Shown here piece by piece: positions 1 through 57,682 of a stretch of DNA of 57,682 nt. The stretch is taken from positions 1 to 57,682 of the IMG/VR virus record IMGVR_UViG_3300029319_000053; one strand, given 5' to 3'. This DNA comes from a virus. Both the position numbers and the translations under genes were made by a program. The number at the start of each line of letters is the position of its first letter. Positions within the stretch are counted from its first letter, which is position 1. The notes below the pieces were generated by a model. The model worked only from the letters and a program-made list of their open reading frames with translations, searched no databases and was not told the origin of the DNA.

Positions 1-143
1 ACTAGCCAACCATTGGCGTATGCCGAAGGATAGACCTTAAACTTCCGTTTAGCTTCAGCTTTTACCCTTGCATATAACGCTGGGTTAGTAGGCGTAGCTC
101 CGCTCTTTTTCTTTTTAGTAGTTTTTCTTTTTCTTACTACCAT
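1..143 (-). CDS. Small lysine-rich phage protein, 5' part (continues across the window ends)
   Basis: An ATG at 143 follows a good GGAGGTAATA ribosome site and opens a frame rich in Lys and Arg (starts MVVRKRKTTKKKK). It contains PSAYANGWLV, a motif I associate with small conserved proteins of marine phages. The frame is still open at position 1. If position 1 is joined to 57682 it continues in frame to a TAA at 57595-57597, giving 76 residues in total. The protein is strongly basic, so it may bind DNA or be a minor virion component, but its function is unknown. It overlaps the end of the 115-246 gene. Confidence 0.7.
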   Translation of the reverse strand, partial: MVVRKRKTTKKKKSGATPTNPALYARVKAEAKRKFKVYPSAYANGWL

Positions 144-246
144 TATTACCTCCTGTTTTTGGTATAAATTTATATTTATTCATTTTCTTTGCAAATTTTT
201 TCATATTGCTAGGGTGGGGGGCATTAATACCGTGGGCGCCTTTCAT
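115..246 (-). CDS. Small basic protein, 43 aa
   Basis: The start codon overlaps the stop of the upstream lipoprotein gene (ATGA), so translation is probably coupled. The product begins MKGAHGINAPHPSN and becomes Lys-rich towards the end. The end of the gene contains the ribosome site and start of the next gene at 143. No family recognised. The short length makes it uncertain, but gene-to-gene coupling on both sides argues that it is real. Confidence 0.5.
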   Translation of the reverse strand: MKGAHGINAPHPSNMKKFAKKMNKYKFIPKTGGNNGSKKKKNY

Positions 247-530
247 TTGATATCCTCTTCCTCTTCCTCTTCCTCTTCTTCGCCTTGAAGCTCGTTAGTT
301 TGATCATCAACTTCTTCTACAACATTATCAACAACATCACCTGTTGACTCTGTTACAGTATCAATAACTCCGCTAACATCTTCTAAAGCTGAAGTAGTTA
401 TAGCGCCTGCTGTTTTAACAGTTGAATCTATAACACTTGTTGTTAAATCTTTACCACCATCTATAACAGCACCTACCGTAGCACATGATGTTATGAAAAC
501 TGATACCAATACGATCATAATATGTTTCAT
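243..530 (-). CDS. Small lipoprotein with acidic C-terminus
   Basis: The 95-residue product has a typical lipoprotein signal peptide: MKH, a hydrophobic stretch, then the lipobox ITSC with Cys16. The mature part is low in complexity, rich in Val, Thr and Asp, and ends in a run of Glu encoded by GAGGAA-type repeats. The AAAAGGAGTAAACT ribosome site supports the start at 530. It would be exported and anchored in an envelope membrane. Phage lipoproteins of this size can act in superinfection exclusion or as spanins, but nothing in this sequence identifies either role. It sits among small Lys-rich genes next to the terminase genes. Confidence 0.7.
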   Translation of the reverse strand: MKHIMIVLVSVFITSCATVGAVIDGGKDLTTSVIDSTVKTAGAITTSALEDVSGVIDTVTESTGDVVDNVVEEVDDQTNELQGEEEEEEEEEDIK

Positions 531-553
531 AGTTTACTCCTTTTAAAAATATA

Positions 554-634
554 TTATTTTTTCTTTTTGCCCATCTTTTTCTTTTTAGATTTTTTACCGG
601 ACATCTTTTTTGGGGGTTGATTTATACAATGCAT
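554..634 (-). CDS. Tiny lysine-rich protein, 26 aa
   Basis: The frame starts with ATG three bases after the stop of the 637-897 gene and is preceded by GGAGCGTAAAA, a reasonable ribosome site overlapping that gene's end. Twelve of the 16 residues after the internal Met11 are Lys. The internal ATG (16 aa product) is an alternative start. Function unknown; one of a series of very basic tiny proteins beside the packaging genes. Confidence 0.4.
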   Translation of the reverse strand: MHCINQPPKKMSGKKSKKKKMGKKKK

Positions 635-636
635 TT

Positions 637-897
637 TTACGCTCCGCCGTAGTTTTTCTTAGTTTTTTTCTTTATGTCTTCAGAGGTCATACCATAAATA
701 CTTGGTTTCTTTTTCTTCTTCATAGGTTTCATTGTCTGCATTTTCTTTGCGGGTTTTCCAAAACCTGCACCCGCGCCTACAACTGTACCCGCAACTGCAT
801 TAGTATAAGAAGTAGTATTTACCTTTGCTACATTGTTGTCAGGGTTGCCAACCATGTCATTTTTCTTTTGTTTTCTTTTTTTACTATGAGTGCCCAT
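637..897 (-). CDS. Small lysine-rich protein, 86 aa
   Basis: The start overlaps the stop of the upstream 50-residue gene as TAATG, a sign of coupled translation, with GAAAAGGAGAAAAA upstream. Both ends are very basic (MGTHSKKRKQKK and KKKKKPSIYG), separated by a Gly/Ala/Val-rich middle that could be one hydrophobic segment. The C-terminus reads SEDIKKKTKKNYGGA. No family recognised. Confidence 0.55.
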   Translation of the reverse strand: MGTHSKKRKQKKNDMVGNPDNNVAKVNTTSYTNAVAGTVVGAGAGFGKPAKKMQTMKPMKKKKKPSIYGMTSEDIKKKTKKNYGGA

Positions 898-1049
898 TAT
901 TTTTTTCTCCTTTTCACGCCTCTACCTTTTAAGATATCAGCAAACGTTACTTTTCCATCTCCAGTTAAATCTGGAAACTTACCTTTCATTTTTTTAACTT
1001 TACGTTTTTTCTTTCTGGCCCTGGCAGCCATATCATATTTACTAGTCAT
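897..1049 (-). CDS. Basic 50-aa protein with an EF-hand/dockerin-like loop
   Basis: The product begins MTSKYDMAARARKKK and contains DLTGDGKVTFADIL at residues 27-40. The D-x-T-G-D-G-x-V pattern with Asp at loop positions 1, 5 and 12 (D27, D31, D38) matches the calcium-binding loop of dockerin and EF-hand proteins. Small proteins of this kind are, to my knowledge, common in marine phages. The gene overlaps the end of the small terminase gene by 8 bases and the next gene by TAATG, and has an AAAAGGAGAAGGTA ribosome site. Calcium binding and role are inferred only. Confidence 0.65.
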   Translation of the reverse strand: MTSKYDMAARARKKKRKVKKMKGKFPDLTGDGKVTFADILKGRGVKRRKK

Positions 1050-1644
1050 TACCTTCTCCTTTTGGTTCTAAGTATTGTGTATCTACCCCAGCTAACTTTA
1101 ACAGCTCGGAATCTGGTAGCCTTTCTAATTTTTCTAATTTGTCTACGTTTATGTTAACTTGAGTTGCTTGCTCGGGGGCAAATAGACCGTGGAGCTTGCA
1201 TAAAGAATCTACGACATTTTTTTCTTCAGTCGCGGTTGCCGATTTACGGTGCGCTTCGAAGTACATCTGAGTCGCGGTTGTACGATCAAATTTTACTTCT
1301 TCTCGCATCTCTTCTCTTAGATACTCAACAGCTTGTTGCACCTTTGGTTTTTTAAAAACTTCGTACACTGAATCCTGGTTCTTGTACCCCGCTGCACGAC
1401 CCGCGGCCGCCTTACTCATGCCACGTAAAAAATATAAAATTAATCTTTCTTCTTGGACCGAAAGCTCGGACAACTTTACTCCGGCGTAGGGAAAATGAGA
1501 CTGAAGTTCAATTCTGTCTTCGTCGGTTACTTCAACTGCTTGAGAAGTTAGTAAGCTCATGTGCTCAAAATAACACATTGGGGTGTATCTTGTAAATTTT
1601 TTGTTGAAAAATTTTTTTTGAAAAATATTAAATATATCGCTCAT
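1042..1644 (-). CDS. terS: Terminase small subunit
   Basis: The 200-residue product carries a helix-turn-helix region around residues 70-105 (MSKAAAGRAAGYKNQDSVYE), followed by a charged helical segment and a short acidic tail. This is the usual build of small terminase subunits, which recognise phage DNA and load the large subunit. AGGAGA lies seven bases before the ATG at 1644. A later start at Met29 is possible because the first 28 residues are poorly conserved-looking. The large subunit (55836-57479) is its neighbour if the ends are joined, separated by the small basic genes. It is the first minus-strand gene after the divergent control region. Confidence 0.7.
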   Translation of the reverse strand: MSDIFNIFQKKFFNKKFTRYTPMCYFEHMSLLTSQAVEVTDEDRIELQSHFPYAGVKLSELSVQEERLILYFLRGMSKAAAGRAAGYKNQDSVYEVFKKPKVQQAVEYLREEMREEVKFDRTTATQMYFEAHRKSATATEEKNVVDSLCKLHGLFAPEQATQVNINVDKLEKLERLPDSELLKLAGVDTQYLEPKGEGND

Positions 1645-1746
1645 ACATCTTCTCCTCTATCATCACAGACCCGACCCCGGACCCGATTCGCTTTACGTTT
1701 ACACTTTGTCGTTTCAGTCATTGGAACCTTGTATCAGTTTTTTCGC

Positions 1747-1770
1747 CGTCAGTCGCTACGCTTTATGACG
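1747..1770 (+). repeat. Hairpin element, copy 1
   Basis: A 5-bp stem CGTCA/TGACG encloses the 14-nt loop GTCGCTACGCTTTA. Two other copies, at 2801-2826 and 3504-3527, keep the loop almost unchanged but have different, still fully paired stems. It lies about 130 bases before the gene at 1901. The bases just downstream (GGTGTATTTGTTAGTG) resemble those after copy 2. Confidence 0.6.
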
Positions 1771-1809
1771 TTGTTGGTTGGTTGGTGTATTTGTTAGTGT
1801 CAGACTCAT

Positions 1810-1831
1810 AGTACATTACTACAGTAATACT
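1810..1831. promoter_or_regulatory. Palindrome, possible operator
   Basis: ATTACT-AC-AGTAAT (1815-1828) is a perfect inverted repeat with a 2-base centre, and AGTA/ACT flanks extend the symmetry imperfectly. Its position in the divergent control region suits a repressor or activator site. No phage-encoded repressor was recognised, so the binding protein is unknown. Confidence 0.35.
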
Positions 1832-1900
1832 TAATCAAACTAATTCAGGAGCGGGCACTAGCAACTACTTCTATTAACTTATATTCAAAAGGAGTAAATC

Positions 1901-2086
1901 ATGAGTATATCTAAAACTATTGGTAAGTACAGTTACCATGTTCACAAAGCTATCAAGACTATCAAAGTCCCTAATGTAAAGAAAGCTGTTAGCTCTACCA
2001 AGGAGCAACTCGTAGCTGGATACACAGAGGCAATGGTTCAAGATACGCCTAAACAAATGACCTTCAACTTCGGAGGTGACAAATGA
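1901..2086 (+). CDS. Hypothetical early protein, 61 aa
   Basis: First plus-strand gene of the early region. AAAAGGAGTAAATC immediately precedes the ATG. The product is basic in its first two thirds (MSISKTIGKYSYHVHKAIK) and ends with MTFNFGGDK. It has no membrane segment or signal peptide. Its 3' end contains GGAGGTGA, the ribosome site for the next gene, and its stop overlaps that gene's ATG. No family recognised. Confidence 0.65.
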   Translation: MSISKTIGKYSYHVHKAIKTIKVPNVKKAVSSTKEQLVAGYTEAMVQDTPKQMTFNFGGDK

Positions 2087-2229
2087 TATTGAATATATTC
2101 TTATCAGTATTAACTGTTTGGGTTGCATTGTTAATCCTTGTACAAACTATCATCGTAGGTAGTTTCATATACTTTGTTGTAACAGGAAAAAGTTACAATT
2201 GGGAACCAGAGGTTAGCACACATGAGTAA
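2083..2229 (+). CDS. Small single-pass membrane protein, 48 aa
   Basis: ATGA overlaps the previous stop, and GGAGGTGACAA gives a near-perfect ribosome site. Residues 4-36 are almost wholly hydrophobic (FLSVLTVWVALLILVQT and following), so this is probably a membrane protein with a short polar tail KSYNWEPEVSTHE. It overlaps the next gene by 8 bases. Small early membrane proteins of phages often alter the host envelope, but no specific role can be assigned. Confidence 0.6.
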   Translation: MILNIFLSVLTVWVALLILVQTIIVGSFIYFVVTGKSYNWEPEVSTHE

Positions 2230-2410
2230 TTACATAGCTAACGCGTTAACACTGACGATATTCACAGTATCGTTGGTGTTAACAACTCTCCTAACCATGG
2301 ACATTATCAACTACACCGGACAACAATCCTTGTTCGAGTTATTTCTATGGTTCTTCTTCGGCCTCGTAACATTCATTTACGGCAAGGTCATCATCCTACT
2401 AAATACATAA
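2222..2410 (+). CDS. Small membrane protein, 62 aa, two predicted membrane segments
   Basis: The product has two hydrophobic segments (about residues 7-27 and 36-58) joined by MDIINYTGQQS. The start is inside the previous gene, with AGAGG about ten bases upstream, so the two are probably made together. No family recognised. It is the last gene before the long non-coding stretch 2411-2896. Confidence 0.6.
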   Translation: MSNYIANALTLTIFTVSLVLTTLLTMDIINYTGQQSLFELFLWFFFGLVTFIYGKVIILLNT

Positions 2411-2504
2411 TCACCTAGAGGGGGCTAACCACCCCCTACTATCATCTATTTACTACTATCATCAGTGCCTGCGAGCGTGTGCGAGCAGGTGCATTGTGCG
2501 TGCA

Positions 2505-2795
2505 TGATTGGTTCCGCGTGTTCCACGGACATGTGCCGATGTGGAACCACTTCGTGGAACCAAGAAAAACATTGCAACAATGCAGGCTTGCTCGATGAAG
2601 AGGTGCTCGCGGTTCCATGGTTCCGCGAAAAACAAAACTGGATTTTGTAGCGGACCGTGGACCGTGGTTATTTAATCATTGTTAGTAAACCTAAAAGTAA
2701 TGGAACCAGTGGAACCATAACCTATAACCAGCATTCTTATGCTGTTATTTGTGTTCCATGAGTCGTGGAACCAAGTGGAACCAGTGGAACCAAAA
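2505..2795. repeat. Cluster of GTGGAACCA-type sites (iteron-like)
   Basis: About a dozen copies of GGAACC or its complement GGTTCC lie in this gene-free stretch, most within GTGGAACCA. Clear copies start near 2541, 2554, 2701, 2709, 2765, 2775 and 2784; reverse copies lie near 2509, 2611 and 2618, with partial ones near 2520 and 2752. The last three are spaced 10 and 9 bases apart, close to one helical turn. The unit TGG-AA-CCA is itself a short palindrome. The run GGACCGTGGACCGTGG (about 2652-2667) is a related direct repeat. This layout suits a replication origin or a cooperative operator; an RNA role is an alternative. A short hairpin interrupts it at 2725-2747. Confidence 0.6.
2725..2747 (+). 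other. Short hairpin inside the GGAACC cluster
   Basis: AGCAT-TCTT-ATGCT forms a 5-bp stem, extended by TAAC/GTTA after a one-base bulge. It lies between two groups of GTGGAACCA sites. There is no T-run, so it is probably not a terminator. Confidence 0.4.
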
Positions 2796-2800
2796 ATCAT

Positions 2801-2826
2801 ACGCCAGTCGCTCCGCTTGGTGGCGT
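2801..2826 (+). repeat. Hairpin element, copy 2
   Basis: A 6-bp stem ACGCCA/TGGCGT encloses the 14-nt loop GTCGCTCCGCTTGG, which matches the loops of the copies at 1747 and 3504. It follows the GTGGAACCA cluster directly and lies about 70 bases before the gene at 2897. Confidence 0.6.
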
Positions 2827-2844
2827 TTCTGGTGTATGTGTGAG

Positions 2845-2864
2845 TTTGATACGGGCGTATCGAA
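2845..2864. promoter_or_regulatory. Palindrome GATACG-GG-CGTATC, possible operator
   Basis: A perfect 6-bp inverted repeat with a 2-base centre at 2848-2861, with partly symmetrical TTT/GAA flanks. It lies 33 bases before the ATG at 2897, where a regulator could block transcription. The binding protein is unknown. Confidence 0.4.
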
Positions 2865-2896
2865 CCACTAACCTTTATTATAATAAGGAGTAAATT

Positions 2897-3127
2897 ATGT
2901 ATTCATTATACATTTTAATACCCGGCAAAGACGGGAAAAACAGAAGCCGAGAAATCGGCACAGCAACTACTAACAAAGACGGCAGTCTAACATGTTGGTA
3001 TGACGTTGCTATACCAACTGATGGACAAGGTAAGTTTGTACCAGTGTTCATGAGAGAGATTGTGATGAAAGAGACTTCAGCACAATCAACAGCCAGCAAT
3101 GGCGTTCAACAAGAGTTACAGGCGTAA
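2897..3127 (+). CDS. Hypothetical early protein, 76 aa
   Basis: AATAAGGAGTAAATT precedes the ATG. The first part reads like a compact beta-rich domain (MYSLYILIPGKDGKNRSREI, then a second strand-rich segment around CWYDVAIPTDGQGKFVPVFM). The last 20 residues are polar and probably disordered. No signal peptide or membrane segment. No family recognised. It follows hairpin copy 2 and a palindrome, so it is probably controlled there. Confidence 0.65.
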   Translation: MYSLYILIPGKDGKNRSREIGTATTNKDGSLTCWYDVAIPTDGQGKFVPVFMREIVMKETSAQSTASNGVQQELQA

Positions 3128-3345
3128 CTCTTTGTAGCTACCATGTGAGCTACAAACAAAGAAGGCACATGGGGGTTGTTACCGAAAGCACACGCTCGGA
3201 TGAAAAGCCGAGCACAGCTCGGTGAAGTCGTAGAGCACAAAATAGAGTCGATTGGCGTCCTTCCGCTGAAGTTAGTAAAACCTTCACAGATAACTAACAA
3301 CAGTAAATTGCTACTAAGGGAACACTTGCAAGTGTTCCCTTTTTT
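3128..3345 (+). ncRNA. Candidate structured RNA or long 3' UTR ending in a terminator
   Basis: No convincing gene is present. The stretch starts with a 9-bp hairpin TTTGTAGCT/AGCTACAAA (3131-3139 with 3148-3156). Then GCTCGG (3194), CCGAGC (3208) and GCTCGG (3217) allow two mutually exclusive pairings, as in attenuators. It ends with a textbook intrinsic terminator (3316-3345). It could be a small RNA, a processed 3' UTR of the 2897 gene, or a leader attenuating transcription into the next gene. I recognise no known RNA family. Confidence 0.45.
3316..3345 (+). terminator. Intrinsic terminator
   Basis: AGGGAACACT-TGCA-AGTGTTCCCT is a perfect long stem followed directly by a run of T. It ends the transcript that includes the 2897 gene and the structured stretch after it. 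Confidence 0.9.
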
Positions 3346-3503
3346 ACATCATCTTGGCATTACTCGTGCCGTACATCCTTTGCATATCGCGCCCACAAAT
3401 TTGCTTGCGCAATCAGTCGCGGAACGGTTCCCGTTCTCGCTCCTTATTTGTAGCCCTCATGCAAAAATGTCCGGACAACAGCCAGCAACAGCGTATGTGC
3501 GTG

Positions 3504-3527
3504 CGCGAGTCGCTACGCTTTGTCGCG
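3504..3527 (+). repeat. Hairpin element, copy 3
   Basis: Stem CGCGA/TCGCG with loop GTCGCTACGCTTTG; the loop is nearly identical to copies 1 and 2 while the stem differs. It lies about 40 bases before the gene at 3566. The rest of 3346-3565 holds no gene I can support, only a GGAAC-G-GTTCC palindrome near 3421-3431. Confidence 0.6.
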
Positions 3528-3565
3528 TTGCGAGTAGTTTTGTGTAAATACATAAGGAGGTAAAT

Positions 3566-3724
3566 ATGTGTATTGAAGAAGTGAGTATCCCTACTGAAGT
3601 GCTCAAACAAGCCGAAGCAAGCGAAAAACAATCGCAAGTTGAATATGTAAGTTCTGGTGAGTTTCTTAAGAAGTTCATCAGAAGAATTGAACTAAAGCCG
3701 CAAGGAGGTAACTATGGCAAATAA
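3566..3724 (+). CDS. Hypothetical protein, 52 aa
   Basis: CATAAGGAGGTAAAT precedes the ATG, a strong ribosome site. The product is helical and polar (MCIEEVSIPTEVLKQAEASE, then a basic segment FLKKFIRRIELKP). Its last codons carry the ribosome site AAGGAGG of the next gene, which it overlaps by 11 bases. No family recognised. Confidence 0.6.
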   Translation: MCIEEVSIPTEVLKQAEASEKQSQVEYVSSGEFLKKFIRRIELKPQGGNYGK

Positions 3725-4475
3725 TGTAGATCATTTTGACCCAGCTGATCAAGAGATTGGACCAGAATTGGTAAACGAACTTGAAACAGATGAGTCAATG
3801 TACACCCCGGACACCAATGGTGATCCAGAGGGTTCAGAAGCACGAGACAAGCAGGACGCAGTCCACTTGCCGGACTTCTATTACAGAAAATACGCTCTTG
3901 ACCACGACAGTCAACCTGTCTTCCAACAGTCAAGAGTTGACGGAATCATGGATGTATTCAAATCTAAAAAGAATACGCCTATGGTTTTCAACGCAAAGGA
4001 CGATGAACAAAGAGAAAAGGAAGAGAATTACTACCTTCAACAAGTTCAAACAATTGCAGACGGTCTCTTGCCTTTGCTCGAGACTGACCCGCAATCTACT
4101 GGTATCAACTTTTTACAGTTGACTACTAGGACTTGGGCTGAGTTTGCATCTATTGCATACGAGTACAAAGAAGAAACTGAACTAGCTAATCCGAACGATG
4201 ATTTACCTACATGGTTGATCGAGCGTGAGGACAAGATGTTTGGTCTTGGTCGTAAAGCAAGAATGCTTTCAGCCGTTGTTGGACTGATTGGACAAGACTT
4301 CGGTCTTCAAGATCTAGGCCTCAAAGACGCTCGTGTACAAAACGAGATCGAGAGACGCCAACAAAGATTGGCTGAGTGGAACTTCAAACAACATGCAGAC
4401 TCGTCTGTACGTGTGTCCACTGAGCTAAACAATGCAACCAAAGAACACACTAGAAATGTATTCGAGGCTGCGTAA
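3714..4475 (+). CDS. Hypothetical early protein, 253 aa
   Basis: AAGGAGGTAACT gives a strong ribosome site. The first 50 residues are very acidic and probably disordered (DHFDPADQEIGPELVNELET). The rest is helical, with charged and Gln-rich stretches (around ERRQQRLAEWNFKQH near residue 215). There is no signal peptide, membrane segment or recognised catalytic motif. It is followed by a UUCG-loop hairpin and a 230-base gap before the MoxR module. A role as a coiled-coil or scaffold-like partner is possible, but I do not recognise the family. Confidence 0.75.
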   Translation: MANNVDHFDPADQEIGPELVNELETDESMYTPDTNGDPEGSEARDKQDAVHLPDFYYRKYALDHDSQPVFQQSRVDGIMDVFKSKKNTPMVFNAKDDEQREKEENYYLQQVQTIADGLLPLLETDPQSTGINFLQLTTRTWAEFASIAYEYKEETELANPNDDLPTWLIEREDKMFGLGRKARMLSAVVGLIGQDFGLQDLGLKDARVQNEIERRQQRLAEWNFKQHADSSVRVSTELNNATKEHTRNVFEAA

Positions 4476-4484
4476 CATAAACCC

Positions 4485-4505
4485 GGGGACTTCGGTCCCC
4501 ACTTT
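4485..4505 (+). terminator. UUCG-tetraloop hairpin after the 3714-4475 gene
   Basis: GGGGAC-TTCG-GTCCCC is a perfect 6-bp stem with the very stable TTCG loop, placed 9 bases after the stop. Only a short ACTTTGT follows rather than a T-run, so it may be a weak terminator, an RNA-stabilising 3' end or a processing point. Confidence 0.6.
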
Positions 4506-4580
4506 GTAAGGCAGTTGTGGTGGCGCAACGTGTGTCCAGGTTCTGTGGGGTAAGTTACGTTTTTGTAAGGCAGTTGTGGT
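4503..4580 (+). repeat. Direct repeat of 19 bases in a gene-free stretch
   Basis: TTTGTAAGGCAGTTGTGGT occurs at 4503-4521 and again at 4562-4580. The whole stretch 4476-4704 is richer in G and C than its neighbours and contains further paired segments, such as CGTAAC (4640) with GTTACG (4666). No reading frame here looks real. It could be a non-coding RNA, a protein-binding region or the remnant of a duplication. Confidence 0.6.
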
Positions 4581-4654
4581 TAGAATGGCTGCGCATGTTG
4601 CCGTGACGTGTCGTCCGTTAAGGTACGGCTGTTTAGGTTCGTAACGGCGTCGCA

Positions 4655-4682
4655 CTGTGAGGTTTGTTACGGCAAGTATAAT
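4655..4682 (+). promoter_or_regulatory. Possible promoter for the MoxR module
   Basis: TATAAT at 4677-4682 is a perfect -10 box, 22 bases before the start at 4705. CTGTGA at 4655, with a 16-base spacer, is a poor -35 but resembles the TTGTGA of the promoter at 16084. Host sigma70 use is inferred, since no phage RNA polymerase was found. Confidence 0.4.
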
Positions 4683-4704
4683 ATATTAATCCGTGGAGGT
4701 AATT

Positions 4705-5124
4705 ATGGGATTAGATCAATATGGTGGTTGGCTCGAGCCAAAAAAAGAGTCTAAAGATAATGTTGTTGACCTTTTTGAAGAAAAAGACAACAGCAATCAA
4801 TGTTTCGACTGGCGTAAACATGCTAGGCTACAAGAATTTATGCGTAACTTATATTATTCAAAGCAGGATAAGCTACCTGATCTTGGTGTAATGGGTTGCG
4901 AGTTTAATTGCACAAAAGTATTTCTTAATAAAGAAGATGTGCTTAATTTACAAGAAGCAATACAAAACGACAACTTGCCTTTTTGTTCTGACGGTTTCTT
5001 TTGGGGACAACAGTTCCAAGAAGAATCTATGAAAGAGTACAAAGAACAAGACTTACAGTTTTGTGAAGAAGCACTTAAATGGCTCGAAGAAGGCAAACAA
5101 GTGTACTACGAGTGTTGGTATTAA
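4705..5124 (+). CDS. MGLDxY-type conserved phage protein of unknown function
   Basis: The start chosen is the ATG after GTGGAGGTAATT, giving 139 residues that begin MGLDQYGGW. Proteins beginning MGLD(M/Q)Y, followed by a WRKH-like motif and a C-terminal Tyr/Trp-rich end, are widespread in phages. Here WRKHARLQEFM lies near residue 37 and the end is VYYECWY. I know of no established function for the family; some database names for it are doubtful. It precedes the MoxR gene by 15 bases and is probably co-transcribed with it. Confidence 0.75.
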   Translation: MGLDQYGGWLEPKKESKDNVVDLFEEKDNSNQCFDWRKHARLQEFMRNLYYSKQDKLPDLGVMGCEFNCTKVFLNKEDVLNLQEAIQNDNLPFCSDGFFWGQQFQEESMKEYKEQDLQFCEEALKWLEEGKQVYYECWY

Positions 5125-5139
5125 AATATAGGAGGTTAT

Positions 5140-6156
5140 ATGCATTCAATCAATCCAATCAAACTAAAAGACGAACTCAAGGACTGCATCAATGCGGGCT
5201 ACCCAGCAATGATCTGGGGTGGTCCGGGTATTGGTAAGTCTGAGATACCCGAACAGGTTGCACAAGAGCTAGGAGTCCCACTCATTGATTTTCGTGCTAA
5301 CCTGTTCGATCCTGTTGATGTACGTGGCGTGCCCTACATCAAACAGCTAAAAGAAACTGGTAAAAGGTTTACATCTTGGGCTGTACCTGATGTCTTTCCA
5401 ATCGAGCAACGAGATGGCCCACGCGGCATCTTGTTTATCGACGAGTTGCCAACTGCACCGCCAGCAACACAAAACGCATTCTTGCAGTTGTTGCTGACTA
5501 AACAAATCGGTGAGTACAAATTGCCACCAGGATGGCAGATTGTATGTGCGGGCAACAGATTGACTGACGCAGCAGCTGTTTATCAGATGCCAAGTCCAGT
5601 CAGAAACAGGCTTGCACACTACGAACTTGAACCGTCGCTCGATGACTGGGTACAGTGGGCCTATCAAAACAATCTAGATACAGATGTTATCTCGTTCATT
5701 CAATACAGACCTAACTTACTTTCTGCATTCAACGCAGATGAGTATGCATTTCCAACACCACGTGCTTGGTCAATGGTCAGCAAAAAAATGTCGCGAGCCA
5801 ACTCAGATCCTGAACGTCTATTCTTTGGTGTGTCATCTCTAGTTGGCGATGGTCCAGCTGGTGAGTTTGTTGCATTCAAAGAGATTGCATCTAAGCTACC
5901 AGATATTGATCAGTTGATTAAAGACCCATCTACGTACAAAAAAGATGACAATCCAGCTCTATTGTACGCTTTATCTACTGCTGTGGCAGCTAGAGCAGAA
6001 GATAATCTTATGGAGAACATTATGAAGCTAAACAAAAAGATACCTGTTGAGTTTCAAGTTGTCCTAGTTAAAGGTTGTCTTGCCAAAAACAGAGAACTCA
6101 AATCACACAACGATGTGCGTAAGTGGATCGTTGACAATGCTAATGTTGTTTTATAG
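5140..6156 (+). CDS. MoxR-type AAA+ ATPase
   Basis: The 338-residue protein has Walker A GGPGIGKS at 27-34, Walker B ILFIDE at 97-102, a sensor-1 Asn in CAGNR (139) and the segment DVRGVP at 60-65. This order and spacing match MoxR AAA+ ATPases, chaperone-like enzymes that usually work with a VWA-domain partner to assemble or activate protein complexes, often by metal insertion. The expected partner is encoded at 6901-8010. GGAGGTTAT precedes the ATG. Phage-borne MoxR/VWA pairs are known, but their target is not. Its neighbours here are two related unknown proteins and several tiny membrane proteins. Confidence 0.9.
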   Translation: MHSINPIKLKDELKDCINAGYPAMIWGGPGIGKSEIPEQVAQELGVPLIDFRANLFDPVDVRGVPYIKQLKETGKRFTSWAVPDVFPIEQRDGPRGILFIDELPTAPPATQNAFLQLLLTKQIGEYKLPPGWQIVCAGNRLTDAAAVYQMPSPVRNRLAHYELEPSLDDWVQWAYQNNLDTDVISFIQYRPNLLSAFNADEYAFPTPRAWSMVSKKMSRANSDPERLFFGVSSLVGDGPAGEFVAFKEIASKLPDIDQLIKDPSTYKKDDNPALLYALSTAVAARAEDNLMENIMKLNKKIPVEFQVVLVKGCLAKNRELKSHNDVRKWIVDNANVVL

Positions 6157-6164
6157 GAGGTTAT

Positions 6165-6815
6165 ATGAAAACAGTTAGATTATCAGAAAGACTCAAAGAA
6201 GATATTCTTGAAGCTGCTGAAAAGAAAATCAAAAATACCACACCAGACAAGGACTATCCTATTGATGGATACAAAGTCCTTGATGAACATGGTGTTATTG
6301 ACAAAGTTAATCGTACTCAACAAACATTTAAAAACATTTGGGGTTATCAAATGAAGGTAGATGAGATTGATCAGGTTGAAATTCAATCTGAAATATCAAC
6401 TATTGATGAAGATGGAGATGAAGATAAACACACAAAAACCTACAGGTTATCTTGTAGTCCTATTGATGTGCCTGCTTTTATGTCTGACTATGGTACTTTC
6501 AAACTCAAAGTGCCACCAACAGATCCTACTTTTGTAGAATGTATTACAGTAGAAAAGTACAACTCTGATTTGAGACGTAAACTTTACGACAGAAAAGCTA
6601 AACTTGAAGAGGTTATGTCACGATTTTCTACCTTAAATCAATTACTTAAGGCTGCTCCGTACATGAAAGACTTGGTCCCACAAGAAAAACTTACAAAAAT
6701 GTATGAAAAAGATGACCGTACAGCTAGACGTCAAGAACTTGCAGAAGTTGCAGAAAACGAACTGCAAGACTTACGTGAAACATTGCTTGAAGATGCATTA
6801 CTTGGAGATGACTAA
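6165..6815 (+). CDS. Unknown protein, paralogue A of the MoxR module
   Basis: The 216-residue product shares three blocks with the 8810-9658 product: an N-terminus of the form V-x-x-S-x-R-L-x-x-D-I (VRLSERLKEDI here), a middle block STLNQLLKAAPYMKDLVPQE near residues 155-175, and the extreme end LLGDD. They are clearly related although of different length. The overall shape is faintly like phage proteins annotated as Nmad5 (nucleotide modification-associated), a weak suggestion only. GGAGGTTAT precedes the ATG, 8 bases after the MoxR gene. Helical, no membrane segment. Confidence 0.75.
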   Translation: MKTVRLSERLKEDILEAAEKKIKNTTPDKDYPIDGYKVLDEHGVIDKVNRTQQTFKNIWGYQMKVDEIDQVEIQSEISTIDEDGDEDKHTKTYRLSCSPIDVPAFMSDYGTFKLKVPPTDPTFVECITVEKYNSDLRRKLYDRKAKLEEVMSRFSTLNQLLKAAPYMKDLVPQEKLTKMYEKDDRTARRQELAEVAENELQDLRETLLEDALLGDD

Positions 6816-6904
6816 TGGTTGGAGAAATACCTATTCTAACAATATGTATTACAGCTTCATTGCTTTTTTACATAATTCTTATTAACACACAAGGGAGAAA
6901 ATGA
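6815..6904 (+). CDS. Tiny membrane protein, 29 aa
   Basis: The ATG overlaps the previous stop (TAATG) and the stop overlaps the next ATG (ATGA), so it is coupled on both sides. Residues 4-23 form one hydrophobic segment (EIPILTICITASLLFYIIL). Too short to classify. The position directly before the VWA metallopeptidase gene suggests that it belongs to the same module. Confidence 0.5.
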   Translation: MVGEIPILTICITASLLFYIILINTQGRK

Positions 6905-8010
6905 TGAATCAATTGTTTGTAAAAGCTAGATCCCGTCTTGTGCTAGACAACCCATTCTTTGGTACTTTGTGTCTTAGACAAAAACCTACTGAGTGGGAAG
7001 AACCGACTGGCGCGGTGGACGGCAAGCATTTATTTTACAATCCAAAATGGTTTGAAAGTCTTACAGAACTAGAACGTGTGGGTTTTCTAGCGCACGAAGT
7101 TATGCACCTTGTTCTTATGCATCACACACGTAGACAAGAACGTAATCCACACAAATGGAACGTGGCTGCTGATTATGCAATCAACAATCATTTACTTGCA
7201 GAAGGTTTTATTCTGCCAAAAGGCGGACTTGTAGATGATCAGTACATCGGCATGTCTACCGAGCAAATCTACAATCTTCTACCGGAACCTCCTTCGGGCT
7301 GGGACTCAGAATTTTGTGATACCGGTGGATGTGGCGGTGTGCTGGACGCTGCAGGTGCAGACGGTACGCAAGCTACACAAAGCGCTATTGAAGCAGAGCT
7401 ACAAGTTGCAATCAACCAAGCTGCAGAAGCAGCCAAAGCTCAAGGTAAATTGTCCGCAAACATGGAGTCTATTGTTTCTGATATTACAGAACCAAAAGTA
7501 GATTGGAAGAATGTACTAGCAAGGTTTCTACGTGCTAACAACAAGTCCGATTTCACATGGGCTAGACCAAACAGAAGATTTATTGCATCTGGTATGTATT
7601 TGCCATCTCTTCACAATCCATGTCTAGAAGAGATTGCAATCGCTGTAGATACTTCAGGTTCTATATCAGATGATGAATTGACACAGTTCACCACAGAAAC
7701 TTCGTACATACTGCATGAGCTCAATCCTGAACGTGTGCAGTTTGTACAATGTGACGCAGAAGTAAATGATGTCACTGAATATACTCGTGAATCATTGCCT
7801 CTCAAAGTTACATACAAAGGTCGAGGCGGTACTAGTTTTGCGCCAGTCATTGACTACATCAACGAGCATCATCCTAATGTTGCTGCTCTTGTGTACTTGA
7901 CTGATCTTGAAGCTTGCCAAGACGACTTTGGTGACAAACCACATTACCCAGTGCTTTGGGTAACTACACAAGCAGAGGAGGCTCCTTATGGAGAAGTTAT
8001 CAAAATGTAA
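6901..8010 (+). CDS. VWA-like metallopeptidase (DUF2201 type), partner of MoxR
   Basis: The 369-residue protein joins an N-terminal zinc peptidase-like domain with HEVMH at 65-69 to a C-terminal VWA-like domain whose MIDAS motif DTSGS lies near residue 249. This combination is the DUF2201 family, typically encoded with a MoxR ATPase as here. The HExxH residues and the D-x-S-x-S metal site are both intact. In between are a Gly-rich turn and an Ala/Gln-rich helical linker. The module probably remodels or cleaves a host or phage target, but the substrate is unknown. CACAAGGGAGAAA gives the ribosome site; two adjacent ATGs are possible starts. Confidence 0.88.
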   Translation: MMNQLFVKARSRLVLDNPFFGTLCLRQKPTEWEEPTGAVDGKHLFYNPKWFESLTELERVGFLAHEVMHLVLMHHTRRQERNPHKWNVAADYAINNHLLAEGFILPKGGLVDDQYIGMSTEQIYNLLPEPPSGWDSEFCDTGGCGGVLDAAGADGTQATQSAIEAELQVAINQAAEAAKAQGKLSANMESIVSDITEPKVDWKNVLARFLRANNKSDFTWARPNRRFIASGMYLPSLHNPCLEEIAIAVDTSGSISDDELTQFTTETSYILHELNPERVQFVQCDAEVNDVTEYTRESLPLKVTYKGRGGTSFAPVIDYINEHHPNVAALVYLTDLEACQDDFGDKPHYPVLWVTTQAEEAPYGEVIKM

Positions 8011-8167
8011 ACAATACGTTCAAGAGTTTGGCGTGTCTGTGTTGACCGGCACAGCTATATTGTTTTTGTTGTTCGGTCTTGCAACTAGTATTCATTACTC
8101 GTTGATTTTATTTGGTGTCGGGGTTGGCCTTGGCTGTATATTTTATTTACTATGGAGGATTATCTAA
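7988..8167 (+). CDS. Small two-pass membrane protein, 59 aa
   Basis: The ATG lies inside the end of the metallopeptidase gene, after a strong AGAGGAGG site. Two hydrophobic segments (about residues 18-32 and 36-55; AILFLLFGLATS and LILFGVGVGLG) follow a charged N-terminus. It overlaps the next gene by one base. First of three consecutive membrane proteins after the MoxR partner. No family recognised. Confidence 0.6.
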   Translation: MEKLSKCKQYVQEFGVSVLTGTAILFLLFGLATSIHYSLILFGVGVGLGCIFYLLWRII

Positions 8168-8319
8168 TGGGAAGTGTTGTATCGTCAGTTACCACAGCAT
8201 TGTGGATATTGATTGAACTTATTCAATTTGCATACATGGCCTATCTAATGTGGCTAAGGAGGAATGATGTTACTAGTAGGCATACTGTCCGCGCTAGGAC
8301 TGCTTTTGCTGGCGCTTAA
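8167..8319 (+). CDS. Small membrane protein, 50 aa
   Basis: Starts at TAATG, overlapping the previous stop. One hydrophobic segment near residues 9-30 (LWILIELIQFAYMAYLMW) is followed by a basic, Ala-rich tail. Its 3' third overlaps the next gene in another frame, so the tail may simply follow from that overlap. Moderate support. Confidence 0.45.
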   Translation: MGSVVSSVTTALWILIELIQFAYMAYLMWLRRNDVTSRHTVRARTAFAGA

Positions 8320-8599
8320 AGCTGGCGGGCGTAAAACAATTGGTCACGATATTTTTGTTGACGTATTGATTACTGTTACATTGATGGTTTGTTTCTATGG
8401 CACTTTCAGTGGCATGGCTGCTGCTATGGTTGGTGGTCTTTGTGCTTCTATTGTTTTGTTTATTATGAAGAAAACAATGGTGCATGAAAAACTAAAGGTT
8501 ACTAAAGTAAACAAAACTGTTATGACTAAACCTTTTACTGTCAAAGTTCCAACTGTCAAAACTGGTTGGCAAAGAGTAGAACCAACTTGGAGAAGGTAA
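8264..8599 (+). CDS. Membrane protein with basic tail, 111 aa
   Basis: AAGGAGGA precedes two adjacent ATGs. The product has three hydrophobic stretches in its first 70 residues (SALGLLLLALKAGG, VDVLITVTLMVCFYG, MVGGLCASIVLFIM), then a Lys/Val-rich tail with repeats (KVTKVNKTVMTKPFTVKVPT). The tail would lie outside the membrane and could bind a partner or nucleic acid. No family recognised. Confidence 0.6.
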   Translation: MMLLVGILSALGLLLLALKAGGRKTIGHDIFVDVLITVTLMVCFYGTFSGMAAAMVGGLCASIVLFIMKKTMVHEKLKVTKVNKTVMTKPFTVKVPTVKTGWQRVEPTWRR

Positions 8600-8817
8600 T
8601 GAGTATAAATAAAGAAGAACAAGCGCATTACAAACTATATAGTGACTTAGATGAAATAAGTGCAAATGCCTTAGAATGTCTAAGTCCTGTGCATGTTATA
8701 GCATCTGGCATAGATTACTATTTAACCCAAGCATACAAATCCGCTCCTTCGCCAGAGCAAGCGGAAGTGCTTATTGATGCATCTGTAAAAAGAGCAAAGG
8801 AGGAAAACAATGGCTAG
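8599..8817 (+). CDS. Hypothetical protein, 72 aa
   Basis: The chosen start is the ATG in TAATG overlapping the preceding stop, with GAGAAGGTA upstream. A longer frame beginning with TTG inside the preceding gene is less likely. The product is a helical acidic protein (MSINKEEQAHYKLYSDLDE). Its end carries the AGGAGG site of the next gene. No family recognised. Confidence 0.6.
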   Translation: MSINKEEQAHYKLYSDLDEISANALECLSPVHVIASGIDYYLTQAYKSAPSPEQAEVLIDASVKRAKEENNG

Positions 8818-9658
8818 TGTACAAATGTCACAAAGACTACGAGATGATATAGCTGACGCATATGAGAAACAATTACATCTTGCATATAGAAAAGAACACA
8901 ATGTGCAACCTGCTGTAGATTATGTTATGTCTACTATACAAGATGATGAGTTTAATGTTCTTATGGCAACAGCTGAACAGTACGAAAATCTTTCACAAAA
9001 ACTAGATCAAAAATATGGAGACCCAAGCAGACGTGGCTATTACAATAGTACTTTAGGTTTTTCTGTAGAAAGAAATTTAATTAAACAAGTAGATAGCATA
9101 GCTGTTATATGTAATCCAAATAGACCAAAAGAAGATAACATGACTATTCTTTTTGATTGGTCGACTGCTTATCAAGAAACTATTGGTGCAGGCAACAAAC
9201 CGGAAAAATACCCACCTAGTGATAACTGGGTTGAAGGAGATGTGCCTGTGCGTATAGAAAAATTACAGTCTTTTATGGCACCTGTAGTGACACGTCTTGA
9301 ACTTAACAGAGGGTGGGGTCAACAAAAATTTTATGCTCCATATGCTGATTGCGCATACGTTATTACTGAACCTACAATTTGTGAACAACTTATGCCTATT
9401 GGTCAAATAGAAGACCAAGCAGCAAAAGATTTACAAACTTTCAAAGAATATATTGCAAAGATAACTACTCTTAAAAAGTTTCTTGATGAGTGGCCTGGTG
9501 GTAAAGATTTGGTGCCAGAAGAAGACATACAACGTATGACTAAAAAGGTTGTAAGAAAAGCACCTGAAAAAAATACACCAGAAAAAATCATACCAGATGT
9601 TTTGAAAGAGCAGATGAATGAGGTAATATTAACTAATAAACTATTGGGGGACGACTAA
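8810..9658 (+). CDS. Unknown protein, paralogue B of the MoxR module
   Basis: The 282-residue product shares with the 6165-6815 product its N-terminus (VQMSQRLRDDI), the block TTLKKFLDEWPGGKDLVPEE near residues 218-237, and the final LLGDD. Between these blocks it has an extra beta-rich region. T-x-K-x-x-x-E-x-W-P-x-x-x-x-x-x-P segments occur in several phage families, including, as far as I recall, Nmad5; this is only a weak lead. AAAGGAGGAAAACA precedes the ATG. The two relatives bracket the metallopeptidase and membrane genes, which suggests a common job. Confidence 0.75.
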   Translation: MASVQMSQRLRDDIADAYEKQLHLAYRKEHNVQPAVDYVMSTIQDDEFNVLMATAEQYENLSQKLDQKYGDPSRRGYYNSTLGFSVERNLIKQVDSIAVICNPNRPKEDNMTILFDWSTAYQETIGAGNKPEKYPPSDNWVEGDVPVRIEKLQSFMAPVVTRLELNRGWGQQKFYAPYADCAYVITEPTICEQLMPIGQIEDQAAKDLQTFKEYIAKITTLKKFLDEWPGGKDLVPEEDIQRMTKKVVRKAPEKNTPEKIIPDVLKEQMNEVILTNKLLGDD

Positions 9659-9843
9659 TGGAATTAGTAAATGAAACACAATGGCAATACAATTCAGAAT
9701 TTTCATATGAAGCTAATATGGCTAACTGGATTGATGCTGTTCATTTTGAACGTAAAAGATACCAAGAAACTCAATTAACGCATGAACAAGCGGTAATGAA
9801 GTTCAAAGAATTATACCCGAGGAACGAATATGGGCAGACTTAA
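9658..9843 (+). CDS. Hypothetical protein, 61 aa
   Basis: The ATG overlaps the previous stop as TAATG. The product is polar and rich in aromatic residues (MELVNETQWQYNSEFSYEA), with a helical second half. It overlaps the next gene by 14 bases. No family recognised. Confidence 0.55.
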   Translation: MELVNETQWQYNSEFSYEANMANWIDAVHFERKRYQETQLTHEQAVMKFKELYPRNEYGQT

Positions 9844-10033
9844 AGCAGCAATGATGGACATAGGTGAAGAAGCCATGACTCATGGCGTTGAGCCTACTGC
9901 CAGCAAGTATGCTATGTCTACAGATGATGTCCAAATGTGTATTATGTTTGCATGTGCTTACGACGGCACTTGGACAGACTTTGTACGAGAACACCCAGAC
10001 TTTGATCCGCGCAACGGTATAAACATTCATTAA
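9830..10033 (+). CDS. Hypothetical protein, 67 aa, last gene of the early run
   Basis: CCCGAGGAACGAAT precedes the ATG. The product has a helical N-terminal half and ends in a segment with Trp and Pro (GTWTDFVREHPDFDPRNG). The pattern KYAMSTDDVQMCIMFACAYDG suggests a small helix-turn-helix-like fold, but this is a guess. It ends the plus-strand early run, 4 bases before the structured RNA candidate. Confidence 0.55.
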   Translation: MGRLKAAMMDIGEEAMTHGVEPTASKYAMSTDDVQMCIMFACAYDGTWTDFVREHPDFDPRNGINIH

Positions 10034-10036
10034 ATT

Positions 10037-10137
10037 TAACTCCCTTGAGGAAGAGCCTTCCGAGGTTGGCAGAGCACGTGCGGAACGCGATAGAAATGCG
10101 ACCGGCCATCGCGCGATGAGAAGGAGATAGGGAGTTA
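10037..10137 (+). ncRNA. Candidate structured non-coding RNA between convergent genes
   Basis: A 9-bp closing stem TAACTCCCT/AGGGAGTTA (10037-10045 with 10129-10137) encloses about 83 bases. These can form GGAAG/CTTCC (10049/10057), the palindrome GCACGTGC (10074-10081) and the stem CGCGAT/ATCGCG (10086/10108). The segment is far richer in G and C than the adjoining genes and has no convincing reading frame. It fits none of the tRNA, tmRNA, hammerhead or RNase P patterns I know. The orientation is assumed from the preceding genes; the stems alone would also allow the other strand. Confidence 0.55.
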
Positions 10138-10165
10138 TTCAAACATGCCAAGGAGTGGCATTAGT

Positions 10166-10199
10166 ATAGCCCAAGATTCGGTGTTCCGGCTTGGGCTAT
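10166..10199. terminator. Strong hairpin between convergent genes
   Basis: ATAGCCCAAG pairs perfectly with CTTGGGCTAT around a 14-base loop. It lies between the end of the early plus-strand run and the end of the minus-strand gene at 10211, where a two-way terminator is expected. T-runs on both sides are short. A smaller hairpin ATGCCA/TGGCAT precedes it at about 10145-10161. Confidence 0.6.
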
Positions 10200-10210
10200 G
10201 CGTCTTTAAC

Positions 10211-10621
10211 TTAAGATACGTATATCCAAAGTTCAAGTGTACCAGTTGCAACGTCTGAACCTGGAGCTACTTGACATGTGATATCAATCGTATCATCTGC
10301 TGTATACTCTTTAGGTACAACGTTTGCATCAGTTTCATCACCAACACCGGTTTGTCCACATGTTGAACCATCGATGTAGTAATCTGCATCAGAACCATCA
10401 CCGACATCCCAAACAAGAGATGTTGCTCCATCTAAATCACTAGACTTAAGGAACACTCCATGGACTGTCTCACCAGCAAAGACATCTACCATTTGATAAA
10501 CATCATTTGCATTAGGTGCTGCGCTTATTGTGATTTTTCCCTTTCTTACACCCATATTTCCACTTGGGAAAGGTTTGAAAGCTTGGTTACCACTGACCAT
10601 ATCGCTTGTAAATGTTGCCAT
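10211..10621 (-). CDS. Lone minus-strand gene; probable secreted-free beta-rich virion or decoration protein
   Basis: The chosen start is ATG at 10621 after AAAGGTGAAAAA, giving 136 residues beginning MATFTSDMVSG; a longer frame to 10762 overlaps the promoter and is less likely. The product is rich in Gly, Asp, Thr and Val, with no Lys-rich or membrane segments. Its alternating pattern is typical of beta-sandwich capsid decoration or fibre proteins. This assignment is by composition only. It lies alone among replication genes and has its own promoter (10670-10698), so it is expressed independently of the late block. GSTCGQTGVGDE near residue 90 may be a metal or turn motif. Confidence 0.6.
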   Translation of the reverse strand: MATFTSDMVSGNQAFKPFPSGNMGVRKGKITISAAPNANDVYQMVDVFAGETVHGVFLKSSDLDGATSLVWDVGDGSDADYYIDGSTCGQTGVGDETDANVVPKEYTADDTIDITCQVAPGSDVATGTLELWIYVS

Positions 10622-10669
10622 TTTTTCACCTTTAGTTGTTATGTCACCCAAAATTAGGTAACATCTATA

Positions 10670-10698
10670 GTCATAAAGACAAGAATGCATTTTGTCAA
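10670..10698 (-). promoter_or_regulatory. Sigma70-like promoter for the 10211-10621 gene
   Basis: On the minus strand TTGACA (10698-10693), a 17-base spacer and TATGAC (10675-10670) lie about 50 bases before the ATG. The -35 box is perfect and the -10 matches at four of six positions. This is the best host-type promoter I saw in the window. A TTAATTA/TAATTAA inverted repeat lies just beyond it at about 10700-10720. Confidence 0.7.
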
Positions 10699-10720
10699 GT
10701 TTAATTAACGGAGTAATTAA

Positions 10721-10933
10721 ATGCCCCCAAAACATGTTTGGGTTAAAAGAAACCCCATACACCCATATACATACAATAATCCCGATGATTTACCATACAT
10801 ACAATGGAAGTATGTAAAGCTTTCTGTTGCATACAATATGTATACCAGTAAACAAATTGGTTGGGAGCGTGCAAAAAAACACGAGTACAAAAACTGGTGT
10901 ATAAAAATGCAAAAGTTCAAGGAGGAACTGTAA
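10721..10933 (+). CDS. Hypothetical protein, 70 aa, ahead of the polymerase
   Basis: ACGGAGTAATTAA precedes the ATG. The product is basic and rich in Tyr and Trp (MPPKHVWVKRNPIHPYTYNN, later IGWERAKKHEYKNW). Its stop overlaps the polymerase start as TAATG, and its end carries that gene's AAGGAGG site. First gene of the plus-strand replication run. No family recognised. Confidence 0.6.
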   Translation: MPPKHVWVKRNPIHPYTYNNPDDLPYIQWKYVKLSVAYNMYTSKQIGWERAKKHEYKNWCIKMQKFKEEL

Positions 10934-12732
10934 TGCAAAAAATTTATTTGGATTTCGAAACTTACTACGATGTACAACTGTCGCTTACAAAGATGTCAAC
11001 AGTTCAATACATTAATCACCCTGATTTCAAAGTTTGGGGCGTAGGAATAAAGGTTGAAGATAATGAAACTGAGTGGTACTCAGAAGATGAGACCCCCTCC
11101 GTTTTGGAACAAATCGATTGGGCTAATACTGCCGTCGTTTGCCATAATACATTATTTGACGCTTACATTCTTACACAATACTTCGGATACAGACCTGCGT
11201 TTTATTACGACACTGCGGCCATGAGCCGGGGTTTGTATCCGAATTTGTCTGCTCGACTAAAAGATTGTGTCGTGCGTGAATTTCCATCAGATCTTTCTAA
11301 ACGTAAAGGAGAAGAACTGGTAAACGCCAAATCTGTACGTGATTTAGATCCTGAACTTGACGCACAAATCGGCAGCTACTGTATTCAGGACGTTGACCTG
11401 ACGTACGATCTCTTTCAAAGTTATATTCGTAATTATCCGGACAAAGAAATCCGCATCATTGATTTGACTGTACGAATGTTTGTAGAACCAAAACTTATAT
11501 TAGACCGTGGACTACTGACAACTTACAAAGATGATATAGCAACTCGCACAGAACAAGCGATCCTGGCTTCGGGTACTACACGAGAGGTTCTTGCTTCACA
11601 AGTCAAGTTCAAAGAACATCTTGAATCATTAGATATTGTAGTGCCTACAAAGAAAAGTCCAACCACAGGCCAACAAATACCTGCGTTCGGTAAAAACGAC
11701 AGTGCTTACATACAAATGTGTAATATGTATCCAGAACATTCGAACATTTGGGAAGCCCGTGAGCTGGTAAAGTCACGTATAGAAGAAACCAGAGCGCAAC
11801 GATTTATTGACTCTACCAACCCTGATGGTACGTTCAGCGTACCGCTGCGTTACTATGCCGCACATACAGGTCGTTTTGGTGGCTCGGACAAAATCAACCT
11901 GCAGAACCTGCCAAGAGGCTCAACACTTAGACGTGCAATCATGGCCCCTGAAGGACAACGATTGTACATAGCTGACTTATCTAATATCGAAGCACGTATG
12001 CTAGCCTGGCTGGCTAAAGAGCACGAACTCGTGCAGGCTTTTGCCACAGGCCGTGATGTATATTGTGAATTTGCTTCACAAATATATGGTCGCACAATTA
12101 CTAAAGATGACAAGCTAGAAAGATATGTAGGTAAAACAGCTATACTCGGTCTGGGGTACGGAATGGGGGCCGATAAGTTTAAGCTAACGCTCAAAACTGG
12201 CTCCCCCTCCGTTGAAATATCTGATTCTGTAGCGCAAAATATTGTTATGCAATATCGAGGTATGTATCCAAACATACCAAGATTGTGGTCAGGTATGAAA
12301 GACGCACTTTTTCAGATGGTAAACCCACGCGGTGTAGGCCTGAAGTACGGACCCCTTACCATCAACCGAAGAGCTCTTTTATTACCAAACAATATGTCTC
12401 TTAGTTATCCAGACTTACGATACCAAGGTGGAGAGTTTGTGTACGATACCAGCAAGGGCACATACATACGTACGCATGGGCCTCGAGTTACGGAGAATGT
12501 TGTTCAAGCACTTGCTCGTATTGTTATCACTGACCAAATGTTGGACATACAATCGTTGCCACAAGTAGACATTGTTTTACAGGTGCATGATGAGATTATA
12601 GCTATTGGTTCAAAGCTAGAAGCAGATGATACAATGAATAAAATTATTGACATTATGCGTACCCCACCTGAATGGTGTAACGATTTACCGCTCGATGCTG
12701 AAGGGGGAGTAAGTAAAATATATGACAAATAA
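10933..12732 (+). CDS. polA: Family A DNA polymerase with 3'-5' exonuclease
   Basis: The start after AAGGAGGAACTGTA gives 599 residues. Proofreading motifs are present: DFET (D7, E9), HNTLFD and YCIQDVD. Polymerase motif A is DLSNIEAR, motif B K-TAILGLGYG, and motif C QVHDE, with the conserved RFGG and NLQNLPR segments before motif A. The residue matching E. coli Pol I Phe762 is Leu405, read from K-T-A-I-L. It replicates the phage DNA together with the primase-helicase downstream. It is shorter than bacterial Pol I because the 5' nuclease domain is absent, as in many phages. It overlaps the csrA-like gene by 11 bases. Confidence 0.95.
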   Translation: MQKIYLDFETYYDVQLSLTKMSTVQYINHPDFKVWGVGIKVEDNETEWYSEDETPSVLEQIDWANTAVVCHNTLFDAYILTQYFGYRPAFYYDTAAMSRGLYPNLSARLKDCVVREFPSDLSKRKGEELVNAKSVRDLDPELDAQIGSYCIQDVDLTYDLFQSYIRNYPDKEIRIIDLTVRMFVEPKLILDRGLLTTYKDDIATRTEQAILASGTTREVLASQVKFKEHLESLDIVVPTKKSPTTGQQIPAFGKNDSAYIQMCNMYPEHSNIWEARELVKSRIEETRAQRFIDSTNPDGTFSVPLRYYAAHTGRFGGSDKINLQNLPRGSTLRRAIMAPEGQRLYIADLSNIEARMLAWLAKEHELVQAFATGRDVYCEFASQIYGRTITKDDKLERYVGKTAILGLGYGMGADKFKLTLKTGSPSVEISDSVAQNIVMQYRGMYPNIPRLWSGMKDALFQMVNPRGVGLKYGPLTINRRALLLPNNMSLSYPDLRYQGGEFVYDTSKGTYIRTHGPRVTENVVQALARIVITDQMLDIQSLPQVDIVLQVHDEIIAIGSKLEADDTMNKIIDIMRTPPEWCNDLPLDAEGGVSKIYDK

Positions 12733-12907
12733 AAATTTAATACTTACTAGAAAAAAAGCCGAACGTGTAGTTGTTCATGTCCAGGGAAAGAAAATATGTA
12801 CGATAACTGTTACAGATATTTCTCAAAAATCTTGTAAATTAGGTTTTGAAGCAGATAAGTCTGTACGTATAGATAGAGAGGAAGTATACTTAGATAAGGA
12901 GATTTAA
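12722..12907 (+). CDS. csrA: CsrA-like RNA-binding regulator
   Basis: The 61-residue product aligns over its length with CsrA/RsmA: LILTRKKAE at the start (LTR at 8-10), a central beta-strand pattern ICTITVTDI, then LGFEADKSVRIDREEVY. The two RNA-contact zones of CsrA, L-T-R near the N-terminus and R-E near the end (R52, E53), are kept. CsrA dimers bind GGA motifs in mRNA leaders and control biofilm, motility and carbon storage. GGGGGAG precedes the ATG, which lies inside the polymerase gene, so it is made with the replication proteins. Phage CsrA homologues are known; targets here are unknown. Confidence 0.85.
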   Translation: MTNKNLILTRKKAERVVVHVQGKKICTITVTDISQKSCKLGFEADKSVRIDREEVYLDKEI

Positions 12908-12909
12908 TT

Positions 12910-15399
12910 ATGGAAGTTGTGTTCTTAAAAGCTAAAAAACCTTTGGCTAAAGAAATATCAGAAGAAGGCATTAAACCATATCCACTTACTAAAAACTTTA
13001 CTTCAGAACATTTTGATATTTCTACAGACCAAAAAGGTTTAAATAAATTATATAAATTACTTACGGATCAAGCTGCAAACGGAGCTTGTTTGCACAAAGG
13101 TTCTCTTAAACGTCCACTTAAAGATGAATCAAGAGCCTTTATGTCAGAACGTGCAAAAACAACGGAAATGTTGGTATTAGATGTAGACGGATTACATACA
13201 TCTAATCCAGGTGATCTTCAAGCACTTGCCGAAAAAATCGTACTACAATTACCTGAAGCCTTTCATAACGTATCGTATATAGCTCAAGCTTCAGCTTCAT
13301 TAGGATTTAAGAAGAATACTGTTTCTTTACATTTGTTTTTTCTTTTAGACATGCCCGTACATCCAAAAACTCTGAAGGACTTTATACGCATGGTAAATTA
13401 CAACAGTGATTTTCTTGCAGAACAAATAACATTATCAGCAAATGGTCAAAGTCTTTCGTACATACTTGACCCTTCAGTTGCAGATAATAGTAAATTAATT
13501 TATATTGCACCACCAAAGTTTGTTGGTGTAGAAGACCCCTACCCAAATAATAGATTCATCAAGGTTGACCGTGGTTCGCCAACCCTCGAGATCTCCTCTA
13601 CTTTAATTGGCGTCAATCCAGAAAAAGTGCACGCTTTAGGATTACAAATTAAAGATAATCTAAGGAAGAAAAACAACCTTCCAAAGAGAGTAGGCAAAGT
13701 AACTACGGTCAACGTTGCTGGTGAAGCGCACGAAGTACTACAAAACCCAGACAAAATGACCATCCAGATCTCTCGTGTGTACGAACCTTTTGTTAACTGT
13801 AATGTAAATGGAGGCGACAGCGGAGGTTATTACTTTGTACTTACTAACCCACATTACATGTATAACTTTAAAGGAGAACCTATTTGGGAAATAGAAAAAG
13901 CAGACCCAGACTTTTATAGAAGTATATTTGAAATATTTGCAGATAAAATAGATACAGAATCTAAAAAGAAACCAATAGTCTTACGAGACTTTTTTACAGA
14001 TACATATTACAACGGAGTGTATGATGAAACAAAACAACAATTTGACGACAGCTACCCACTTACGCCCACAGGCAAAAGTAGTATTAACGATTTTCTTAAG
14101 TCTCATGGTCGCCCTACCATGGATTTTGTTCCAGACGCTCGTGTCGTATTTGATCCTAGTAGTGACAAAGGTGTTGACTTGGAAACCGTTCCATATTCAG
14201 TAAATTTATTTAGGCGTACGCCCTATATGCTGCGTGCAGAAGAAAACGTAAAAGAATTATCGTACGGTGAAGCCATTCAGATAGCAAAAATTGCACCTAA
14301 TTTTTACAAACTAGTTATGCACGCGCTTGGTAATGGCAAACCAGAATTTGAACATTTTATAAATTGGCTTGCGTACATTTACCAGCATAAAAAGAAAACA
14401 ATGACTGCGTGGATATTTACTGGCATACCGGGTACTGGTAAAGGTTTATTTATTCATAAAATACTAAAACCTTTATTTGGTGAACAACAAACACCCATGA
14501 GAGCTTTAGAAAATATAGAAGAACAATTTAACTTATATATGAGAACAGCATTGTTTCTTGTAGTTGATGAGTTTCGTATGGCTGATTCAGGATCTGTAGG
14601 ACGTATGGCCGACAAATTAAAACACCAAATTACAGAACCTAATCTTACTATAAGAGCAATGCGTACAAATCAAATCGAACTGCCATCTTTTACAAACTTT
14701 ATCTTTCTTACTAACAGAGCAGATGCAGTCAAGATTGAAGACAGTGACAGAAGATACAACGTAGCGCCACGACAAGAACAAAAAATAGAAAACGTACATC
14801 CAGATCTCCTGGAGAATTTGTCCGTGTTAGAACCAGAGTTGTATATAGTTGCTGGTGTACTACAGAAATTTGTGGTAAATGAACGTATGGCTCACACAGC
14901 ATTAGAAAACGATGCAAAAAAAGAAATGAAAGAAGTGTCTATGTCTATTCTTGAAGAATTTGCAAATGCAATACGTACACGTAACCTTGAGTACTTTACG
15001 GACGTGTTAGATATACCGCTTGCAAATACATTTGACGCAGGTGGTATTAGTACAGCACAAAGATATTTAAAAGACTGGTTAGCTAGCGCAGGTCAAGAAC
15101 AAGTCATACCATTAGCTCATTTTAAAGTAGTGTATGACGTTCTTACTGACAGTCGTAATACTTTGTCTCAACGTGAGTTTTCGAAACGTATGTCCAGGCT
15201 AAACATTAAAACTGCACGTAAACGTATAAGTAAAGATCGTACAGCCGGCATACCCCGTGGGGTTGTGTTGACATGGAAAATAGATAATAATGTATTGCAA
15301 CAGTTAATAAAAGAACACTTTGACGAACGGGATTTAAATTTATTAGATAATGGACAATCTAACGCAACCCAATCGTCCAGACCTAATAGCAACAGTTGA
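12910..15399 (+). CDS. AEP-type primase fused to helicase
   Basis: The 829-residue protein starts 3 bases after csrA, with ATAAGGAGATT upstream. The N-terminal part has the DxD metal site in MLVLDVDGLH (D91, D93) and an SxH motif in TVSLHLFF (about 139-141), as in archaeo-eukaryotic primases. The C-terminal part is a P-loop helicase with Walker A GIPGTGKG at 505-512 and an acidic Walker B segment FLVVDEF. This is the build of phage and plasmid primase-helicases of the DUF5906/NrS-1 type. It would prime and unwind for the family A polymerase. A Gln/Ser/Asn-rich tail ends the protein. Confidence 0.85.
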   Translation: MEVVFLKAKKPLAKEISEEGIKPYPLTKNFTSEHFDISTDQKGLNKLYKLLTDQAANGACLHKGSLKRPLKDESRAFMSERAKTTEMLVLDVDGLHTSNPGDLQALAEKIVLQLPEAFHNVSYIAQASASLGFKKNTVSLHLFFLLDMPVHPKTLKDFIRMVNYNSDFLAEQITLSANGQSLSYILDPSVADNSKLIYIAPPKFVGVEDPYPNNRFIKVDRGSPTLEISSTLIGVNPEKVHALGLQIKDNLRKKNNLPKRVGKVTTVNVAGEAHEVLQNPDKMTIQISRVYEPFVNCNVNGGDSGGYYFVLTNPHYMYNFKGEPIWEIEKADPDFYRSIFEIFADKIDTESKKKPIVLRDFFTDTYYNGVYDETKQQFDDSYPLTPTGKSSINDFLKSHGRPTMDFVPDARVVFDPSSDKGVDLETVPYSVNLFRRTPYMLRAEENVKELSYGEAIQIAKIAPNFYKLVMHALGNGKPEFEHFINWLAYIYQHKKKTMTAWIFTGIPGTGKGLFIHKILKPLFGEQQTPMRALENIEEQFNLYMRTALFLVVDEFRMADSGSVGRMADKLKHQITEPNLTIRAMRTNQIELPSFTNFIFLTNRADAVKIEDSDRRYNVAPRQEQKIENVHPDLLENLSVLEPELYIVAGVLQKFVVNERMAHTALENDAKKEMKEVSMSILEEFANAIRTRNLEYFTDVLDIPLANTFDAGGISTAQRYLKDWLASAGQEQVIPLAHFKVVYDVLTDSRNTLSQREFSKRMSRLNIKTARKRISKDRTAGIPRGVVLTWKIDNNVLQQLIKEHFDERDLNLLDNGQSNATQSSRPNSNS

Positions 15400-16105
15400 G
15401 GTCACGGAGGATTTAGAACTGGGGCTAGTACCCGCATGGTCATACTCCGCTTTAAAAACATTTGAATCTTGCGCTTATCGCACTTATATATCTAAAGTAA
15501 AACGCGTACAAGAAGACTATGGTCCAGCTGCTGAGCGTGGCACACGAATACACGATGAAGCAGAACGTTACGTACGTAGCGAAATCTCTGAGCTACCAGA
15601 GTCACTCAAAAAATTTTCACAAAAATTTTCAGAACTAAAACAACTTTTTGCAGATGGAAAAGTCCAAACTGAAGGAGAATGGGGGTTTACCACTTCTTGG
15701 GAACCGACAGGTTGGATTTCTCCTGATACTTGGGCTCGTGTAAAATTAGATGCACTTGTATGTGAAACTGACACGTCAGCTAGAGTTATAGATTACAAAA
15801 CAGGTAAACAGTTTGGTAATGAAATTGCGCACAGTCAACAAGCACTTATCTATGCTATAGGTACATTCTTTATGTTTCCTGATTTAGAAATAGTAAACAC
15901 AGAACTATGGTATTTAGATCATGGTACTACTATGGAACAAACCTATACGCGAGATGAAGCTATGATCTTTATGCCCAAACTGCATGAGCGAGCAGTAGCT
16001 ATGACTACAGCTACTAAGTTTCCACCAAATCCTTCTACTTACAATTGTAGGTGGTGTTCATTTGGTAAAGGACCAGAACCCCATTGTGAATGGGGAATAT
16101 ATTAG
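15350..16105 (+). CDS. PD-(D/E)XK nuclease, Cas4/RecB-like
   Basis: The 251-residue product shows the RecB-family order: SYSALKTFESCAYRTY, then GTRIHDEAE, the catalytic VIDYKTG, and QALIYAIG (Q-x-x-x-Y). Cysteines in the last 20 residues (NCRWCSFGKG and a final PHC) with Cys46 could hold an iron-sulphur cluster, as in Cas4 and AddB. It overlaps the primase gene by 50 bases. Such phage nucleases process DNA ends during recombination or packaging. The start at 15350 lacks a clear ribosome site, so the first 20-30 residues are uncertain. Confidence 0.85.
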   Translation: MDNLTQPNRPDLIATVEVTEDLELGLVPAWSYSALKTFESCAYRTYISKVKRVQEDYGPAAERGTRIHDEAERYVRSEISELPESLKKFSQKFSELKQLFADGKVQTEGEWGFTTSWEPTGWISPDTWARVKLDALVCETDTSARVIDYKTGKQFGNEIAHSQQALIYAIGTFFMFPDLEIVNTELWYLDHGTTMEQTYTRDEAMIFMPKLHERAVAMTTATKFPPNPSTYNCRWCSFGKGPEPHCEWGIY

Positions 16106-16112
16106 TTATAAT
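16084..16112 (+). promoter_or_regulatory. Sigma70-like promoter before the helicase gene
   Basis: TTGTGA (16084-16089), a 17-base spacer, and a perfect TATAAT (16107-16112). It overlaps the end of the nuclease gene and lies about 50 bases before the ATG at 16163, so it could boost the helicase and the genes after it. Confidence 0.6.
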
Positions 16113-16162
16113 AAATAAGTTGTACTCACCCAACTAACACAGAGTACTACGGAGAATGAAAG

Positions 16163-17512
16163 ATGAACGATGTTACAACCATCCCTGCGCCTTATGCGCA
16201 CCAAAAAACAACTACAGATTTTATAACCAACACTAAAACGTGTTTGATTACTTCAGATCCTGGCACTGGTAAAACACGCGCAGTGTTGGACGCTCATGCT
16301 ATACTTGGAGGCAAGACATTAGTCTTAGCACCACTTTCAATATTGGAAGCGGCATGGGGAGAGGACATATACAAGTTCCAACCCGAAATAAAATATGGAG
16401 TAGCTTATGCAAAAAACCGTAAACAAGTATTTGAAGATGATGAAAATGAAATGGTCATCACTAATTTCGAAGCTGTTAACTTTCTATCTAAAAATACACA
16501 CTACTGTGAGCAATTCGATACAATCGTTATTGACGAGTTTACCGCTTTTAAAAATCGGGAAGCCAAACGCAGTAAAAATCTCAAAAAAATTATCTCATAT
16601 TTTACTAATAGGATTGCCATGTCTGGTACTCCTAATAGTAATACTATTCTAGATATCTGGCACCCAGCGCTTCTCATCGATGATGGGAAGCGACTAGGTA
16701 CTAGGTTCTATGCTTTTAGACACCAAGTTTGCACGCCAAAGTTCAATGGCTTTGCTAATGAATGGATAGACAAACCAGGCATAGAAGAAGCGGTAGCAGA
16801 TAAACTTTCTGATATATCTATACGTTTTGCATTGTCCGATTGCATAGATCTACCAGATAATATTGTACGTACAGTTAATACAAAACTAACACCAAATATA
16901 CAAAAACAATATAAAACACTAGCTGATGAGTCAGTCTTATATACTAAATCTGGCACAGTAAACGCTGTAAATGCAGCCGCCCGTGTCAAGAAGTTACTCC
17001 AGCTTGTTACGGGCGCAGTGTACGATGAAGATGGTGTGGTCCAATTTGTACACCAAGAAAGATACGACATAGTTATGACACTCGTAAATCAACGTGCGCA
17101 CAGCTTAGTAGCATTCAATTGGAAACACGAGCGTGATGCATTGGTAGAGTTAGCCAACAAAGAAGGTATTACATATGATGTTATTGATGGCACTGTACCT
17201 GCTGAACGTAGAAAAGATATAGTCGCTAGATATCAGGCTGGACAAATTAAAGTTTTATTCTGTCACCCACAATCTGCATCGCACGGCCTTACTCTTACAC
17301 GTGCAAGCACTGTAATCTGGTGTTCACCAACATACAACGCTGAGCACTACCAACAATTCAATCAGCGTATATACAGAGCAGGCCAAACACAAAAGACTGA
17401 AACAATACTTATTCAAGCCAGAGGCACTTGGGAACCTGAGGTATACAAAAAACTCAATACCAAGTTAGGTCGTATGGAAAACTTATTACATATTCTTAAG
17501 GAGATATCATGA
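16163..17512 (+). CDS. SNF2-type superfamily 2 helicase
   Basis: The 449-residue protein has Walker A SDPGTGKT near residues 31-38, a DEFTAFKNREAKRSKN DEXX-box region, SGTPN (motif III) and the C-terminal QRIYRAGQTQKTE of SNF2 ATPases (motif VI, normally QxxGRxxR). It would remodel protein-DNA complexes or move along DNA during replication and repair. ACGGAGAATGAAAG precedes the ATG. The gene overlaps the next by 4 bases (ATGA). Confidence 0.9.
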   Translation: MNDVTTIPAPYAHQKTTTDFITNTKTCLITSDPGTGKTRAVLDAHAILGGKTLVLAPLSILEAAWGEDIYKFQPEIKYGVAYAKNRKQVFEDDENEMVITNFEAVNFLSKNTHYCEQFDTIVIDEFTAFKNREAKRSKNLKKIISYFTNRIAMSGTPNSNTILDIWHPALLIDDGKRLGTRFYAFRHQVCTPKFNGFANEWIDKPGIEEAVADKLSDISIRFALSDCIDLPDNIVRTVNTKLTPNIQKQYKTLADESVLYTKSGTVNAVNAAARVKKLLQLVTGAVYDEDGVVQFVHQERYDIVMTLVNQRAHSLVAFNWKHERDALVELANKEGITYDVIDGTVPAERRKDIVARYQAGQIKVLFCHPQSASHGLTLTRASTVIWCSPTYNAEHYQQFNQRIYRAGQTQKTETILIQARGTWEPEVYKKLNTKLGRMENLLHILKEIS

Positions 17513-17877
17513 AAAAATTAAATGATTTATTATCAGAAGTAACTAAAGTAAGAACAGAAATAAAATCTGTACAAGCTGAAGAAAAACTTCTTAAAACACA
17601 ACAACGCGAGTTAGAAAGTCAAATATCTATTAGAATGCAAGAGCAGGGGCTCGATAAAATTTCTAATGATGTTTGTACAATCTCACTTAAAAATGAGATT
17701 GTGCCCACTGTAGAAGATTGGGACGCGTTACATCAACACATTATTGATACAAATCAATTTGAGTTGTTGCAAAAACGTATGTCTGCAACCGCCTACAGAG
17801 AACTAATAACTTCTGGTATGGATGTACCAGGTGTTAAAAGTACGGAGCTGACTAGAGTTAACTTTAGATCAGCATAA
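17509..17877 (+). CDS. Hypothetical coiled-coil protein, 122 aa
   Basis: The ATG overlaps the helicase stop, with AAGGAGATATC upstream. The first half is a long charged coiled coil (LLSEVTKVRTEIKSVQAEEK), the second a small mixed domain (VEDWDALHQHIIDTNQFE). It resembles phage proteins of unknown function found beside SNF2 helicases and ssDNA-binding proteins. Probably replication-associated by position. Confidence 0.65.
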   Translation: MKKLNDLLSEVTKVRTEIKSVQAEEKLLKTQQRELESQISIRMQEQGLDKISNDVCTISLKNEIVPTVEDWDALHQHIIDTNQFELLQKRMSATAYRELITSGMDVPGVKSTELTRVNFRSA

Positions 17878-17908
17878 TTATAATTAGATGAAAAAAGGAG
17901 AACGTTCG

Positions 17909-18589
17909 ATGTCTAATGATATAAGTATAGTAACAAGTGAGATGCCTGCTCACGTTAAACAAGGCAACAATCTGGGTAATGAAAACATTAACTCAGAACA
18001 TTTGTCTACTCCACGTTTGAAACAGCTACAGCAGTTATCAAACGAAGTAGATGAAAACCACAGTGAATATATAGAAGGAGCCAAAGTTGGTGACTTTATA
18101 AACACTGTAACCAAAGAAAGCTACGGTAAAGAACTTTACGTAGTCAACGTACACTTCAGAGAAGAGTATGTTGTATGGGTAAAAAGAGAGAAAGGTGGTG
18201 GCTTAGTAGGTACATTCCCTACACAAGCAGAAGCTATTAAGTATCTTGAAGACGGTGGTAACAAGGTCGAAGATCATGAAATCACACAGACTCAAACTCA
18301 TACTTTGTTAAAAATAGATGAAGCAACAGGAGAAGTATCAGAAATACCTTTCTTGTTTGACTGTTCTTCTTCTAAGCTTAGAGTATCTAGAGAATGGAAT
18401 ACTCAAATAATGAAGCTTGGTGGAGACAGATTTGCTTCTTTATGGAAACTTTCATCTGTTCAAACAGCTAACAAAGCAGGACAGAAGTTCATGAACATAT
18501 CTGTTTCTAACGTTGGTTGGTTGAAAGAATCTGCTTACAATGTTGCAAAAGAGTTTTATGAAAAAACTTTTGCTACTCAAACTAAGTAG
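17909..18589 (+). CDS. Putative ssDNA-binding protein
   Basis: The ATG at 17909 follows AAAAAAGGAGAACGTTCG; the earlier in-frame ATG at 17888 would place this ribosome site inside the gene. The 226-residue product has an Asn/Gln-rich head, a beta-rich body with GKELYVVNVHFREEYVVWVK near residue 75 and LWKLSSVQTANKAGQKFMNI near residue 185, and a short tail. Size, composition and place between helicase and nuclease fit phage ssDNA-binding or recombination proteins. It lacks an acidic C-terminal tail. The assignment rests mainly on context. Confidence 0.55.
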   Translation: MSNDISIVTSEMPAHVKQGNNLGNENINSEHLSTPRLKQLQQLSNEVDENHSEYIEGAKVGDFINTVTKESYGKELYVVNVHFREEYVVWVKREKGGGLVGTFPTQAEAIKYLEDGGNKVEDHEITQTQTHTLLKIDEATGEVSEIPFLFDCSSSKLRVSREWNTQIMKLGGDRFASLWKLSSVQTANKAGQKFMNISVSNVGWLKESAYNVAKEFYEKTFATQTK

Positions 18590-18597
18590 TTATATCT

Positions 18598-18634
18598 CGT
18601 ACGGGTGCGACATATTCTGTCGCACCCTTGTACG
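18598..18634 (+). terminator. Long hairpin after the putative SSB gene
   Basis: GGGTGCGAC/GTCGCACCC (9 bp) is extended outward by CGTAC/GTACG after a 2-base bulge. The stem lies 9 bases after the stop. No T-run follows, so it may be an attenuator or RNA-end protector rather than a full terminator. TATACT at 18640-18645 lies just 6 bases before the next start. Confidence 0.6.
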
Positions 18635-18651
18635 TATGCTATACTCCTTGT

Positions 18652-19050
18652 GTGAAAGAAAAGGAGTTCATAAACAAAGTGCATAGACACTTATCTAAAG
18701 AAGTTTATCGTTGGAAGATAAACGATCCTTACCACGGCGGTGTGCCTGATACTTATTACTCAGGTCCAAATAGTAATTGTTGGATAGAATACAAATACAA
18801 ACACGCGCTGCCTGCAAAGTGCACGTCAAAGATAAAAATTAATTTATCAGAACAACAACGCATTTGGTTAACACGTCAAAAAGAACATGGAGTATTTACG
18901 TACACAGTTTTTGCATCTCAAGATCTAGTGTACGTAATGGAAGATTTTACAATTAAAGAAATTACTTTAAAAGAATTTAACAAAAAAGCAGTATCTTTTA
19001 AAAATTTTATAGAAGCACTCACAAAACATTGTTTAGGAGATAAAAAATGA
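18652..19050 (+). CDS. Small PD-(D/E)XK nuclease (VRR-NUC/RecU-like)
   Basis: The 132-residue product has a GGVPDTYYS followed by CWIEYKYK. The D...E-x-K spacing is that of small restriction-fold nucleases such as VRR-NUC and phage Holliday-junction or T7 gp3-like enzymes. It would cut branched DNA during replication or packaging. The GTG at 18652 is the most sensible start; no ribosome site precedes it and an upstream TATACT suggests a very short leader. It overlaps the DUF3310 gene by 4 bases. Confidence 0.7.
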   Translation: MKEKEFINKVHRHLSKEVYRWKINDPYHGGVPDTYYSGPNSNCWIEYKYKHALPAKCTSKIKINLSEQQRIWLTRQKEHGVFTYTVFASQDLVYVMEDFTIKEITLKEFNKKAVSFKNFIEALTKHCLGDKK

Positions 19051-19274
19051 AAGACATGGTTAACTCACCACCACACTACAACTCTGGGGATATAGAATGC
19101 ATAGACGCAATCAAAGAAAGTATGACACTTGAAGCATTTAAAGGTTATTTAAAAGGCAACATTCAAAAGTATATTTGGCGATATGAAGCTAAAAAAGGTG
19201 TTGAAGACTTAAAAAAAGCCCAATGGTACTTAAATAGACTCATAAAAACCTTAGAAAAAACCAAAGTTACGTAG
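19047..19274 (+). CDS. DUF3310 protein
   Basis: The 75-residue product has the family signature: VNSPPHYN near the start, IECIDAI, then a FKGYLKGNIQKYIWRYEAK block and the helical KAQWYLNRLI. DUF3310 proteins are very common in phages, sometimes annotated as nucleotide kinase-related, but no function has been shown to my knowledge. Last gene of the plus-strand replication run. Confidence 0.88.
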   Translation: MKDMVNSPPHYNSGDIECIDAIKESMTLEAFKGYLKGNIQKYIWRYEAKKGVEDLKKAQWYLNRLIKTLEKTKVT

Positions 19275-19368
19275 CACGCACGGAGATGCTCTGTATTGAA
19301 TTTTAAGTATTTTTGATATCAGCACAAGGACTATGTTCTTAAAATGCGTTAGACGCGATTCTGTGAGG
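19275..19368. terminator. Convergent gap with an inverted repeat
   Basis: ATTTTAAG (about 19299-19306) and CTTAAAAT (about 19337-19344) form an 8-bp A/T stem around about 30 bases, followed by a small GCGT-tag-ACGC hairpin. The gap separates the ends of the plus-strand replication run and the minus-strand late block, so it probably stops transcription from both sides. The stem is weak. Confidence 0.35.
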
Positions 19369-19596
19369 TCATTTTCTTTTAAAAGACCTATTTTTTGATC
19401 TATGTTGCAAAACTACATTACTTCTTGAATTATTAGCAGGATTTCCATCTACATGATGTACATCTATAACACTTCCTTTTCTAACTCTACCCTCTCTTAA
19501 CATTTGCCTGCGTATTTTATTACGAGCTGCTCGTCTTTTCTTTTGTTCTGGAGACGAATGGTAGTTTGCATATTCGCTTTTATAGTTTCTAGTCAT
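19369..19596 (-). CDS. Small HNH endonuclease
   Basis: The 75-residue product is basic and holds DVHHVDGNPANNSRSNVVL, an HNH core with the paired His, Asn-Asn and final Asn-Val positions. The N-terminus (NYKSEYANYH) resembles short phage HNH proteins. It is probably a free-standing HNH nuclease, either mobile or packaging-associated. It is the last gene of the late block, 1 base after the cyclase stop, and could have been inserted there with the cassette. Confidence 0.75.
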   Translation of the reverse strand: MTRNYKSEYANYHSSPEQKKRRAARNKIRRQMLREGRVRKGSVIDVHHVDGNPANNSRSNVVLQHRSKNRSFKRK

Positions 19597-21348
19597 TTAT
19601 ACAGTATACACTTTTAATGGTTTCTCTTTACCTTTTACTTGAATCTTTCCGTGTGGGGAACATTTGTCCACTTTTTCTGCTGTACGTTCTCCAATAAGAA
19701 TATCCACTCCATATTTTTTAGTTGCACTTTCTAATCGTGCAGCTATATTCACAGCATCTCCTATAGCTGAATAATCAAATCTTGTATTACTGCCCATGTT
19801 TCCTACTACAGCTTCACCCGTATTTATACCTATACCTATGGCAATTGGTTCAGGCAATTCTTTCTGCAGCATACGCATTGCCGTGCGCATATCACGAGCA
19901 CAGGCGACAGCACGTTGTTCATGTTTATCAATCATTAGGGGGGAATTGAATATGGCCATACATGCGTCGCCTATGAATTTGTCCACCATCCCACCGTGGG
20001 CCTGGATGCACGTAACTTGTTCAGTTAATACTCTATTCATTATTTCTGTTACTTGTTCAGGTTCTAACTTTTCAGATAAGTTTGTAAATCCCCTAACATC
20101 AGTAAACAAAAACGTGCAAGTTCTACGTTCTCCTCCTAATTTAAGTAAGCTAGGATCTTTTTGTAATCGTGCAACTTGTCTGGGATCCAGATAGTGCTCG
20201 AACTGTTTTTTTATCTGTTGTCTTAATTTATATTGTTCCCCAAACCTTAACCAAAATTCTTGTACGGATGTAAGTGTTATAGCTACTGCGCTATAACTAA
20301 AGTCTATAAGTATATTATTTCGTACAAACCATACTGCAGCTATAGCAATACTTGTATACAGAACAATCATACCAACCATAGTGCCTGCAACGGGTAAACT
20401 ACGTATTATAATTATGCTTAATATTAAACATCCTATCAGTATAAGTAATTCATATAATAGGCTTGCACCCGGTATTTGAGGCACATTTACTGTTAAACTT
20501 TCAGCCATTGCAGCTTGTACTTCATGCGGATACAACAACCCAGCTGGCGTAGCTATTTGAGGCATGACACCTTTTGCAGTCACACCCACAAACACAAACC
20601 TATCTTTTACATCCATCTCTTGAAGCGTAGTTCGTGGAGTATCACTCCATGTTACCCATCGTCTTCCTATTTTATCTACTGGTATTTGTGCATAATTAGG
20701 TAAAGTAAGCTCTACAATCTCACTCTTCTGGCCCTTAATAATGTACGTATCTGACCCAGATATCACCTTCATAACTTCCATACCAAATGCCGGCGTCCAA
20801 CCATCTGGTGTTTGTAACAATAAAGGTAATCTTCTTACTAATTTATCTACATCTGTTCGTGCAACAGCCAAGCCCTGGCTGCTAACATTTGCAAGTTCGT
20901 ACGTATTTTGTATCACACCCTGTGCAGGAATCGCTTGTACGGGAATCCCATCGCCTAATATAACTGTGCCTGTTGTTGGGGGGTAGTTCCCATTATCATT
21001 TTCAAACATTGCAAGAACGCTTGGTGTGCCTGCCAACGCATCAGCAAAAGCTTTATCTCCACCAAATCTATCTGGTTGAGGAAAGGCGACGACCCAACCC
21101 ACGCCCCAAGCACCTGCCTCTATGAGGTCTGAATGAATTTCAGCAAGTTCTTGACGAGGGAACGGCCAGCCGCCCATCATGGAAACATCTTCTTCTGTTA
21201 TATCTAGTAATACAAAAGTGCCAGAAGGTTCAGGTATCTGCACAAGAGCATCAAATGTTTTTAACTTAAGGACTTCGAGAGCTTGCCAATTAAATAATAA
21301 TGGCATACATAGTATTGGTATGCTAAGTAACGAAATCCATTTCTTCAT
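19597..21348 (-). CDS. Membrane CHASE2-adenylate cyclase
   Basis: The 583-residue protein begins with an anchor (residues 5-20), followed by an extracytoplasmic CHASE2 sensor (FDALVQIP, WPFPR at 61-65, FPQPDRFGGD at 89-98). Three membrane segments span about 298-365. A class III nucleotidyl cyclase domain follows from about 405. The metal-binding Asp residues (D417 in FTDVRGFT, D461 in GDACMAIF), the adenine-selecting Lys457 and Asp525, and the transition-state Asn534 and Arg538 are all present, so an active adenylate cyclase is expected. ATGA couples it to the FecR gene. Membrane sensing linked to cAMP synthesis is rare in phages; recent transfer from a bacterium is likely, as FecR/CHASE2-cyclase pairs are common there. 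Confidence 0.92.
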   Translation of the reverse strand: MKKWISLLSIPILCMPLLFNWQALEVLKLKTFDALVQIPEPSGTFVLLDITEEDVSMMGGWPFPRQELAEIHSDLIEAGAWGVGWVVAFPQPDRFGGDKAFADALAGTPSVLAMFENDNGNYPPTTGTVILGDGIPVQAIPAQGVIQNTYELANVSSQGLAVARTDVDKLVRRLPLLLQTPDGWTPAFGMEVMKVISGSDTYIIKGQKSEIVELTLPNYAQIPVDKIGRRWVTWSDTPRTTLQEMDVKDRFVFVGVTAKGVMPQIATPAGLLYPHEVQAAMAESLTVNVPQIPGASLLYELLILIGCLILSIIIIRSLPVAGTMVGMIVLYTSIAIAAVWFVRNNILIDFSYSAVAITLTSVQEFWLRFGEQYKLRQQIKKQFEHYLDPRQVARLQKDPSLLKLGGERRTCTFLFTDVRGFTNLSEKLEPEQVTEIMNRVLTEQVTCIQAHGGMVDKFIGDACMAIFNSPLMIDKHEQRAVACARDMRTAMRMLQKELPEPIAIGIGINTGEAVVGNMGSNTRFDYSAIGDAVNIAARLESATKKYGVDILIGERTAEKVDKCSPHGKIQVKGKEKPLKVYTV

Positions 21349-22433
21349 CCTGACCCCTGTGTGATTGTAATAGTAGAATTACCTCCACCATTAACTACAA
21401 TCTGTTGGTATTTACCATCCTGTATTAAGATAATAGTGTAACCTTGAGCACTGTTTACCGTCAACTGTGCATTTTGATTGACCTTTCTTTGGAATGCAAT
21501 TTGTTCGCCTTGCAATAAAGTAATTATTTGAGTTTCTAAATCTTGTCCTATTTCTGTGCCTTGTATTGAAGTACCTACAGTCAATTTTTTAGTATCTAAC
21601 TCATCTATTTCTTCTATAATTTCTAATAAATCTTCAAAAAAGTTTATATCTAAAAAGTTTATATCTAGCTCTGTAAACTCTAATGTATCCTCAGCTAAAT
21701 AATCTTGCTCTAGCTCATTAAACTCTAAATAGTCTATATCTAATATAGCTCCGCTATCTGCTACGGACGTTGTGGATGACTCTGTGGATAAGTCTTGTTC
21801 GTCCGGAGGCGTAACAATAAGCATGTTATCTATTACATCTAAAGTAAGATCAAGTATTACAGGTTTGCTTGGGGTTGTTTCCCATACTTCTACAGTTGTA
21901 GCTTGGTAGGGTTTGTTAAGAGTAACGCTACCTGTAGCAGTAGTAACAAGTATCTCACCACTAGAAATACCGTTAGCGTCAGGTAATAAAATAATGAGAG
22001 AACGCCCCAGTTCATCAACCGTGCATGTAAAATCTGTACCTCTGATAGCAATATCAGCGGTAGGTGTGGATAGTCTAATATTCTTTTTATCAATTTTGCC
22101 TAACCTACTGCTTATAAATCTAGCCGTGCCACTTGCAAATTGCAGAGCCATTTTACCTTTTGAAGGATCCGGGTCAAATATATATTCAGTAATAACTAAT
22201 TTAGAGTTTTCAGTTAAACGTACAATAGAGTTGTCCAGGAAAGTAATTCCTACACGGCCCGCATTAGTGCGGACATCGTCCATTTGTTGAATGCCAAAGT
22301 CTAACTCAGCCCCGTAAGACTTGTCTCGTATTACTTCAGCAGAGCCATTTAGCTCAGATATATCTCCAATATTAGCAGCTTGTGCTTGTACCGCCGTCGT
22401 TTTGAATAACGCACACAGTACCATTATTGCCAT
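21345..22433 (-). CDS. Secreted FecR-domain protein
   Basis: The chosen start (Met at 22433) gives a Sec signal peptide MAIMVLCALFKTTAVQAQA. A FecR domain follows, with NIGDISELNGSAEV and the family hallmark STPTADIAIRGTDF near 122-135. Then comes an unusual acidic, Leu/Phe-rich stretch (about 226-286, e.g. LEFTELDINFLDINFFEDLL) and an end reading GGGNSTITITQGSG, which resembles a curlin repeat. Starts up to 22550 keep the frame open, but overlap the curlin gene by 180 bases. FecR domains act in the periplasm in signal relay. Bacterial genes of this kind often sit beside CHASE2-cyclases, as here. Confidence 0.82.
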   Translation of the reverse strand: MAIMVLCALFKTTAVQAQAANIGDISELNGSAEVIRDKSYGAELDFGIQQMDDVRTNAGRVGITFLDNSIVRLTENSKLVITEYIFDPDPSKGKMALQFASGTARFISSRLGKIDKKNIRLSTPTADIAIRGTDFTCTVDELGRSLIILLPDANGISSGEILVTTATGSVTLNKPYQATTVEVWETTPSKPVILDLTLDVIDNMLIVTPPDEQDLSTESSTTSVADSGAILDIDYLEFNELEQDYLAEDTLEFTELDINFLDINFFEDLLEIIEEIDELDTKKLTVGTSIQGTEIGQDLETQIITLLQGEQIAFQRKVNQNAQLTVNSAQGYTIILIQDGKYQQIVVNGGGNSTITITQGSG

Positions 22434-23070
22434 TAGATATAATTTTAAGCCAGTCCCTAGCCAATGTAGATGATTGCGTAATGTTAAAAGTCCTGCTGTT
22501 GCCTGTTTGGTCAAGATAGAAATATCCATTTTGATATCCACTTCCGTCAAATGTTATTGAGTTAGAGTCCCCATCCACGTCTACATAAGATGTGCCTAGG
22601 TCATAATCAATGTCAAAATCAAACTCGTTGCTATCTCCATTAATTATCCAGTCTAAGTCAAGTGTCGAAGCTAAAGCATTAGTACCAACATTTAAATCAA
22701 AGTCGTTACTAGAACCAGTTACGTCTACATTGTAGTTACCTGAATCTGCGCCATATGTATTGGTTGGGTCTACTTGTATATCGAATACGTTGCTATCTCC
22801 ATCAAACTCAAAAAAGCCTGTAATGCTATCTCCTAAGATATCACCTAAGAATTTGTTTGAGCTACCTATCTGATTTATATCTAAAGTAAGATTTAAACCA
22901 TCAAGATCGAGCGCGGTCATAGTACCACTAACAGCATTTAATCCACCGATGATGTTAGATGAACCTAATTGTTCTATATCTATGTTTGCGTTATTCCCGG
23001 ACTGGTCAACATATACTTCATTGTCAGCATACAAAAAACCAACTAATAGTAAGGGTAAAAGTTTTTTCAT
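22372..23070 (-). CDS. Secreted curlin-like repeat protein (CsgA/B-like)
   Basis: A short Sec signal peptide (MKKLLPLLLVGFLYA) is followed by eight or nine imperfect repeats of about 20-25 residues, each with a (Q/D)-x-x-G-x-S-N core: IEQLGSSN, INQIGSSN, FDGDSN, VTGSSN, INGDSN, VDGDSN, LDQTGNS. Curlin repeats have Q-x-G-x-x-N at the same spacing. The first two and the last match well. The middle ones have Asp in place of Gln, making the protein acidic. With csgG and csgF directly upstream, it is the obvious candidate substrate for export and surface fibre formation. It ends with two cysteines (TVCVIQ, SC). GGAGTTATAA precedes the ATG. Confidence 0.8.
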   Translation of the reverse strand: MKKLLPLLLVGFLYADNEVYVDQSGNNANIDIEQLGSSNIIGGLNAVSGTMTALDLDGLNLTLDINQIGSSNKFLGDILGDSITGFFEFDGDSNVFDIQVDPTNTYGADSGNYNVDVTGSSNDFDLNVGTNALASTLDLDWIINGDSNEFDFDIDYDLGTSYVDVDGDSNSITFDGSGYQNGYFYLDQTGNSRTFNITQSSTLARDWLKIISNGNNGTVCVIQNDGGTSTSC

Positions 23071-23882
23071 TTATAACTCCAATATCCAGCTTGTTCACCC
23101 TCCTTGATAATTTCTAATACGGCTGTTTCTATGGCAGAACGCAAAGCAAGTCCTCCAGACTCATTTCGCACCACACCACTTTCTATCTCTACTAATTCAG
23201 TACCAGCTTCAATAAAACGAAACACGTCGTCTGTTAATGATACACTAAGAATGGTCTTAGATACTAGTTTTTCAAGTAACACCTGACCTGAGTTTACAGA
23301 CACAAGACGCAATTGTATGGTTATTGAGTCTGTTCTATAAGCCTTAGATATACCAATCCCTAAATATCTAGCACCTGCCCCACCAGATGTTACATTAGAT
23401 TCATATGAAACTACTGACCCTTCTAATAATAAACCTGCAAACAACAAAGTACCTATCTTTGTATTGTCTTTATTCTCAGTTCTACCACTACGGATTATCT
23501 GGCGTTCTTTAGTTAAGTTATCTAACCCACCTCTTTCTACTACGGTAAAAAAACCCCCATTTTGTTTACATGCGTCTTTAAGAGCTTTGATAAGATAGGC
23601 GCTAGGTTGTTGAGTTATAGCGGTAGAGAAGCTAGCATACATAGAATTACTAAGTCTTTGACCTGTTTGGTCTGTAAATGCGCTTCCGTACACAGCTACA
23701 GTTGGTTTTCTTTCAGGCGTACGGCATTCTTGCAAGTCTGTTATAACTAGCTCTTCTATTTGTGCTGATTCGATTTTCCGTATCGGGGCTATGTTATTTT
23801 CTATAGGGTCTTCTATTAATAACGAAGCGCAACTAGAAAGTAAAAGAACCGATAGGTACCGTAATTTCTGTAGTATTGCCAT
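23067..23882 (-). CDS. csgG: CsgG, curli secretion channel lipoprotein
   Basis: The 271-residue product (E. coli CsgG has 277) has lipobox LSSC with Cys18. It aligns well with CsgG through VVERGGLDNLTKERQIIRS, GGAGARYLGIG, TKTILS-like SKTILSVSL and FRFIEAGTELVE, up to the C-terminal YWSYK. In E. coli CsgG forms a nonameric outer-membrane pore. Its constriction residues Tyr51, Asn55 and Phe56 align here with Ser, Ser and Phe (SNSMYASFSTA), so the ring may be wider or differ in selectivity. ATGA links it to the curlin gene. The upstream csgF gene overlaps its start by 50 bases. Confidence 0.95.
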   Translation of the reverse strand: MAILQKLRYLSVLLLSSCASLLIEDPIENNIAPIRKIESAQIEELVITDLQECRTPERKPTVAVYGSAFTDQTGQRLSNSMYASFSTAITQQPSAYLIKALKDACKQNGGFFTVVERGGLDNLTKERQIIRSGRTENKDNTKIGTLLFAGLLLEGSVVSYESNVTSGGAGARYLGIGISKAYRTDSITIQLRLVSVNSGQVLLEKLVSKTILSVSLTDDVFRFIEAGTELVEIESGVVRNESGGLALRSAIETAVLEIIKEGEQAGYWSYK

Positions 23883-24351
23883 CTGGGTCTGTTATCTTTA
23901 AGGTTATCATTGTACCATCTTCACTTACACTATACTCAATAGTATTACCCATCAATTCAATGATACCTTGTGTTTGAGGAGTGTCTCCAAACAAAGCATC
24001 TACTAGTTGTCTCGATAACTGTGCATATATTCTAGACTCTAAGTTACGTATAAATCTTGCAAGCGTAGTGTTTTCTGCATCTCTTTTAAGCTGTTCTTTA
24101 TAAGCTTTTAGTTCTGCTTTAATATTTTCTTTACGATTAAACTCTTGGTTCTCAATAGTAAGATAATGTGAACTAGTGCCTACTCCACTAAAACTAGGGT
24201 TTTTAAAGCCATGCACTATTTGATCTGCTTTTAAATTTAAACCTATTATTCCTAAAAATAAAATAAGGCCTATTACTAATACAACTTTATACAGAACTAT
24301 TTTTTCTGCATATTCTTTTTCTAATTGTTTTTTAGTCTTTTCTTTGGTCAT
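23833..24351 (-). CDS. csgF: CsgF, curli assembly factor
   Basis: The start chosen is ATG at 24351, after GGCGGATAGAG; a TTG start at 24369 is possible. After a charged N-terminus (MTKEKTKKQLEKEYAEK) comes a hydrophobic segment ending LNLKA, then QIVHGFKNPSFSG, the match to CsgF FxFRNPNFGG. The second half carries LESRIYAQLSRQLVDALFG and the closing strand pair VSEDGTMITLKITDPDGNTT, as in CsgF. In E. coli CsgF docks into the CsgG pore and helps nucleate fibres. The N-terminal extension (172 aa here versus 138) is unusual and may keep it membrane-anchored. It is the first gene of the curli cassette, overlapping the holin-like gene by 20 bases. Confidence 0.85.
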   Translation of the reverse strand: MTKEKTKKQLEKEYAEKIVLYKVVLVIGLILFLGIIGLNLKADQIVHGFKNPSFSGVGTSSHYLTIENQEFNRKENIKAELKAYKEQLKRDAENTTLARFIRNLESRIYAQLSRQLVDALFGDTPQTQGIIELMGNTIEYSVSEDGTMITLKITDPDGNTTEITVPIGSFTF

Positions 24352-24682
24352 CTCTATCCGCCTTGGCAATTTTATTGCTATCTATAAGTTGAGGCACGCC
24401 AAGAATAGTTTTAATCAAAGTGTCTTGTCTTATAATTTCATTGTCTAAACTACGCACCCTGTCTATTAATGCTACTAAAATACCATGCTGTGAGTCAAGT
24501 TTAGTGCCAAGCCTTTGTTCTACGGCGCTTATTTGTTCTGCTACTTTATCATCGACAGTGTCTAATTTTGTTTCCATACCGTCAACAATACGCATTATTA
24601 ATTTATAAATAAACCACCCTAAACCTAGAGCAGCTGCAATAGGAAAACCTACTTCTTGGATTACAGTGACTGCTGATTCCAT
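24332..24682 (-). CDS. Holin-like membrane protein with coiled coil
   Basis: The start overlaps the previous stop (TGATG). One N-terminal membrane segment (about residues 8-30, VGFPIAAALGLGWFIYKLIM) is followed by a coiled coil of about 70 residues (DDKVAEQISAVEQRLGTKLD). This build matches phage holins of the BhlA/UviB kind or antiholin-like proteins. It lies between the 3-TM holin candidate and the curli genes, so it is probably part of the lysis group. Confidence 0.7.
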   Translation of the reverse strand: MESAVTVIQEVGFPIAAALGLGWFIYKLIMRIVDGMETKLDTVDDKVAEQISAVEQRLGTKLDSQHGILVALIDRVRSLDNEIIRQDTLIKTILGVPQLIDSNKIAKADRDDQRKD

Positions 24683-25152
24683 CAGTCTTGTTTATTGGAG
24701 GCCCCAAAATAAAATGATATTACTGCAGAAGCTAAGCCACCAAGATAGCCTAAGACCAAATTAATTAGAGCCTCACTGTTTTGTTCTGGTGGTTGAAGAG
24801 TTACGAGAAAAATATAACCAAGAAAACCACCAACCATGGCTATACCTATAATTCTAGCTGTCCAATCTTTACTAAATGTGTTTCGTGCGTGTTGTTTTTC
24901 TTGAGCTTCTAAATCGTATAGATCTATGTCTAACTGTTTCATTTTAGTTTCAAACTCTTTTTCTGCTTTTTTGATTTCAATTAGCTGTTCAGGAGTAGCA
25001 TTTTGTATAGCTTTCTCTAAAGAAGCAGGATCATTTTCTACACCTAATACTTTTGATATGACATCTCCTGCCATACCACCTAACGGTCCGCCTAGCGCAG
25101 TCCCTAATGTTGGAGCGACGCTCCCTATTATATTACCCAGTAACTTCTTCAT
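24682..25152 (-). CDS. Holin of the 3-TM (GTA_holin_3TM) type
   Basis: ATG at 25152 or TTG at 25161 is possible; the latter lies 13 bases after GGAGGAGC. Amphipathic Gly-rich N-terminus (GTALGGPLGGMAGDVISKVLG), a charged coiled coil, then two hydrophobic segments at about residues 106-126 and 133-155 (IIGIAMVGGFLGYIFLV, LGYLGGLASAVISFYFG). This is the layout of the GTA/phage 3-TM holin family. It would permeabilise the inner membrane at the end of infection, letting the lysozyme (30029-30484) reach the wall. It overlaps the upstream nuclease gene by about 20 bases. Confidence 0.75.
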   Translation of the reverse strand: MKKLLGNIIGSVAPTLGTALGGPLGGMAGDVISKVLGVENDPASLEKAIQNATPEQLIEIKKAEKEFETKMKQLDIDLYDLEAQEKQHARNTFSKDWTARIIGIAMVGGFLGYIFLVTLQPPEQNSEALINLVLGYLGGLASAVISFYFGASNKQD

Positions 25153-25555
25153 ATTTTCCAAGCTTTAACAGCTCCTCCTTGTTTATTAAATGTTGTGCTT
25201 CTATATCATCTTTGCTTTGCCCTGTGTAGGCAACAGCAAGGTAGTTATCAATAAGCGCTTGGTTTAGATCTACGTCATCTGCAACGATAACCCCTAGAAC
25301 TCTACCGAACTTCCCTTTCTTGTCTAGTTTTGTTTGTATTTTTAAATCATCAGCGTGCAGGATAGCATCTGATAAAAACTTACCAGCTAGTTTACCTCTA
25401 GCTTTTTCGTCTAAATCTCTTGTTCGTGATTCTGGCGTGTCGATTCCGTATAACCTGACACGAGACTTATATGATATATCAAAACCTAAATCTATTATAG
25501 CGTCGACAGTGTCTCCATCTACCACCCGGGTTATTTCGCACCTATACTCGTACAT
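25133..25555 (-). CDS. Staphylococcal nuclease-like (SNase/thermonuclease) protein
   Basis: The 140-residue product has the SNase pattern: VVDGDTVDAII, YKSRVRLYGIDTPESR and KFGRVLGVIV. It has the metal-binding Asp residues, catalytic Arg (RVRLYG), Glu (TPES) and second Arg (GRVLG). It cuts DNA or RNA and needs calcium. There is no signal peptide, so it acts in the cytoplasm, perhaps degrading host DNA, or is released at lysis. TAATG couples it to the upstream small basic gene. Confidence 0.88.
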   Translation of the reverse strand: MYEYRCEITRVVDGDTVDAIIDLGFDISYKSRVRLYGIDTPESRTRDLDEKARGKLAGKFLSDAILHADDLKIQTKLDKKGKFGRVLGVIVADDVDLNQALIDNYLAVAYTGQSKDDIEAQHLINKEELLKLGKYEEVTG

Positions 25556-25746
25556 TATTTACCCACTGCTTTTTGAGCTTTTTTGTGAGCAGCTCTAAAA
25601 GTAGAACCTTTCATCATGAGGTTTTTCATATACTTCATGTGCTTTGCACTATGGTGTTTGGAATGTCGCTTCATAGTAGCCTCCTGCCTTTTAGTCAAAG
25701 CTTTTTTCTTTGTAGGTTTTTTCCTTGTTTTTCTTTTATACGCCAT
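25555..25746 (-). CDS. Small lysine-rich protein, 63 aa
   Basis: Very basic product rich in Lys and His (MAYKRKTRKKPTKKKALTKR, then HSKHHSAKHMKYMK). It could bind nucleic acid or act as a minor virion component. Its stop overlaps the SNase start. It resembles the tiny basic proteins beside the terminase genes. No family assigned. Confidence 0.65.
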   Translation of the reverse strand: MAYKRKTRKKPTKKKALTKRQEATMKRHSKHHSAKHMKYMKNLMMKGSTFRAAHKKAQKAVGK

Positions 25747-25757
25747 AGTTTATTCTA

Positions 25758-26102
25758 TCAATCTCCTGTTATGGTATCAACTTCTGCTGGGCCATAAATT
25801 TTCCAAGTAAATATAGCATCTAAACGTGTTTCGTTTTCTATATCTTTATACCATTGTATAACTTGGGCATTTGTTAAATCTTTTATTAAAATAAAATCAG
25901 AAGGTATTCCGTTATCTTTTATAGAAAAAGGACTAAATACTTTAGAAAAATTTTCAGTAAGTGTTTTAGAACTGTCTGCTTTATCTGTAGCTGTAACTGC
26001 AACAGTTATCTCCGTAACTATAGCTGTGTCGTCATGTTCACTAAGTGGAGTTGTATGCACACCAACATAAGCATAACTGTAATTAAAATTATGTATTGCC
26101 AC
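25758..26102 (-). CDS. Hypothetical late protein, 114 aa
   Basis: A GTG start overlaps the previous stop (TAGTG). The product is beta-rich (FNYSYAYVGVHTTPLSEHDD) and has an Ile/Thr-rich middle. Similar small proteins follow tail genes in marine phages. Virion or host-range role possible; not recognised. Confidence 0.6.
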   Translation of the reverse strand: MAIHNFNYSYAYVGVHTTPLSEHDDTAIVTEITVAVTATDKADSSKTLTENFSKVFSPFSIKDNGIPSDFILIKDLTNAQVIQWYKDIENETRLDAIFTWKIYGPAEVDTITGD

Positions 26103-28033
26103 TATGCCTCCGAGAACCTATAAAACGCAAATTGTACAGATGAAAGGAATCTGTTACTTCCATCTCCTTGCGCTAGTATATATAAAGCCATAGTAGAACT
26201 AGTGCTACTTGTTTTTCTTACAGATACGTCTAACTGCACCATATGATTTGTGCTATCAAATCTATCAATAGCTGACCAAAACTGTGATTGTCCTGAATGG
26301 TATTGAGCAGATCCACTATCTGCAATAGGTACATTCATATTAGAGTTATTTGAGTACGCAAAATCACTTCTTAAATCAAAACTAGAACCAGACCCATAAC
26401 TACCATCTCCTATAACTATACTAAGTGTTTTAACTTGTCCATTGCTACCAAAAACACGAACGTAACCACTGTATATACCAGTCGCTGTGCCAATATCAGC
26501 TACGTGTACTAGACGCATAGTATTATTAGCCCAAGGTCCCACACTAGATACAGTGCCTCTAGCTATGGGTAAAACTAAATTTGTTACATTAATTTTATCA
26601 GCAGTAATAGTATTAGAATCAATTCTATCCGCAGATAAAAAACCTGCATTTATTTTAGTTGCGTTTAAATCATTTATCTTTGCGTTAGTGATTTGTGCAT
26701 CACCTACGAGCGCAGTTGTAATATTTGCCGTCGCAATTTTAGCCGTTGTAATTTGAGCGTCTCCAATCTTAGCCGTTGTAATCGCTGCGTTTGAAATTTT
26801 AGCACTTTGAATTGTTCCGTCTAAAATACGTGCATTTGTTATAGCTCCGTCTTGGATACGCGCGCTGTCTATAAATACTGAACCCCCACTAACTATAAAA
26901 GGTGCTACGTTAGTACTACCACTAAATATAGCAAACTTATCTGCTTGAAATTGCACAAAAGATTGTGCTCCTGAGCCATCACTAGCATTAGAGCCAATCA
27001 CCATTCCAGCTACTGATTTACTATTGTTAGACTCTGTAGCTACTTGCAATACAAACATTGCATTAAGATCACCTGTATGACTAGCTGTAGTAGTATTCAA
27101 CGTGTTAATTGAACTAGTGTTGCCATTAACAGTAGAGGTCAAACTAGTTACAGAAGATGCAGTAGCATTTTGTGCATTAGTTACTGTAACAATGTCAGAC
27201 TGAGCAGTAGCCATAGCCGCAGTTAAAGTGCTACCTGTAAAACTAGTACTACCAAAAAGATTAACTAGTGTTGCATCACGTCCTGCCACCCAAGCATTAT
27301 TAGAAGCATTTCGTGTATATATTTGACCGTCATCAGTATCAAACCAAATATCAAAAGCCCCTATAGATGAACCGTCTGCTCTGGTACTTGGTGCACTAGA
27401 AGATTTTATTACGTTAGCAGCTGCTGCTGTTGTAGTTATTAAATTAAATCCAGGTAAGTTAGATAAACTTTCTGATAGCTGTTGCATAACAGCTCCTATA
27501 TTTTCTATAGTATCTGCTTTTGTGCCGTTAGTTTGATTAAAAGGCCCTCTTACATTACTGGTGCTTACAAACCTAACCCAATAAAAATATGTCTGATCAT
27601 AGCCAACGGGGTCTGTAATAATAAAAGAAGCAGTAGTTGTTATAAGAGTTGCAGTTCCTACCTCATCATCTCTTGAACGCCACACCTCTGTAAAAGCATG
27701 GTTACTATACTGAGCGGGGTTCCAAGTAACTATTATTTCTGTAAAAGCACCAGAAGCCTCTAGGCCTGTAGGAGCAGGAGGAATAGTTAAATCGCCTTTT
27801 TGATCATCGTTGGGTATAAAATCAATAAGACCATTTGGGTCAAACGGTCTCTCACTTAGACGTTTTGCTAAACCGCTTTCTACAAGTTCTCTAAGAGTAA
27901 CAGCTCTATCTAAAGGGTCGCCACGTCTACCTAATCTAATCTCTTGAGCTTCTCTCATGGACTCAAGAGTATCTCTTAATTCTCTATCTATTTTTGGTGG
28001 GATGTTTTTTAAGGCAGGAACTTTAGTAGACAT
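26102..28033 (-). CDS. Tail/host-specificity protein with fibronectin III domain and AKI repeats
   Basis: The 643-residue protein has a charged head, a fibronectin type III domain (IPPAPTGLEASGAFTEIIVT to about residue 165), a Ser/Thr-rich middle, and a long run of 8-12-residue repeats with the core (A/T)-A-K-I (QITTAKIATANITTALVGDA and so on, about 395-475). The end is a beta-sandwich tip. This is the C-terminal build of lambda J-like proteins, usual in siphophages, here joined to a podovirus-like virion. It probably contacts the host surface. The stop overlaps the GTG of the next gene. Confidence 0.8.
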   Translation of the reverse strand: MSTKVPALKNIPPKIDRELRDTLESMREAQEIRLGRRGDPLDRAVTLRELVESGLAKRLSERPFDPNGLIDFIPNDDQKGDLTIPPAPTGLEASGAFTEIIVTWNPAQYSNHAFTEVWRSRDDEVGTATLITTTASFIITDPVGYDQTYFYWVRFVSTSNVRGPFNQTNGTKADTIENIGAVMQQLSESLSNLPGFNLITTTAAAANVIKSSSAPSTRADGSSIGAFDIWFDTDDGQIYTRNASNNAWVAGRDATLVNLFGSTSFTGSTLTAAMATAQSDIVTVTNAQNATASSVTSLTSTVNGNTSSINTLNTTTASHTGDLNAMFVLQVATESNNSKSVAGMVIGSNASDGSGAQSFVQFQADKFAIFSGSTNVAPFIVSGGSVFIDSARIQDGAITNARILDGTIQSAKISNAAITTAKIGDAQITTAKIATANITTALVGDAQITNAKINDLNATKINAGFLSADRIDSNTITADKINVTNLVLPIARGTVSSVGPWANNTMRLVHVADIGTATGIYSGYVRVFGSNGQVKTLSIVIGDGSYGSGSSFDLRSDFAYSNNSNMNVPIADSGSAQYHSGQSQFWSAIDRFDSTNHMVQLDVSVRKTSSTSSTMALYILAQGDGSNRFLSSVQFAFYRFSEA

Positions 28034-30024
28034 TAGATTGCCCTTAATTCAGCCATTGAATCTCCTACGCAAATTTCATTGACGATGGTAGCTCCTTCTA
28101 CTTCTACTGCGTATGTTTTATGAACGCTGGCCGGTAAACGTACAACAGGTTCTGATATAGCCGTTGAACTAAAACTAGGCGTAGTGCCTGTTACAGTAAA
28201 AGCATTACCAGAAGAAGCTATAACAGCATTATATATAACACTGCCATCTCCGTATACTTTTACTCTAACTGGGTAGGTTTCTGCATCTACTTTTGCAAAA
28301 CCCATACTCGTAGGTTTAGGCATAACATATTCTTTAGATTTCCAATTAAAAGTTAAATTAGTATTGCTACCTTGAAATTTTTTAATCGTGTTGCTTATAA
28401 TTAAATATAACTGACTGTCGTCCGGATCTGTATGGCCGCCACGTATCAAACCGCTAGCATCTAAATCTACAAAACTTGTACCATCAGATACTCTTGGGTC
28501 AAATATAAAACCGCCATATCCACTACCTGTAGAATAAAAACCTACATATCTTTGTTCCCACAAAAAACCTGTAATAGTAGCGGGGTAATAAATAGATTGC
28601 CATTGACTAGGAGTTATTATACCTTCTGTAAGGTTTCGTACAGTTGTTCCTTCAGCTGCGATCAAACCGTCCGGACTAGCATATATAACATAAGGACCCA
28701 TATCTACCATAGACCGTTTGTTTAAATTAGCTTGTGAACTTTCTATACGTATTGCAGTCATAGTGTCAGGGCCTGAACCTGTAATTAAGTAAGGCACACC
28801 TTTTGTAGTAACTAACACACCATTCGATACTACTTTTATGGCTACTATTTCTTCTTCAATAGCTATTCTATAAGAAGCGGGCCAAGCGTGTGGTAAAAAA
28901 GCTTCACTAAAACATACACGTTTACCAGTAAAACCTGCAAACACACCTCCCGGTAGAGCACATAACCCTTTCATAGGCCCATCAGGATACAAAGTTGTAT
29001 CGTCGTCTGGTGGTGCAATCCATGTAGTAGAAGGTATTACTTCTGCTAGTTCGTTATTATTTGACGTATCCGCATATGTAGTTGTAGCGAGCGTTACCTC
29101 TGCAACAAACTGAAATGCGGTTGTATTTGAACCGGTGTTAGATCTATATATACGTTTCTTAAGTAAGTTAGTATTTGATTTTGCACTACTAGTTTCTAGG
29201 TTACTTAAGTTTACGGTCTGATTATCGTCTGTTGTCACCACAGTAGAGGCAGGAGAGGGTGGCCCTTCTTCACCATAAGCAGTTACAAAGGTATAAACAT
29301 AAGATGTTTCAAAATCTATATTGGCGTCTGACGGTCCGCCAAAAGCAGCACCATTTGTTACAGAGCTTGATGTGCCGCTGCCTGTAGCAGAACCACTGGT
29401 TTCTACAGTAAGAGTTGTGGCAGACGGAGTGGATACTATTTTAAAATCGCCATTTATTTCATCGGCAGTAAGACCATTAGTATCACTAAAACCTGCAAGC
29501 GTAACAAACTGATTTGCGGCAGTATTATGAGCACTAGCAGTGGTTACAGTTATAGTACCAGAACTTTGTGTTGTAGTTATGGTTGCGTTTATTTGGGTTG
29601 CAGCAGCTACGGCTACAGTTGGAGCGGCTGTTGGGGCTGGTACACCTAATCTATAAAAAGCATCTGGATACGGTGCACTACCTAAAATGATGTCACTTCT
29701 ACCCATCCTAGGAAAAGATTGACCAGACCAGTAGATCGTGTCATTAGTGTCCCCGGCAATCGGTCCACGTACGACGTCTACATCTTCATCAAACTGCAAC
29801 CAACGTTCTGGACTGTCAGTATATTTAAATATGGTTTGCTTAGTTGTATTAGCTAGAGTTGAAACACCGCTAGAAGGGTTGGTAGTAGAATTATCTGTTA
29901 TAGGAACTAAACGTCCGCTCTCTAAGTTTACATCCGTTGCAGTTTGGGCAAGAGTATCTGCTAATAGTCTAGGAGATATTCTTGGTGCTTTGCCTCCGAA
30001 TGTATTAAGTTTAAAGTAAGCCAT
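28033..30024 (-). CDS. Tail or tail-associated structural protein, 663 aa
   Basis: The product is Ser/Thr/Gly-rich and beta-structured. It starts MAYFKLNTFGGKAPRIS, has fibronectin III-like segments around residue 240 (SYVYTFVTAYGEEGPPSP) and a propeller-like central part (CFSEAFLPHAWPASYRIAIE). It is typical of long tail or receptor proteins in marine podophages; no catalytic motif seen. Last codon shared with the next gene (TAATG-like contact at 28033). Confidence 0.75.
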   Translation of the reverse strand: MAYFKLNTFGGKAPRISPRLLADTLAQTATDVNLESGRLVPITDNSTTNPSSGVSTLANTTKQTIFKYTDSPERWLQFDEDVDVVRGPIAGDTNDTIYWSGQSFPRMGRSDIILGSAPYPDAFYRLGVPAPTAAPTVAVAAATQINATITTTQSSGTITVTTASAHNTAANQFVTLAGFSDTNGLTADEINGDFKIVSTPSATTLTVETSGSATGSGTSSSVTNGAAFGGPSDANIDFETSYVYTFVTAYGEEGPPSPASTVVTTDDNQTVNLSNLETSSAKSNTNLLKKRIYRSNTGSNTTAFQFVAEVTLATTTYADTSNNNELAEVIPSTTWIAPPDDDTTLYPDGPMKGLCALPGGVFAGFTGKRVCFSEAFLPHAWPASYRIAIEEEIVAIKVVSNGVLVTTKGVPYLITGSGPDTMTAIRIESSQANLNKRSMVDMGPYVIYASPDGLIAAEGTTVRNLTEGIITPSQWQSIYYPATITGFLWEQRYVGFYSTGSGYGGFIFDPRVSDGTSFVDLDASGLIRGGHTDPDDSQLYLIISNTIKKFQGSNTNLTFNWKSKEYVMPKPTSMGFAKVDAETYPVRVKVYGDGSVIYNAVIASSGNAFTVTGTTPSFSSTAISEPVVRLPASVHKTYAVEVEGATIVNEICVGDSMAELRAI

Positions 30025-30028
30025 AAAA

Positions 30029-30484
30029 TCATTTTCCAGTGTTTAGAACAGATTCCTGTAGTTCTTGACTCCTTCTTCCTACTTGAGTAAACCATTTACT
30101 ATCTTGCATCTCAACAGCCATTAGACTCCATTGATGTTTTCTACAAGCGTCTAACATTTTTTTAAACTTAGAAAGCCTCGTGCCACCTAAATTAAAACAC
30201 ATGTTAACAAGCACGTGTTGTATGTTTTCAGGTAAATTATAAAAACCTTCATCTGTACCAAACACATGTATTGCTTCTGCAAGATGTTTATTAAAATCAT
30301 CTTCATAATACATGTCTACTACTTCTTGTGACACTTTTGTACCAACTTCCCAATCATACTCAGGATCTTCTGGTTTACAAAGATGGCCTATACCTAGCGT
30401 TTTAAAACCTAAACTATCTTCATAGATTTCTAAAACTTCACCCTCATGGCGTTTTATTTCAGCTTTACATTTTTCAATGTTCAT
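30029..30484 (-). CDS. Phage lysozyme (GH24, T4-type)
   Basis: The 151-residue product starts MNIEKCKAEIKRHEGEVLEI and contains E14, D23 and T29 in HEGEVLEIYEDSLGFKTLGI. The spacing matches the T4 lysozyme catalytic triad E11-D20-T26, followed by GIGHLC. It has no signal peptide, so it needs the holin to reach the peptidoglycan. The holin-like genes lie 5 kb downstream in the same run, so the lysis genes are split by tail genes. Confidence 0.93.
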   Translation of the reverse strand: MNIEKCKAEIKRHEGEVLEIYEDSLGFKTLGIGHLCKPEDPEYDWEVGTKVSQEVVDMYYEDDFNKHLAEAIHVFGTDEGFYNLPENIQHVLVNMCFNLGGTRLSKFKKMLDACRKHQWSLMAVEMQDSKWFTQVGRRSQELQESVLNTGK

Positions 30485-30486
30485 AC

Positions 30487-30735
30487 CTACTCCTTTTTTT
30501 CTGTTTCTATTTTAACCTTAGGTTTTATTTTATCTTCTTTTAAAATAGTTTTTAACTCCCCGTTAAGCGCAGCTATGCTTGCTTGCGTTAACTTAACATC
30601 CATTGCTAAGTTATTAAGGTTTTGTTGACCTTTGAATAAAACATTAAAGGCTTCTATTGCTCTAGGCGTTAGATCCTGTATGTCATATTCGTTATCATCA
30701 AAAGTAACAGTTTTTATTTCGTTATTATTTTCCAT
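30487..30735 (-). CDS. Hypothetical protein, 82 aa
   Basis: ATAAGGAGTATTTAT precedes the ATG. The product has an acidic head (TVTFDDNEYDIQDL), a helical middle and a Lys/Glu-rich tail (KPKVKIETEKKE). It resembles small chaperone-like phage proteins, but I cannot assign a family. It lies 2 bases before the lysozyme start. Confidence 0.6.
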   Translation of the reverse strand: MENNNEIKTVTFDDNEYDIQDLTPRAIEAFNVLFKGQQNLNNLAMDVKLTQASIAALNGELKTILKEDKIKPKVKIETEKKE

Positions 30736-30776
30736 ATAAATACTCCTTATTAAGTTATGGTTTGTTTAGTATATCC

Positions 30777-30953
30777 TTAAGAAAAAAGCCTGTCCACGCC
30801 GCTCATACCTATAATAAGTATGTAAAGGCCCATAATATATCTAGTATACTTTGAGTCCATAGCGTCAAACTTAGCGTCTCCTTTATCTAGACGTTTCTCT
30901 ATGTTGTCAACTTGTGCTTCTACTTTTGCTAATGATTCTTTAGTTGTCGCCAT
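30777..30953 (-). CDS. Small XhlA-like membrane protein, 58 aa
   Basis: The product begins with a coiled coil (MATTKESLAKVEAQVDNIEK) and ends with one membrane segment near residues 36-52 (YIMGLYILIIGMSG). This is the plan of small phage membrane proteins of the XhlA kind, linked to lysis. It lies 3 bases after the previous gene's stop. It is a possible extra holin component beside the lysozyme. Confidence 0.55.
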   Translation of the reverse strand: MATTKESLAKVEAQVDNIEKRLDKGDAKFDAMDSKYTRYIMGLYILIIGMSGVDRLFS

Positions 30954-30955
30954 AA

Positions 30956-31234
30956 TTAATTATTAGATGATATATATGCTTTACCTGTAGTAATAGCATT
31001 AGTGCAATCAGTTTTTTTACTACTTGATGAGCCTTTTACATTAGGCGTTACATCATCACTATCAACAGGTGCGTACTCTAAAATAGTTTCTAAGTGGTCA
31101 ACATTCTTTTGCACCATTGCATTTATTTCAGTTTGTGTCATGCCTGTAACATCCCAACTTCCATCTTTAACACCATTAATTAAATTAACGCTATCCATAG
31201 CGTGGTTTAAACATTCTGTTACTGTTTGTGTCAT
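30956..31234 (-). CDS. Conserved small phage protein, 92 aa
   Basis: AAAAGGAGAATAAT precedes the ATG. The product has a structured N-terminal part (MTQTVTECLNHAMDSVNLIN, then GMTQTEINAMVQKNVDHLE) and a Ser/Lys-rich tail. I recall similar proteins starting MTQTV and containing MTQTEIN in cyanophages next to fibre genes. Function unknown, probably tail-related. Confidence 0.7.
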   Translation of the reverse strand: MTQTVTECLNHAMDSVNLINGVKDGSWDVTGMTQTEINAMVQKNVDHLETILEYAPVDSDDVTPNVKGSSSSKKTDCTNAITTGKAYISSNN

Positions 31235-31246
31235 ATTATTCTCCTT

Positions 31247-34039
31247 TTAACTTTCTAGAGCAGCTACTTTTGCTTCTAATTCTTGTATTGCTTTTACTAA
31301 TATAGGTATTAATTTTTCATATTTCATGCCATATTGTTTGCCATCTTGTGATAAAGATATAGTTAAATTACTATTATTATCTTTATTATAACCTGCTGCT
31401 TTTTCTAAAACTTCAACTTCTTGTGCTTTAAAACCAATATCTAATTGAGCTTCTTTATGAGTTCCATCATGTGTAATGGAGTTTAAATCTGTATTTGGGT
31501 TTTTATCCCAATCAACATATTTACTTCTTTCGTCCCATTTAAAAGTATAAGGTTTTAATTGTTTTACAAAATTTAGTCCTATATCTAAATCTTTAAAATC
31601 TGTTTTATCTCTTTCATCAGAAGTAACTGTCAAAGAAACTTTACAACCAAGCTCTATAATGTTGTTATTTCCTAAACATACTCTGTTACTATGACTAGTC
31701 AAATTACCAAGTGGTGAATCTGAACGACCTGCTCTATTTCCAAGTAATAAATTATTAGAACCAGAAGTTAAACTTTGTCCTGCTAATCTACCCACACAAG
31801 TATTATTGTCGCCTGTTGTTAAATCTTCACAAGATTCAGAACCTATAGCAACATTATCATCACCAGTTGTAAGGTTTGTACCAGCAGCATTACCTAATCC
31901 ACAGTTCCCTGCACCTGTAGTTAAAGCGTCAAATACTTGGTAGCCTACACCTGAATTACTTGCTCCACTTGTAGCATTTGTTAAAGCCTGTCTGCCTATG
32001 GCTACATTATTATCTGCTGCACAATCTTGTAAGGCTTGATAACCTACAGCAACATTATCATTTCCACCTGTACCTAGTTGCATGGCTTCTCTGCCTAAAG
32101 CTGTATTACCAGTACCAGTAACATTTTGTGCAGATGTTTCACCAAGAGCAGTATTACTATGACCAGTTGTAGTATTAAGTAAAGATTTACGACCAATTGC
32201 TGTGTTGTTTGAAGCAGTCGTATTAGCACTAAGAGCATCATTACCGACAGCTGTATTTTCAGCACCAGTCGTATTTGCATCTAAGGCTTGATGACCAACA
32301 GCAGTATTGTTTGTAGCTGTCGTGTTAGCAAGTAACGCGTTAACTCCAACAGCCGTATTGTTTGAAGCTGTGGTGTTAGAACCAAGAGCTGATGTGCCAA
32401 CTGCCACATTATAAGAACCAGTTGTGTTTGCATCTAATGCATTGCCACCTAAAGCTACATTTTCAGTACCAGTTGTTATTAGTTTACCAGCGTTTGCTCC
32501 AACTCCTGTATTGAAATCTGCAGTGCTTGCAGATAAAGCATTTGTTCCTAATGCTGTGTTATAACTGTTAGTAACATTTGCATCTAAGGCAGAATGACCA
32601 ACAGATGTGTTAAGTGTACCTGTTGTATTTAATGCTAGAGCATTTTTTCCTACTGCTACATTATGATTAGCTGTGGTATTAGCACTTAAAGCGTTTTGTC
32701 CAATAGCTGTGTTATCTGAACCTGTGGTATTAGCATCAAGAGCAGCATACCCCACTGCGACATTCTCTGAACCTGTAGTGTTGACTGCTAGTGCTGTATG
32801 TCCAAATGCAGTGTTATTATCTGCTGTAGTATTAGCAGATAATGCTTCTACCCCCATAGCTGTATTTCTAGTACCAGTAGTGTTTGCATCTAAAGACAAA
32901 GCACCAACTGCCGTTAATTGGTCTCCTGTGGTGTTTAATTTTAAAGCTGAAGCACCAACTGCTGTGTTATTACTCGCTGTTGTATTTTTATTTAATGCTT
33001 TAAATCCTATACCTGTATTTGCATCAGCAGTTGTATTTTCTTCTAATGCTGCTAACCCTATGCCTGTATTAGAATGTCCGTCTGTATTTGCAGTAAGTGA
33101 TGATTCACCAACAGCAGTATTATTTGAAGCTGTAGTATTAGCTGTTAAAGCACTTTTACCAACTGCAACATTTGAAGCACCTGTGGTATTCGCCAATAGA
33201 GCTGCATTACCAACTGCTGTGTTAGAATCTGCAGTAGTATTATTTTCTAAAGAATTAGCACCAACAGATACATTACCTGTTCCTGTTGTGTTTGTTCTTA
33301 ATGCATCTTTGCCTATAGCAACATTATTACTGCCTGTTGTATGGTCTTCTAATGCTTTATAACCTACTGCTGTATTACTATCGCCTGAAGTTAAAGCTGA
33401 AAACACATCAACACCCAAAGCAGTATTAAAATTAGCTGCATCTATTGTGCCTGTAGCATTATCACCAACCATTATAGAATCAGTACCAAATGTTTTGAAT
33501 GTTGGTCCACTTGCAGGAGCATCTTCCCATGCGACACCACTTCCTGTTGATGTCATTACTTGACCATCAGTTCCTTGGGCTCCACTTATTAAATAGTTTG
33601 TTGCATTTACTGAACTGTTAAATGTTGCAGCGCCACCTTCAGATATATCAAGATGTAAAGCTGTAATAGTTGAACCACCATCAGAGCCTTTAAACCTCCA
33701 ATCTTCATCGCCTGTATTGAGCAAGAAATCAACACCATGTGATTCATGTTTAATTTCAAATACAGCATTTCCGCCTTCATGGAATTTCCAATCATCACCA
33801 TCTGCATCAAGAATGATATCTCCAGCTGCATCTATTGTAAGATTACCTGTAGAACTTATTTGAGAAAAGGTTGGTGTAGATCCTACAGTTTCTATTAGGT
33901 CGGACAATAAAGCTTTCTTCAAAGCATTATCTGTAGCATCGAAGATAAGCATATGGTCAGATCCAACAGCTGTAACTTCAGTCTGTGTTGAGATAACTGA
34001 GGGGTCTAAGTATTCGCCATGTATCTTTGTTTTTGCCAT
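31247..34039 (-). CDS. Tail fibre with tandem 17-residue repeats and S74 chaperone end
   Basis: The 930-residue protein has a short N-terminal attachment part and beta-rich segments (to about residue 210). Then come about 32 tandem 17-residue repeats of the form N-(T/V)-A-(V/I)-G-x-x-A-L-x-x-N-T-T-x-x-x, which resemble YadA/Hep_Hag left-handed beta-roll repeats. The C-terminus is a peptidase S74 intramolecular chaperone (SDERDKTDFKDLD, later IGFKAQEVEVLE) with a coiled coil. Such fibres trimerise and shed the S74 part by self-cleavage at the Ser before Asp-Glu-Arg. Repeat number may vary by recombination. It is the longest of three fibre genes here. Confidence 0.9.
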   Translation of the reverse strand: MAKTKIHGEYLDPSVISTQTEVTAVGSDHMLIFDATDNALKKALLSDLIETVGSTPTFSQISSTGNLTIDAAGDIILDADGDDWKFHEGGNAVFEIKHESHGVDFLLNTGDEDWRFKGSDGGSTITALHLDISEGGAATFNSSVNATNYLISGAQGTDGQVMTSTGSGVAWEDAPASGPTFKTFGTDSIMVGDNATGTIDAANFNTALGVDVFSALTSGDSNTAVGYKALEDHTTGSNNVAIGKDALRTNTTGTGNVSVGANSLENNTTADSNTAVGNAALLANTTGASNVAVGKSALTANTTASNNTAVGESSLTANTDGHSNTGIGLAALEENTTADANTGIGFKALNKNTTASNNTAVGASALKLNTTGDQLTAVGALSLDANTTGTRNTAMGVEALSANTTADNNTAFGHTALAVNTTGSENVAVGYAALDANTTGSDNTAIGQNALSANTTANHNVAVGKNALALNTTGTLNTSVGHSALDANVTNSYNTALGTNALSASTADFNTGVGANAGKLITTGTENVALGGNALDANTTGSYNVAVGTSALGSNTTASNNTAVGVNALLANTTATNNTAVGHQALDANTTGAENTAVGNDALSANTTASNNTAIGRKSLLNTTTGHSNTALGETSAQNVTGTGNTALGREAMQLGTGGNDNVAVGYQALQDCAADNNVAIGRQALTNATSGASNSGVGYQVFDALTTGAGNCGLGNAAGTNLTTGDDNVAIGSESCEDLTTGDNNTCVGRLAGQSLTSGSNNLLLGNRAGRSDSPLGNLTSHSNRVCLGNNNIIELGCKVSLTVTSDERDKTDFKDLDIGLNFVKQLKPYTFKWDERSKYVDWDKNPNTDLNSITHDGTHKEAQLDIGFKAQEVEVLEKAAGYNKDNNSNLTISLSQDGKQYGMKYEKLIPILVKAIQELEAKVAALES
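31735..33385 (-). repeat. Tandem 51-bp imperfect repeats inside the fibre gene
   Basis: About 32 units, each coding 17 residues, follow one another with diverged DNA but a constant protein core NTAVG-x-x-AL-x-x-NTT. The period is in frame throughout. The plus strand carries long open frames over this stretch only because of the repeat period. Not a CRISPR array: there are no unique spacers. Confidence 0.85.
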
Positions 34040-34040
34040 A

Positions 34041-35915
34041 TTATCCTTCTAATGTTTCTATTCTAGTTTTTAAATCTTCTATTATTACATCTTGTTCTTT
34101 GATTGCATTTACTAATAATGCTACAACTGAACCATAATCCATTGCATAAGCACTGTTCCAATTTTCAGTTCCATCATCTTCAGCAGCATGATATTGAACT
34201 GCTTCAGGTATTATATCTTCTACTTCTTGAGCAATAAATCCAAACTTATATTTATTTTTTGAGACATGCCCTTGAATTTTATTTGACCTATTAACAGTTT
34301 GAAATCTTCTTCCTGTTAGTTGTTTTACCTTTGATAAAGCATTACTTATTGTTGTAATATTTTTCTTTCTTCTTCTATCAGAACCGGTAGCATACCCCCC
34401 ATCAGACCTTACAACAACTGAAAAATCTGAACCTGATGTCCCTGGATAACTAGCTGAACTTATATTAGTTCCATGAATTCTTAACTCTGATTGAGTACTT
34501 GCAGTAGAACTATAAGGAGTTGCATTTAGTACTGAAATACATGGATAATCTGACCATGTTCTATCAATTGCTATACCTTGATAAGTAAACAGTACTCCAT
34601 TTCTTGAAGTACCGCCGCCCGCTGAACCTGTGTCAGCCTTACCTGTTATTTTCATTGCATGGGTAGTGCCACTCATGCCAAAGCTCGGAGCTTTGACATA
34701 AAATTCTAGTGAACCAGTTTCCTGATTATTTGTTCCAACCATAGAAGAACAACCAATTCTTCCATAGTGGTTACCTGATGCTCCAGCAGTATCTCCACCA
34801 GTAAAATCAATTGCTCCGAATTGATAATTTGATCCCGCATAACCTATCGCATCAATAGACATTTTAGTAAGATAATCAGTATCATTACCTGTTCCAGTTC
34901 TTACCTTTCCAACACGGAAAGGTACTGTTAGGTTTGGTATGTATGTATGATTTTGAGGTATGCCAATTCCAACACTACCTCCGCTTGGTTGTAAATAGTA
35001 ATTATAAGCAGTGGCACTACCATCAGTTCTTTGCACTTGTGACCATACGTTACCATCACTGGATATTCCAGTTATAAGACCATATTTACCAGCAACTGCA
35101 CCATCTTGTTTTAAAATAGCAAAGTTTGCGTTACTACTTCCTAATCCTGGCGGATCATAGTTTGTTGTTGTACCTACAACAAAATTTTGTGCTGGGCTAG
35201 TGATTCCGCCCATTCCAATTTTTCCTGTAGCGTCAATACGAAATGACTCACTAGCACCACTAAAAATAGCAAAATTTCTAGCAACATTGGCGTTATTTAC
35301 ATAACCTGATTGTAGGTAATTTAAAGCACCTGTATTATATACACCAAGTTTTATTGCATTACCACCTGCAGTATGACAAATGATAATACCATTTGTCATA
35401 TTTCCACTTGTATCTGGCGCTCCCTCTGAGTTTACTGTTAAACCACCAAATGTTGTTGTTTGCCCAATAACAACCTTACCTGAACTGTCAATACGCATTC
35501 TTTCTGTATCACTTGTTCCAAAAGCTAAAGTACCTGTACTTGGAGTTATAAGAGCAACACCTGAAGCAGTCTTAAATGCAAAATCTGCATCTGAAGCATT
35601 TGTAAAAAGAGCAAGAGTTCCATCTGCTCCTGAAACTGTAAGTGGTGCTGTAGGACTAGTCGTTCCAATACCAACATTAGTACCATTAAAGACAAAGTTT
35701 GTTTCTCCCTCTAATCTATTTGCAGTACCACTACCAGTAATAACTCTGTTATCAGCATTGTTGTTAATAGTTGTTCCTGTAACTGTAGCAAACGATAAAC
35801 TTCCTGAGCCATCAGTTTTTAAAAATTGACCCGCTGATCCGTCTGATACATTTAGTTGGTCTATACCTACAGCGTTGTCTGCTATTACGTTACTTGTGAC
35901 TTTCGTATTTGCCAT
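34041..35915 (-). CDS. Tail fibre with S74 chaperone end, 624 aa
   Basis: The N-terminus (MANTKVTSNVIADNAVGIDQ) is followed by repeated beta-rich segments (GNVGIGTTSPTAPLTVSG types). The C-terminal S74 domain is recognisable by GSDRRRKKNITTI, KFGFIAQEVEDIIPEAV and a final coiled coil. It would form trimeric fibres and cleave off its own chaperone end before SDRR. It lies 1 base after the stop of the 35920 gene region and just before the repeat fibre, so three fibre proteins are made in series. Confidence 0.88.
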   Translation of the reverse strand: MANTKVTSNVIADNAVGIDQLNVSDGSAGQFLKTDGSGSLSFATVTGTTINNNADNRVITGSGTANRLEGETNFVFNGTNVGIGTTSPTAPLTVSGADGTLALFTNASDADFAFKTASGVALITPSTGTLAFGTSDTERMRIDSSGKVVIGQTTTFGGLTVNSEGAPDTSGNMTNGIIICHTAGGNAIKLGVYNTGALNYLQSGYVNNANVARNFAIFSGASESFRIDATGKIGMGGITSPAQNFVVGTTTNYDPPGLGSSNANFAILKQDGAVAGKYGLITGISSDGNVWSQVQRTDGSATAYNYYLQPSGGSVGIGIPQNHTYIPNLTVPFRVGKVRTGTGNDTDYLTKMSIDAIGYAGSNYQFGAIDFTGGDTAGASGNHYGRIGCSSMVGTNNQETGSLEFYVKAPSFGMSGTTHAMKITGKADTGSAGGGTSRNGVLFTYQGIAIDRTWSDYPCISVLNATPYSSTASTQSELRIHGTNISSASYPGTSGSDFSVVVRSDGGYATGSDRRRKKNITTISNALSKVKQLTGRRFQTVNRSNKIQGHVSKNKYKFGFIAQEVEDIIPEAVQYHAAEDDGTENWNSAYAMDYGSVVALLVNAIKEQDVIIEDLKTRIETLEG

Positions 35916-35919
35916 AATA

Positions 35920-38289
35920 TTATCCTACCATGTATCCCCACCAATATGCTTGACTACCATATACTGCAGCTCCAGCATTCATAGAACTACCTGCTACTCT
36001 TACGGTTATTTCATCATTTGCATTGCATTCAATTAAACATTGATGACTGACATTACTATGTGAATCAGCTTGTGCACCAGCTTGAATTGTGCCTGAGTAA
36101 TTGCTTCCGTCTTTATAGAAAGCAAAATTAAAGATACCACTAGTCCAAGGATAAACTAAAAAGTTTGCTCCAAATAAATAAACGCCCGCATGAGGAGCAG
36201 TAAATACTCCGCTAGCATGGTTGCTTTTTCTATCAAAAGATTCTGAATTAAAAGCTACTGTAGCAAAACTACTAGTTATCGTTTGACTGCTAGTTAATTT
36301 AGCCATAAACGCTGGTTGTTCAGGCATCTCGACCATACCTGTTGCGGTGACTTTAAACCTTGTGCTCATACCTGAACTAGATGTTCCGGTTTTAACAATA
36401 AAACCAGATGAATCATTATTACTTGTATCGCCTCTATAAAAACCTATTTGTGCTCTTGGGTATGATGCACTAGCTAAATCTGTATAATATTCTGTAAGAG
36501 CTTCTGCTGCCCAACCTTGGTTTTCGCTCCAAATTCTTTGGACTATCTGTGAACTTCCTGCTACTGCTGTGGGCACTTTAACATCATGAAAATAAGATGG
36601 TGATGCTCCGATTCCAACCTTTCTATTAAAAGTTGCATCTCCTGCTTCTGACATATCAATTCTTAGTGCTTCAACACTTGAACCACCGTCATCTCCTGAG
36701 AATACTATGTCTTTATCTTGTGTTGGATTGTTAAAATAAAAGTCGCCACTTGATACATAAGTTTTACCAAATGTTGTACCTGCTGATAAAAAGTGTATCT
36801 CAGCATTACCAGCATCAAGTGATACTGTACTAGAATTTTTGACTGCTCCTCCAATATATAAATCTTTAAATCTAGCATCTGAGGCACCAATATCCATGTG
36901 ATTGTCTCTTGCTGCATTTGCTGCTGTTATATTAAAGAATTTAGTACCGCCTGAGTGTATTCTTATACCACCATTTGAACCTCCTAAAAATCCTGCGGTT
37001 GTTGTCACAGATGAAGCTGTAACTGCTCCTGAAAAAGTACCAGTTGTTGCAGTAACACCTGCATTAAAAGTAGCGGCACCTGCATCTGACATGTCAAATT
37101 GAACAGCATTAATAGCTGAGCCACCGTCATTTCCTTGTATAAAAAAATCTGCGTCAGAAGCGGTGCTTTTGATTGCAAAACCGCCTGTTAAGTCAATAGC
37201 TCCAACACCAGTTCCACCATCTTTGAAAGTTATATCACCGCCGTCTGCATCAAGAATAATGTCGCCTGCGGAATCAAGTGTTAGGTCGCCACTAGCTTTT
37301 ACTAAATCACCACCTATGTTTATGTGACTAGAAGTTTTTACATCTCCAACAATATCTACTGGCACTGAGGGTGAGGCAGTTCCTAATCCAACCCTAGAAT
37401 TTGCATGATCTACAACAAAAGTAGGGGAGTCAAAAGCAACATCGTTAGATCCTACGGTCAAGGTGCCAGGCATAGTAATGTTGCCCGAAAGTTTTGCACT
37501 AGTTACAGTGCTATCGCTTGGTGTTCCAATGTTTACTGGGTTTATTACATAAACCGTTACGCCCCTACCAGCTATAACGCCTGTAGTTATAGTCAAAGTG
37601 TTAGTAGAGATAGTGTAAGCGTCTTGGTCTTGAAAGACCCCGTCTACAAAAACTATTAGATTTGTTTCAGCTGCTGGAGTATCAGATAAAGTAAAGTCTG
37701 TTTGTGGACTACCACTTACATCTGCTGCAGTAAAAGAATCTACAGTTAAGTTAGAAGACTGTAAATTAATAAGATTATCTACTATAACCTCTAGTTTTGT
37801 GCCATTTACAGGAGCTGCATCAAAGGTTAATGTGCTACTACTAAAACTAAAAGTATCGTGGTGTTGCATGACACCATCAAGGAACACCATGGCATTAGCC
37901 TCTACACCAGGGTCTATACCTATGTCATAACTTGTTGCACCACCAGAAGTGGTTGCATTAAAAACTGTTTGGTTTGCAGACTTAGCCGCAATATTTTCTT
38001 GGATTGTTTCAAGAACTCCCGCAGTAAGCCTGAGTTCAGCTGCGTCACCCGAGCTAAAAGCCCTAGCCGTAGTGCTTTCTTGAGCACGAACAATGGTCAA
38101 AGTGTTACTTGATCTTGCAGTAACCTTTACTATCTCATTATTTGTACCGTCGTCAAACGTACAGAAGAAGAACTCTCCTGCAGCTAAGCTTGGAAATACA
38201 CTACCGTCTGTTACTGTAGCGCTTGTCGCACTATTTGTTAGACTAGACCCAAGCGTTGTTTTGGCATTGTTCTTAAAAACAATTCCCAT
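35920..38289 (-). CDS. Tail fibre with C1q-like tip, 789 aa
   Basis: The N-terminal half has beta-rich repeats (LTVDSFTAADVSGSPQTDFT; DLTLDSAGDIILDADGG), which resemble phage fibre shafts. The last 135 residues read like a C1q/TNF jelly roll: QPAFMAKLTSS, VAFNSESFDRKSNHASGVFT, APHAGVYLFGANF and ending WWGYMVG. C1q-like domains bind proteins or sugars and form trimers, which suits the tip of a trimeric fibre. It is the fibre nearest the virion genes, so perhaps the proximal one. Confidence 0.85.
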   Translation of the reverse strand: MGIVFKNNAKTTLGSSLTNSATSATVTDGSVFPSLAAGEFFFCTFDDGTNNEIVKVTARSSNTLTIVRAQESTTARAFSSGDAAELRLTAGVLETIQENIAAKSANQTVFNATTSGGATSYDIGIDPGVEANAMVFLDGVMQHHDTFSFSSSTLTFDAAPVNGTKLEVIVDNLINLQSSNLTVDSFTAADVSGSPQTDFTLSDTPAAETNLIVFVDGVFQDQDAYTISTNTLTITTGVIAGRGVTVYVINPVNIGTPSDSTVTSAKLSGNITMPGTLTVGSNDVAFDSPTFVVDHANSRVGLGTASPSVPVDIVGDVKTSSHINIGGDLVKASGDLTLDSAGDIILDADGGDITFKDGGTGVGAIDLTGGFAIKSTASDADFFIQGNDGGSAINAVQFDMSDAGAATFNAGVTATTGTFSGAVTASSVTTTAGFLGGSNGGIRIHSGGTKFFNITAANAARDNHMDIGASDARFKDLYIGGAVKNSSTVSLDAGNAEIHFLSAGTTFGKTYVSSGDFYFNNPTQDKDIVFSGDDGGSSVEALRIDMSEAGDATFNRKVGIGASPSYFHDVKVPTAVAGSSQIVQRIWSENQGWAAEALTEYYTDLASASYPRAQIGFYRGDTSNNDSSGFIVKTGTSSSGMSTRFKVTATGMVEMPEQPAFMAKLTSSQTITSSFATVAFNSESFDRKSNHASGVFTAPHAGVYLFGANFLVYPWTSGIFNFAFYKDGSNYSGTIQAGAQADSHSNVSHQCLIECNANDEITVRVAGSSMNAGAAVYGSQAYWWGYMVG

Positions 38290-38310
38290 AAGTAACGTCT
38301 CCTATCTATG

Positions 38311-38736
38311 TTAGCTAACTGTTACTGTCCAGGTAATTGTCATTGAGTCATTAGCTCCTTTGTTAACAACAGAAAATACGGTTCTACAAAGCATAGTACC
38401 ACTAGAAGAAGCGTTAAGTAACGCCGCTTCTGTAACAGCACCTGTACCAGTACCAGCAGCAAAAGTTGCTACATAAGTTACAACAGCACCAGACACACTA
38501 GTACTTGTTAGAGATACCCTACCAAGTTCTGTACCTAATGCAGTTTGTGAAGCTGCTGCCGCAGTTGTACCGCTACCAATTGCCATGTGTGACATGGCAG
38601 TTGCAGAAGCGTCTTTCATACGGGAAGCAACATACCCTTTTCCAGCTGTAACAACCAAGTTATCGACTTCTTGTACAGTGTCACCGTTTAAGGCTATCTG
38701 TAATTTACCCTTTAGTTTTAAGTCGTCATTAATCAT
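38311..38736 (-). CDS. Tail-associated protein, 141 aa
   Basis: A 141-residue beta-rich product (GKLQIALNGDTVQEVDNLVV, later MSHMAIGSGTTAAAASQTAL). The pattern T-A-L-G-T-E-L is frequent in phage tail-tip and fibre-attachment proteins. It lies between two fibre genes with short gaps, so a structural role is likely. No family assigned with certainty. Confidence 0.65.
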   Translation of the reverse strand: MINDDLKLKGKLQIALNGDTVQEVDNLVVTAGKGYVASRMKDASATAMSHMAIGSGTTAAAASQTALGTELGRVSLTSTSVSGAVVTYVATFAAGTGTGAVTEAALLNASSSGTMLCRTVFSVVNKGANDSMTITWTVTVS

Positions 38737-38748
38737 ATTAGCTCCATT

Positions 38749-40116
38749 TTAATTTAAAACACTAGTATTTAAGCCAGCTGTATTCAGCACGCTTCCGCCA
38801 CCGGCAACAAACAGAATTTCAACTGACTCAGTTATTGTAGCACTATCTGTAAAAGATGTGTCAAAAGATAAACCCAAACTTTCTGAAATGCTGGGCGTAT
38901 CAGCAAAGGGATCTACAGGCCCTATTGCTAAACTTGGTGAGTCTGAAAGACTAAAAGCATCTACAAAAGCCGAATTTTCGCCTACAAAATTAAAAGAAAG
39001 GCTTTCTGATATAGTAATCGTGTCTGTTATAGCAGGCTTAGTTATAGAAAACACGGGAACATCTGTTACACTAAACACGTTACTTTTATTTAAACCTGAT
39101 TCAGTAGCTAGATTATCTTCCGCACTAGCTAAGTCATCTAAAGCATAAGCATCTGTAAAAGTTCTTTGGTAAGTAACTGCCCTAGCTAGGCTTTCTGCTA
39201 TGTTAGGGGCGTCAGAAAGCGGTCTTTCAAAACTTTTTGCTGGCACATCTAACATTAACATATCCCCAGCAGCTCCTACATTGATCTGCCCACCCATGGC
39301 CGAGTGATTCGTGCAATAATAGTAAAGAGTAGATGGAGTAGAGCCCGTAACTACTATTCGTGTATAAGCACCAGAGGATCCAGCAGTTCCGTTCGTAGTT
39401 ACATTAGTTGTGTAAGCAGAACCTCCGCCGTGTGTACCATTAGAAGTAGTAGACAACCGTAGCGGGTGGCCGCCATTACTAGAATCAGATTGGTCAAACG
39501 TGTAAGTAGCTCCAATTCTTAGGGTTAGAGTATCTTGGCGTACTCCATTTATGTAATATTTATTAGCCCCATAGTAAGATTGCACCGTTACCGTAAATGT
39601 TTGATCTGTAGCGCTTGCGTCGTCAACAGCTTTACCCACATCCTTTGCATCAGACTCAGATATAGTCGTGGTATCAGCTTTACCCAGCCCTACAGACAGA
39701 ACTTCAGAATCACTAAAACTGTAACTATCTGCAAGATCTCTAAAATATTGTACTGTTTTACTAAGTTCTTCAGTTACTGAGGTAGAATCTGCAAGTGCTT
39801 TGTCTAACGCTTTAGCTAATTCTTCACTAACTATTGGCGTGTCGCTTGCAGCTTTGCCAAAGTCGAATACGTCCGAATCAGTAAAACCAAAGGATTCTGC
39901 GTTAGGTGAATTGTATTGTGCGGTAAAGTATCTGTTTAAAGTATCCGCATCTATAAAGACATCTGCAGCAGTAAGTTGTTGAAATGCAACGATTTGTTGC
40001 ATGTCTATGAATTGTACTGTGGTTTTTAGATGCTCAAATAAGCTTACAGCTTCTGTAGAATCTGTCTGTATTACCAGCTTTATTTGCTGGTAGTCTACTG
40101 TAAACTTGAATGCCAT
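38749..40116 (-). CDS. Virion-associated protein with a cupredoxin-like domain
   Basis: The 455-residue protein has repeated segments of the form (D/S)-x-x-x-I-S-E-S-L (TPIVSEELAK, APNIAESLARA, DTISESLSF). Between them lies a domain of about 100 residues (about 180-285) with GGHPLRL, YYYCTNHSAMGG and the strand GATYTFDQSD. His, Cys, His and Met sit at the spacings of a type 1 copper site (H...C-x-x-H-x-x-x-M). Such domains are known in virion proteins of marine phages. Copper binding, electron transfer or simple beta-sandwich use are all possible. The gene overlaps the next one by one base at 40116. Confidence 0.75.
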   Translation of the reverse strand: MAFKFTVDYQQIKLVIQTDSTEAVSLFEHLKTTVQFIDMQQIVAFQQLTAADVFIDADTLNRYFTAQYNSPNAESFGFTDSDVFDFGKAASDTPIVSEELAKALDKALADSTSVTEELSKTVQYFRDLADSYSFSDSEVLSVGLGKADTTTISESDAKDVGKAVDDASATDQTFTVTVQSYYGANKYYINGVRQDTLTLRIGATYTFDQSDSSNGGHPLRLSTTSNGTHGGGSAYTTNVTTNGTAGSSGAYTRIVVTGSTPSTLYYYCTNHSAMGGQINVGAAGDMLMLDVPAKSFERPLSDAPNIAESLARAVTYQRTFTDAYALDDLASAEDNLATESGLNKSNVFSVTDVPVFSITKPAITDTITISESLSFNFVGENSAFVDAFSLSDSPSLAIGPVDPFADTPSISESLGLSFDTSFTDSATITESVEILFVAGGGSVLNTAGLNTSVLN

Positions 40117-40490
40117 TAATCAAAGTCGTCACGTACTTTAAACTTTATCAAATCTTGCACTGTTTGTATGTTTCCATCTGACTTTGTAAACTCAAGCTCC
40201 CCTTCAAAAGTACCTGCGGTTGACCATGTCCCTGATGGGAATATTAGAGTACAAGTGCCTGCACTAGGAGCAGAAATAGTAGCTGTAATAGTAGATAACA
40301 CTGTAGTTTTGCCTACTTCTCTTATTCTTAACTTTACAGAACCACCTGTTAAATTTACAGGAGCCCAAGTTGTGCTGTCTTCTACATCTAAAGTAGCACC
40401 AGAAGCAGCAGTATTGCTGTCTTTCAAGTTAAAAGTAAGTTCAGGGAGTGTATCTCCTACTACTAATTTTATTGTGTCTGAATACGCCAT
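40116..40490 (-). CDS. BppU-like baseplate/fibre attachment protein
   Basis: The 124-residue product starts with DTIKLVVGDTLPELTFNLKD and has VNLTGGSVKLRIRE and EGELEFTKSDGNIQTV. These form the beta-sandwich pattern of BppU-like N-terminal domains of phage baseplate upper proteins. It probably links fibres to the tail. Its stop is shared with the 38749-40116 gene start. Confidence 0.7.
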   Translation of the reverse strand: MAYSDTIKLVVGDTLPELTFNLKDSNTAASGATLDVEDSTTWAPVNLTGGSVKLRIREVGKTTVLSTITATISAPSAGTCTLIFPSGTWSTAGTFEGELEFTKSDGNIQTVQDLIKFKVRDDFD

Positions 40491-40502
40491 AATTAATTAT
40501 AC

Positions 40503-43500
40503 CTATAAATTGTTGTAAAGAGGAGTTAAGTCTTTTAGCCTTAAATCTCCTGTAAATAAATCATACCCTTTTTCTACAGTCGGTCCAAGTGGGCCTACCC
40601 ACATAGGGTCTCCATACCTTCTGTCTTCCATAAACAAAGGAAGCGCTAGAGTAAAAGGCCCAAGCACCCCGGACCTATCGATAATCTCTGTACTATACTC
40701 ACCCCAATCCATAGTCTGTGACCTTCTGTAGTTTTTATCCTCTGGGCTCACCCCTGGCAACAGCCAAGCTAATCCAACTTTAAATCTTTCACGTAGATCA
40801 AACCCCAACATAGTCAATGGTAATAAGGTTGCAGCACCTAAGAACAAAGGTATGGCTGCGCCTGTTAACCCAGCCTCTGTATACCTGGCTTGCATCTCAT
40901 TCATAGAGCCACCTACGATAGTTTTACCATAAGCGTAGAAGAAAGACTTAAGTTGCCACACTAAAGCAAACCTAGGATCAGAAGCCCAAGTAGGTCTTTC
41001 TGCAGCATTTGGCCTTACTATAGACTCATCTACAAACCTAGCTAAAGCTAATTTTATTTTTTCATTCCCAGCTTCATTAATATTACCACCAGCCCAGTTG
41101 TTTACCTCTTCTGCTGTCAACCCTAACTCTTTTAAATATCTTATTGATCTTTGATTACCGGCTGCAGCTTTTTTACCATTATCTAGTAAGAATGCTTTAC
41201 CCATACCCGCTGCAAATATCCTAGTAAATCTAGTGAACTGTTCTAATCCTATACCTCTAAAAAACTTATTAGTAAATTTTTTAGTATTTTCACTTGTATA
41301 ATCTAGTTCCCCAGCGCCTACAAATGTCTCCATCATTGCATCAATACCAACAACTCCTATGTCTTTAGCTAACTGAGCAGCCTCTTCTTTATTATTGATC
41401 ATATTAAAAATAGTACTGGCTGCAGTTCGTAATGCTCCAAAGTCTTTAGAACGCAGTATTGGTCCTGCTAAATCTGGAAAAGAAGCAAAAGTAGCAAAAG
41501 TTAAAAGGGTAGTTACATTAAAGGCTAATCCTATTTGATTAGCCCCTCTAAACAAGCCACTTGAAATAGGTTCAACTTTTCCTAACATTGCCATAACTGT
41601 TTTTGTAGCTTGTTCTCTTTGCTTAGGGTCTTGTATTTCACTTAAAAGTTTTTCTATTTGTTGAGGTCCGCCTCTTTTATTTAATTCTACTTTTTTAACG
41701 GTATTGTCAATATATTTTTGTAAAGCTCTATGTGGGTCTTCTAATACTTCTATATTCCTTAGCGCTTCAGTAGGTATTCTAGAGTAAAGTTTTACTCTAG
41801 CTTTAGTTAAACCTAAAGAATATCTAGCGTGAGAAGGTATATTTCTTTGTTTTCTAAGTTCTTTAAGAGTTTCTTCTACTGTTCCCATTTTTTCTGCTTG
41901 TTTTAAAGCAGCTAATTCTATTTCATTTGTAGCGTCTGAAAGTGTAATCTCTACACTTAAATCAGCCTCGGCTTTTGTTAAACCGGGGTTATACTCTATT
42001 AATAAATTAGCTAAAGCTTCTGCTTTGCTTTTATCACCTGCTATCTCTTGTATAGCTAAAGAACGGGGAAAGAAGTTAGAAAGCCTGTCCACTCCTATTT
42101 CTTGTAAATTTAATTTATCATAGTGTTCTACTAACCATTCTCTAATTCGTTGTGCTTGTGGGCCTAACTCTTCTGTGGGTTTACTAGATTCTGCATCCAA
42201 AAGGATATTCATTTTATCTTGCGTCATGTCACCAGTTTTAAACACGCCTAAAATATCTTGTATCTCATTCATTTTTGCTCTAGCTTGTGTGACAGTTGCA
42301 GTGAGAAGCCCTACTTCTTCGGTAGTTTGAGATTGGCCTCTAAACATTTGTGCTAACTTTTTCCCAGCTGGGCCATACCCTCTAAGTAAATTGTCTTTAG
42401 CAAATAAAACAACTTTTAAAAACTCTCCTACTCCTACTAAATTTCCTGTTTCTTTTAGTCTATTTACTGTTTGTTGTATTTTTTGTGGAGCTTTAGGATC
42501 ACCTAACGGTATCTCTTTACCTATCTTCTCTACCGTTTGTTGTATTTCTGCACTTGCTAAATACTTTGTCATAAAATGACCGGGGTCATTATTTATTCTT
42601 TTTAACTCCACTACATAGTCAGCAAAAGCAGGACTTACTCCATATCTTCTAGTAGCAAAATTACTAAATTCTTTTACAAAAGCTTGTATCTTACCTGCTA
42701 AACGTTTGAAGAAAGAGTCTGTTTGGTTTTGTGCTTTTTTTGTTTCATCGAGCAAATAAGAAGCTACTTGATCTGACATCCATTCGTTAAAGCCTTGGTC
42801 ATCATTTGTATACTGAGCAGTGTCATTACCTTCTCTGTCTTGGTTAAATGCATTAAGTAAGCCCTGTCTTAGTTTAGGTATACTTAAACTTTTTTCTAAT
42901 TCTTGATTTACAAAAGAGTGGCCTATCTCATGAGCTACAACAAATGCCCTAGCTCCTTGTTCTGCTTTGTTAAGTCCTTCTCTAGTTTGTACAAGAAGAA
43001 CATCAAAATTTGCACCCTTTATATTTCTACCCCTTGTAGAACCTTCTGGGCCCATATCTTGCGTAAGGGCAGCCTGAACTCTAGTTAATAGATCTGCATC
43101 TCCTTCTAAAGACTCTAAAGTAATATCCTCTGTAGTACTAAATACTTTGTAGGCTTTTTTCAAACCTAATTTAGTATTAGCGATACGTTGAAAATCTGTA
43201 AGAAAAGTAGCATCTAAGTGTTGCTCAACCACACTAGTAAAAGAAACACCGGGTTTAGGACCTGCTGCTCTTGTAGACCCTTTTGCATAAGGATTTTTAA
43301 ATAGTCTTTGATTAAACTCATCTTCTATTCTTTGGTCTGGCAAAGTAGTTTGGTCTTCAACTTGAACAAATTGCGGTGTTTGTCTACCTGTTTCTAGGTC
43401 AACGCCTTGACCAGTTTCTACTGTTTCTAATCTAGATTCTTCTTGTATATCTTGCCTTGGATCAAATCCAGCCTCAAGGTCTCCACTTTTCACTTGGCTT

Positions 43501-45962
43501 TCTCTACCCCTTTGTAGATCATTTAAAGTAAATCTTTCTCTACCTTTATTCTTTGTATAAACAATAGCTCCTGGGTCATTAAAAGTTTCACTATTTACAA
43601 GTTTGCCGTCATAAAATAAAGCGTAGTTGCCTTCTAAAGAACCTAAGATAAAAGCAAACCCATCTATAGCACTACCAAACTCATCCTGCGATAAACTTTC
43701 ACCAAACCTTCTAGCAAGAACTCTACCTTGATTAACAAGAGTTGGCATATCTATTCCTACAGGCTTATCCATCTCAGGTGTTTCTATTGTAAACCTGCTA
43801 TTTCTTGCGTTTCTTTTTGCTCTATTTACTACTTTTGTTATATCTGCAGGACTAGGTTGAGTTACCCCTGGAGTGTAGCCCATGTTGTATTTAATTAAAT
43901 TAAATCCACCTCTTTCAGTATTTTCATTAATCTTATAAAAAGCACCAGTTGGATCATTTACATTCTCTCTTATAAAAGCTTTTAATAAACTCTCTGAGTA
44001 TCTTTTTTTACTTATGTCTTGGTCAAACTCTCTTTCAAACTCTGTTGGCACTAAAGTTCTAGCTTCTTCTACTAAAGCTTGGTCGTAAGTTATATCGGTA
44101 GAAGGTATAGCCCAAACTTGTGTACCTTTTTGTCTAGGTGTTATAGGGTCAAGAAAAGAACCCCTACCTTCTTCTACAGCAGTTGGTTCAGGGGTAAGTG
44201 CAAAAATATTTCCTAATTCTTCTTCATCTAATCCCTCATCCTGCATAGCGTCCATACGTTCTTCTACAACAGATTCTAAATCTCTTGTCTCTACAGTAAG
44301 ACCGGGTGTTTTATTTATGTATGCTTCTGCTGCTGCTATGGCTTGCGCCTCTCCTTCTACAGAAGTTGACTGTTCCCAACGTGTAGAACCATCTTCATCT
44401 TTTACACGAACTGCTAAAGTGTCTTCTGACCTTCTTGGTCTAGTATAGCCTAAGTTACTAGCTAACCACTCGTCTAAAAGATTTTTATCTCGAACATTTG
44501 CAGACATAACATTCGCAAATGCTTCTGCTACTTCAGGGTTATTAGTATAAATAGTGCCTACATCTGCTATTTCTACCGCTTGTACGTTTGGATATTTAGC
44601 TAACATTTCAGGTTCAAGTGTTTCCATAGTTTCTGCATTTGCATTAACTACGTAAACTAAATCTCTTCTTATAGTAGGACTATCCATATCAGCAAACTGT
44701 TTTCTTATATCAGCTTCGCTTTCCGCTAATACAGTTCCAGCTTTATCAAGATCTTGCATCTCTGTTGTAAATGCAATCTCATGGGCTTGCTTTGCTTGGT
44801 CGTACATCTTACCAGCTACGGCAGATGGAGTACCAATAGCCGTACCTACACCAAGACCACCAAAAAACCCAGCAAATAAAGCGTTAGCCCTATCTAAATT
44901 AGCCATAGTTTTTGTGTACTCTTCGTCTATTCTAAATTTTTGTTGCACGGACAACTCCTCTTGTCCTGCTTCGGCTAGGCCTTCAGCTACTGAAGTAGTA
45001 GCTGCTACCTGTGCAATCCTAGCTCTCTTACTTCTTATTGGAGCATCTTTTGCAGTATTTATGCCTTTAGGTTGTTTTCTTTTAAGCACGTTTGCTACAG
45101 ATTTTGCTACAGCAACCTCACTACCTAAACCAATTGCTGCAAAACCTAAACCTTGCAAAGCAGATTGAAAGCCAGCTTCTTGGTCTATCATGCCTTGTTC
45201 TCCAAAGTCACCAAAAGCAATACCTTGTCCCATAACTTGTTCTTGAGACCCAGCGCCTGTTAAAGCCCCTACTGTGGCTCCTCTACGTAAACGTTTATTA
45301 CGAACACTTGCATAAAGATTTTTAATTAGGGTTTCTTCGTCTGGAGTAAGGGGGTCAAGTTTAGTAGGTCTTTTTTTAACTTTGTTTGCTTCAAGAGCTA
45401 TAAATTTATTTACAACTTTCTGAACTTCTCTTTTGGTATAAGCTTCTTTTGCTACGCTTTGCGGAAGAATAGTTTTTTGTAAAGCCTTCGTTCCTACTTT
45501 TCTACTAACGCCAGCTGTTATAGCTGCACCAGCTCCAGCTCCCGTCATCGCTAAACCTATACTAGCTACAGCAGAAGGAACGAATTGTCCTGTTGCTTGT
45601 ATTGCCTGATTAATAAAACCACCAAAAGTAGGTTGATCTAAAAACTCTTCGAAAGTTTCTGCTCCTGCTAGATAAGGAGCTCCTGCTTGTTGTATGAGTT
45701 GGGCTTGGTTTAGAGCGCTTTCGGCTTTTTCTTCATTGCCCATGATGGCAGCTAAAGACCCTTTAAAATTAACTATTTGAGCTTGGGTGTTAACTACACC
45801 AGTATCTACTGCAGCTTTAAATAATTGTACGGGATCATCTATTGGTACTATTTCGGGAGAGGTATCTTGTATCGCCCCTCTACTAGCTACTGCGTTATCA
45901 GGAACGAATCGATTACTTGCACCAGCTCCTGCAATCTCATTAGTCTCTTTCTTCGATACCAT
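40503..45962 (-). CDS. Giant internal virion protein with zinc peptidase motif
   Basis: At 1,819 residues this is the largest protein here. The first 600 residues have hydrophobic patches and an Ala/Gly-rich region (AVASIGLAMTGAGAGAAITA near 130). HEIGHSFVNQELE around residue 1,010, followed 40-odd residues later by NEWMSDQVASYLL, looks like an HExxH zinc peptidase with a third Glu ligand. The C-terminal 400 residues, with hydrophobic segments and a closing acidic stretch, resemble large polyvalent-protein domains (LPD38-like). Placed between the adaptor and fibre genes, it is probably ejected into the cell with the DNA. It overlaps the upstream 664-aa protein gene by 23 bases. Confidence 0.78.
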   Translation of the reverse strand: MVSKKETNEIAGAGASNRFVPDNAVASRGAIQDTSPEIVPIDDPVQLFKAAVDTGVVNTQAQIVNFKGSLAAIMGNEEKAESALNQAQLIQQAGAPYLAGAETFEEFLDQPTFGGFINQAIQATGQFVPSAVASIGLAMTGAGAGAAITAGVSRKVGTKALQKTILPQSVAKEAYTKREVQKVVNKFIALEANKVKKRPTKLDPLTPDEETLIKNLYASVRNKRLRRGATVGALTGAGSQEQVMGQGIAFGDFGEQGMIDQEAGFQSALQGLGFAAIGLGSEVAVAKSVANVLKRKQPKGINTAKDAPIRSKRARIAQVAATTSVAEGLAEAGQEELSVQQKFRIDEEYTKTMANLDRANALFAGFFGGLGVGTAIGTPSAVAGKMYDQAKQAHEIAFTTEMQDLDKAGTVLAESEADIRKQFADMDSPTIRRDLVYVVNANAETMETLEPEMLAKYPNVQAVEIADVGTIYTNNPEVAEAFANVMSANVRDKNLLDEWLASNLGYTRPRRSEDTLAVRVKDEDGSTRWEQSTSVEGEAQAIAAAEAYINKTPGLTVETRDLESVVEERMDAMQDEGLDEEELGNIFALTPEPTAVEEGRGSFLDPITPRQKGTQVWAIPSTDITYDQALVEEARTLVPTEFEREFDQDISKKRYSESLLKAFIRENVNDPTGAFYKINENTERGGFNLIKYNMGYTPGVTQPSPADITKVVNRAKRNARNSRFTIETPEMDKPVGIDMPTLVNQGRVLARRFGESLSQDEFGSAIDGFAFILGSLEGNYALFYDGKLVNSETFNDPGAIVYTKNKGRERFTLNDLQRGRESQVKSGDLEAGFDPRQDIQEESRLETVETGQGVDLETGRQTPQFVQVEDQTTLPDQRIEDEFNQRLFKNPYAKGSTRAAGPKPGVSFTSVVEQHLDATFLTDFQRIANTKLGLKKAYKVFSTTEDITLESLEGDADLLTRVQAALTQDMGPEGSTRGRNIKGANFDVLLVQTREGLNKAEQGARAFVVAHEIGHSFVNQELEKSLSIPKLRQGLLNAFNQDREGNDTAQYTNDDQGFNEWMSDQVASYLLDETKKAQNQTDSFFKRLAGKIQAFVKEFSNFATRRYGVSPAFADYVVELKRINNDPGHFMTKYLASAEIQQTVEKIGKEIPLGDPKAPQKIQQTVNRLKETGNLVGVGEFLKVVLFAKDNLLRGYGPAGKKLAQMFRGQSQTTEEVGLLTATVTQARAKMNEIQDILGVFKTGDMTQDKMNILLDAESSKPTEELGPQAQRIREWLVEHYDKLNLQEIGVDRLSNFFPRSLAIQEIAGDKSKAEALANLLIEYNPGLTKAEADLSVEITLSDATNEIELAALKQAEKMGTVEETLKELRKQRNIPSHARYSLGLTKARVKLYSRIPTEALRNIEVLEDPHRALQKYIDNTVKKVELNKRGGPQQIEKLLSEIQDPKQREQATKTVMAMLGKVEPISSGLFRGANQIGLAFNVTTLLTFATFASFPDLAGPILRSKDFGALRTAASTIFNMINNKEEAAQLAKDIGVVGIDAMMETFVGAGELDYTSENTKKFTNKFFRGIGLEQFTRFTRIFAAGMGKAFLLDNGKKAAAGNQRSIRYLKELGLTAEEVNNWAGGNINEAGNEKIKLALARFVDESIVRPNAAERPTWASDPRFALVWQLKSFFYAYGKTIVGGSMNEMQARYTEAGLTGAAIPLFLGAATLLPLTMLGFDLRERFKVGLAWLLPGVSPEDKNYRRSQTMDWGEYSTEIIDRSGVLGPFTLALPLFMEDRRYGDPMWVGPLGPTVEKGYDLFTGDLRLKDLTPLYNNL

Positions 45963-47934
45963 ATTCTTGAATGTAATAAAGAATTAGATTTCTAGCATAA
46001 GCATTTTCATTTGGCCCACCGAACCTGTAAGTAAAGTTAGAAGGTTTTAAACTACCTTTTGCTTCTCTTTCGCTACCGGGTGGAGTAAAGTAAATTTCTG
46101 CTATTGGACTATTTGGATCTCCTGGGTCAACTCTTCTAAATCTAACATTATCAATAAGATTACCTATGTTTTGTGGATCACCAGGTGCAAAAATATCACC
46201 AAACCAGTCTTTAAAATCTACAGAACCTTCTTGGTCTACGGCTTGTGAAAATAACACGCCTGCTATTCCTTTTAAAGAATCACGAACTGTTTGAGTAGCT
46301 TCTCCTGTTATGACATATTTACCATTCTTAAACTCAAAGCCGGGGGCTCCAGGTAATCCTTTTACCTGATTTACTAGATTAGAGACAAGAGCTCTATCTT
46401 TAGGGGTAAAACGTTTAAAATCACCATCTTCATCAAACACTGTATCTATAAAACTTTTTTCAGCATCTAAAAACGTTTCATTTAAACTTGCAACATTTTC
46501 TCTTTGGGTTTGATAATACTTTTCAAGATCAATCGCAGTAGCTTGTTGAGTTCTAGTAATAGTAGCTTGAGTGCCAAGAACTGATATGTAATCTTTTAAT
46601 GCAGAAGAAAAGTTCTGTTGGTTATCATAAGCAGCAAACATTATTGCGGTATCAAGAGCTGTAACTCCTTTGGCTTCAGGAGTACCAAATGGTATCTTTT
46701 TTAAATCTTCTTTTGTTTCAACGCCAAAATCAGTTATGACTTGTCTTATTCTGTTTACCAAGTCTCCATCTTGACTAAGTGCTCTTAAACTTTCCTCGTT
46801 TGCTTCAAAAAAAGTTTGTACTTCTTCTGCGGTAGCATCTGGTTTTAATTCACCTTGTATCTCAATATCAGGAACAGAAGTAAGTTGTGGTTCTTTAAAT
46901 TGAAGTTCTTTAACTTTATCTTGTATGAACTTATTTGCAGCATTTAAATCAAGCCTATTCCTAGGGCCTTTTAAAAAGTCTTGTCTACTAGAACCTAAAG
47001 CTTCTAACGTCTCATTCAAATTTTTTGCATTTTTACCTTCAGAAGCTCGTTCTATGTCTTCTGTTACTTTCCTTAAATCACGTTCATTAGTAGGAATATT
47101 TGGTACACCTACATCTTGAAGAAACTTAGTGGCTTCTTCTTGTTTAAAAAATGTTCTACTTCTTGGGCCTTTTGTTTCTGTAAAATCTGGTATAGTTTTT
47201 GGACTAACAGCTGTTTGACTGTCTTTTCTTAGGTCTAATCTTTTTTGTAGATCTTCTCCTATGCTAACTAGTTGAGCATTTGCATCTTGTAAATTTATAT
47301 CAGGATCATCATCTATAGCAGTGGCAACAGCCCCTGCTTCTGTTACAGGGTCATCTATATCTTCTTGGTCTCCTAAAGGTTCTCCGGTTACAAGATTTTT
47401 TGGTCCTGATCTTGCGATACTTTGCGCCATAACAGCAGGCCCTAAATTGGGATAAGCTCTATATTTTGCTATTGCAGCATTTCCTTGAATCAAAGTTTTA
47501 AATTCTTTTTCTGATAAATTAGCAACTAAATCATTAGGATCATCTGAAGCAAACCAAGTTTTAGGAGCTAATGCTCTTGTGTCTGGTCTTCTAGTAACTA
47601 TGGTTTTTGTGCCGTCTTCATTGTCTCTAAAACCCTCTATAACCCCTAATTTATCCATACCCTCTTTAGTATCTGTAAATTGTCTAAATTTATTAGAAGA
47701 ATTTAAAAGGGCTACAATGTCATCTTGATAAAGATACATACCGTTGTCATCTTTACTTACCAACTTTTCAAAATCAACAATATGATTATCTGGATTAACT
47801 AATCCTTTAGCTAAAAGATTATCGTAAAAAGTAGAATCTTGAAGTTGTTGGTTGGTTCTCCTTTCAGTTTTTAAAAGTTCGGCTTGACGCGCTTGTGCGT
47901 CAGTTGGGCCAAGTAGCCTTTGTAAAATAGACAT
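45940..47934 (-). CDS. Internal virion protein, 664 aa
   Basis: A 664-residue product with long helical and disordered, Asp/Thr-rich segments. It starts MSILQRLLGPTDAQARQAEL and has a mostly coiled-coil middle (TQQATAIDLEKYYQTQRENV). No enzyme motif is apparent. Size, position between two other internal proteins, and lack of beta-rich repeats suggest a DNA-ejection protein. One codon overlap with the next gene at 47934. Confidence 0.7.
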   Translation of the reverse strand: MSILQRLLGPTDAQARQAELLKTERRTNQQLQDSTFYDNLLAKGLVNPDNHIVDFEKLVSKDDNGMYLYQDDIVALLNSSNKFRQFTDTKEGMDKLGVIEGFRDNEDGTKTIVTRRPDTRALAPKTWFASDDPNDLVANLSEKEFKTLIQGNAAIAKYRAYPNLGPAVMAQSIARSGPKNLVTGEPLGDQEDIDDPVTEAGAVATAIDDDPDINLQDANAQLVSIGEDLQKRLDLRKDSQTAVSPKTIPDFTETKGPRSRTFFKQEEATKFLQDVGVPNIPTNERDLRKVTEDIERASEGKNAKNLNETLEALGSSRQDFLKGPRNRLDLNAANKFIQDKVKELQFKEPQLTSVPDIEIQGELKPDATAEEVQTFFEANEESLRALSQDGDLVNRIRQVITDFGVETKEDLKKIPFGTPEAKGVTALDTAIMFAAYDNQQNFSSALKDYISVLGTQATITRTQQATAIDLEKYYQTQRENVASLNETFLDAEKSFIDTVFDEDGDFKRFTPKDRALVSNLVNQVKGLPGAPGFEFKNGKYVITGEATQTVRDSLKGIAGVLFSQAVDQEGSVDFKDWFGDIFAPGDPQNIGNLIDNVRFRRVDPGDPNSPIAEIYFTPPGSEREAKGSLKPSNFTYRFGGPNENAYARNLILYYIQEYGIEERD

Positions 47935-48476
47935 TATATTAACGCTCCTAAAATAGCGCCCCCTAACCCAACCATATTACTGTAATGTTGGGATTTTGCA
48001 TTTTTATAAGCTGCTGCTCTTTGCGCCGCCATAGCTGAAGCGTCTCCCAACCCACTTAATGAACTTTGATTTACGCCTTGTCCGATACCTATAAGTTCAT
48101 TTAGCAAAGCATTGTTGACTTGTCTTTGTTGTATCCTAGCATTGTTTAAAGAACCAGTTAGGCCCAGCTGCCCTCCTAGTTGTAAGCTCCTCTGTTGTTG
48201 TTGTCTTTGCGCATTTGATAGACCAGCTCCGCCATATCTTTCTATGTTTCGCTGCTGCACTTGTTGAGCTATTCGGTTTTGTCTAATTTGATCTTCTCTA
48301 GCTTGATCCATTAGAGAAGTATCATCTGTAGCTTTCAATAACTTTTCTTCAAAATCTCTAAAATTATCAACGAAATCCATATAGTCTTGTCTAGTTATTC
48401 GAGCAAAAGTCTCTTCTGGGTTTGATACCGCAGGTAAGTTACTTATAGAATCTCTGTGTCCAGGTCTATGTGCCAT
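47934..48476 (-). CDS. Internal virion protein, 180 aa
   Basis: A helical Gln/Ala/Arg-rich product (QNRIAQQVQQRNIERYGGAG, then LSNAQRQQQQRSLQLGGQLG). It ends with a hydrophobic Gly/Ala segment (MVGLGGAILGALI). Like T7 gp14, small internal proteins of this kind form a channel during DNA ejection. The match is by composition and place in the order, not sequence family. Confidence 0.65.
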   Translation of the reverse strand: MAHRPGHRDSISNLPAVSNPEETFARITRQDYMDFVDNFRDFEEKLLKATDDTSLMDQAREDQIRQNRIAQQVQQRNIERYGGAGLSNAQRQQQQRSLQLGGQLGLTGSLNNARIQQRQVNNALLNELIGIGQGVNQSSLSGLGDASAMAAQRAAAYKNAKSQHYSNMVGLGGAILGALI

Positions 48477-49081
48477 TATCTTCCTCCAAACCCACTACCA
48501 AAACCTCTATAAAAACTTCCTACTGGAGCATTTGGATCTGGTCTATTGTCATCTTCTTCCATACCAAATTGTCCACTAGTCTGCCTGAGTTTTTTACCAA
48601 TGTCTCCGGCTAGGTTAGAAGCAAATCTAAAGTTAGCATTTCTCCTTGCTTGTTTAGCTCTTGCAAACTCTAGTTGCCTACTTGATTCTATTCTCGCAGC
48701 TCTTGATAAACCAGACTGAGCATCAGCCTGCATACCTCTAGCATTTTTAAGTACATTTATTTGATCGCCTCTTTGAGCTGTCAAGCCCTGTACTCTACCT
48801 TGGAGTTGTTGTGCTCCAGCTGCTGAAGCTAAATCTGCGGCTGCATCTACAGATTGGGCGGCTCTTATAGTAGGCCTACCACTCAAAGCTTGCATAGTAT
48901 CAGCTTGAGCCCTACCAGTGGCTACGCCTGAGTAGTCTTCTGTCATAGACCTATCCCTAAGTTCTGTTAACTTAGGTAAATATTTTTGTCGAAAATAGTT
49001 TTTTTCAGCTAAAGATACAGAAGCAAGAGCTTTTTCTTGCTCAGTTGCTTTATATTGTCCTGCCTTTGGTTTACTGCTCAT
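48476..49081 (-). CDS. Internal virion or head-tail protein, 201 aa
   Basis: A helical, Ala/Gln/Arg-rich protein (RAAQSVDAAADLASAAGAQQ; RIESSRQLEFARAKQARR), ending with a disordered, Gly-rich tail (GSFYRGFGSGFGGR). The pattern matches ejection-related internal proteins of podophages. It overlaps the 49078-49512 gene by 4 bases. No enzyme motif. Confidence 0.65.
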   Translation of the reverse strand: MSSKPKAGQYKATEQEKALASVSLAEKNYFRQKYLPKLTELRDRSMTEDYSGVATGRAQADTMQALSGRPTIRAAQSVDAAADLASAAGAQQLQGRVQGLTAQRGDQINVLKNARGMQADAQSGLSRAARIESSRQLEFARAKQARRNANFRFASNLAGDIGKKLRQTSGQFGMEEDDNRPDPNAPVGSFYRGFGSGFGGR

Positions 49082-49512
49082 TCAACTTCTTTCCTATATA
49101 TTCGTGTATCTAATTGCCAACCTATTGTTTTAGTGTACGGCTCCATTTCTGGCACTCGCGATCTCGCTTCGAGATACTTACAACCTGCTTCTTTGGCTAA
49201 GTTATTAAACCACTCATCGTGAGCTAACCAATTGTGCCCACCTTTTTGATAAGTATACGCTATCCATAGCAGTAATGTCTTGTCTTTTGTAAACTGATCT
49301 ACTTCTACAGTCAGTATCAAAAAACCTACAGAAGAAGTGTAAAGAAAGGCCCTTTCGTTTACACACTCACTGTAAACATCTTCAGGGATATAAGTAAGAT
49401 GCGGATTTTCTTTTAGAACATCAAGTATGCCTGTTTTTATAACGTTCCAACACTTTCTTATGTCAGTATAAACAGGTTCCTCAATAGTCGATTTCCTTTC
49501 CGTACCTTCCAT
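49078..49512 (-). CDS. Small structural protein, GNAT-like fold possible
   Basis: A 144-residue mixed alpha/beta product (SVGFLILTVEVDQFTKDKTL, WIAYTYQKGGHNWL, and EAGCKYLEARSRVPEMEP), typical of small podophage proteins that resemble acetyltransferases, sometimes compared with T7 gp13. I could not see a full acetyl-CoA motif. It overlaps the adaptor gene by about 30 bases. Confidence 0.55.
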   Translation of the reverse strand: MEGTERKSTIEEPVYTDIRKCWNVIKTGILDVLKENPHLTYIPEDVYSECVNERAFLYTSSVGFLILTVEVDQFTKDKTLLLWIAYTYQKGGHNWLAHDEWFNNLAKEAGCKYLEARSRVPEMEPYTKTIGWQLDTRIYRKEVE

Positions 49513-50155
49513 ACCGTCTCCTTGGCATTCCTACTCCCTTGTACTTAACAGTTCTTTTTACCCCAAGGTCTCCGCCTCGGGCCCTTAATTCTGCTTGTTT
49601 TGTTTCTATACCAAATTGAAATGAATACTCTTGTGACGCACCAATGTCTGTCCATTCTCTGTTTGGCATACGTAATAATCGATAAAGAGTGCCATATATT
49701 ATTGCGTCTCTATACTGATTAGACACAGTGGTGTCTATATTATTACTGGTTCTAGTCGGTTTTAAAGCTAAACTAACAATTACCTCTTTTGCGCCACTAG
49801 GCACAGGAACTATCCAAAAAGTAGTAGGGGTTTTCTGTAAATATACGTGGGGTTGCCCTGTTCTATCTCTCCAATCTGGATAATTTAATTCTAAACTACG
49901 TGGACTTATAGGATCCATATCATTTCCATCATGTGTCATATATAAAACTTGATGCACTTCAGTAGCGACTGGTATATCAAAATCATATTCATAAACACCT
50001 GCTATAGTATTAAAAGGGTCCATGTCTAAAATATAGGCTTTTGACCTTTCACAAAACTCTATAGTAGCTGCTCTTAAGTGTTGTTCTACTAAAGAGTCAG
50101 GACACATAGGAACATAGGGTAATATTTCTTTAACAAGAGAGGTATAAGACGCCAT
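49481..50155 (-). CDS. Phage adaptor / tail-tube-like protein
   Basis: A 224-residue protein (SLVKEILPYVPMCPDSLVEQ; VYEYDFDIPVATEVHQVLYM; LYRLLRMPNREWTDIGASQE). The order suits a podophage head-tail adaptor (the gp11/gp12 or P22 gp4 place). The C-terminal 40 residues are basic (GGDLGVKRTVKYKG, RRRYGRYGK). It lies between another adaptor-like protein and internal virion proteins, so it probably forms part of the short tail tube. Confidence 0.72.
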   Translation of the reverse strand: MASYTSLVKEILPYVPMCPDSLVEQHLRAATIEFCERSKAYILDMDPFNTIAGVYEYDFDIPVATEVHQVLYMTHDGNDMDPISPRSLELNYPDWRDRTGQPHVYLQKTPTTFWIVPVPSGAKEVIVSLALKPTRTSNNIDTTVSNQYRDAIIYGTLYRLLRMPNREWTDIGASQEYSFQFGIETKQAELRARGGDLGVKRTVKYKGVGMPRRRYGRYGKEIDY

Positions 50156-50157
50156 GA

Positions 50158-50871
50158 TTAGTTGCCTCCTACTGAAACAGCAGTCATATTACTTATTGGG
50201 TCAACATTAGGGTCTAAAAGTGTTTGAGCTTGCCCCCCTTGCCCTATGCTAGTAGTAAATAGTTGATAATGTATGCTTGCTCGCTGGCTATTCGATGCGT
50301 ATTCAGCATCTTTCATATACGCTTTGTATAAAACAAAGTCTACAATAGCGTTTCCATAAATATCATCAACATAAATGGTAGAAGAAGTGCTGCTTAAATC
50401 TGTAGGGGTTCTAGAAAAAACAATTTCTACGTACGCATTTCCAGATATACCTGGATACACGTAATACTTTCTTGGGTCATCTTCATCAAAAATGTAATTT
50501 TTAACAACAGTGCCATGGGCAGAAGCCCCTGTTACAGCAGGGTCATGCCAGTCTGGATCTTGTGCGTTCAAAATATCAGAACTTACTAATCTGATTGTTC
50601 TTTTGCCGGTTGCACTTGAACCAGCTGCTGACATATTACGAACTACTTTTATTAACCGCAAACCGACATCCGGTATGGTTTGTTCTGTTCCAGCAACTAA
50701 TTGAACATTAGCATGATCTGCAGATGCTTCGGGTCTTAGATTTACAATCTCTCTTTGAGCATCGTTTATATACCTAAGAAGCTCTGCTTCGGACCACCTA
50801 ACACTAGTAGTATCTTGTAAAGTATCCTGTACTCTTGTAATTATATTAGCGCCTGTAAGTGTCCCTGCCAC
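50158..50871 (-). CDS. Head-tail adaptor protein
   Basis: A 237-residue protein of the DUF6682/phage adaptor kind: ARVQDTLQDTTSVRWSEAEL-like start (TRVQDTLQDT), RYINDAQREIVNLRPEA, a basic loop, and VDFVLYKAYMKDAEYASNSQ in the second half. These features recur in adaptor proteins that sit between the portal and the tail tube. It lies just after the capsid and the small SAP-like protein gene in late order. Confidence 0.75.
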   Translation of the reverse strand: MAGTLTGANIITRVQDTLQDTTSVRWSEAELLRYINDAQREIVNLRPEASADHANVQLVAGTEQTIPDVGLRLIKVVRNMSAAGSSATGKRTIRLVSSDILNAQDPDWHDPAVTGASAHGTVVKNYIFDEDDPRKYYVYPGISGNAYVEIVFSRTPTDLSSTSSTIYVDDIYGNAIVDFVLYKAYMKDAEYASNSQRASIHYQLFTTSIGQGGQAQTLLDPNVDPISNMTAVSVGGN

Positions 50872-50884
50872 AGCTCATCCTATC

Positions 50885-51247
50885 TTATTGCACAGTTAAC
50901 AGTTCTTGAATTAAAGTTTCTTTTTTCTTTCTTCTATCAAGTTCTATACCTTTAGTACGCCCATATTGTTCTAGTTCTATTTTTGTCATGCCTTTTAACA
51001 AGTCTTCCAAACCTGATGAAGTAGTTGGTTCTACAACTTCAACTTCTGGCATATCTTCTACTACAACCTCCTCCACTGGAGCAGGCTCCATTGCTGGTAC
51101 GTCTGACTCTTGCACTTCTGTGCAACCTTCTTGTAAACATAGTAAACCTAAATCTTTACCGACTTGTCTTGGCTCTCCAGCTTTTAAATGTATAGTAGCT
51201 CCCCAAGTAGAGGCTACTGTTATATCGTCATTTGAAACTATCCACAT
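50885..51247 (-). CDS. Small virion-region protein with SAP/HeH-like end
   Basis: A 120-residue protein: a beta-rich N-terminus (MWIVSNDDITVASTWGATIH), an acidic, Pro/Val-rich linker (EPAPVEEVVVEDMPEVEVVE), and a final helical domain MTKIELEQYGRTKGIELDRR with KKETLIQEL. That final part matches the helix-extension-helix (HeH/SAP) motif found in phage head completion and packaging proteins, and can bind DNA. It lies after the capsid gene. Confidence 0.75.
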   Translation of the reverse strand: MWIVSNDDITVASTWGATIHLKAGEPRQVGKDLGLLCLQEGCTEVQESDVPAMEPAPVEEVVVEDMPEVEVVEPTTSSGLEDLLKGMTKIELEQYGRTKGIELDRRKKKETLIQELLTVQ

Positions 51248-51305
51248 AATTTTACTCCTTCAAATATGGGTGGCTTCAATTAGCCACCCATAAAATATAC
51301 CACAA

Positions 51306-52451
51306 TTAGAATGCAACATCTAACGCAATAACACCAAAGTCTTCAACTTGACCTGTGTGGTCAGAGTTGTACTTAGGCTTCTTGAGTCCGAATATTTTCC
51401 CAATTGAAATACCGTTTTGGTTCCCATAGTCAAATGTATCTTCAACTATTTCAGGAATACCAATATCAGCCATTGCTAATGATTGAGCACCACAGAATAG
51501 ACATCTTGAGTAGTCTACGTCTGCGTTAGCTCCACCTTTATAACCAGCAGCACCAGCATTTGATGATGTACCGGATGTAGCACCAGATGTGTTAAACACA
51601 TGTCTGAACTCATGTACCATGATTCCATCAACCATTAAGCTTGATGAACCAGAGAATAAGCTAGACTGAGGCCCTCTGATACCAGCTTGTCTTACGTTAG
51701 CAAGGAAGTCTGAATCAAGTTTTAGGTCAGCCATAACTTGTGGTGTTACAAAGAGATGGAATGTCTCATCATTACCCGCGCCTCTTAGACCTCTGATGTA
51801 CTGATCTTTTGCATAAGCTTTTAGATCAACAATAGCACCATAAGTTAGCTTATCAGCTGCAGCAATTGCAGTGACATCACCAGCTACGATACCATTAGTA
51901 GCATCAAATCTTCTATGTCTATTTGAGGTAGGAGCAGTTACATCACCTGAGAATGCAAGATCACCAAGGTTCTGTCCAGAATTTTGAACAGGTCTTAATG
52001 CACCGTTATTCTTAAGTGTGTAAGCAATACCACTTAGAGTTAAGAATGCTAATTGGTCCATTCTGTCAGCCATTGCGTAAGCAAGTGCATCTCTAGAATG
52101 TTCCCTAAAGTTCACAACTGATTTTTGATCATTCATTCTACCTGAAAGTCTGTTCGCAAATCTTAGTTGATCAAGTTGTACAACTATGTCGAAAGCTCTT
52201 AATGACTCTTCATTACCTTCGAGAGTGTTGTCACCCACAATACCGTCACCAGTCATGTCAGCTAAAAGTGTTAATACAGCTCTAGCTCCTTTTTCTGATT
52301 GAGTAAGTTCAGATATAGTCTGAACCATTGCGTTTGAACCCGCACCCGCGAATTGATTGATGAAGGACATATTTCTAGCGACACGCCAAAAATCACGCGA
52401 CCAGATAGTTAATTGTTCACTGGTCAACGCGGCAAAGTTAGTATTTGCCAT
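51306..52451 (-). CDS. Major capsid protein (N4-gp56 family)
   Basis: The start chosen is ATG at 52451 with AAGGAGAATAATT before it, giving 381 residues beginning MANTNFAALTSEQLTIWSRD. The protein shows N4-gp56-type capsid features, such as WSRDFWRVARNMSFINQFAG, DNTLEGNEESLRAFDIVVQL and KLTYGAIVDLKAYAKDQYI, with PQVMADLKLDSDFLANVRQA and the late EIVEDTFDYGNQNGIS. It makes the procapsid shell with the scaffold upstream. A longer frame from 52469 adds six residues and is less likely. Confidence 0.9.
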   Translation of the reverse strand: MANTNFAALTSEQLTIWSRDFWRVARNMSFINQFAGAGSNAMVQTISELTQSEKGARAVLTLLADMTGDGIVGDNTLEGNEESLRAFDIVVQLDQLRFANRLSGRMNDQKSVVNFREHSRDALAYAMADRMDQLAFLTLSGIAYTLKNNGALRPVQNSGQNLGDLAFSGDVTAPTSNRHRRFDATNGIVAGDVTAIAAADKLTYGAIVDLKAYAKDQYIRGLRGAGNDETFHLFVTPQVMADLKLDSDFLANVRQAGIRGPQSSLFSGSSSLMVDGIMVHEFRHVFNTSGATSGTSSNAGAAGYKGGANADVDYSRCLFCGAQSLAMADIGIPEIVEDTFDYGNQNGISIGKIFGLKKPKYNSDHTGQVEDFGVIALDVAF

Positions 52452-52469
52452 AATTATTCTCCTTATCAA

Positions 52470-52665
52470 GAGTTGTTAAAACCAGTCGTCTTTTGGAGCG
52501 ACTACCTATCCGTATACCCACTATCGTAGGGGGGACGCTCTCGTTGTTTGCGGATTACGATTCCGGTTAGTTTTACGCTCTAACAAGCGAAAAACGATTT
52601 TTTACAGGAACGACCCTGGTAAGATATCGCTCTTACGTGCGAACTTATTTAATTTATACCACAGT
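52470..52665 (-). promoter_or_regulatory. Capsid gene leader
   Basis: No gene lies here. On the minus strand an extended -10 box TGG-TATAAA (52661-52653) follows the scaffold stop, giving a leader of about 190 bases before the capsid ATG. The leader has a hairpin AGTCG/CGACT (52484-52503). The strong -10 and the long leader suit boosted capsid synthesis above the level of the rest of the operon. Confidence 0.45.
52653..52661 (-). promoter_or_regulatory. Extended -10 promoter before capsid gene
   Basis: Minus-strand TGG-TATAAA (with TGn spacing) is a good extended -10. No convincing -35 box was seen. It lies just after the scaffold gene stop. Confidence 0.4.
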
Positions 52666-53724
52666 TTATCCGAAATCGCCACGCATTCTTTTTAAAGTTT
52701 CTTGTGGCAATGCATCAAATTCTTCTGAGGACAATAAATCTAAATCTATTTTCTTTTCAACTTTATTTTTACCTTTTAAAGTTGGAGGTTGAGATTCAGC
52801 AGCTTCTAATTTTTTAGTTGTATTAGCTACCTTTTTCTTTTCTACTATTTTTTCACCAACTACATCTTTTTTTGGTGCTTCTTCTTTTGTAGGTAAAGTA
52901 GGTTTGATTACATACTTAGCTGCTTTATCCAAAGCATCTGCTCCTGAGAAACCCTGTATCATAAAAGCATCTCTTAAATCCATAACTTCTTGAGTTAGGT
53001 CAGCGTCATAGCTAGCACTAGTTTCATCAAGCTCTGGGTGAGCAGTTTGTAACTCTACGGCTTTGTTTTGCAAAGCTACAGCTTCCGTACTTTGTTGAAC
53101 AGTTTTACCCATACGTTCTTGAACTTCAAATAGCATGTTTTGTCTTTCTGCATCTCTGATTTCAGTTCGTAGGGCTGCAGCTTTTTCAGCCTCGCCGTTC
53201 AAAATATGTTCTTGATACTCTATTTCTTTTGCTACAAAATCATACTCAGGCGCTTTATCTATATTTTCTATAGGGTTTGTAGCTTCTTCCAACTGTTTTG
53301 CTAAAGCTTTTTGTTTTGCTAGGACTTCATCAAACCTAGATTTTGGAATCATAGGTTCTTTTGTTTCATTAGATCCTTCTTGTACTGTTTCAGCAACCGG
53401 TTGTGTATCTGAGTCATCGTCTGCCAATACTGTTTCTTCTCCTGACTCTTCTGCAACTTCTGGTTCAGCTTCAGGTTCTTCTGTTTCTGTTGTCTCTTCA
53501 GTTTCTTCTGATGGTTCTTCTTCAGCTTTAAGCTCTTCAACTTCTTCAACTTCCGCCTCCTTTGGAAATTCTATTTCTTCTTCGTCTGTTTTAGTTTCCT
53601 CTTCAAAGTTTAAATCTACTTTAAACCCTTCTGCGTCTTCTGCTGTTTTTTTATCAGCCCCTGGTATCCCATCTAACATTACTTTGTCGTCTGTTGGGTT
53701 TTCAGTTTCTTTATTTTTTGCCAT
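52666..53724 (-). CDS. Scaffolding protein
   Basis: The 352-residue product is very acidic over residues 30-130 (Glu- and Thr-rich; EVEEVEELKAEEEPSEETEE), followed by a helical Lys/Gln-rich body and a short basic end (TLKRMRGDFG). Composition, length and the place between portal and capsid genes fit a phage scaffolding protein that guides procapsid assembly and is then lost. The acidic first half is unlike other genes in the block. Confidence 0.8.
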   Translation of the reverse strand: MAKNKETENPTDDKVMLDGIPGADKKTAEDAEGFKVDLNFEEETKTDEEEIEFPKEAEVEEVEELKAEEEPSEETEETTETEEPEAEPEVAEESGEETVLADDDSDTQPVAETVQEGSNETKEPMIPKSRFDEVLAKQKALAKQLEEATNPIENIDKAPEYDFVAKEIEYQEHILNGEAEKAAALRTEIRDAERQNMLFEVQERMGKTVQQSTEAVALQNKAVELQTAHPELDETSASYDADLTQEVMDLRDAFMIQGFSGADALDKAAKYVIKPTLPTKEEAPKKDVVGEKIVEKKKVANTTKKLEAAESQPPTLKGKNKVEKKIDLDLLSSEEFDALPQETLKRMRGDFG

Positions 53725-53726
53725 TT

Positions 53727-55835
53727 TTAATTACCTCCTGTGGTCTTCATGGCTGCTGCGGCCATTTTGGCTGCTGCTGCGGTGTCGGTTTGGTTCTTTC
53801 TCATATCATTTGTAAGCTCAGAAAGCCTTTCACGTAAAGAAAGTTCCTCACGTTTAGTTTGAATTTTACTTTGTAATTCAGCAACCTTCAACTGTGGATC
53901 TTGTTCTGCTGCTTGTGTTTTGGCAACATTAAGAGCAGATTCTGTTTGTAACCTTGTTACTTCTGCTTCTAATTTAGCTATTTCAAGCTGCGTACTTCTG
54001 ATCTGTGACTCTAATTGGAACTGTTGTAGTTGTACTTGTTGTTCTGTAGGCGGAGCAGTTCCTTCCATTTGTCTGATTCTTTCTGCTATGTCAGCCTTAC
54101 GTGACAAGTGTGAGTACTCTACAATCATATCGTTTGGTATTGGCACCCCAACGCCTCTAAGTTCTATAGCTTCAGCAAACTGCATTTCATCAAAGTTATC
54201 TCTAGCAGGAGCTGTACCAACAATAACGTCATACTCTCCAATTGTTAAATCGTTAATAACTAAACCTTCTGGACTCATTTCGTTTACTCTTAGCTTTTGT
54301 CTAGGTTTGTAAGGGTCAGATTCGTCAGTTATTTGTATAACTCTTTCCTCAGTGTAATAAGTTTGAATCATCTGTAATATTTTTTCAGCTAAATACTGTC
54401 TAGTTTTAGCTAAATTATCTAATGGTACTTGTAATAACAAAGAACCTCTACCTTGTTTAGCTTGAATCGCTACACCAGAAACTTCTGGGCTGTCCATACC
54501 GAGCATAGCGTCTGTTATACCACTTATTTCTTTTATATTTCTTGCAGCTTTTTGACCTAACCTATCTAAACCAGTAGGTATTTGGTTAGGTGGTATTTTA
54601 CCGGGTGGAGTAGAGCCTCTGTTGTACTCTAAAACTAATCCTGTCTCAGCCCCATGTTCTTCTAAATCGTCTGCGGTCATACCAGACAAAGAACCAGATT
54701 CTACAATCCACCCGCTATTTGCAGTCGTATTAACAATGTGCAGTTCTTGAGAAGTTATCTTGTTAAGTTGTTCTTGTGGAGACAACAAGTTTCGTACCAT
54801 ACCAAAAGGTTTGCCACGTCTAAAGTACGGAAAGTAAGGAACAATTGTAAAATGGTCATACGGAGAATAATCATCAAACAACACTACGGTATCCGCGGTC
54901 ACCGTCCAACGGACGCGTCGCATTTTTTTAGAGATGATATCTAACCCATAATCATCTGCAAACTTTTCTCTCTTTTTCTTGCCCCAAGCATTTGGTATCT
55001 TTCTTTTATCTCCAGTGACTGGGTCTACGTAGTACATACAGTCGTCTAGTTTGTAATATTGTCTTTCTATTACACGGATAGAACGAAGCATTCGTGCATT
55101 CTCTGGATCTCCAGGATACTGTTGTCCGTAGTTATACTCATCTGTATCTCCATACCTAGACTCTTCAAACTCCATTGAGTCAGCACCTAAAGTAGTACCC
55201 GTCTCAGCCAACATTCGTAATTTATCCGCTTTGTCTTGACCATAGGTTTCTTCTATCTCATCTATGCTCATCCACTTGCTTTCAAATATTTCGTTCCATG
55301 TTCTCGGGTCGTAATGTTTTGCGTCTGGGTCTATAAGAATATCTAGAGGGTCTTTCGCTTCTACTCGGATCTCTCCTTGTACATGATCATCAAAGTCAAC
55401 ACGAACATCAAAGTAACCACGGTCTTGTATTAAGCCATCTGAAAATACTTGGGCTTCTACCCAATCTAATTTATTGTTGTCTGCTATCTGCGCATAAACT
55501 TTTGTTAAAACATCAGCTATCTCTTGGTTACCGCCGCCTCTTGGTTTGTATTGTATGTCAGCTTTTTTCGTACTTTGTTCTGCTAGAACAGCATTGATTG
55601 TAGGTAAAATTGTATTGATTGTTAGAGCAGGTCTACCTTGGTCATCGAGTTGCTGCATGTCAAACTCGTCCCACTGTTCTCCTCTGTAGTATGCATCGCA
55701 TTTTTTTGCCATGTGGATGTAATCTTCATGGCCATGGTCTCTAGCACGTACATATGCGTTAAACTGAGTTTTTGCTAAAGTAAGTTCTTCAGCTTTAGTT
55801 AAGTTCTTTTTTGGTTTTTTAGTCTTGTACACCAT
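53727..55835 (-). CDS. Portal protein (P22-like)
   Basis: The 702-residue product begins with a basic segment (MVYKTKKPKKNLTKAEELTL) and has GEQWDEFDMQQLDDQGRPAL, typical of P22-like portals. A long C-terminal coiled coil (about 600-690, QVQLQQFQLESQIRSTQLEI) would form the barrel or a long stalk. It makes the dodecameric ring through which the terminase pumps DNA. It overlaps nothing but starts one base after the terminase stop. Confidence 0.92.
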   Translation of the reverse strand: MVYKTKKPKKNLTKAEELTLAKTQFNAYVRARDHGHEDYIHMAKKCDAYYRGEQWDEFDMQQLDDQGRPALTINTILPTINAVLAEQSTKKADIQYKPRGGGNQEIADVLTKVYAQIADNNKLDWVEAQVFSDGLIQDRGYFDVRVDFDDHVQGEIRVEAKDPLDILIDPDAKHYDPRTWNEIFESKWMSIDEIEETYGQDKADKLRMLAETGTTLGADSMEFEESRYGDTDEYNYGQQYPGDPENARMLRSIRVIERQYYKLDDCMYYVDPVTGDKRKIPNAWGKKKREKFADDYGLDIISKKMRRVRWTVTADTVVLFDDYSPYDHFTIVPYFPYFRRGKPFGMVRNLLSPQEQLNKITSQELHIVNTTANSGWIVESGSLSGMTADDLEEHGAETGLVLEYNRGSTPPGKIPPNQIPTGLDRLGQKAARNIKEISGITDAMLGMDSPEVSGVAIQAKQGRGSLLLQVPLDNLAKTRQYLAEKILQMIQTYYTEERVIQITDESDPYKPRQKLRVNEMSPEGLVINDLTIGEYDVIVGTAPARDNFDEMQFAEAIELRGVGVPIPNDMIVEYSHLSRKADIAERIRQMEGTAPPTEQQVQLQQFQLESQIRSTQLEIAKLEAEVTRLQTESALNVAKTQAAEQDPQLKVAELQSKIQTKREELSLRERLSELTNDMRKNQTDTAAAAKMAAAAMKTTGGN

Positions 55836-57479
55836 CTACGCACTCATTGCCGATTTCTTTTTCGGCCCCTTTGCTATTAATTCTAACCTATCTCTCCAAG
55901 AAGGTACATGCTCTGGTGCTTCATAAAATGTAGCATATTCCATAATCATTAACCCAACCCAGGCCAGTGCGTCAACTTGGTCATCATGCACGCCGTTAGG
56001 AAAACGCAAAAGTTCAGCAACCATGGTACCTGTCCAAACAGAATCTGCGGGAAAATAAACTCTTCCTTGTTGCATTCTACCTTGAATAGCTCTAGCTCTC
56101 GCTTCTTTATCACGTCTTCCTACTTTTAAATCTTTAAAATATGCAGAATGGAGTCTACGTTCTGCTACACGTTTTTCTAAGAACGGCCCGATAGCCATCT
56201 CAATATGGCCTCTCTCAATACCAACAATACCAGGTCTCCATTGTTCATATAAATCTAATATTTTTTCTACAAGTTCATAACCATCGTACTTGCCCCGAAC
56301 GAGGTCAACTACGAACATATTATCATACTCATCGATCCCAACTACAAGACCAACAGAATAGTCGTTCCTGTCTCGTTGTCCGATAGCTAAATCCCACGCA
56401 CAATAATAACGAAGTCTATCATAATCTATTTCATCTGGCTCGTAATATCTAACCATATCACGCGTAAAATAATCACCTTCATCGGATACAGGATTCTGTT
56501 GATACAAAGCAGTCCAATCTCTTGGACCAATCGCCCGTTGGATCATCTCTAATGATTCTAAATTATAACGTTCAGGATGCAGGGGCTCACCGGCCGCACG
56601 AAACTCTTCATCTTCTTCTGCAATAGCAGGATACTTTACTACTTCCCACTCATCTGCTCCTTCTTCTTCTGCAGTCAACAACTTACCAGCCAAATCATCA
56701 TCGTGCCACCTAGTCAAAATGACTAGTATACCCCCACCAGGGGAAAGCCTTGTGTAAGCAGTAGAGGTATACCAGTCCCACGTGGCCTCTCTGTTATTTT
56801 CTGACTCAGCATCTTCTCGGTTTTTTACCGGGTCATCAATTAACAAAACGTGCGCACCTTTACCTGTGATACCACCACCCACACCAGCAGCTACATAGCC
56901 ACCACTTTCGGTTGTTTGCCAAGACTCTACAGACTGTGAATCTTTATCTAACTTTGTATTTTCAAAAACATTTTTATAATTAGGTTCTCTCAACAGTTGT
57001 CTAACTTTCCTAGAAAAACTCATAGCTAACGAGCCAGAGTACGAACAACTAATGAACTCATGGTCGGGGTTTCGTCCGAGATGCCAAGCAGGAAAGGCAA
57101 TGCTAGCTAGAGTAGATTTGCCGTGCCTAGGGGGCATAAACAGCATCAATCTGGGAGATTTCTTCTCTGCTACATCTTGACTAAATTTCTCTAGTCTTCT
57201 GCAGACATCTTTGTGTACCCACCCTGCTTGGTAATCGGGATTGAACTTCTCTACAAACGGCAACATACGTTTTCTTGACAAAATACGTAAAGCAAGCTCT
57301 TTTTCTGCTTTTAACTGCGCAGTTTCTTCTCTTTTATTTACTTTTACTTGTTTTTGGGGTTGAGGAAGCTGATCTGCCTCATCGGCAGCGCAATACACGC
57401 ATAAGCCTTTGGGCAATACGAGATTTTCTGCTAAAAGTTTTTTACACTTGTAGCATTCTAGCTTCTGAATATCTGTCAC
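55836..57479 (-). CDS. terL: Terminase large subunit
   Basis: The 547-residue protein has Walker A PPRHGKST at 116-123, Walker B LLIDDP near 213, and the nuclease part with AWDLAIG (near 367), a middle GIERGHIEM and HDDQVDALA near 515. It packages DNA into procapsids and cuts it. The first 31 residues contain four cysteines in C-x-x-C...C-x-x-C spacing (C9, C12, C27, C30), a zinc-ribbon-like extension that is unusual for terminases. The stop is one base before the portal gene start. The small subunit lies beyond the joined ends. Confidence 0.95.
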   Translation of the reverse strand: MTDIQKLECYKCKKLLAENLVLPKGLCVYCAADEADQLPQPQKQVKVNKREETAQLKAEKELALRILSRKRMLPFVEKFNPDYQAGWVHKDVCRRLEKFSQDVAEKKSPRLMLFMPPRHGKSTLASIAFPAWHLGRNPDHEFISCSYSGSLAMSFSRKVRQLLREPNYKNVFENTKLDKDSQSVESWQTTESGGYVAAGVGGGITGKGAHVLLIDDPVKNREDAESENNREATWDWYTSTAYTRLSPGGGILVILTRWHDDDLAGKLLTAEEEGADEWEVVKYPAIAEEDEEFRAAGEPLHPERYNLESLEMIQRAIGPRDWTALYQQNPVSDEGDYFTRDMVRYYEPDEIDYDRLRYYCAWDLAIGQRDRNDYSVGLVVGIDEYDNMFVVDLVRGKYDGYELVEKILDLYEQWRPGIVGIERGHIEMAIGPFLEKRVAERRLHSAYFKDLKVGRRDKEARARAIQGRMQQGRVYFPADSVWTGTMVAELLRFPNGVHDDQVDALAWVGLMIMEYATFYEAPEHVPSWRDRLELIAKGPKKKSAMSA

Positions 57480-57481
57480 AC

Positions 57482-57580
57482 TTAGTAACTGTAAGTTTTT
57501 TTCTTTTTAGTAGTTTTCTTTTTCTTCATAGCCGGCTTTTTCATCGGCTTTTTCATTTTTTTACCTTTTTTATGGTACAT
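57482..57580 (-). CDS. Tiny lysine-rich protein, 32 aa
   Basis: Product MYHKKGKKMKKPMKKPAMKK and on, over half Lys, starting at ATG 57580 with AAAAAAGGAGTAAAAT before it. It ends 2 bases before the terminase start. A tiny basic protein like those at 554-634 and 1-143; perhaps DNA-binding. The clear ribosome site supports it. Confidence 0.55.
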   Translation of the reverse strand: MYHKKGKKMKKPMKKPAMKKKKTTKKKKTYSY

Positions 57581-57594
57581 ATTTTACTCCTTTT

Positions 57595-57682
57595 TTAACA
57601 TTTCCAACGTCTTCTGGCTTGTCTAAGCCTAGAATTTGGGTTTCTTGCAGCTTTTGGAAACTTTTTCATCTGTCCTGCACTT
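57595..57682 (-). CDS. Small lysine-rich phage protein, 3' part (continues from 1-143)
   Basis: When the window ends are joined, the frame from 143 continues here as VSAGQMKKFPKAARNPNSRL and on, to a TAA at 57595-57597. The 29 codons in this part stay open and basic like the first part, and end 14 bases before the start of the next tiny gene. This supports a circular or permuted genome. Confidence 0.6.
   Translation of the reverse strand, partial: SAGQMKKFPKAARNPNSRLRQARRRWKC

Follow-up and report, generated by a model that had tools for sequence, protein, structure and literature searches.

The window, by which we mean the whole 57,682-nucleotide stretch of viral DNA analysed here (IMG/VR record IMGVR_UViG_3300029319_000053), encodes a CsrA-family protein from a core gene of its marine phage family. 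We propose, with a probability of about 0.6, that this protein has the mRNAs of the phage itself as its main targets and regulates the translation of replication and early genes. The computed support comprises the protein family, the fold, the contact residues, the position of the gene, and conserved hairpins and covariation before polA and its neighbours. Given that phage genes carry conserved Csr-type hairpins, it is probable that CsrA controls the early genes of the phage itself.

A CsrA-family protein with intact RNA-contact residues

The gene belongs to a segment of plus-strand genes, which is headed by a small ORF named here orf70:

10721..10933, + strand: orf70, 70 aa, head of the polA-csrA-primase segment, conserved in relatives
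10933..12732, + strand: polA, family A DNA polymerase, 599 aa (DNA_pol_A, E 7.4e-30)
12722..12907, + strand: csrA-family gene, 61 aa (PF02599, CsrA fold, 65-protein residue table)
12910..15399, + strand: primase/helicase-like gene, 3' of csrA (DUF5906, phage primase profiles)

A preliminary description of this DNA had reported a CsrA-like regulator at 12722-12907 (+) and had suggested a profile search with the family as a check. The ORF is present as described, with an ATG start, and the identification is borne out by the PF02599 (CsrA) profile, which matches it with 48.5 bits (E 8.6e-13) against a curated cut-off of 27 bits. PHROG 9500, 'CsrA-like regulator', also matches (E 7.5e-8), and the sequence matches of the protein include solved CsrA/RsmE chains. 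The scores against the NCBIfam equivalogs TIGR00202 and NF002469, 34.5 and 36.4 bits, lie far under their cut-offs of 70.1 and 73, so that the protein is to be considered a member of the CsrA family and not an equivalog of bacterial csrA. The predicted model of the monomer exhibits the CsrA fold, with beta1-beta5 plus a helix (pLDDT 77). Its best PDB matches are all CsrA, RsmA or RsmE, with TM 0.7-0.8 at a Foldseek E of only ~3e-3, and the VIA comparison gives a Z of 7.8 to 1vpz, the next unrelated structure being at 2.8.

Phage residues L8, R10 and R52 are equivalent to L4, R6 and R44 of E. coli CsrA, among which L4 and R44 are critical RNA-contact residues (PMC7652899). The statement that the RNA-contact residues are kept holds across the family: a comparison of 65 distinct proteins finds no exception at L4, T5, R6, R44 or E46 (numbered as in E. 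coli CsrA); R7 is either K or R, and V42 and H43 are replaced by I and D. Relative to the E. coli protein, the CsrA of the window has an N-terminal extension of 4 residues, which across the phage family reads MTNKN or shorter, and a beta2-beta3 hairpin longer by 4 residues. The median dN/dS of csrA is ~0.22, for pairs of moderate divergence and with the overlap excluded.

Conserved position between polA and primase

The ATG of csrA precedes the polA stop codon, so that the two genes share 11 nt (ATGACAAATAA), and the primase gene begins 2 nt past the csrA stop, in agreement with the earlier claim that csrA overlaps polA and is encoded among the replication genes. The start of polA is most likely ATG 10933, not the TTG 10861 of the mechanical call, on the basis of a conserved N-terminus and of the TAATG overlap with the upstream ORF. 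A PHROG search with this ORF, orf70, gave no match.

The same preliminary description had proposed looking for csrA at this position in related phages, where it was indeed found. Among viral contigs, 50 relatives were retrieved, 48 of them between polA and primase, and the geometry of the 11-nt overlap is identical in 48/48 in-slot loci of this first set. When the search was based on the primase, csrA was found in the slot of every relative whose contig extends there, down to 68% primase identity; altogether, the relatives yielded 121 copies of csrA. Two more distant cultured relatives, the Pseudomonas phage KPP25 and the Aeromonas phage phiA008, are without csrA: the gene order of KPP25 is different, and phiA008 has another small ORF in the polA-primase slot. 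The latter (L065:5726-5914) encodes an unannotated protein of 62 aa with a possible treble-clef zinc finger; its reading as DksA-like was dropped, Pfam giving only a weak treble-clef match (DUF2116), and no relatives of the phiA008 primase were found in viral contigs. Two further features of the surrounding region may be mentioned. The plus-strand early region is broken by a virion-structural-like gene of the minus strand (window 10211-10657), a position kept in most relatives. Elsewhere, a gene for an AAA+ ATPase precedes one for a DUF2201 VWA/metallopeptidase-like protein (window 5140-8010), a MoxR-VWA-type pair that is conserved family-wide.

Candidate Csr-type hairpins at ribosome-binding sites

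According to published work, a Csr/Rsm site presents its GGA within a hairpin loop, which in the RsmE complex takes the form of an ANGGAN hexaloop (PMC7652899). A scan of leaders for such sites pointed to the neighbours of csrA, namely orf70, polA and the primase:

10699..10722, + strand: hairpin 1, at the orf70 Shine-Dalgarno, ANGGAN hexaloop, GUUUAAUUA-ACGGAG-UAAUUAAAU
10914..10929, + strand: hairpin 2, at the polA Shine-Dalgarno, ANGGAN hexaloop, AGUUC-AAGGAG-GAACU
12890..12907, + strand: hairpin 3, at the primase Shine-Dalgarno, within the last csrA codons, UUAGAU-AAGGAG-AUUUAA

Hairpin 2, which sits within the last orf70 codons, is the minimum-energy fold (z -3.1 to -3.5). Over 19 distinct rows, 94.7% of the cells are paired, with double changes in 4/5 pairs and a covariation score of 0.276 vs 0.161 when shuffled (0/500); covariation is far lower in slid controls. 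Relatives carry AGTTC-AAGGAG-GAACT at the end of orf70, before whichever gene comes next, as well as variants that still pair (AATTC/GAATT, AATCC/GGATT and a CTT/AAG core). In some of them (L016, L018, L022 and L027) the end of orf70 differs and the hairpin is noncoding, lying past the stop codon. All 39 coding copies spell Phe as TTC, a codon used for 0/14 Phe residues in the rest of orf70 and for 20% in three genes of the window. The exact 20-mer of hairpin 2 occurs in 54 stretches among 2.9 million viral contigs, all of them from this phage family. We also observed that, downstream of orf70 in relatives, an exact AGTTCAAGGAGGAACTATGA element can be present twice, the two copies lying ~160-490 nt from each other at junctions between consecutive small genes (L217, L223, L230, L245 and L257), as if small genes were swapped between identical RBS-hairpin seams.

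Hairpin 1 consists of nine A/U-rich pairs and its fold is unremarkable (z -0.6 to -0.9). The cells are paired at 92.9% over 20 distinct rows; as the changes are mostly one-sided, its covariation, which does not exceed that of shuffles, is weak and constitutes no proof. The loop reads ACGGAG or AGGAG among relatives. Just 5' of this hairpin lies a second stem, GACAAGA...TTTTGTC (window 10678-10696 and equivalents), which is kept in relatives with a loop that varies between AGGAG, ATGGA, ATAGA and ACAGA. Hairpin 3 is not the minimum-energy fold in its 101-nt context, and it was rejected as a conserved site, being mostly absent in relatives and kept in some close ones only. Autoregulation of csrA at its own leader was also rejected, as a hairpin was present in 0/62 distinct csrA leaders.

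We hypothesise that CsrA, made from the replication gene cluster, would bind the short hairpins whose A(N)GGA(N) loop displays the Shine-Dalgarno, ahead of orf70, polA, the primase and other early genes. Once bound, it would compete with the ribosome and may thereby lower or time translation. Because the cluster that encodes its candidate targets also produces CsrA, such binding could also exert feedback on the genes of the cluster.

The loop of these hairpins coincides with the Shine-Dalgarno core, so that any hairpin centred on a Shine-Dalgarno would have nearly this loop, and translation coupling is for this reason a serious rival. It would imply that the function of the hairpins lies in initiating or coupling translation, with the Shine-Dalgarno displayed in the loop and opened, or kept accessible, by upstream ribosomes, and that they are unconnected with CsrA, both merely coexisting in one lineage. 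The location of hairpin 2 at a stop/start overlap is typical of coupling, and the identical hairpin copies between consecutive small genes might mark recombination seams. However, the ACGGAG loop of hairpin 1, the main variant that departs from the Shine-Dalgarno core, weakens Shine-Dalgarno pairing yet retains A(N)GGA. We regard coupling as conceivable but doubtful, a judgement that also takes into account the distribution of hairpins across genomes.

Hairpin enrichment across csrA-bearing genomes

In a register test on 15 csrA+ genomes (hairpins of at least five pairs, expectation from flank permutation, gene starts from a simple caller), the GGA of the Shine-Dalgarno was found in NGGAN loops 31 times vs 6.3 expected, and in NNGGAN loops 26 times vs 6.1. 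Other loop registers were mostly near expectation; 2+2 and 3+2, which are nested in NGGAN/NNGGAN, exceed it, with a milder excess at 3+0 and 4+0. Several single csrA+ genomes reached P 0.005 to 0.01, in curli-bearing and in curli-less clades, with different stems. Sorted by downstream gene, the hairpins of csrA+ genomes fall into 27 families, 14 of which are present in at least two genomes, and their stems differ while the loop is the same. Counted as unique sites, hairpins occupy 30/644 in csrA+ genomes (6.3 expected) vs 8/625 (3.8 expected) in 829 kb of csrA-less HMO-2011-type marine phage DNA with equal flank GC (Fisher P 4e-4), a link between hairpins and csrA that represents in effect one evolutionary contrast, since the csrA+ genomes are related. 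The nine named csrA-less phages together have 7 hairpins vs ~3.4 expected. The small excess in csrA-less phages counts in favour of coupling; against it, the excess is much stronger in the csrA+ family, and a constant A(N)GGA loop is found inside differing stems.

At the level of single genomes the signal has its limits: the window alone, in which the gene caller missed hairpin 1, gives 2 hairpins vs 0.6 expected, which is not significant (P 0.10), and no enrichment was found in the unrelated csrA+ phages VvAW1 and Pavtok. In a first scan, which counted simple ANGGA stems near starts and missed AGGAN pentaloops, leaders were similar to coding sequence. A search of the window with Rfam for sponge RNAs like CsrB, CsrC, RsmY or RsmZ returned only two sub-threshold chance matches. 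A separate observation concerns the curli-less sister clade (G057, G058, G059 and G061), in which the stem CACAC-A(A)GGAG-GTGTG stands before several small genes, for example at 27533-27548 and 28090-28105 in G059.

It can be surmised, with slightly better than even odds, that a core csrA gene of the replication cluster and scattered RBS hairpins with an A(N)GGA(N) loop constitute a phage-encoded Csr regulon in this lineage, whose hairpin stems and gene membership change among relatives.

Host-directed alternatives

Earlier work has suggested that phage RsmA/CsrA proteins manipulate the host and may act as anti-CRISPRs, and the presence of CsrA in phage and host is correlated (PMC8450108; PMC7366521). 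The protein described here could be a mimic that binds GGA-containing host mRNAs (motility, biofilm, cas, metabolism) or competes with the CsrA of the host, and its intact contact residues are compatible with this role. The conserved candidate sites that we found are nevertheless in the phage genome. The sole near relative in bacterial genomes, L168 (PBPT01000002.1, 60,834 bp), belongs to this phage family, carries csrA and CsgG and was binned with a Neomarinimicrobiota MAG, and the CsrA of the phage is the only one in that bin, which also speaks against a mimic, bearing in mind that binning is no proof of a host and that the association may be either a hint of the host or contamination. A search of the window for tRNA genes found none. 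We consider a host-directed role unlikely, and it could coexist with control of phage mRNAs.

csrA is widespread in bacteria. It can also be imagined that it is the CsrA of the host that binds the hairpins, the site type being the same, and that phage CsrA displaces or imitates the host protein, thereby releasing or tuning phage genes, which we judge improbable.

Separability from the curli/cyclase cassette

The window also carries a cassette on the opposite strand:

19597..24369, - strand: curli/cyclase cassette with CsgF, CsgG, curlin-repeat, FecR and CHASE2 cyclase genes (Pfam)

The preliminary description suggested that CsrA, the curli genes and the cyclase jointly rewire the host surface. 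This proposition is in line with the role of bacterial CsrA in biofilm and lifestyle decisions (PMC7652899), and csrA does co-occur with CsgG and CHASE2 in the longest contigs of the window's clade. On the other hand, G057, G059 and G061 (56.6 to 58.8 kb) carry csrA together with the sequences on either side of the cassette site, yet no cassette member, CsgG and CHASE2 included, and phage HTVC008M has CsgF, CsgG, curlin, FecR and CHASE2 cyclase genes but gave no match when searched for CsrA. Each thus occurs without the other, in three relatives and in HTVC008M respectively, and the cassette is separable from csrA; moreover, no Csr-type hairpin was found before the curli, FecR or cyclase genes in the window leaders scanned. 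As a functional unit, csrA and the cassette were rejected after testing in both directions, and this part of the preliminary description did not survive; a joint action on the host surface now appears very improbable. For phage CsgGF pores, a lysis-related role has been proposed (PMC9004378).

The curli modules of HTVC008M and Melnitz have CsgG/CsgF in common with the window, and that of HTVC008M (L185 7562-13807) shares the curlin, FecR and CHASE2 cyclase genes as well; no csrA was found with these modules. The similar CsgF-CsgG-curlin-FecR-CHASE2 order in the two suggests that the whole module has been exchanged between unrelated marine phages, the family described here being podovirus-like and HTVC008M a T4-like pelagiphage.

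Comparison with known systems

The occurrence of csrA in phages has already been published (PMC8450108; PMC7366521), and IMG/VR had already been searched for it (PMC8450108). In the papers found, phage-borne CsrA is read as an anti-host tool and no phage target is named. In the open-licence literature we found no paper that describes targets of a phage CsrA within the genome encoding it; what appears to be new is hence not phage CsrA, which is known, but its apparent own regulon. Conserved Csr-type hairpins in the phage genome offer a directly testable alternative to the host-directed reading, in which a borrowed bacterial regulator would take part in post-transcriptional control of replication genes, as a counterpart of T4 RegA in an uncultured marine lineage. 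They also provide well-defined RNA ligands with which binding by a phage CsrA of this group could be tested for the first time.

With the CsrA/RsmA family, which includes phage-borne members (types of Burkholderia DC1, Pavtok, VvAW1 and P. aeruginosa F116), the window family has in common the protein family, the fold and L4/R6/R44. It differs by the MTNKN extension, the 4 extra beta2-beta3 residues, an invariant D in place of H43 and a short C-terminus, and further by its fixed polA-primase slot and by apparent cognate hairpins in the phage genome. In T4, too, the mRNA of the phage DNA polymerase has a hairpin in its control region, the gp43 autoregulatory operator (PMC3014915), but there it is the polymerase itself that binds, and the loop and geometry are unlike those of the polA hairpin of the window. 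The best-supported reading, translational regulation of the phage's replication and early genes, has a counterpart in T4 RegA, which blocks initiation on ~30 phage mRNAs and is encoded in the replication cluster (PMC3014915). Both are small RNA-binding proteins from a phage replication cluster; RegA is an unrelated protein whose sites have no defined structure, whereas the candidate sites of phage CsrA are hairpins. Phage CsrA would thus resemble T4 RegA in place and in logic, presumably as a repressor.

Follow-up and report, generated by a model that had tools for sequence, protein, structure and literature searches.

The closest described counterparts of the locus reported here are phage-borne curli genes, treated in three papers, Zaragoza-Solas 2020 (PMC7029224), Buchholz 2022 (PMC9004378) and Wittmers 2022 (PMC9599517). 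The genes csgF and csgG are known from myophages, where sibling capture, uptake or lysis timing have been proposed as their role (PMC7029224, PMC9004378), and no clumping was observed in cultured Melnitz, one of these phages (PMC9004378). PMC9599517 describes a larger module, which opens with a ‘histidine kinase, sometimes two’ and continues with CsgF, CsgG, CsgA/B, FecR, in many cases another curlin, and adenylate cyclase; it is carried by nine HTVC023P-type genomes and by myophages, and its genes are expressed in marine metatranscriptomes. In bacteria, Burkholderia operons combining FecR with a CHASE2-kinase have been linked to biofilm (PMC5192318), and in Sinorhizobium an outer-membrane barrel passes a signal on to CHASE2 cyclases (PMC13001267).

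We analysed a window of 57,682 bases (the whole stretch of DNA under study) from the IMG/VR record of a marine virus of bacteria. An initial annotation had recognised genes for CsgF, CsgG, a curlin-repeat protein, FecR and a CHASE2 cyclase, and had supposed that only csgG and csgF were known before, in myophages. All five genes are where it placed them, overlapping or abutting on the minus strand. However, curlin, FecR and cyclase are also present in HTVC008M and Melnitz, and PMC9599517 had already described the full set in 2022, in podoviruses of the HTVC023P type and in pelagimyophages. The window thus adds one more carrier to a module already in print.

RESULTS

Layout and carrier of the cassette

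The cassette comprises six genes arranged head to tail on the minus strand, from 24682 to 19597, its span being 19597-24682 once the first gene, X, is counted in. As the initial annotation had stated, the set would cover both export and signalling in full, lies in an operon on the late strand of a podovirus and has no CsgE; judging by strand and position it would be expressed late. A search for a separate cassette promoter gave no enrichment over shuffles, and there was no Rfam match to a riboswitch like that of Melnitz. About ten other contigs run collinear with the window across the cassette borders, which rules out a chimeric assembly. PHROGs contains one family each for CsgF, CsgG, FecR and the cyclase, so relatives of these four proteins were already present in reference phage genomes.

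The cassette had been described as following holin-like genes. This holds for 24682-25161 (minus strand), which encodes two membrane helices and matches GTA_holin_3TM weakly and phrog_1544, but not for 24332-24682, which in the phage records searched is tied to the curli genes. In related loci neither the holin-like nor the nuclease neighbour is constant beside the cassette. A phage lysozyme (PF00959; 30029-30484, minus strand) is also encoded on the late strand, upstream of the cassette and apart from it. Related phages carry insertions between fecR and the cyclase gene (L008 9203-10666; L070 6119-7750; L013 11526-11906; L022 7011-7960), which by eye look like C5 cytosine methyltransferases, a TagD-like cytidylyltransferase and an FkbM-type methyltransferase; in the window fecR and the cyclase gene overlap.

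Eight window proteins, among them portal, major capsid, large terminase, DNA polymerase and helicase, match Pseudomonas phage KPP25 at 29-54% identity, whereas the HTVC023P-type genome MW574966 matches three only. The window capsid protein recurs at 87-96% in five other cassette-bearing contigs. The HTVC023P-type DNA polymerase is found in L044, L046 and L074, with at most weak partial matches in the KPP25-like contigs. An HTVC023P-type identity was rejected on the number of shared proteins and on this polymerase pattern, and the protein matches place the window genome in a KPP25-like podovirus lineage. Together with the distribution over contigs, they put the cassette in at least three phage backgrounds, namely T4-like pelagimyophages, HTVC023P-type podoviruses and the KPP25-like lineage; for the last, the part of the literature searched contained no published report. 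Elsewhere in the window, an 1819-residue protein (40503-45962, minus strand) has a virion structural match (phrog_30152) confined to its C-terminal part.

The putative export genes

The CsgG protein (23067-23882, minus strand; 271 residues) matches the Pfam CsgG family at 1.2e-49, and in a PDB sequence search its residues 48-269 match solved E. coli CsgG (3x2r/6l7a) at 3.7e-39. By family it is an outer-membrane export pore lipoprotein, and it carries a lipobox (...SSC). CsgF (23833-24369, minus strand; 178 residues) has a signal or anchor segment and a near full-length match to Pfam PF10614 (4.4e-15). The alignment of the CsgF N-terminal stretch with solved CsgF (6l7a) is weak (E 0.077); the pore-plug motif F-x-N/S-P-x-F-x-G is kept in 80 of 80 phage CsgFs. 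PMC9004378 suggested that in phages the pairing of CsgF with CsgG has been lost, an idea which the retained plug motif and the near full-length family match weaken.

No match to the CsgE gate was found at E<=1 within the record. We do not treat CsgE as strictly defining, since it is also reported to be absent from the published phage modules (PMC7029224, PMC9599517) and, as PMC7029224 states, E. coli can do without it.

The substrate gene (22372-23070, minus strand) encodes 232 residues with a signal peptide. Its curlin assignment is firm by homology, repeats and an all-beta model, but not by Pfam, where Curlin_rpt stays below the cut-off (E 0.0067; NCBIfam CsgB gives 9.8e-4). It aligns with the annotated curlins of HTVC008M and Melnitz (2e-15 and about 32% identity for HTVC008M), and an N-terminal ADNEIYVDQSG...QLGSSN is conserved among the aligned curlins. 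Six G-x-S-N repeats are spaced 22-33 residues apart, where 0.3 would be expected and none of 2000 shuffles reached that number. The model is solenoid-like (pLDDT 78; structure prediction covered proteins of the window and of the related loci), and a PDB fold search with it gave non-significant matches only, several of them to solenoids. Profile searches of the window returned no second curlin, and none lies between FecR and the cyclase.

FecR and the cyclase

The FecR-domain gene (21345-22550, minus strand) is listed with 401 residues (Pfam FecR 2.4e-12), although the mature start is probably an internal one near 22430, giving about 361. The protein consists of a signal peptide-like N-terminal helix, the FecR domain, an acidic linker of about 130 residues that is modelled as disordered, and a C-terminal tail ending GGGNSTITITQGSG. 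The model of the domain resembles PupR/anti-sigma periplasmic domains, with no match when its profile was searched against PDB sequences. Because the protein has a signal peptide, and there is no cytoplasmic anti-sigma part and no FecI partner or TonB receptor in the cassette, we do not regard it as a ferric-citrate or iron regulator; only the periplasmic FecR domain was matched, and no sigma factor was found among the cassette proteins.

When the C-terminal ends of 47 ORFs of the window were tested, the FecR tail NGGGNSTITITQ proved the best match to the curlin repeat (7.2 bits, the next scoring 1.2), and the I-x-I-x-Q end recurs in 181 of 182 phage FecRs. The same score was reached by 60 of 2000 shuffles and no score was obtained for the tail of the Melnitz FecR, so the resemblance of the tail to a curlin repeat has modest support.

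The last gene (19597-21348, minus strand; 583 residues) encodes CHASE2 (Pfam 6e-31) joined to a class III cyclase (5.7e-22). The metal, substrate and transition-state motifs are intact (FTDVRGF at 415, KFIGD at 457 and FDYSAIGDAVNIAAR at 524), with both metal Asp, the substrate Lys/Asp and the Asn/Arg in place; the K/D pair points to ATP as substrate.

Gene X

The 116-residue X (24332-24682, minus strand) was missed by the initial annotation but is a constant member of the cassette. It has one N-terminal membrane helix (about residues 11-33) followed by a coiled coil, and in other phages occurs singly or, often, as a tandem pair, X1+X2. Since X was detected only in curli phages among 50,697 phage records, it is best read as a phage-specific component of the system, and its absence from records without curli genes makes a general lysis gene unlikely.

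By position and number, X is probably the gene labelled ‘HK’ in PMC9599517. A histidine kinase, which would have HisKA/HATPase_c, is excluded by the absent kinase domain: no HATPase_c was found within the record or in 26 X proteins, and X proteins of 87-116 residues are too short for such an enzyme.

When loci were scanned from the X2 side, CsgF lay within 3 kb in 53 of 80, a further 20 had other genes of the cassette, in many cases on the opposite strand, and seven had none. The X1-X2 pairs with no cassette gene within 3 kb (L482-L485, L487, L513 and L545) could reveal X's own role. X1-X2 and cassette genes also occur together on some very long virus contigs (L519, L544 and L546; 285, 236 and 154 kb), the cassette genes sometimes on the opposite strand.

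Co-inheritance and bacterial counterparts

Around distinct CsgGs in IMG/VR with enough flanking sequence, X was present in 130 of 130 cases, CsgF in 147 of 147, curlin in 148 of 148, FecR in 111 of 111 and the cyclase in 26 of 26, and all 124 distinct complete cassettes have the order X-csgF-csgG-curlin-fecR-cyclase. The loci counted are the closest relatives from the scans, and more distant exceptions may exist. The fixed order and the co-presence of all genes indicate that selection acts on all the genes together and not on the pore alone.

In Hyphomonas sp. TMED17, CsgF, CsgG, curlin, FecR and CHASE2 cyclase are encoded in one run without X (L089 9372-15395); the contig is 705 kb long, and the genes around the run are ordinary chromosomal ones. 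FecR and cyclase thus do occur in a bacterial curli operon, which runs against the published statement on this point. Of 299 genomes from the order around TMED17, 34 had CsgG, and among 20 of these, each taken as a locus with about 1.5 kb of flank, the phage-like set was present in TMED17 alone. In the other loci of the bacterial scan neither FecR nor cyclase is found close to csgG; the exceptions are phage-like contigs that are short or come from bins. FecR lies next to CHASE2 proteins in six bacterial loci, and the pairing also occurs without CsgG. In the CsgG tree, the phage proteins group with that of TMED17 in a single clade (100/99), separate from the remaining bacterial CsgGs, and TMED17 sits inside it on a long branch; the CsgGs of the window lineage make up a clade of their own (100/99), next to L037 and the HTVC023P-type L046 and L074.

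Four likely phage contigs with the cassette (L088, L090, L091 and L166) have been binned into MAGs of Flavobacteriales, Pelagibacter, Sphingobacteriales and Pirellulales, and curli genes read from such bins call for caution.

DISCUSSION

We consider it reasonably probable that the locus is a phage-borne type VIII export module which combines an adhesive fibre with FecR/CHASE2 cAMP signalling. CsgG, with its CsgF plug, would form a pore in the host outer membrane during infection, and the curlin-like beta-solenoid protein would leave through it, as the conserved and intact parts suggest, probably assembling into an adhesive fibre at the surface of the infected cell or close to it. FecR may stay in the periplasm and, with the inner-membrane CHASE2 cyclase, report the state of the pore, envelope or fibre as cAMP; we propose this on the strength of the FecR architecture, the intact cyclase and the Sinorhizobium precedent (PMC13001267). 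X could be a small inner-membrane coiled-coil partner added by the phage. The phage might benefit by keeping sibling cells together, shutting out competing phages or altering the surface.

The homology of CsgG and CsgF over their full length, the plug motif, the intact cyclase motifs and co-inheritance all speak for this reading, as do the bacterial FecR-CHASE2 pairing, in the six loci and in Burkholderia (PMC5192318), and the report of these genes in marine metatranscriptomes (PMC9599517). Against it stand the lack of observed clumping in Melnitz (PMC9004378), the missing CsgE gate, the divergent repeats and the absence of a significant match to a solved fold.

Other uses of the same genes can be imagined. 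A lysis-timing pore, with CsgG and CsgF acting as an outer-membrane pinholin or secretin-like pore and the other genes as accessories, has already been proposed for Melnitz (PMC9004378) and was among the roles offered by the initial annotation. The cassette does adjoin a holin-like gene, and X is small, one-helixed and often paired, like some holin systems. Yet a lysozyme and a separate holin-like gene are already present in this phage, and CsgF and the secreted curlin are always kept, which weakens the idea; FecR and cyclase are just as constant, X is confined to curli phages, and TMED17 has the five genes on a chromosome, where lysis would be senseless. We therefore think a lysis pore quite improbable, and a surface fibre the better bet as the benefit. 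Our doubts are slightly greater still about nutrient import, in which an ungated CsgG pore and FecR as an ‘iron regulator’ would raise siderophore or cofactor uptake in infection. The absent CsgE gate would fit, and import has been suggested (PMC7029224, PMC9599517), but the architecture of FecR and its missing partners disagree with the regulator, and the constant CsgF and curlin would be left unexplained.

The fibre-export reading also has a narrower form, in which the pore has FecR as a further client: the FecR tail would enter CsgG whilst the folded domain, held in the periplasm, took over from CsgE as plug and gauge and was read by CHASE2. The curlin-like tail, its near-invariant end, the long disordered linker and the lack of CsgE are in keeping with this, but the shuffles and the Melnitz tail tell against it, and E. 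coli curli substrates are recognised through the N-terminus. We hold this form to be unlikely. Only a little less unlikely is the combined proposal that X, single or as X1+X2, is a phage-made and mislabelled inner-membrane part, and that the tailed FecR replaces the CsgE gate and reports to the CHASE2 cyclase; if true, fibre export would be linked to cAMP in the infected cell.

Returning to the module as a fibre exporter, phages of very abundant ocean bacteria would be spending several percent of their genome on a system absent from their hosts. That six genes stay together in one order, in a third lineage too, argues for a set working as a unit in infection, and with X named as a part of the system, its function becomes testable gene by gene.

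Compared with E. coli csgDEFG/csgBAC, the window has a homologous CsgG pore and CsgF plug, but it lacks CsgE, CsgC and CsgD, its curlin is divergent, and FecR, the CHASE2 cyclase and X are added. The Burkholderia BiofilmReg operon likewise sets a periplasmic FecR-domain protein beside a CHASE2 membrane sensor, there fused to a histidine kinase and without CsgG (PMC5192318). The TMED17 operon shares the five genes in one run and a CsgG of the phage clade, but has no X and a curlin of 504 residues. HTVC008M (gp014-019) and Melnitz (genes 99-104) have the same gene set and order with X homologues directly upstream; unlike the window, they are T4-like myophages with a second curlin, and their proteins are 30-47% identical to those of the window. 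The pelagiphage T8SS module, as given in PMC9599517, is also found in marine podoviruses, lacks CsgE, CsgC and CsgD, and has the order CsgF-CsgG-CsgA/B-FecR-AC after one or two small genes, an order which the window reproduces. The window departs from it in its KPP25-like carrier, in having no second curlin between FecR and AC, and in a gene at the ‘HK’ place that has no kinase domain. New to this family of systems are the KPP25-like lineage as a third background, X as a member of the cassette, and the chromosomal five-gene operon of TMED17.

Follow-up and report, generated by a model that had tools for sequence, protein, structure and literature searches.

A phage gene at 19597–21348 (-), read from an ATG start, encodes a 583-aa CHASE2 class III (IIIb-type) adenylate cyclase; it lies in the window, which is the whole of the 57,682-base IMG/VR virus record IMGVR_UViG_3300029319_000053. 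With a probability of about 0.68, the enzyme is the signalling end of a phage curli (type VIII secretion) cluster, with FecR reporting to it. In the proposed mechanism, a catalytically competent class IIIb homodimeric cyclase in the cytoplasm would be coupled to a periplasmic CHASE2 domain through three helices and a linker. Expression would come late in infection, as is probable from the place of the cyclase, which follows the structural and lysis genes at their 3′ end. At that stage the phage would produce the curli pore together with a secreted curlin-like protein, a FecR protein for the periplasm and the cyclase with its CHASE2 domain. The FecR protein, secreted and encoded just upstream, would be the likeliest periplasmic partner of CHASE2, presumably by contact, and would inform the sensor about the condition of the envelope, or about the transit of curlin through CsgG; on this signal the cyclase would make cAMP. 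If this is true, a secretion-linked second messenger is the means by which a virus equips very simple cells with a circuit that senses the envelope.

Architecture and active site of the cyclase

An earlier note had described an intact membrane class III cyclase in a phage, and the domains, the catalytic residues, the selection on the gene and the surrounding phage genes all support that description. Pfam models match CHASE2 at residues 15–312 (E 6e-31) and Guanylate_cyc at residues 410–581 (E 5.7e-22). The protein can be divided into TM1 (~2–18), CHASE2 (~25–290), TM2–4 (~296–372), a linker (373–405) and the catalytic domain (406–583). The complete CHASE2 sensor described in the note is thus present, but its count of three membrane segments becomes four helices, one at ~2–18 and three after CHASE2 at 296–317, 320–343 and 351–~372. 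By the Pfam matches and the helices of the model, this is the layout of a CHASE2 receptor cyclase, with an N-terminal membrane segment, CHASE2, three membrane segments and an output domain. The linker is the least variable stretch of the protein in an alignment of viral relatives, as expected if a signal runs from sensor to catalyst.

In an AlphaFold model built from 39 sequences (pLDDT 88.6), residues 404–583 superpose on CyaC with a Z score of 26.3 and an rmsd of 1.4 Å over 178 residues, a comparison that concerns the catalytic part, the CHASE2 assignment resting on Pfam. The guanylyl cyclase Cya2 is also a close structural neighbour of the modelled catalytic domain. Against close relatives, dN/dS is 0.04–0.10 in the cyclase part and 0.11–0.19 in CHASE2, and the open reading frame is therefore not a chance one; the gene is under strong purifying selection.

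Conservation of the active site was assessed in 81 aligned sequences, 80 of which cover the catalytic residues. D417, K457, D461, D525, N534 and R538 are all found at the positions first given for them. The metal-binding D417 and D461, the transition-state N534 and R538, and K457 are each unchanged in 80/80 viral relatives, which upholds the note on the metal and Asn/Arg residues and on the lysine of its proposed adenine-selecting pair, Lys457/Asp525. The aspartate of that pair, though conserved, is ruled out as an adenine selector by alignment with the characterised enzymes, in which D525 corresponds to the Asp preceding Y/F in CyaC (SDFTAIG, 1wc1) and CyaB (MDYTIIG, 3r5g); the other catalytic residues match, and the adenine contact moves to S527. 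Of the 80 viral relatives, 49 have Ser and 31 have Thr at this position, which is Thr in class IIIb enzymes and Asp in class IIIa. Judged by K457 together with S527, the active site is of class IIIb and not IIIa.

The catalytic residues are all retained in relatives down to ~55% identity. The adenine-type lysine favours cAMP as the product, and the gene apparently encodes a working, membrane-bound, cAMP-making enzyme in a marine phage. The likeness to CyaC of Spirulina and CyaB of P. aeruginosa comprises the fold, the metal aspartates, the adenine lysine, the Asn/Arg pair and a Ser/Thr at the second adenine position, whereas the sensor domains of those two enzymes differ from that of the phage cyclase. 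CyaD1, CyaD2 and CyaK of S. meliloti, and cyclases of many other Alphaproteobacteria, have both the architecture and the catalytic domain of the phage enzyme. Among phage cyclases, that of HTVC008M retains the full catalytic set. The Melnitz cyclase (7998–9821 of its locus) is non-canonical, with Ser at the 534 position and Asp at 527, and its activity may differ.

The curli cluster and the FecR neighbour

The genes preceding the cyclase on the same strand form a curli cluster in the fixed order CsgF-CsgG-curlin-FecR-cyclase, with the cyclase last. CsgF, the curli assembly factor, is encoded at 23833–24369 (-) (PF10614, E 4.4e-15), and CsgG, the lipoprotein that forms the outer-membrane curli pore, at 23067–23882 (-) (PF03783, E 1.2e-49; the NCBIfam CsgG model gives 1.2e-43, below its own cut-off). 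The gene at 22372–23070 (-) encodes a curlin-like secreted repeat protein, a candidate CsgA/B fibre subunit with six GxxN motifs and a predicted all-beta structure. Its match to the curlin repeat (E 0.0067) falls below the Pfam cut-off, but the GxxN repeats are regular and conserved; an AF2 model (pLDDT 83) has strands throughout, and a comparison of this model with the PDB gave nothing significant (best E 0.089). The FecR-domain protein at 21345–22550 (-) (E 2.4e-12; PHROG 37870) carries an N-terminal signal sequence and is predicted to be periplasmic. Its stop overlaps the start of the cyclase by 4 nt (ATGA), and its true start may lie inside the called ORF. The C-terminal end of this protein (21348–21500 (-)) contains a conserved YTxIxIQDG...NGG...ITIxQ with a visual likeness to a curlin repeat; hhalign gives this a probability of 3% and Pfam no match, and the tail is ruled out as a curlin repeat.

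The genes at the edges of the cluster are less uniform. A 116-aa protein with one membrane segment and a coiled coil (24332–24682 (-)) is conserved directly upstream of csgF. The gene at 24682–25161 (-) encodes a three-TM holin-like protein (GTA_holin_3TM, E 0.0061, below cut-off); its position varies among relatives, and it belongs to the late region but not clearly to the module. Directly after the cyclase, a small HNH protein (19369–19596 (-)) is conserved in the closest relatives only. A promoter scan of the module found sites no more often than in shuffled sequence.

Linkage within the cluster was followed through 376 viral CsgG relatives, from which the 80 best matches, and so near relatives, were kept. 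Of the kept loci, 45 extend for 5 kb or more downstream of csgG, and in every one curlin, FecR and cyclase follow in the same order. Some relatives have ~0.4–1.4 kb of extra sequence between FecR and the cyclase, which in HTVC008M and Melnitz holds a second curlin, and in one relative the cyclase is on the strand opposite to the remaining cluster genes.

A CsgF-CsgG-curlin-FecR cluster that includes an adenylate cyclase has been described in myo- and podovirus pelagiphages (PMC9599517), and phage CsgF and CsgG have also been described elsewhere (PMC7029224, PMC9004378). CsgG, CsgF and the downstream FecR and adenylate cyclase, which are features of the phage T8SS (curli) module, are all found here, and the genes and their order are those of the pelagiphage module (PMC9599517; HTVC008M, Melnitz). 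That module often has a second curlin before the CHASE2 cyclase, whereas none intervenes between FecR and cyclase in the window, and the cyclase is 34% identical to that of HTVC008M and 30% to that of Melnitz. In the published clusters a histidine kinase always precedes CsgF (PMC9599517). Here the 116-aa membrane/coiled-coil protein occupies that slot, with no Pfam kinase match, and it may be the published 'histidine kinase' gene under another label.

The pairing of FecR with such cyclases extends to bacteria. Related cyclases occur in 170 of 289 alphaproteobacterial genomes, and at the loci of the 40 best-scoring of these, which are not a random sample, a FecR gene lies within ~8 kb in 16 cases, nine of them within 600 bp. 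About 0.3 would be expected from a background density of 125 FecR genes in 268 Mb, where the loci were searched with a phage-derived HMM and the background with the Pfam model, many of the same places being found by both. None of the 40 loci contains csgG, csgF or curlin. Because FecR neighbours are frequent at bacterial loci that have no curli genes, FecR and the CHASE2 cyclase look like an imported, pre-existing sensor pair that was later joined to the curli genes.

In S. meliloti, the outer-membrane receptor NsrA acts upstream of the CHASE2 cyclases CyaK, CyaD1 and CyaD2, and CyaD1 that has lost its CHASE2 domain makes cAMP constitutively, indicating that the sensor restrains catalysis (PMC7529298, PMC5498481). 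In Burkholderia, a biofilm operon places a FecR gene next to one for a CHASE2 histidine kinase (PMC5192318). SMc02177, a FecR protein of S. meliloti, is dispensable for signal perception (PMC5498481), and therefore proximity of FecR need not mean binding to CHASE2. The earlier proposal that the phage could raise host cAMP in response to an envelope signal keeps its footing in a cyclase with a periplasmic CHASE2 domain and an adenine-type lysine; its picture of a lone regulator gives way to that of a cyclase that is part of a curli cluster.

Possible readers of cAMP and alternative roles

The cluster would have a cAMP output with no known reader in the phages or in most SAR11-order genomes. The cNMP-binding domain (PF00027) is absent from the window and from all 15 further phage records that hold the cyclase or the cluster, HTVC008M and Melnitz included. 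S. meliloti, in contrast to the phage, possesses a CRP-type reader, Clr. The SAR11 order contains the Pelagibacter host of HTVC008M, the sole known Pelagibacter host of such a phage; a SAR11 genome was chosen by a 16S probe, and four SAR11 probes match it exactly. Across 58 possibly incomplete genomes of its order, neither a class III cyclase nor CsgG is found, and cNMP_binding occurs in four, always in 870-codon frames; the one such protein that was read is an 870-aa multi-domain protein with an acyltransferase-like part and not a CRP. These searches concern the recognised domain; proteins of other folds can also bind cAMP, and the phage host is not known to be SAR11. Because the phages and most SAR11-order genomes have no recognised cAMP-binding domain, it is conceivable, if doubtful, that the cluster brings a cAMP circuit to hosts without one, with the nucleotide read by a reader of a new kind or acting extracellularly. 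With its fixed linkage, strong selection and missing receptor, the cyclase, a listed gene of a published cluster, poses a question that experiment can address: what is the reader of its cAMP?

The earlier note had tied raised cAMP to carbon use, surface structures and virulence, which it governs in many bacteria. In a scheme of host reprogramming the nucleotide would switch host CRP-type regulons for carbon use and the cell surface, and the curli genes would be separate cargo. The apparently intact cyclase would suit it, as would the prevalence of CRP-type readers in bacteria generally, seen in the control genomes. It is nonetheless unlikely, since the cyclase is tied to the curli cluster at every testable locus and the 16 phage records and the SAR11-order genomes offer so little to read the signal; control of carbon use or the surface is possible but unsupported, nothing points to a pathogen, and the suggestion of a role in virulence lacks any basis. 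A different product, either cGMP or a Pycsar-like pyrimidine nucleotide, or a disturbance of cyclic-nucleotide defence in the host, is less probable again. PADLOC models of Pycsar cyclases find the catalytic domain, the best of them with E 3e-29, and Cya2, so close in structure, makes cGMP; the model matches, however, reflect the common class III fold, natural Cya2 has Glu where K457 is invariant in the viral relatives, and with no PF00027 effector in the phage, the similarity to Pycsar is confined to the cyclase itself.

A cyclase that is only a passenger of the curli genes, of little use to the phage, would fit the want of a known cAMP reader in the phage and in SAR11-type hosts, but it is very improbable in view of the low dN/dS of the catalytic part, the retention of the catalytic residues across relatives down to ~55% identity and the presence of the cyclase at every one of the 45 loci. 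A cyclase that signals from the FecR end of the curli cluster remains the favoured reading.

Phage lineage and neighbouring genes

The window encodes a terminase, portal, major head protein, tail fibres, lysozyme, DNA polymerase and primase. With phage genes on both sides of the cyclase, and relatives of it encoded in at least 598 viral stretches, an isolated gene or host contamination is ruled out. Relatives are also placed in bacterial MAGs: a 77% identical one is on a Neomarinimicrobiota contig that is probably misbinned phage, and a 33% identical one is on a Rickettsiales MED657 contig that may likewise be misbinned phage sequence.

In gene content the window is nearest to Aeromonas phage phiA008, with 19 matching ORFs, and it matches eight ORFs of Pseudomonas phage KPP25. 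Only three ORFs are shared with HTVC023P in the 50 of its 61 kb that were compared, against the 19 shared with phiA008, which sets the phage outside the HTVC023P type of pelagiphage. As judged from these matches, its lineage appears distinct from HTVC023P and nearer phiA008/KPP25, and the phage appears to add a member to the published kind of curli cluster in that separate lineage. The replication half of the phage also encodes an AAA ATPase (PHROG 1297) at 5140–6156 (+) and a DUF2201 metallopeptidase/VWA-like protein at 6901–8010 (+), which together make up a MoxR/VWA-like pair.

Follow-up and report, generated by a model that had tools for sequence, protein, structure and literature searches.

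The window, the whole 57.7 kb stretch of DNA from an IMG/VR virus record (38.5% GC), carries a curlin-like gene that is coupled to csgG and csgF. Selection on this gene is purifying, the encoded protein is a relative of curlin, and a beta-solenoid is its predicted fold. We consider it reasonably probable that this protein is an exported, late-made and degenerate curlin subunit of a phage type VIII (curli) secretion system, which stacks end to end.

Genes of the cluster are all encoded on the minus strand and overlap one another, in the order CsgF (23833-24369; PF10614, E 4.4e-15), CsgG, the outer-membrane curli export channel (23067-23882; PF03783, E 1.2e-49), the curlin-like protein (22372-23070; 232 aa, degenerate CsgA/B-like by its open reading frame, profile matches and AF2 model), a FecR-domain protein (21345-22433; PF04773, E 1.8e-12) and a CHASE2 plus adenylate/guanylate cyclase protein (19597-21348; PF05226, E 6e-31; PF00211, E 5.7e-22). 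This is the pelagiphage T8SS order CsgF-CsgG-CsgA/B-FecR-AC, with the curlin-like gene encoded together with CsgG and CsgF. The csgG and csgF genes overlap (23882-23067 vs 24369-23833), and the start codon of the curlin-like gene overlaps the csgG stop in an ATGA. From this gene order and coupling we infer that the curlin-like protein is a substrate of the adjacent CsgG/CsgF channel. The likely start of the FecR-domain protein, ATG 22433, was set by comparison with relatives. Curlin_rpt finds one place only in the whole record, and because the FecR and cyclase genes overlap, there is no room for a second curlin gene between them.

Tail, endolysin and holin-like genes lie directly upstream of the curli cluster in the same orientation, which makes late expression likely; a holin-like gene with three TM segments adjoins it. 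The cluster also adjoins a gene for a 116-aa protein (24332-24682, minus strand), probably with one membrane segment and a coiled coil, which comes before csgF and is its neighbour in the majority of the loci fetched. Judged by position, it is the counterpart of the "histidine kinase" neighbour in PMC9599517 but differs from it, as no kinase domain was found in Pfam or NCBIfam; it shows a weak holin-family match (phrog_1296, E 0.019) and looks like a membrane-anchored coiled coil. The portal and DNA polymerase are nearest, among deposited phages, to Pseudomonas phage KPP25 and its relatives (35-41% identity). Further away, a 930-aa tail-fibre-like protein (31247-34039, minus strand) has dozens of short N-T-A-x-G repeats, and its C-terminus resembles by eye a self-cleaving chaperone domain.

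At its N-terminus the FecR-domain protein carries a hydrophobic leader, and NCBIfam relates it weakly to the Leptospira surface proteins Lsa33 and LipL45. Rather than regulating genes, it may therefore be a partner that is secreted or sits at the surface. The C-terminal tail of this protein (YTIILIQDG...VVNGGGNSTITITQ) is similar to curlin by eye, with no curlin match in 44 members; against the curlin profile it scored 8.1, below the best shuffled control (10.5). The AF2 model places five short strands at residues 303-347 with pLDDT of about 75, in a whole model of only 54.6, and the curlin likeness of this tail is regarded as an unproven lead.

Relatives of the curlin-like protein are found in viral contigs, in at least about 600 stretches, and 206 unique proteins were extracted among the matches listed. 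The first-pass annotation had suggested a distinct phage curlin branch, and these relatives bear it out, although the branch is already in the literature: phage curli clusters including a curlin-repeat protein were described in marine phages (PMC7029224, PMC9004378, PMC9599517). Almost every fetched locus that covers the full region has this gene order, and the curlin-like gene keeps its place after csgG and before fecR. The median dN/dS of the curlin-like gene is 0.11 (168 pairs), and its relatives are uniform in length, in pI (about 4) and in number of Cys. In 194 window-type loci showing FecR and cyclase (same-contig duplicates included), no second curlin gene lay between the two; the two counted exceptions in this census appear, by id range, to be HTVC008M and Melnitz (L161, L162). 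About half of the HTVC008M-type loci do have a second one.

The genome scan for bacterial relatives gave 11 loci, among which L243-L246 hold bacterial-type curlin genes, L239, L240 and L249 hold window-type phage clusters and L241-L242 hold HTVC008M-type clusters. L239, L240 and L249 are labelled as Neomarinimicrobiota, Maricaulis and Pelagibacter MAGs, with CsgG 54-85% identical. Since they carry phage-type clusters, L239-L242 and L249 look like binned phage contigs, and for L239, L240 and L249 we think it likely that phage contigs were binned with bacteria.

The open reading frame is real, and it begins with a hydrophobic leader of about 15 residues (23026-23070, minus strand; MKKLLPLLLVGFLYA), which is probably a Sec signal peptide and is matched with low pLDDT at residues 1-13. 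The reported repeat with a G-x-S-N core is also present far beyond chance: there are 6 copies of G-[DSN]-[SGN]-N where 0.39 would be expected, and 9 of hydrophobic-x-hydrophobic/Q-x-G-[DSN] where the expectation is 1.0; neither count was reached in any of 20,000 shuffles.

Several profile comparisons agree with the proposed relation to curlin. Pfam Curlin_rpt (PF07012) matches 22 of 46 members at E<=1, the best at 1e-5 and above the cut-off; the window protein alone reaches 16.8 bits (cut-off 20.7), and 20.9 bits together with its neighbours. The NCBIfam CsgB model matches residues 158-225 (E 0.00098). When a bacterial curlin profile was used, each third of the protein beat 60 of 60 shuffles, most strongly the N-terminal third (25.6 against at most 14), while the middle (9.5) and C-terminal (10.9) thirds were closer to the shuffled maxima (7.7 and 8.6). 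The middle region also gave sub-threshold DUF3060 matches. Searching the family profile against all PDB chains gave curlin 8c50 as the best match, with an E of 0.014 that is not significant alone; a direct phmmer search with the protein itself gave no hits among PDB sequences.

As for the fold, the AF2 model, built with 46 relatives (rows from fetched viral and genome loci), agrees with the suggested beta-solenoid: it predicts an all-strand solenoid of 14 strands beginning at residue 18-21 (pLDDT 83.4, pTM 0.78), with no helical cap. Foldseek gave no PDB match to the model at E<=0.001. The hits in structure comparison were two-sheet solenoids and beta-helices with a wide range of functions; they support the fold but not a function. 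The VIA matches are SufB/SufD-type helices (Z 17.3, rmsd 2.8); CsgA 8enq could be aligned only with an rmsd of 8.7. These matches suggest a right-handed model. We do not claim handedness as a novelty, because a sparse alignment such as the one used here is known to produce this artefact for curlins (PMC10192328).

The curlin motif is N-$-Psi1-$-Psi2-$-Q-x-G-x-x, with the Gln pointing inward two residues before the Gly (PMC10192328). Read in this register, the curlin-like protein has 16-17 short strands, and Gln is kept at motif position 7 in strands 1, 2, 4, 14, 15 and 17. Strands 5-12 have I, F, V, V, V, I, I and V there, strand 13 has G and strand 16 has S. Among 41 non-redundant window-type relatives, the Gln of strands 1, 2, 15 and 17 is present in all, and strands 5, 6, 8, 10, 11 and 12 are hydrophobic at position 7 in every one; strands 7 and 9 are mixed, and in some relatives strand 9 has Gln. 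The HTVC008M-type group (33% identity) shares this pattern, apart from a Ser in strand 10 and a Cys in strand 7. In seven bacterial curlins taken from the genome scan, Gln fills 58 of 75 equivalent sites, and the 206 relatives have it at 400 of 1,111 sites two before Gly, the rest being V, I, Y, W, G, A and others.

The first-pass annotation had proposed Asp where classic curlin has Gln, but Asp occurs at 0 of these 1,111 sites, and at none of the position 7 sites of strands 5-12 in the 41 non-redundant relatives. In FEFDGDSN, VDVTGSSN, WIINGDSN and VDVDGDSN the residue at the Gln position is F, V, I and V, respectively, and the Asp of the middle repeats of the window protein are at Gly-1, Gly+1 or outward positions. 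The earlier register was therefore off by one, taking the Asp at Gly-1 or Gly+1 for the Gln site, and the swap is rejected.

What the sequences do indicate is a patterned loss of the Gln ladder, confined to the middle, with canonical ends, and conserved across the phage family. The N-terminal canonical repeats (residues 17-72; 22855-23022, minus strand) hold Gln23 and Gln34, which are invariant, and Gln67, which is mostly kept. The middle repeats (residues 73-180; 22531-22854, minus strand) are hydrophobic at the inward Gln position, with Asp-rich loops and outward faces. The C-terminal repeats (residues 181-232; 22375-22530, minus strand) hold the invariant Gln199 and Gln223 and a pair of Cys, Cys220 and Cys232. 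All 206 unique relatives have exactly two Cys, which probably form a short disulfide staple. The pair is C-terminal and 12 residues apart in the window group (22375-22413 in the window), but mid-protein and about 9 apart in the HTVC008M group. The Gln kept only in terminal strands, the invariant Cys pair and the hydrophobic middle argue for selection as a folded solenoid, as opposed to a decaying remnant.

We propose that the curlin-like protein is made late, with the co-directional tail, endolysin and holin-like genes, would be taken across the inner membrane by Sec, would leave the cell through CsgG/CsgF in the outer membrane, and would fold outside. Subunits would stack head to tail by their terminal strands, where the invariant curlin Gln (and Asn) motif is kept; in the middle turns a hydrophobic core would replace the Gln ladder, and their acidic surface would suit seawater. 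The fibre may then coat or link infected cells and debris, before lysis or as it happens, and its effect may be sibling capture or the blocking of competing phages, as proposed by others; sibling capture, blocking of other phages, uptake and lysis control were suggested as roles for phage curli (PMC7029224, PMC9599517, PMC9004378). End-to-end stacking fits the Gln kept in the terminal strands and the absence of a predicted cap, and the Gln of strands 1, 2, 15 and 17 are invariant in two phage groups about 33% identical. On the other side, the Gln ladder stabilises the stack in bacterial curlins (PMC10192328), and most of the middle of the window protein is without it; no clumping was reported with the related phage Melnitz (PMC9004378); and the window-type clusters appear to hold one curlin gene, compared with CsgA and CsgB in E. 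coli. A narrower proposal, to which we give a fairly low probability, is that a block-type solenoid is the sole subunit, with canonical Gln-bearing ends docking head to tail, a hydrophobic core in the middle, where the Gln ladder is absent, and a disulfide staple whose position shifted between phage groups. If this is true, the block-type phage fibre would be physically unlike bacterial curli, in phages of a host lineage reported to be without curli of its own.

The same observations could be read differently, with the protein being a secreted solenoid that does not polymerise and is kept soluble as a monomer by its degenerate middle and disulfide staple, serving as an adhesin, a mask of the superinfection receptor or a plug of the CsgG pore. 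That strands 5-12 have no Gln ladder throughout the family would suit it, as would the Cys pair adjoining the C-terminal edge in the window group, the single curlin gene and the lack of reported clumping. But the invariant curlin Gln at both ends is what a stacking face needs, the model has no cap element, and the Cys pair of the HTVC008M group is away from the end, and we think this monomer rather unlikely. Still less likely, in our opinion, is that the cluster controls lysis through CsgG/CsgF, which would form a regulated pore and have the curlin-like protein as no more than a ligand or gate. This role was proposed for Melnitz (PMC9004378), and in the window the cluster adjoins the holin-like gene and the gene with one membrane segment; however, the proposal assumed that csgA/B was missing, and Melnitz has two genes annotated as curlin-associated repeat proteins. 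The fetched loci also keep the curlin-like gene in its place, with csgG and fecR on either side, which speaks against this role too.

The protein is acidic as first noted, with 30 Asp and a calculated pI of 4.05, and every one of the 206 unique relatives is strongly acidic. This is not peculiar to the phage branch, as a Bdellovibrionales curlin is equally acidic (net charge -16 vs -14 per 100 residues). DGDSN or NGDSN occurs in three loops of the window protein. The loop position x10 is D or S/G/T/N; Asp is found at three of four x10 sites in 29 of 46 members and is absent from arcs 6, 8, 10 and 12 in 7 of 46. Conserved Asp ligands in successive turns, as in a calcium solenoid of RTX or antifreeze type, were not seen: the loop and outward Asp vary with Ser, Gly, Asn or Thr, so that acidity is conserved and specific ligands are not, and a required calcium site is unsupported. 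It is thus very unlikely that Asp in the DGDSN loops hold calcium between the turns and so drive the exported protein to fold, even with the three loops, the general acidity and a fold match to the calcium-dependent antifreeze solenoid 3p4g (Z 13.0, rmsd 4.8 across 178 residues), since a likeness of solenoid fold says nothing on function and a bacterial curlin reaches the same acidity.

E. coli curli share the repeat motif, the CsgG/CsgF export and the solenoid with the window system; their repeats keep Gln, there are two subunits, CsgA and CsgB, and CsgE is present. Closer to the window is the HTVC023P-type pelagiphage cluster of Wittmers et al. 2022 (PMC9599517), with the same order of CsgF, CsgG, CsgA/B repeat protein, FecR and adenylate cyclase. 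These phages have 58.8 kb and 42.1 +/- 6.4% GC, with which the size and GC of the window fit, suggesting a phage of the HTVC023P type. A second curlin gene is frequent according to the same paper, and none is found in the window; the consulted portion of that paper does not describe the repeat chemistry.

Pelagibacter phage HTVC008M gp016 (33% identity) and Methylophilales phage Melnitz gp101 (26% identity) are in the same cluster position, with Gln at both ends and a mostly hydrophobic middle. The two phages differ from the window as myophages, each with a second curlin gene. In HTVC008M this second gene is gp018 (L161 7708-9030, annotated as hypothetical), whose product joins a PA14 domain to curlin repeats and is possibly a curli-tethered adhesin.

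Phage-encoded curli are widespread in ocean viruses, and with the conserved pattern found here, fibre formation becomes testable with one small protein and point changes. The consulted portions of the phage-curli literature mention neither the conserved, patterned Gln-ladder loss nor the two invariant Cys nor the layout with a single curlin gene. The degenerate (D-class) curlins of bacteria have N/Q columns substituted, including by hydrophobic residues, in a beta-solenoid (PMC10192328), as in the window protein, which amounts to a variant of these described curlins; its family differs from them in a loss that is patterned and conserved, limited to the middle and bounded by canonical ends.
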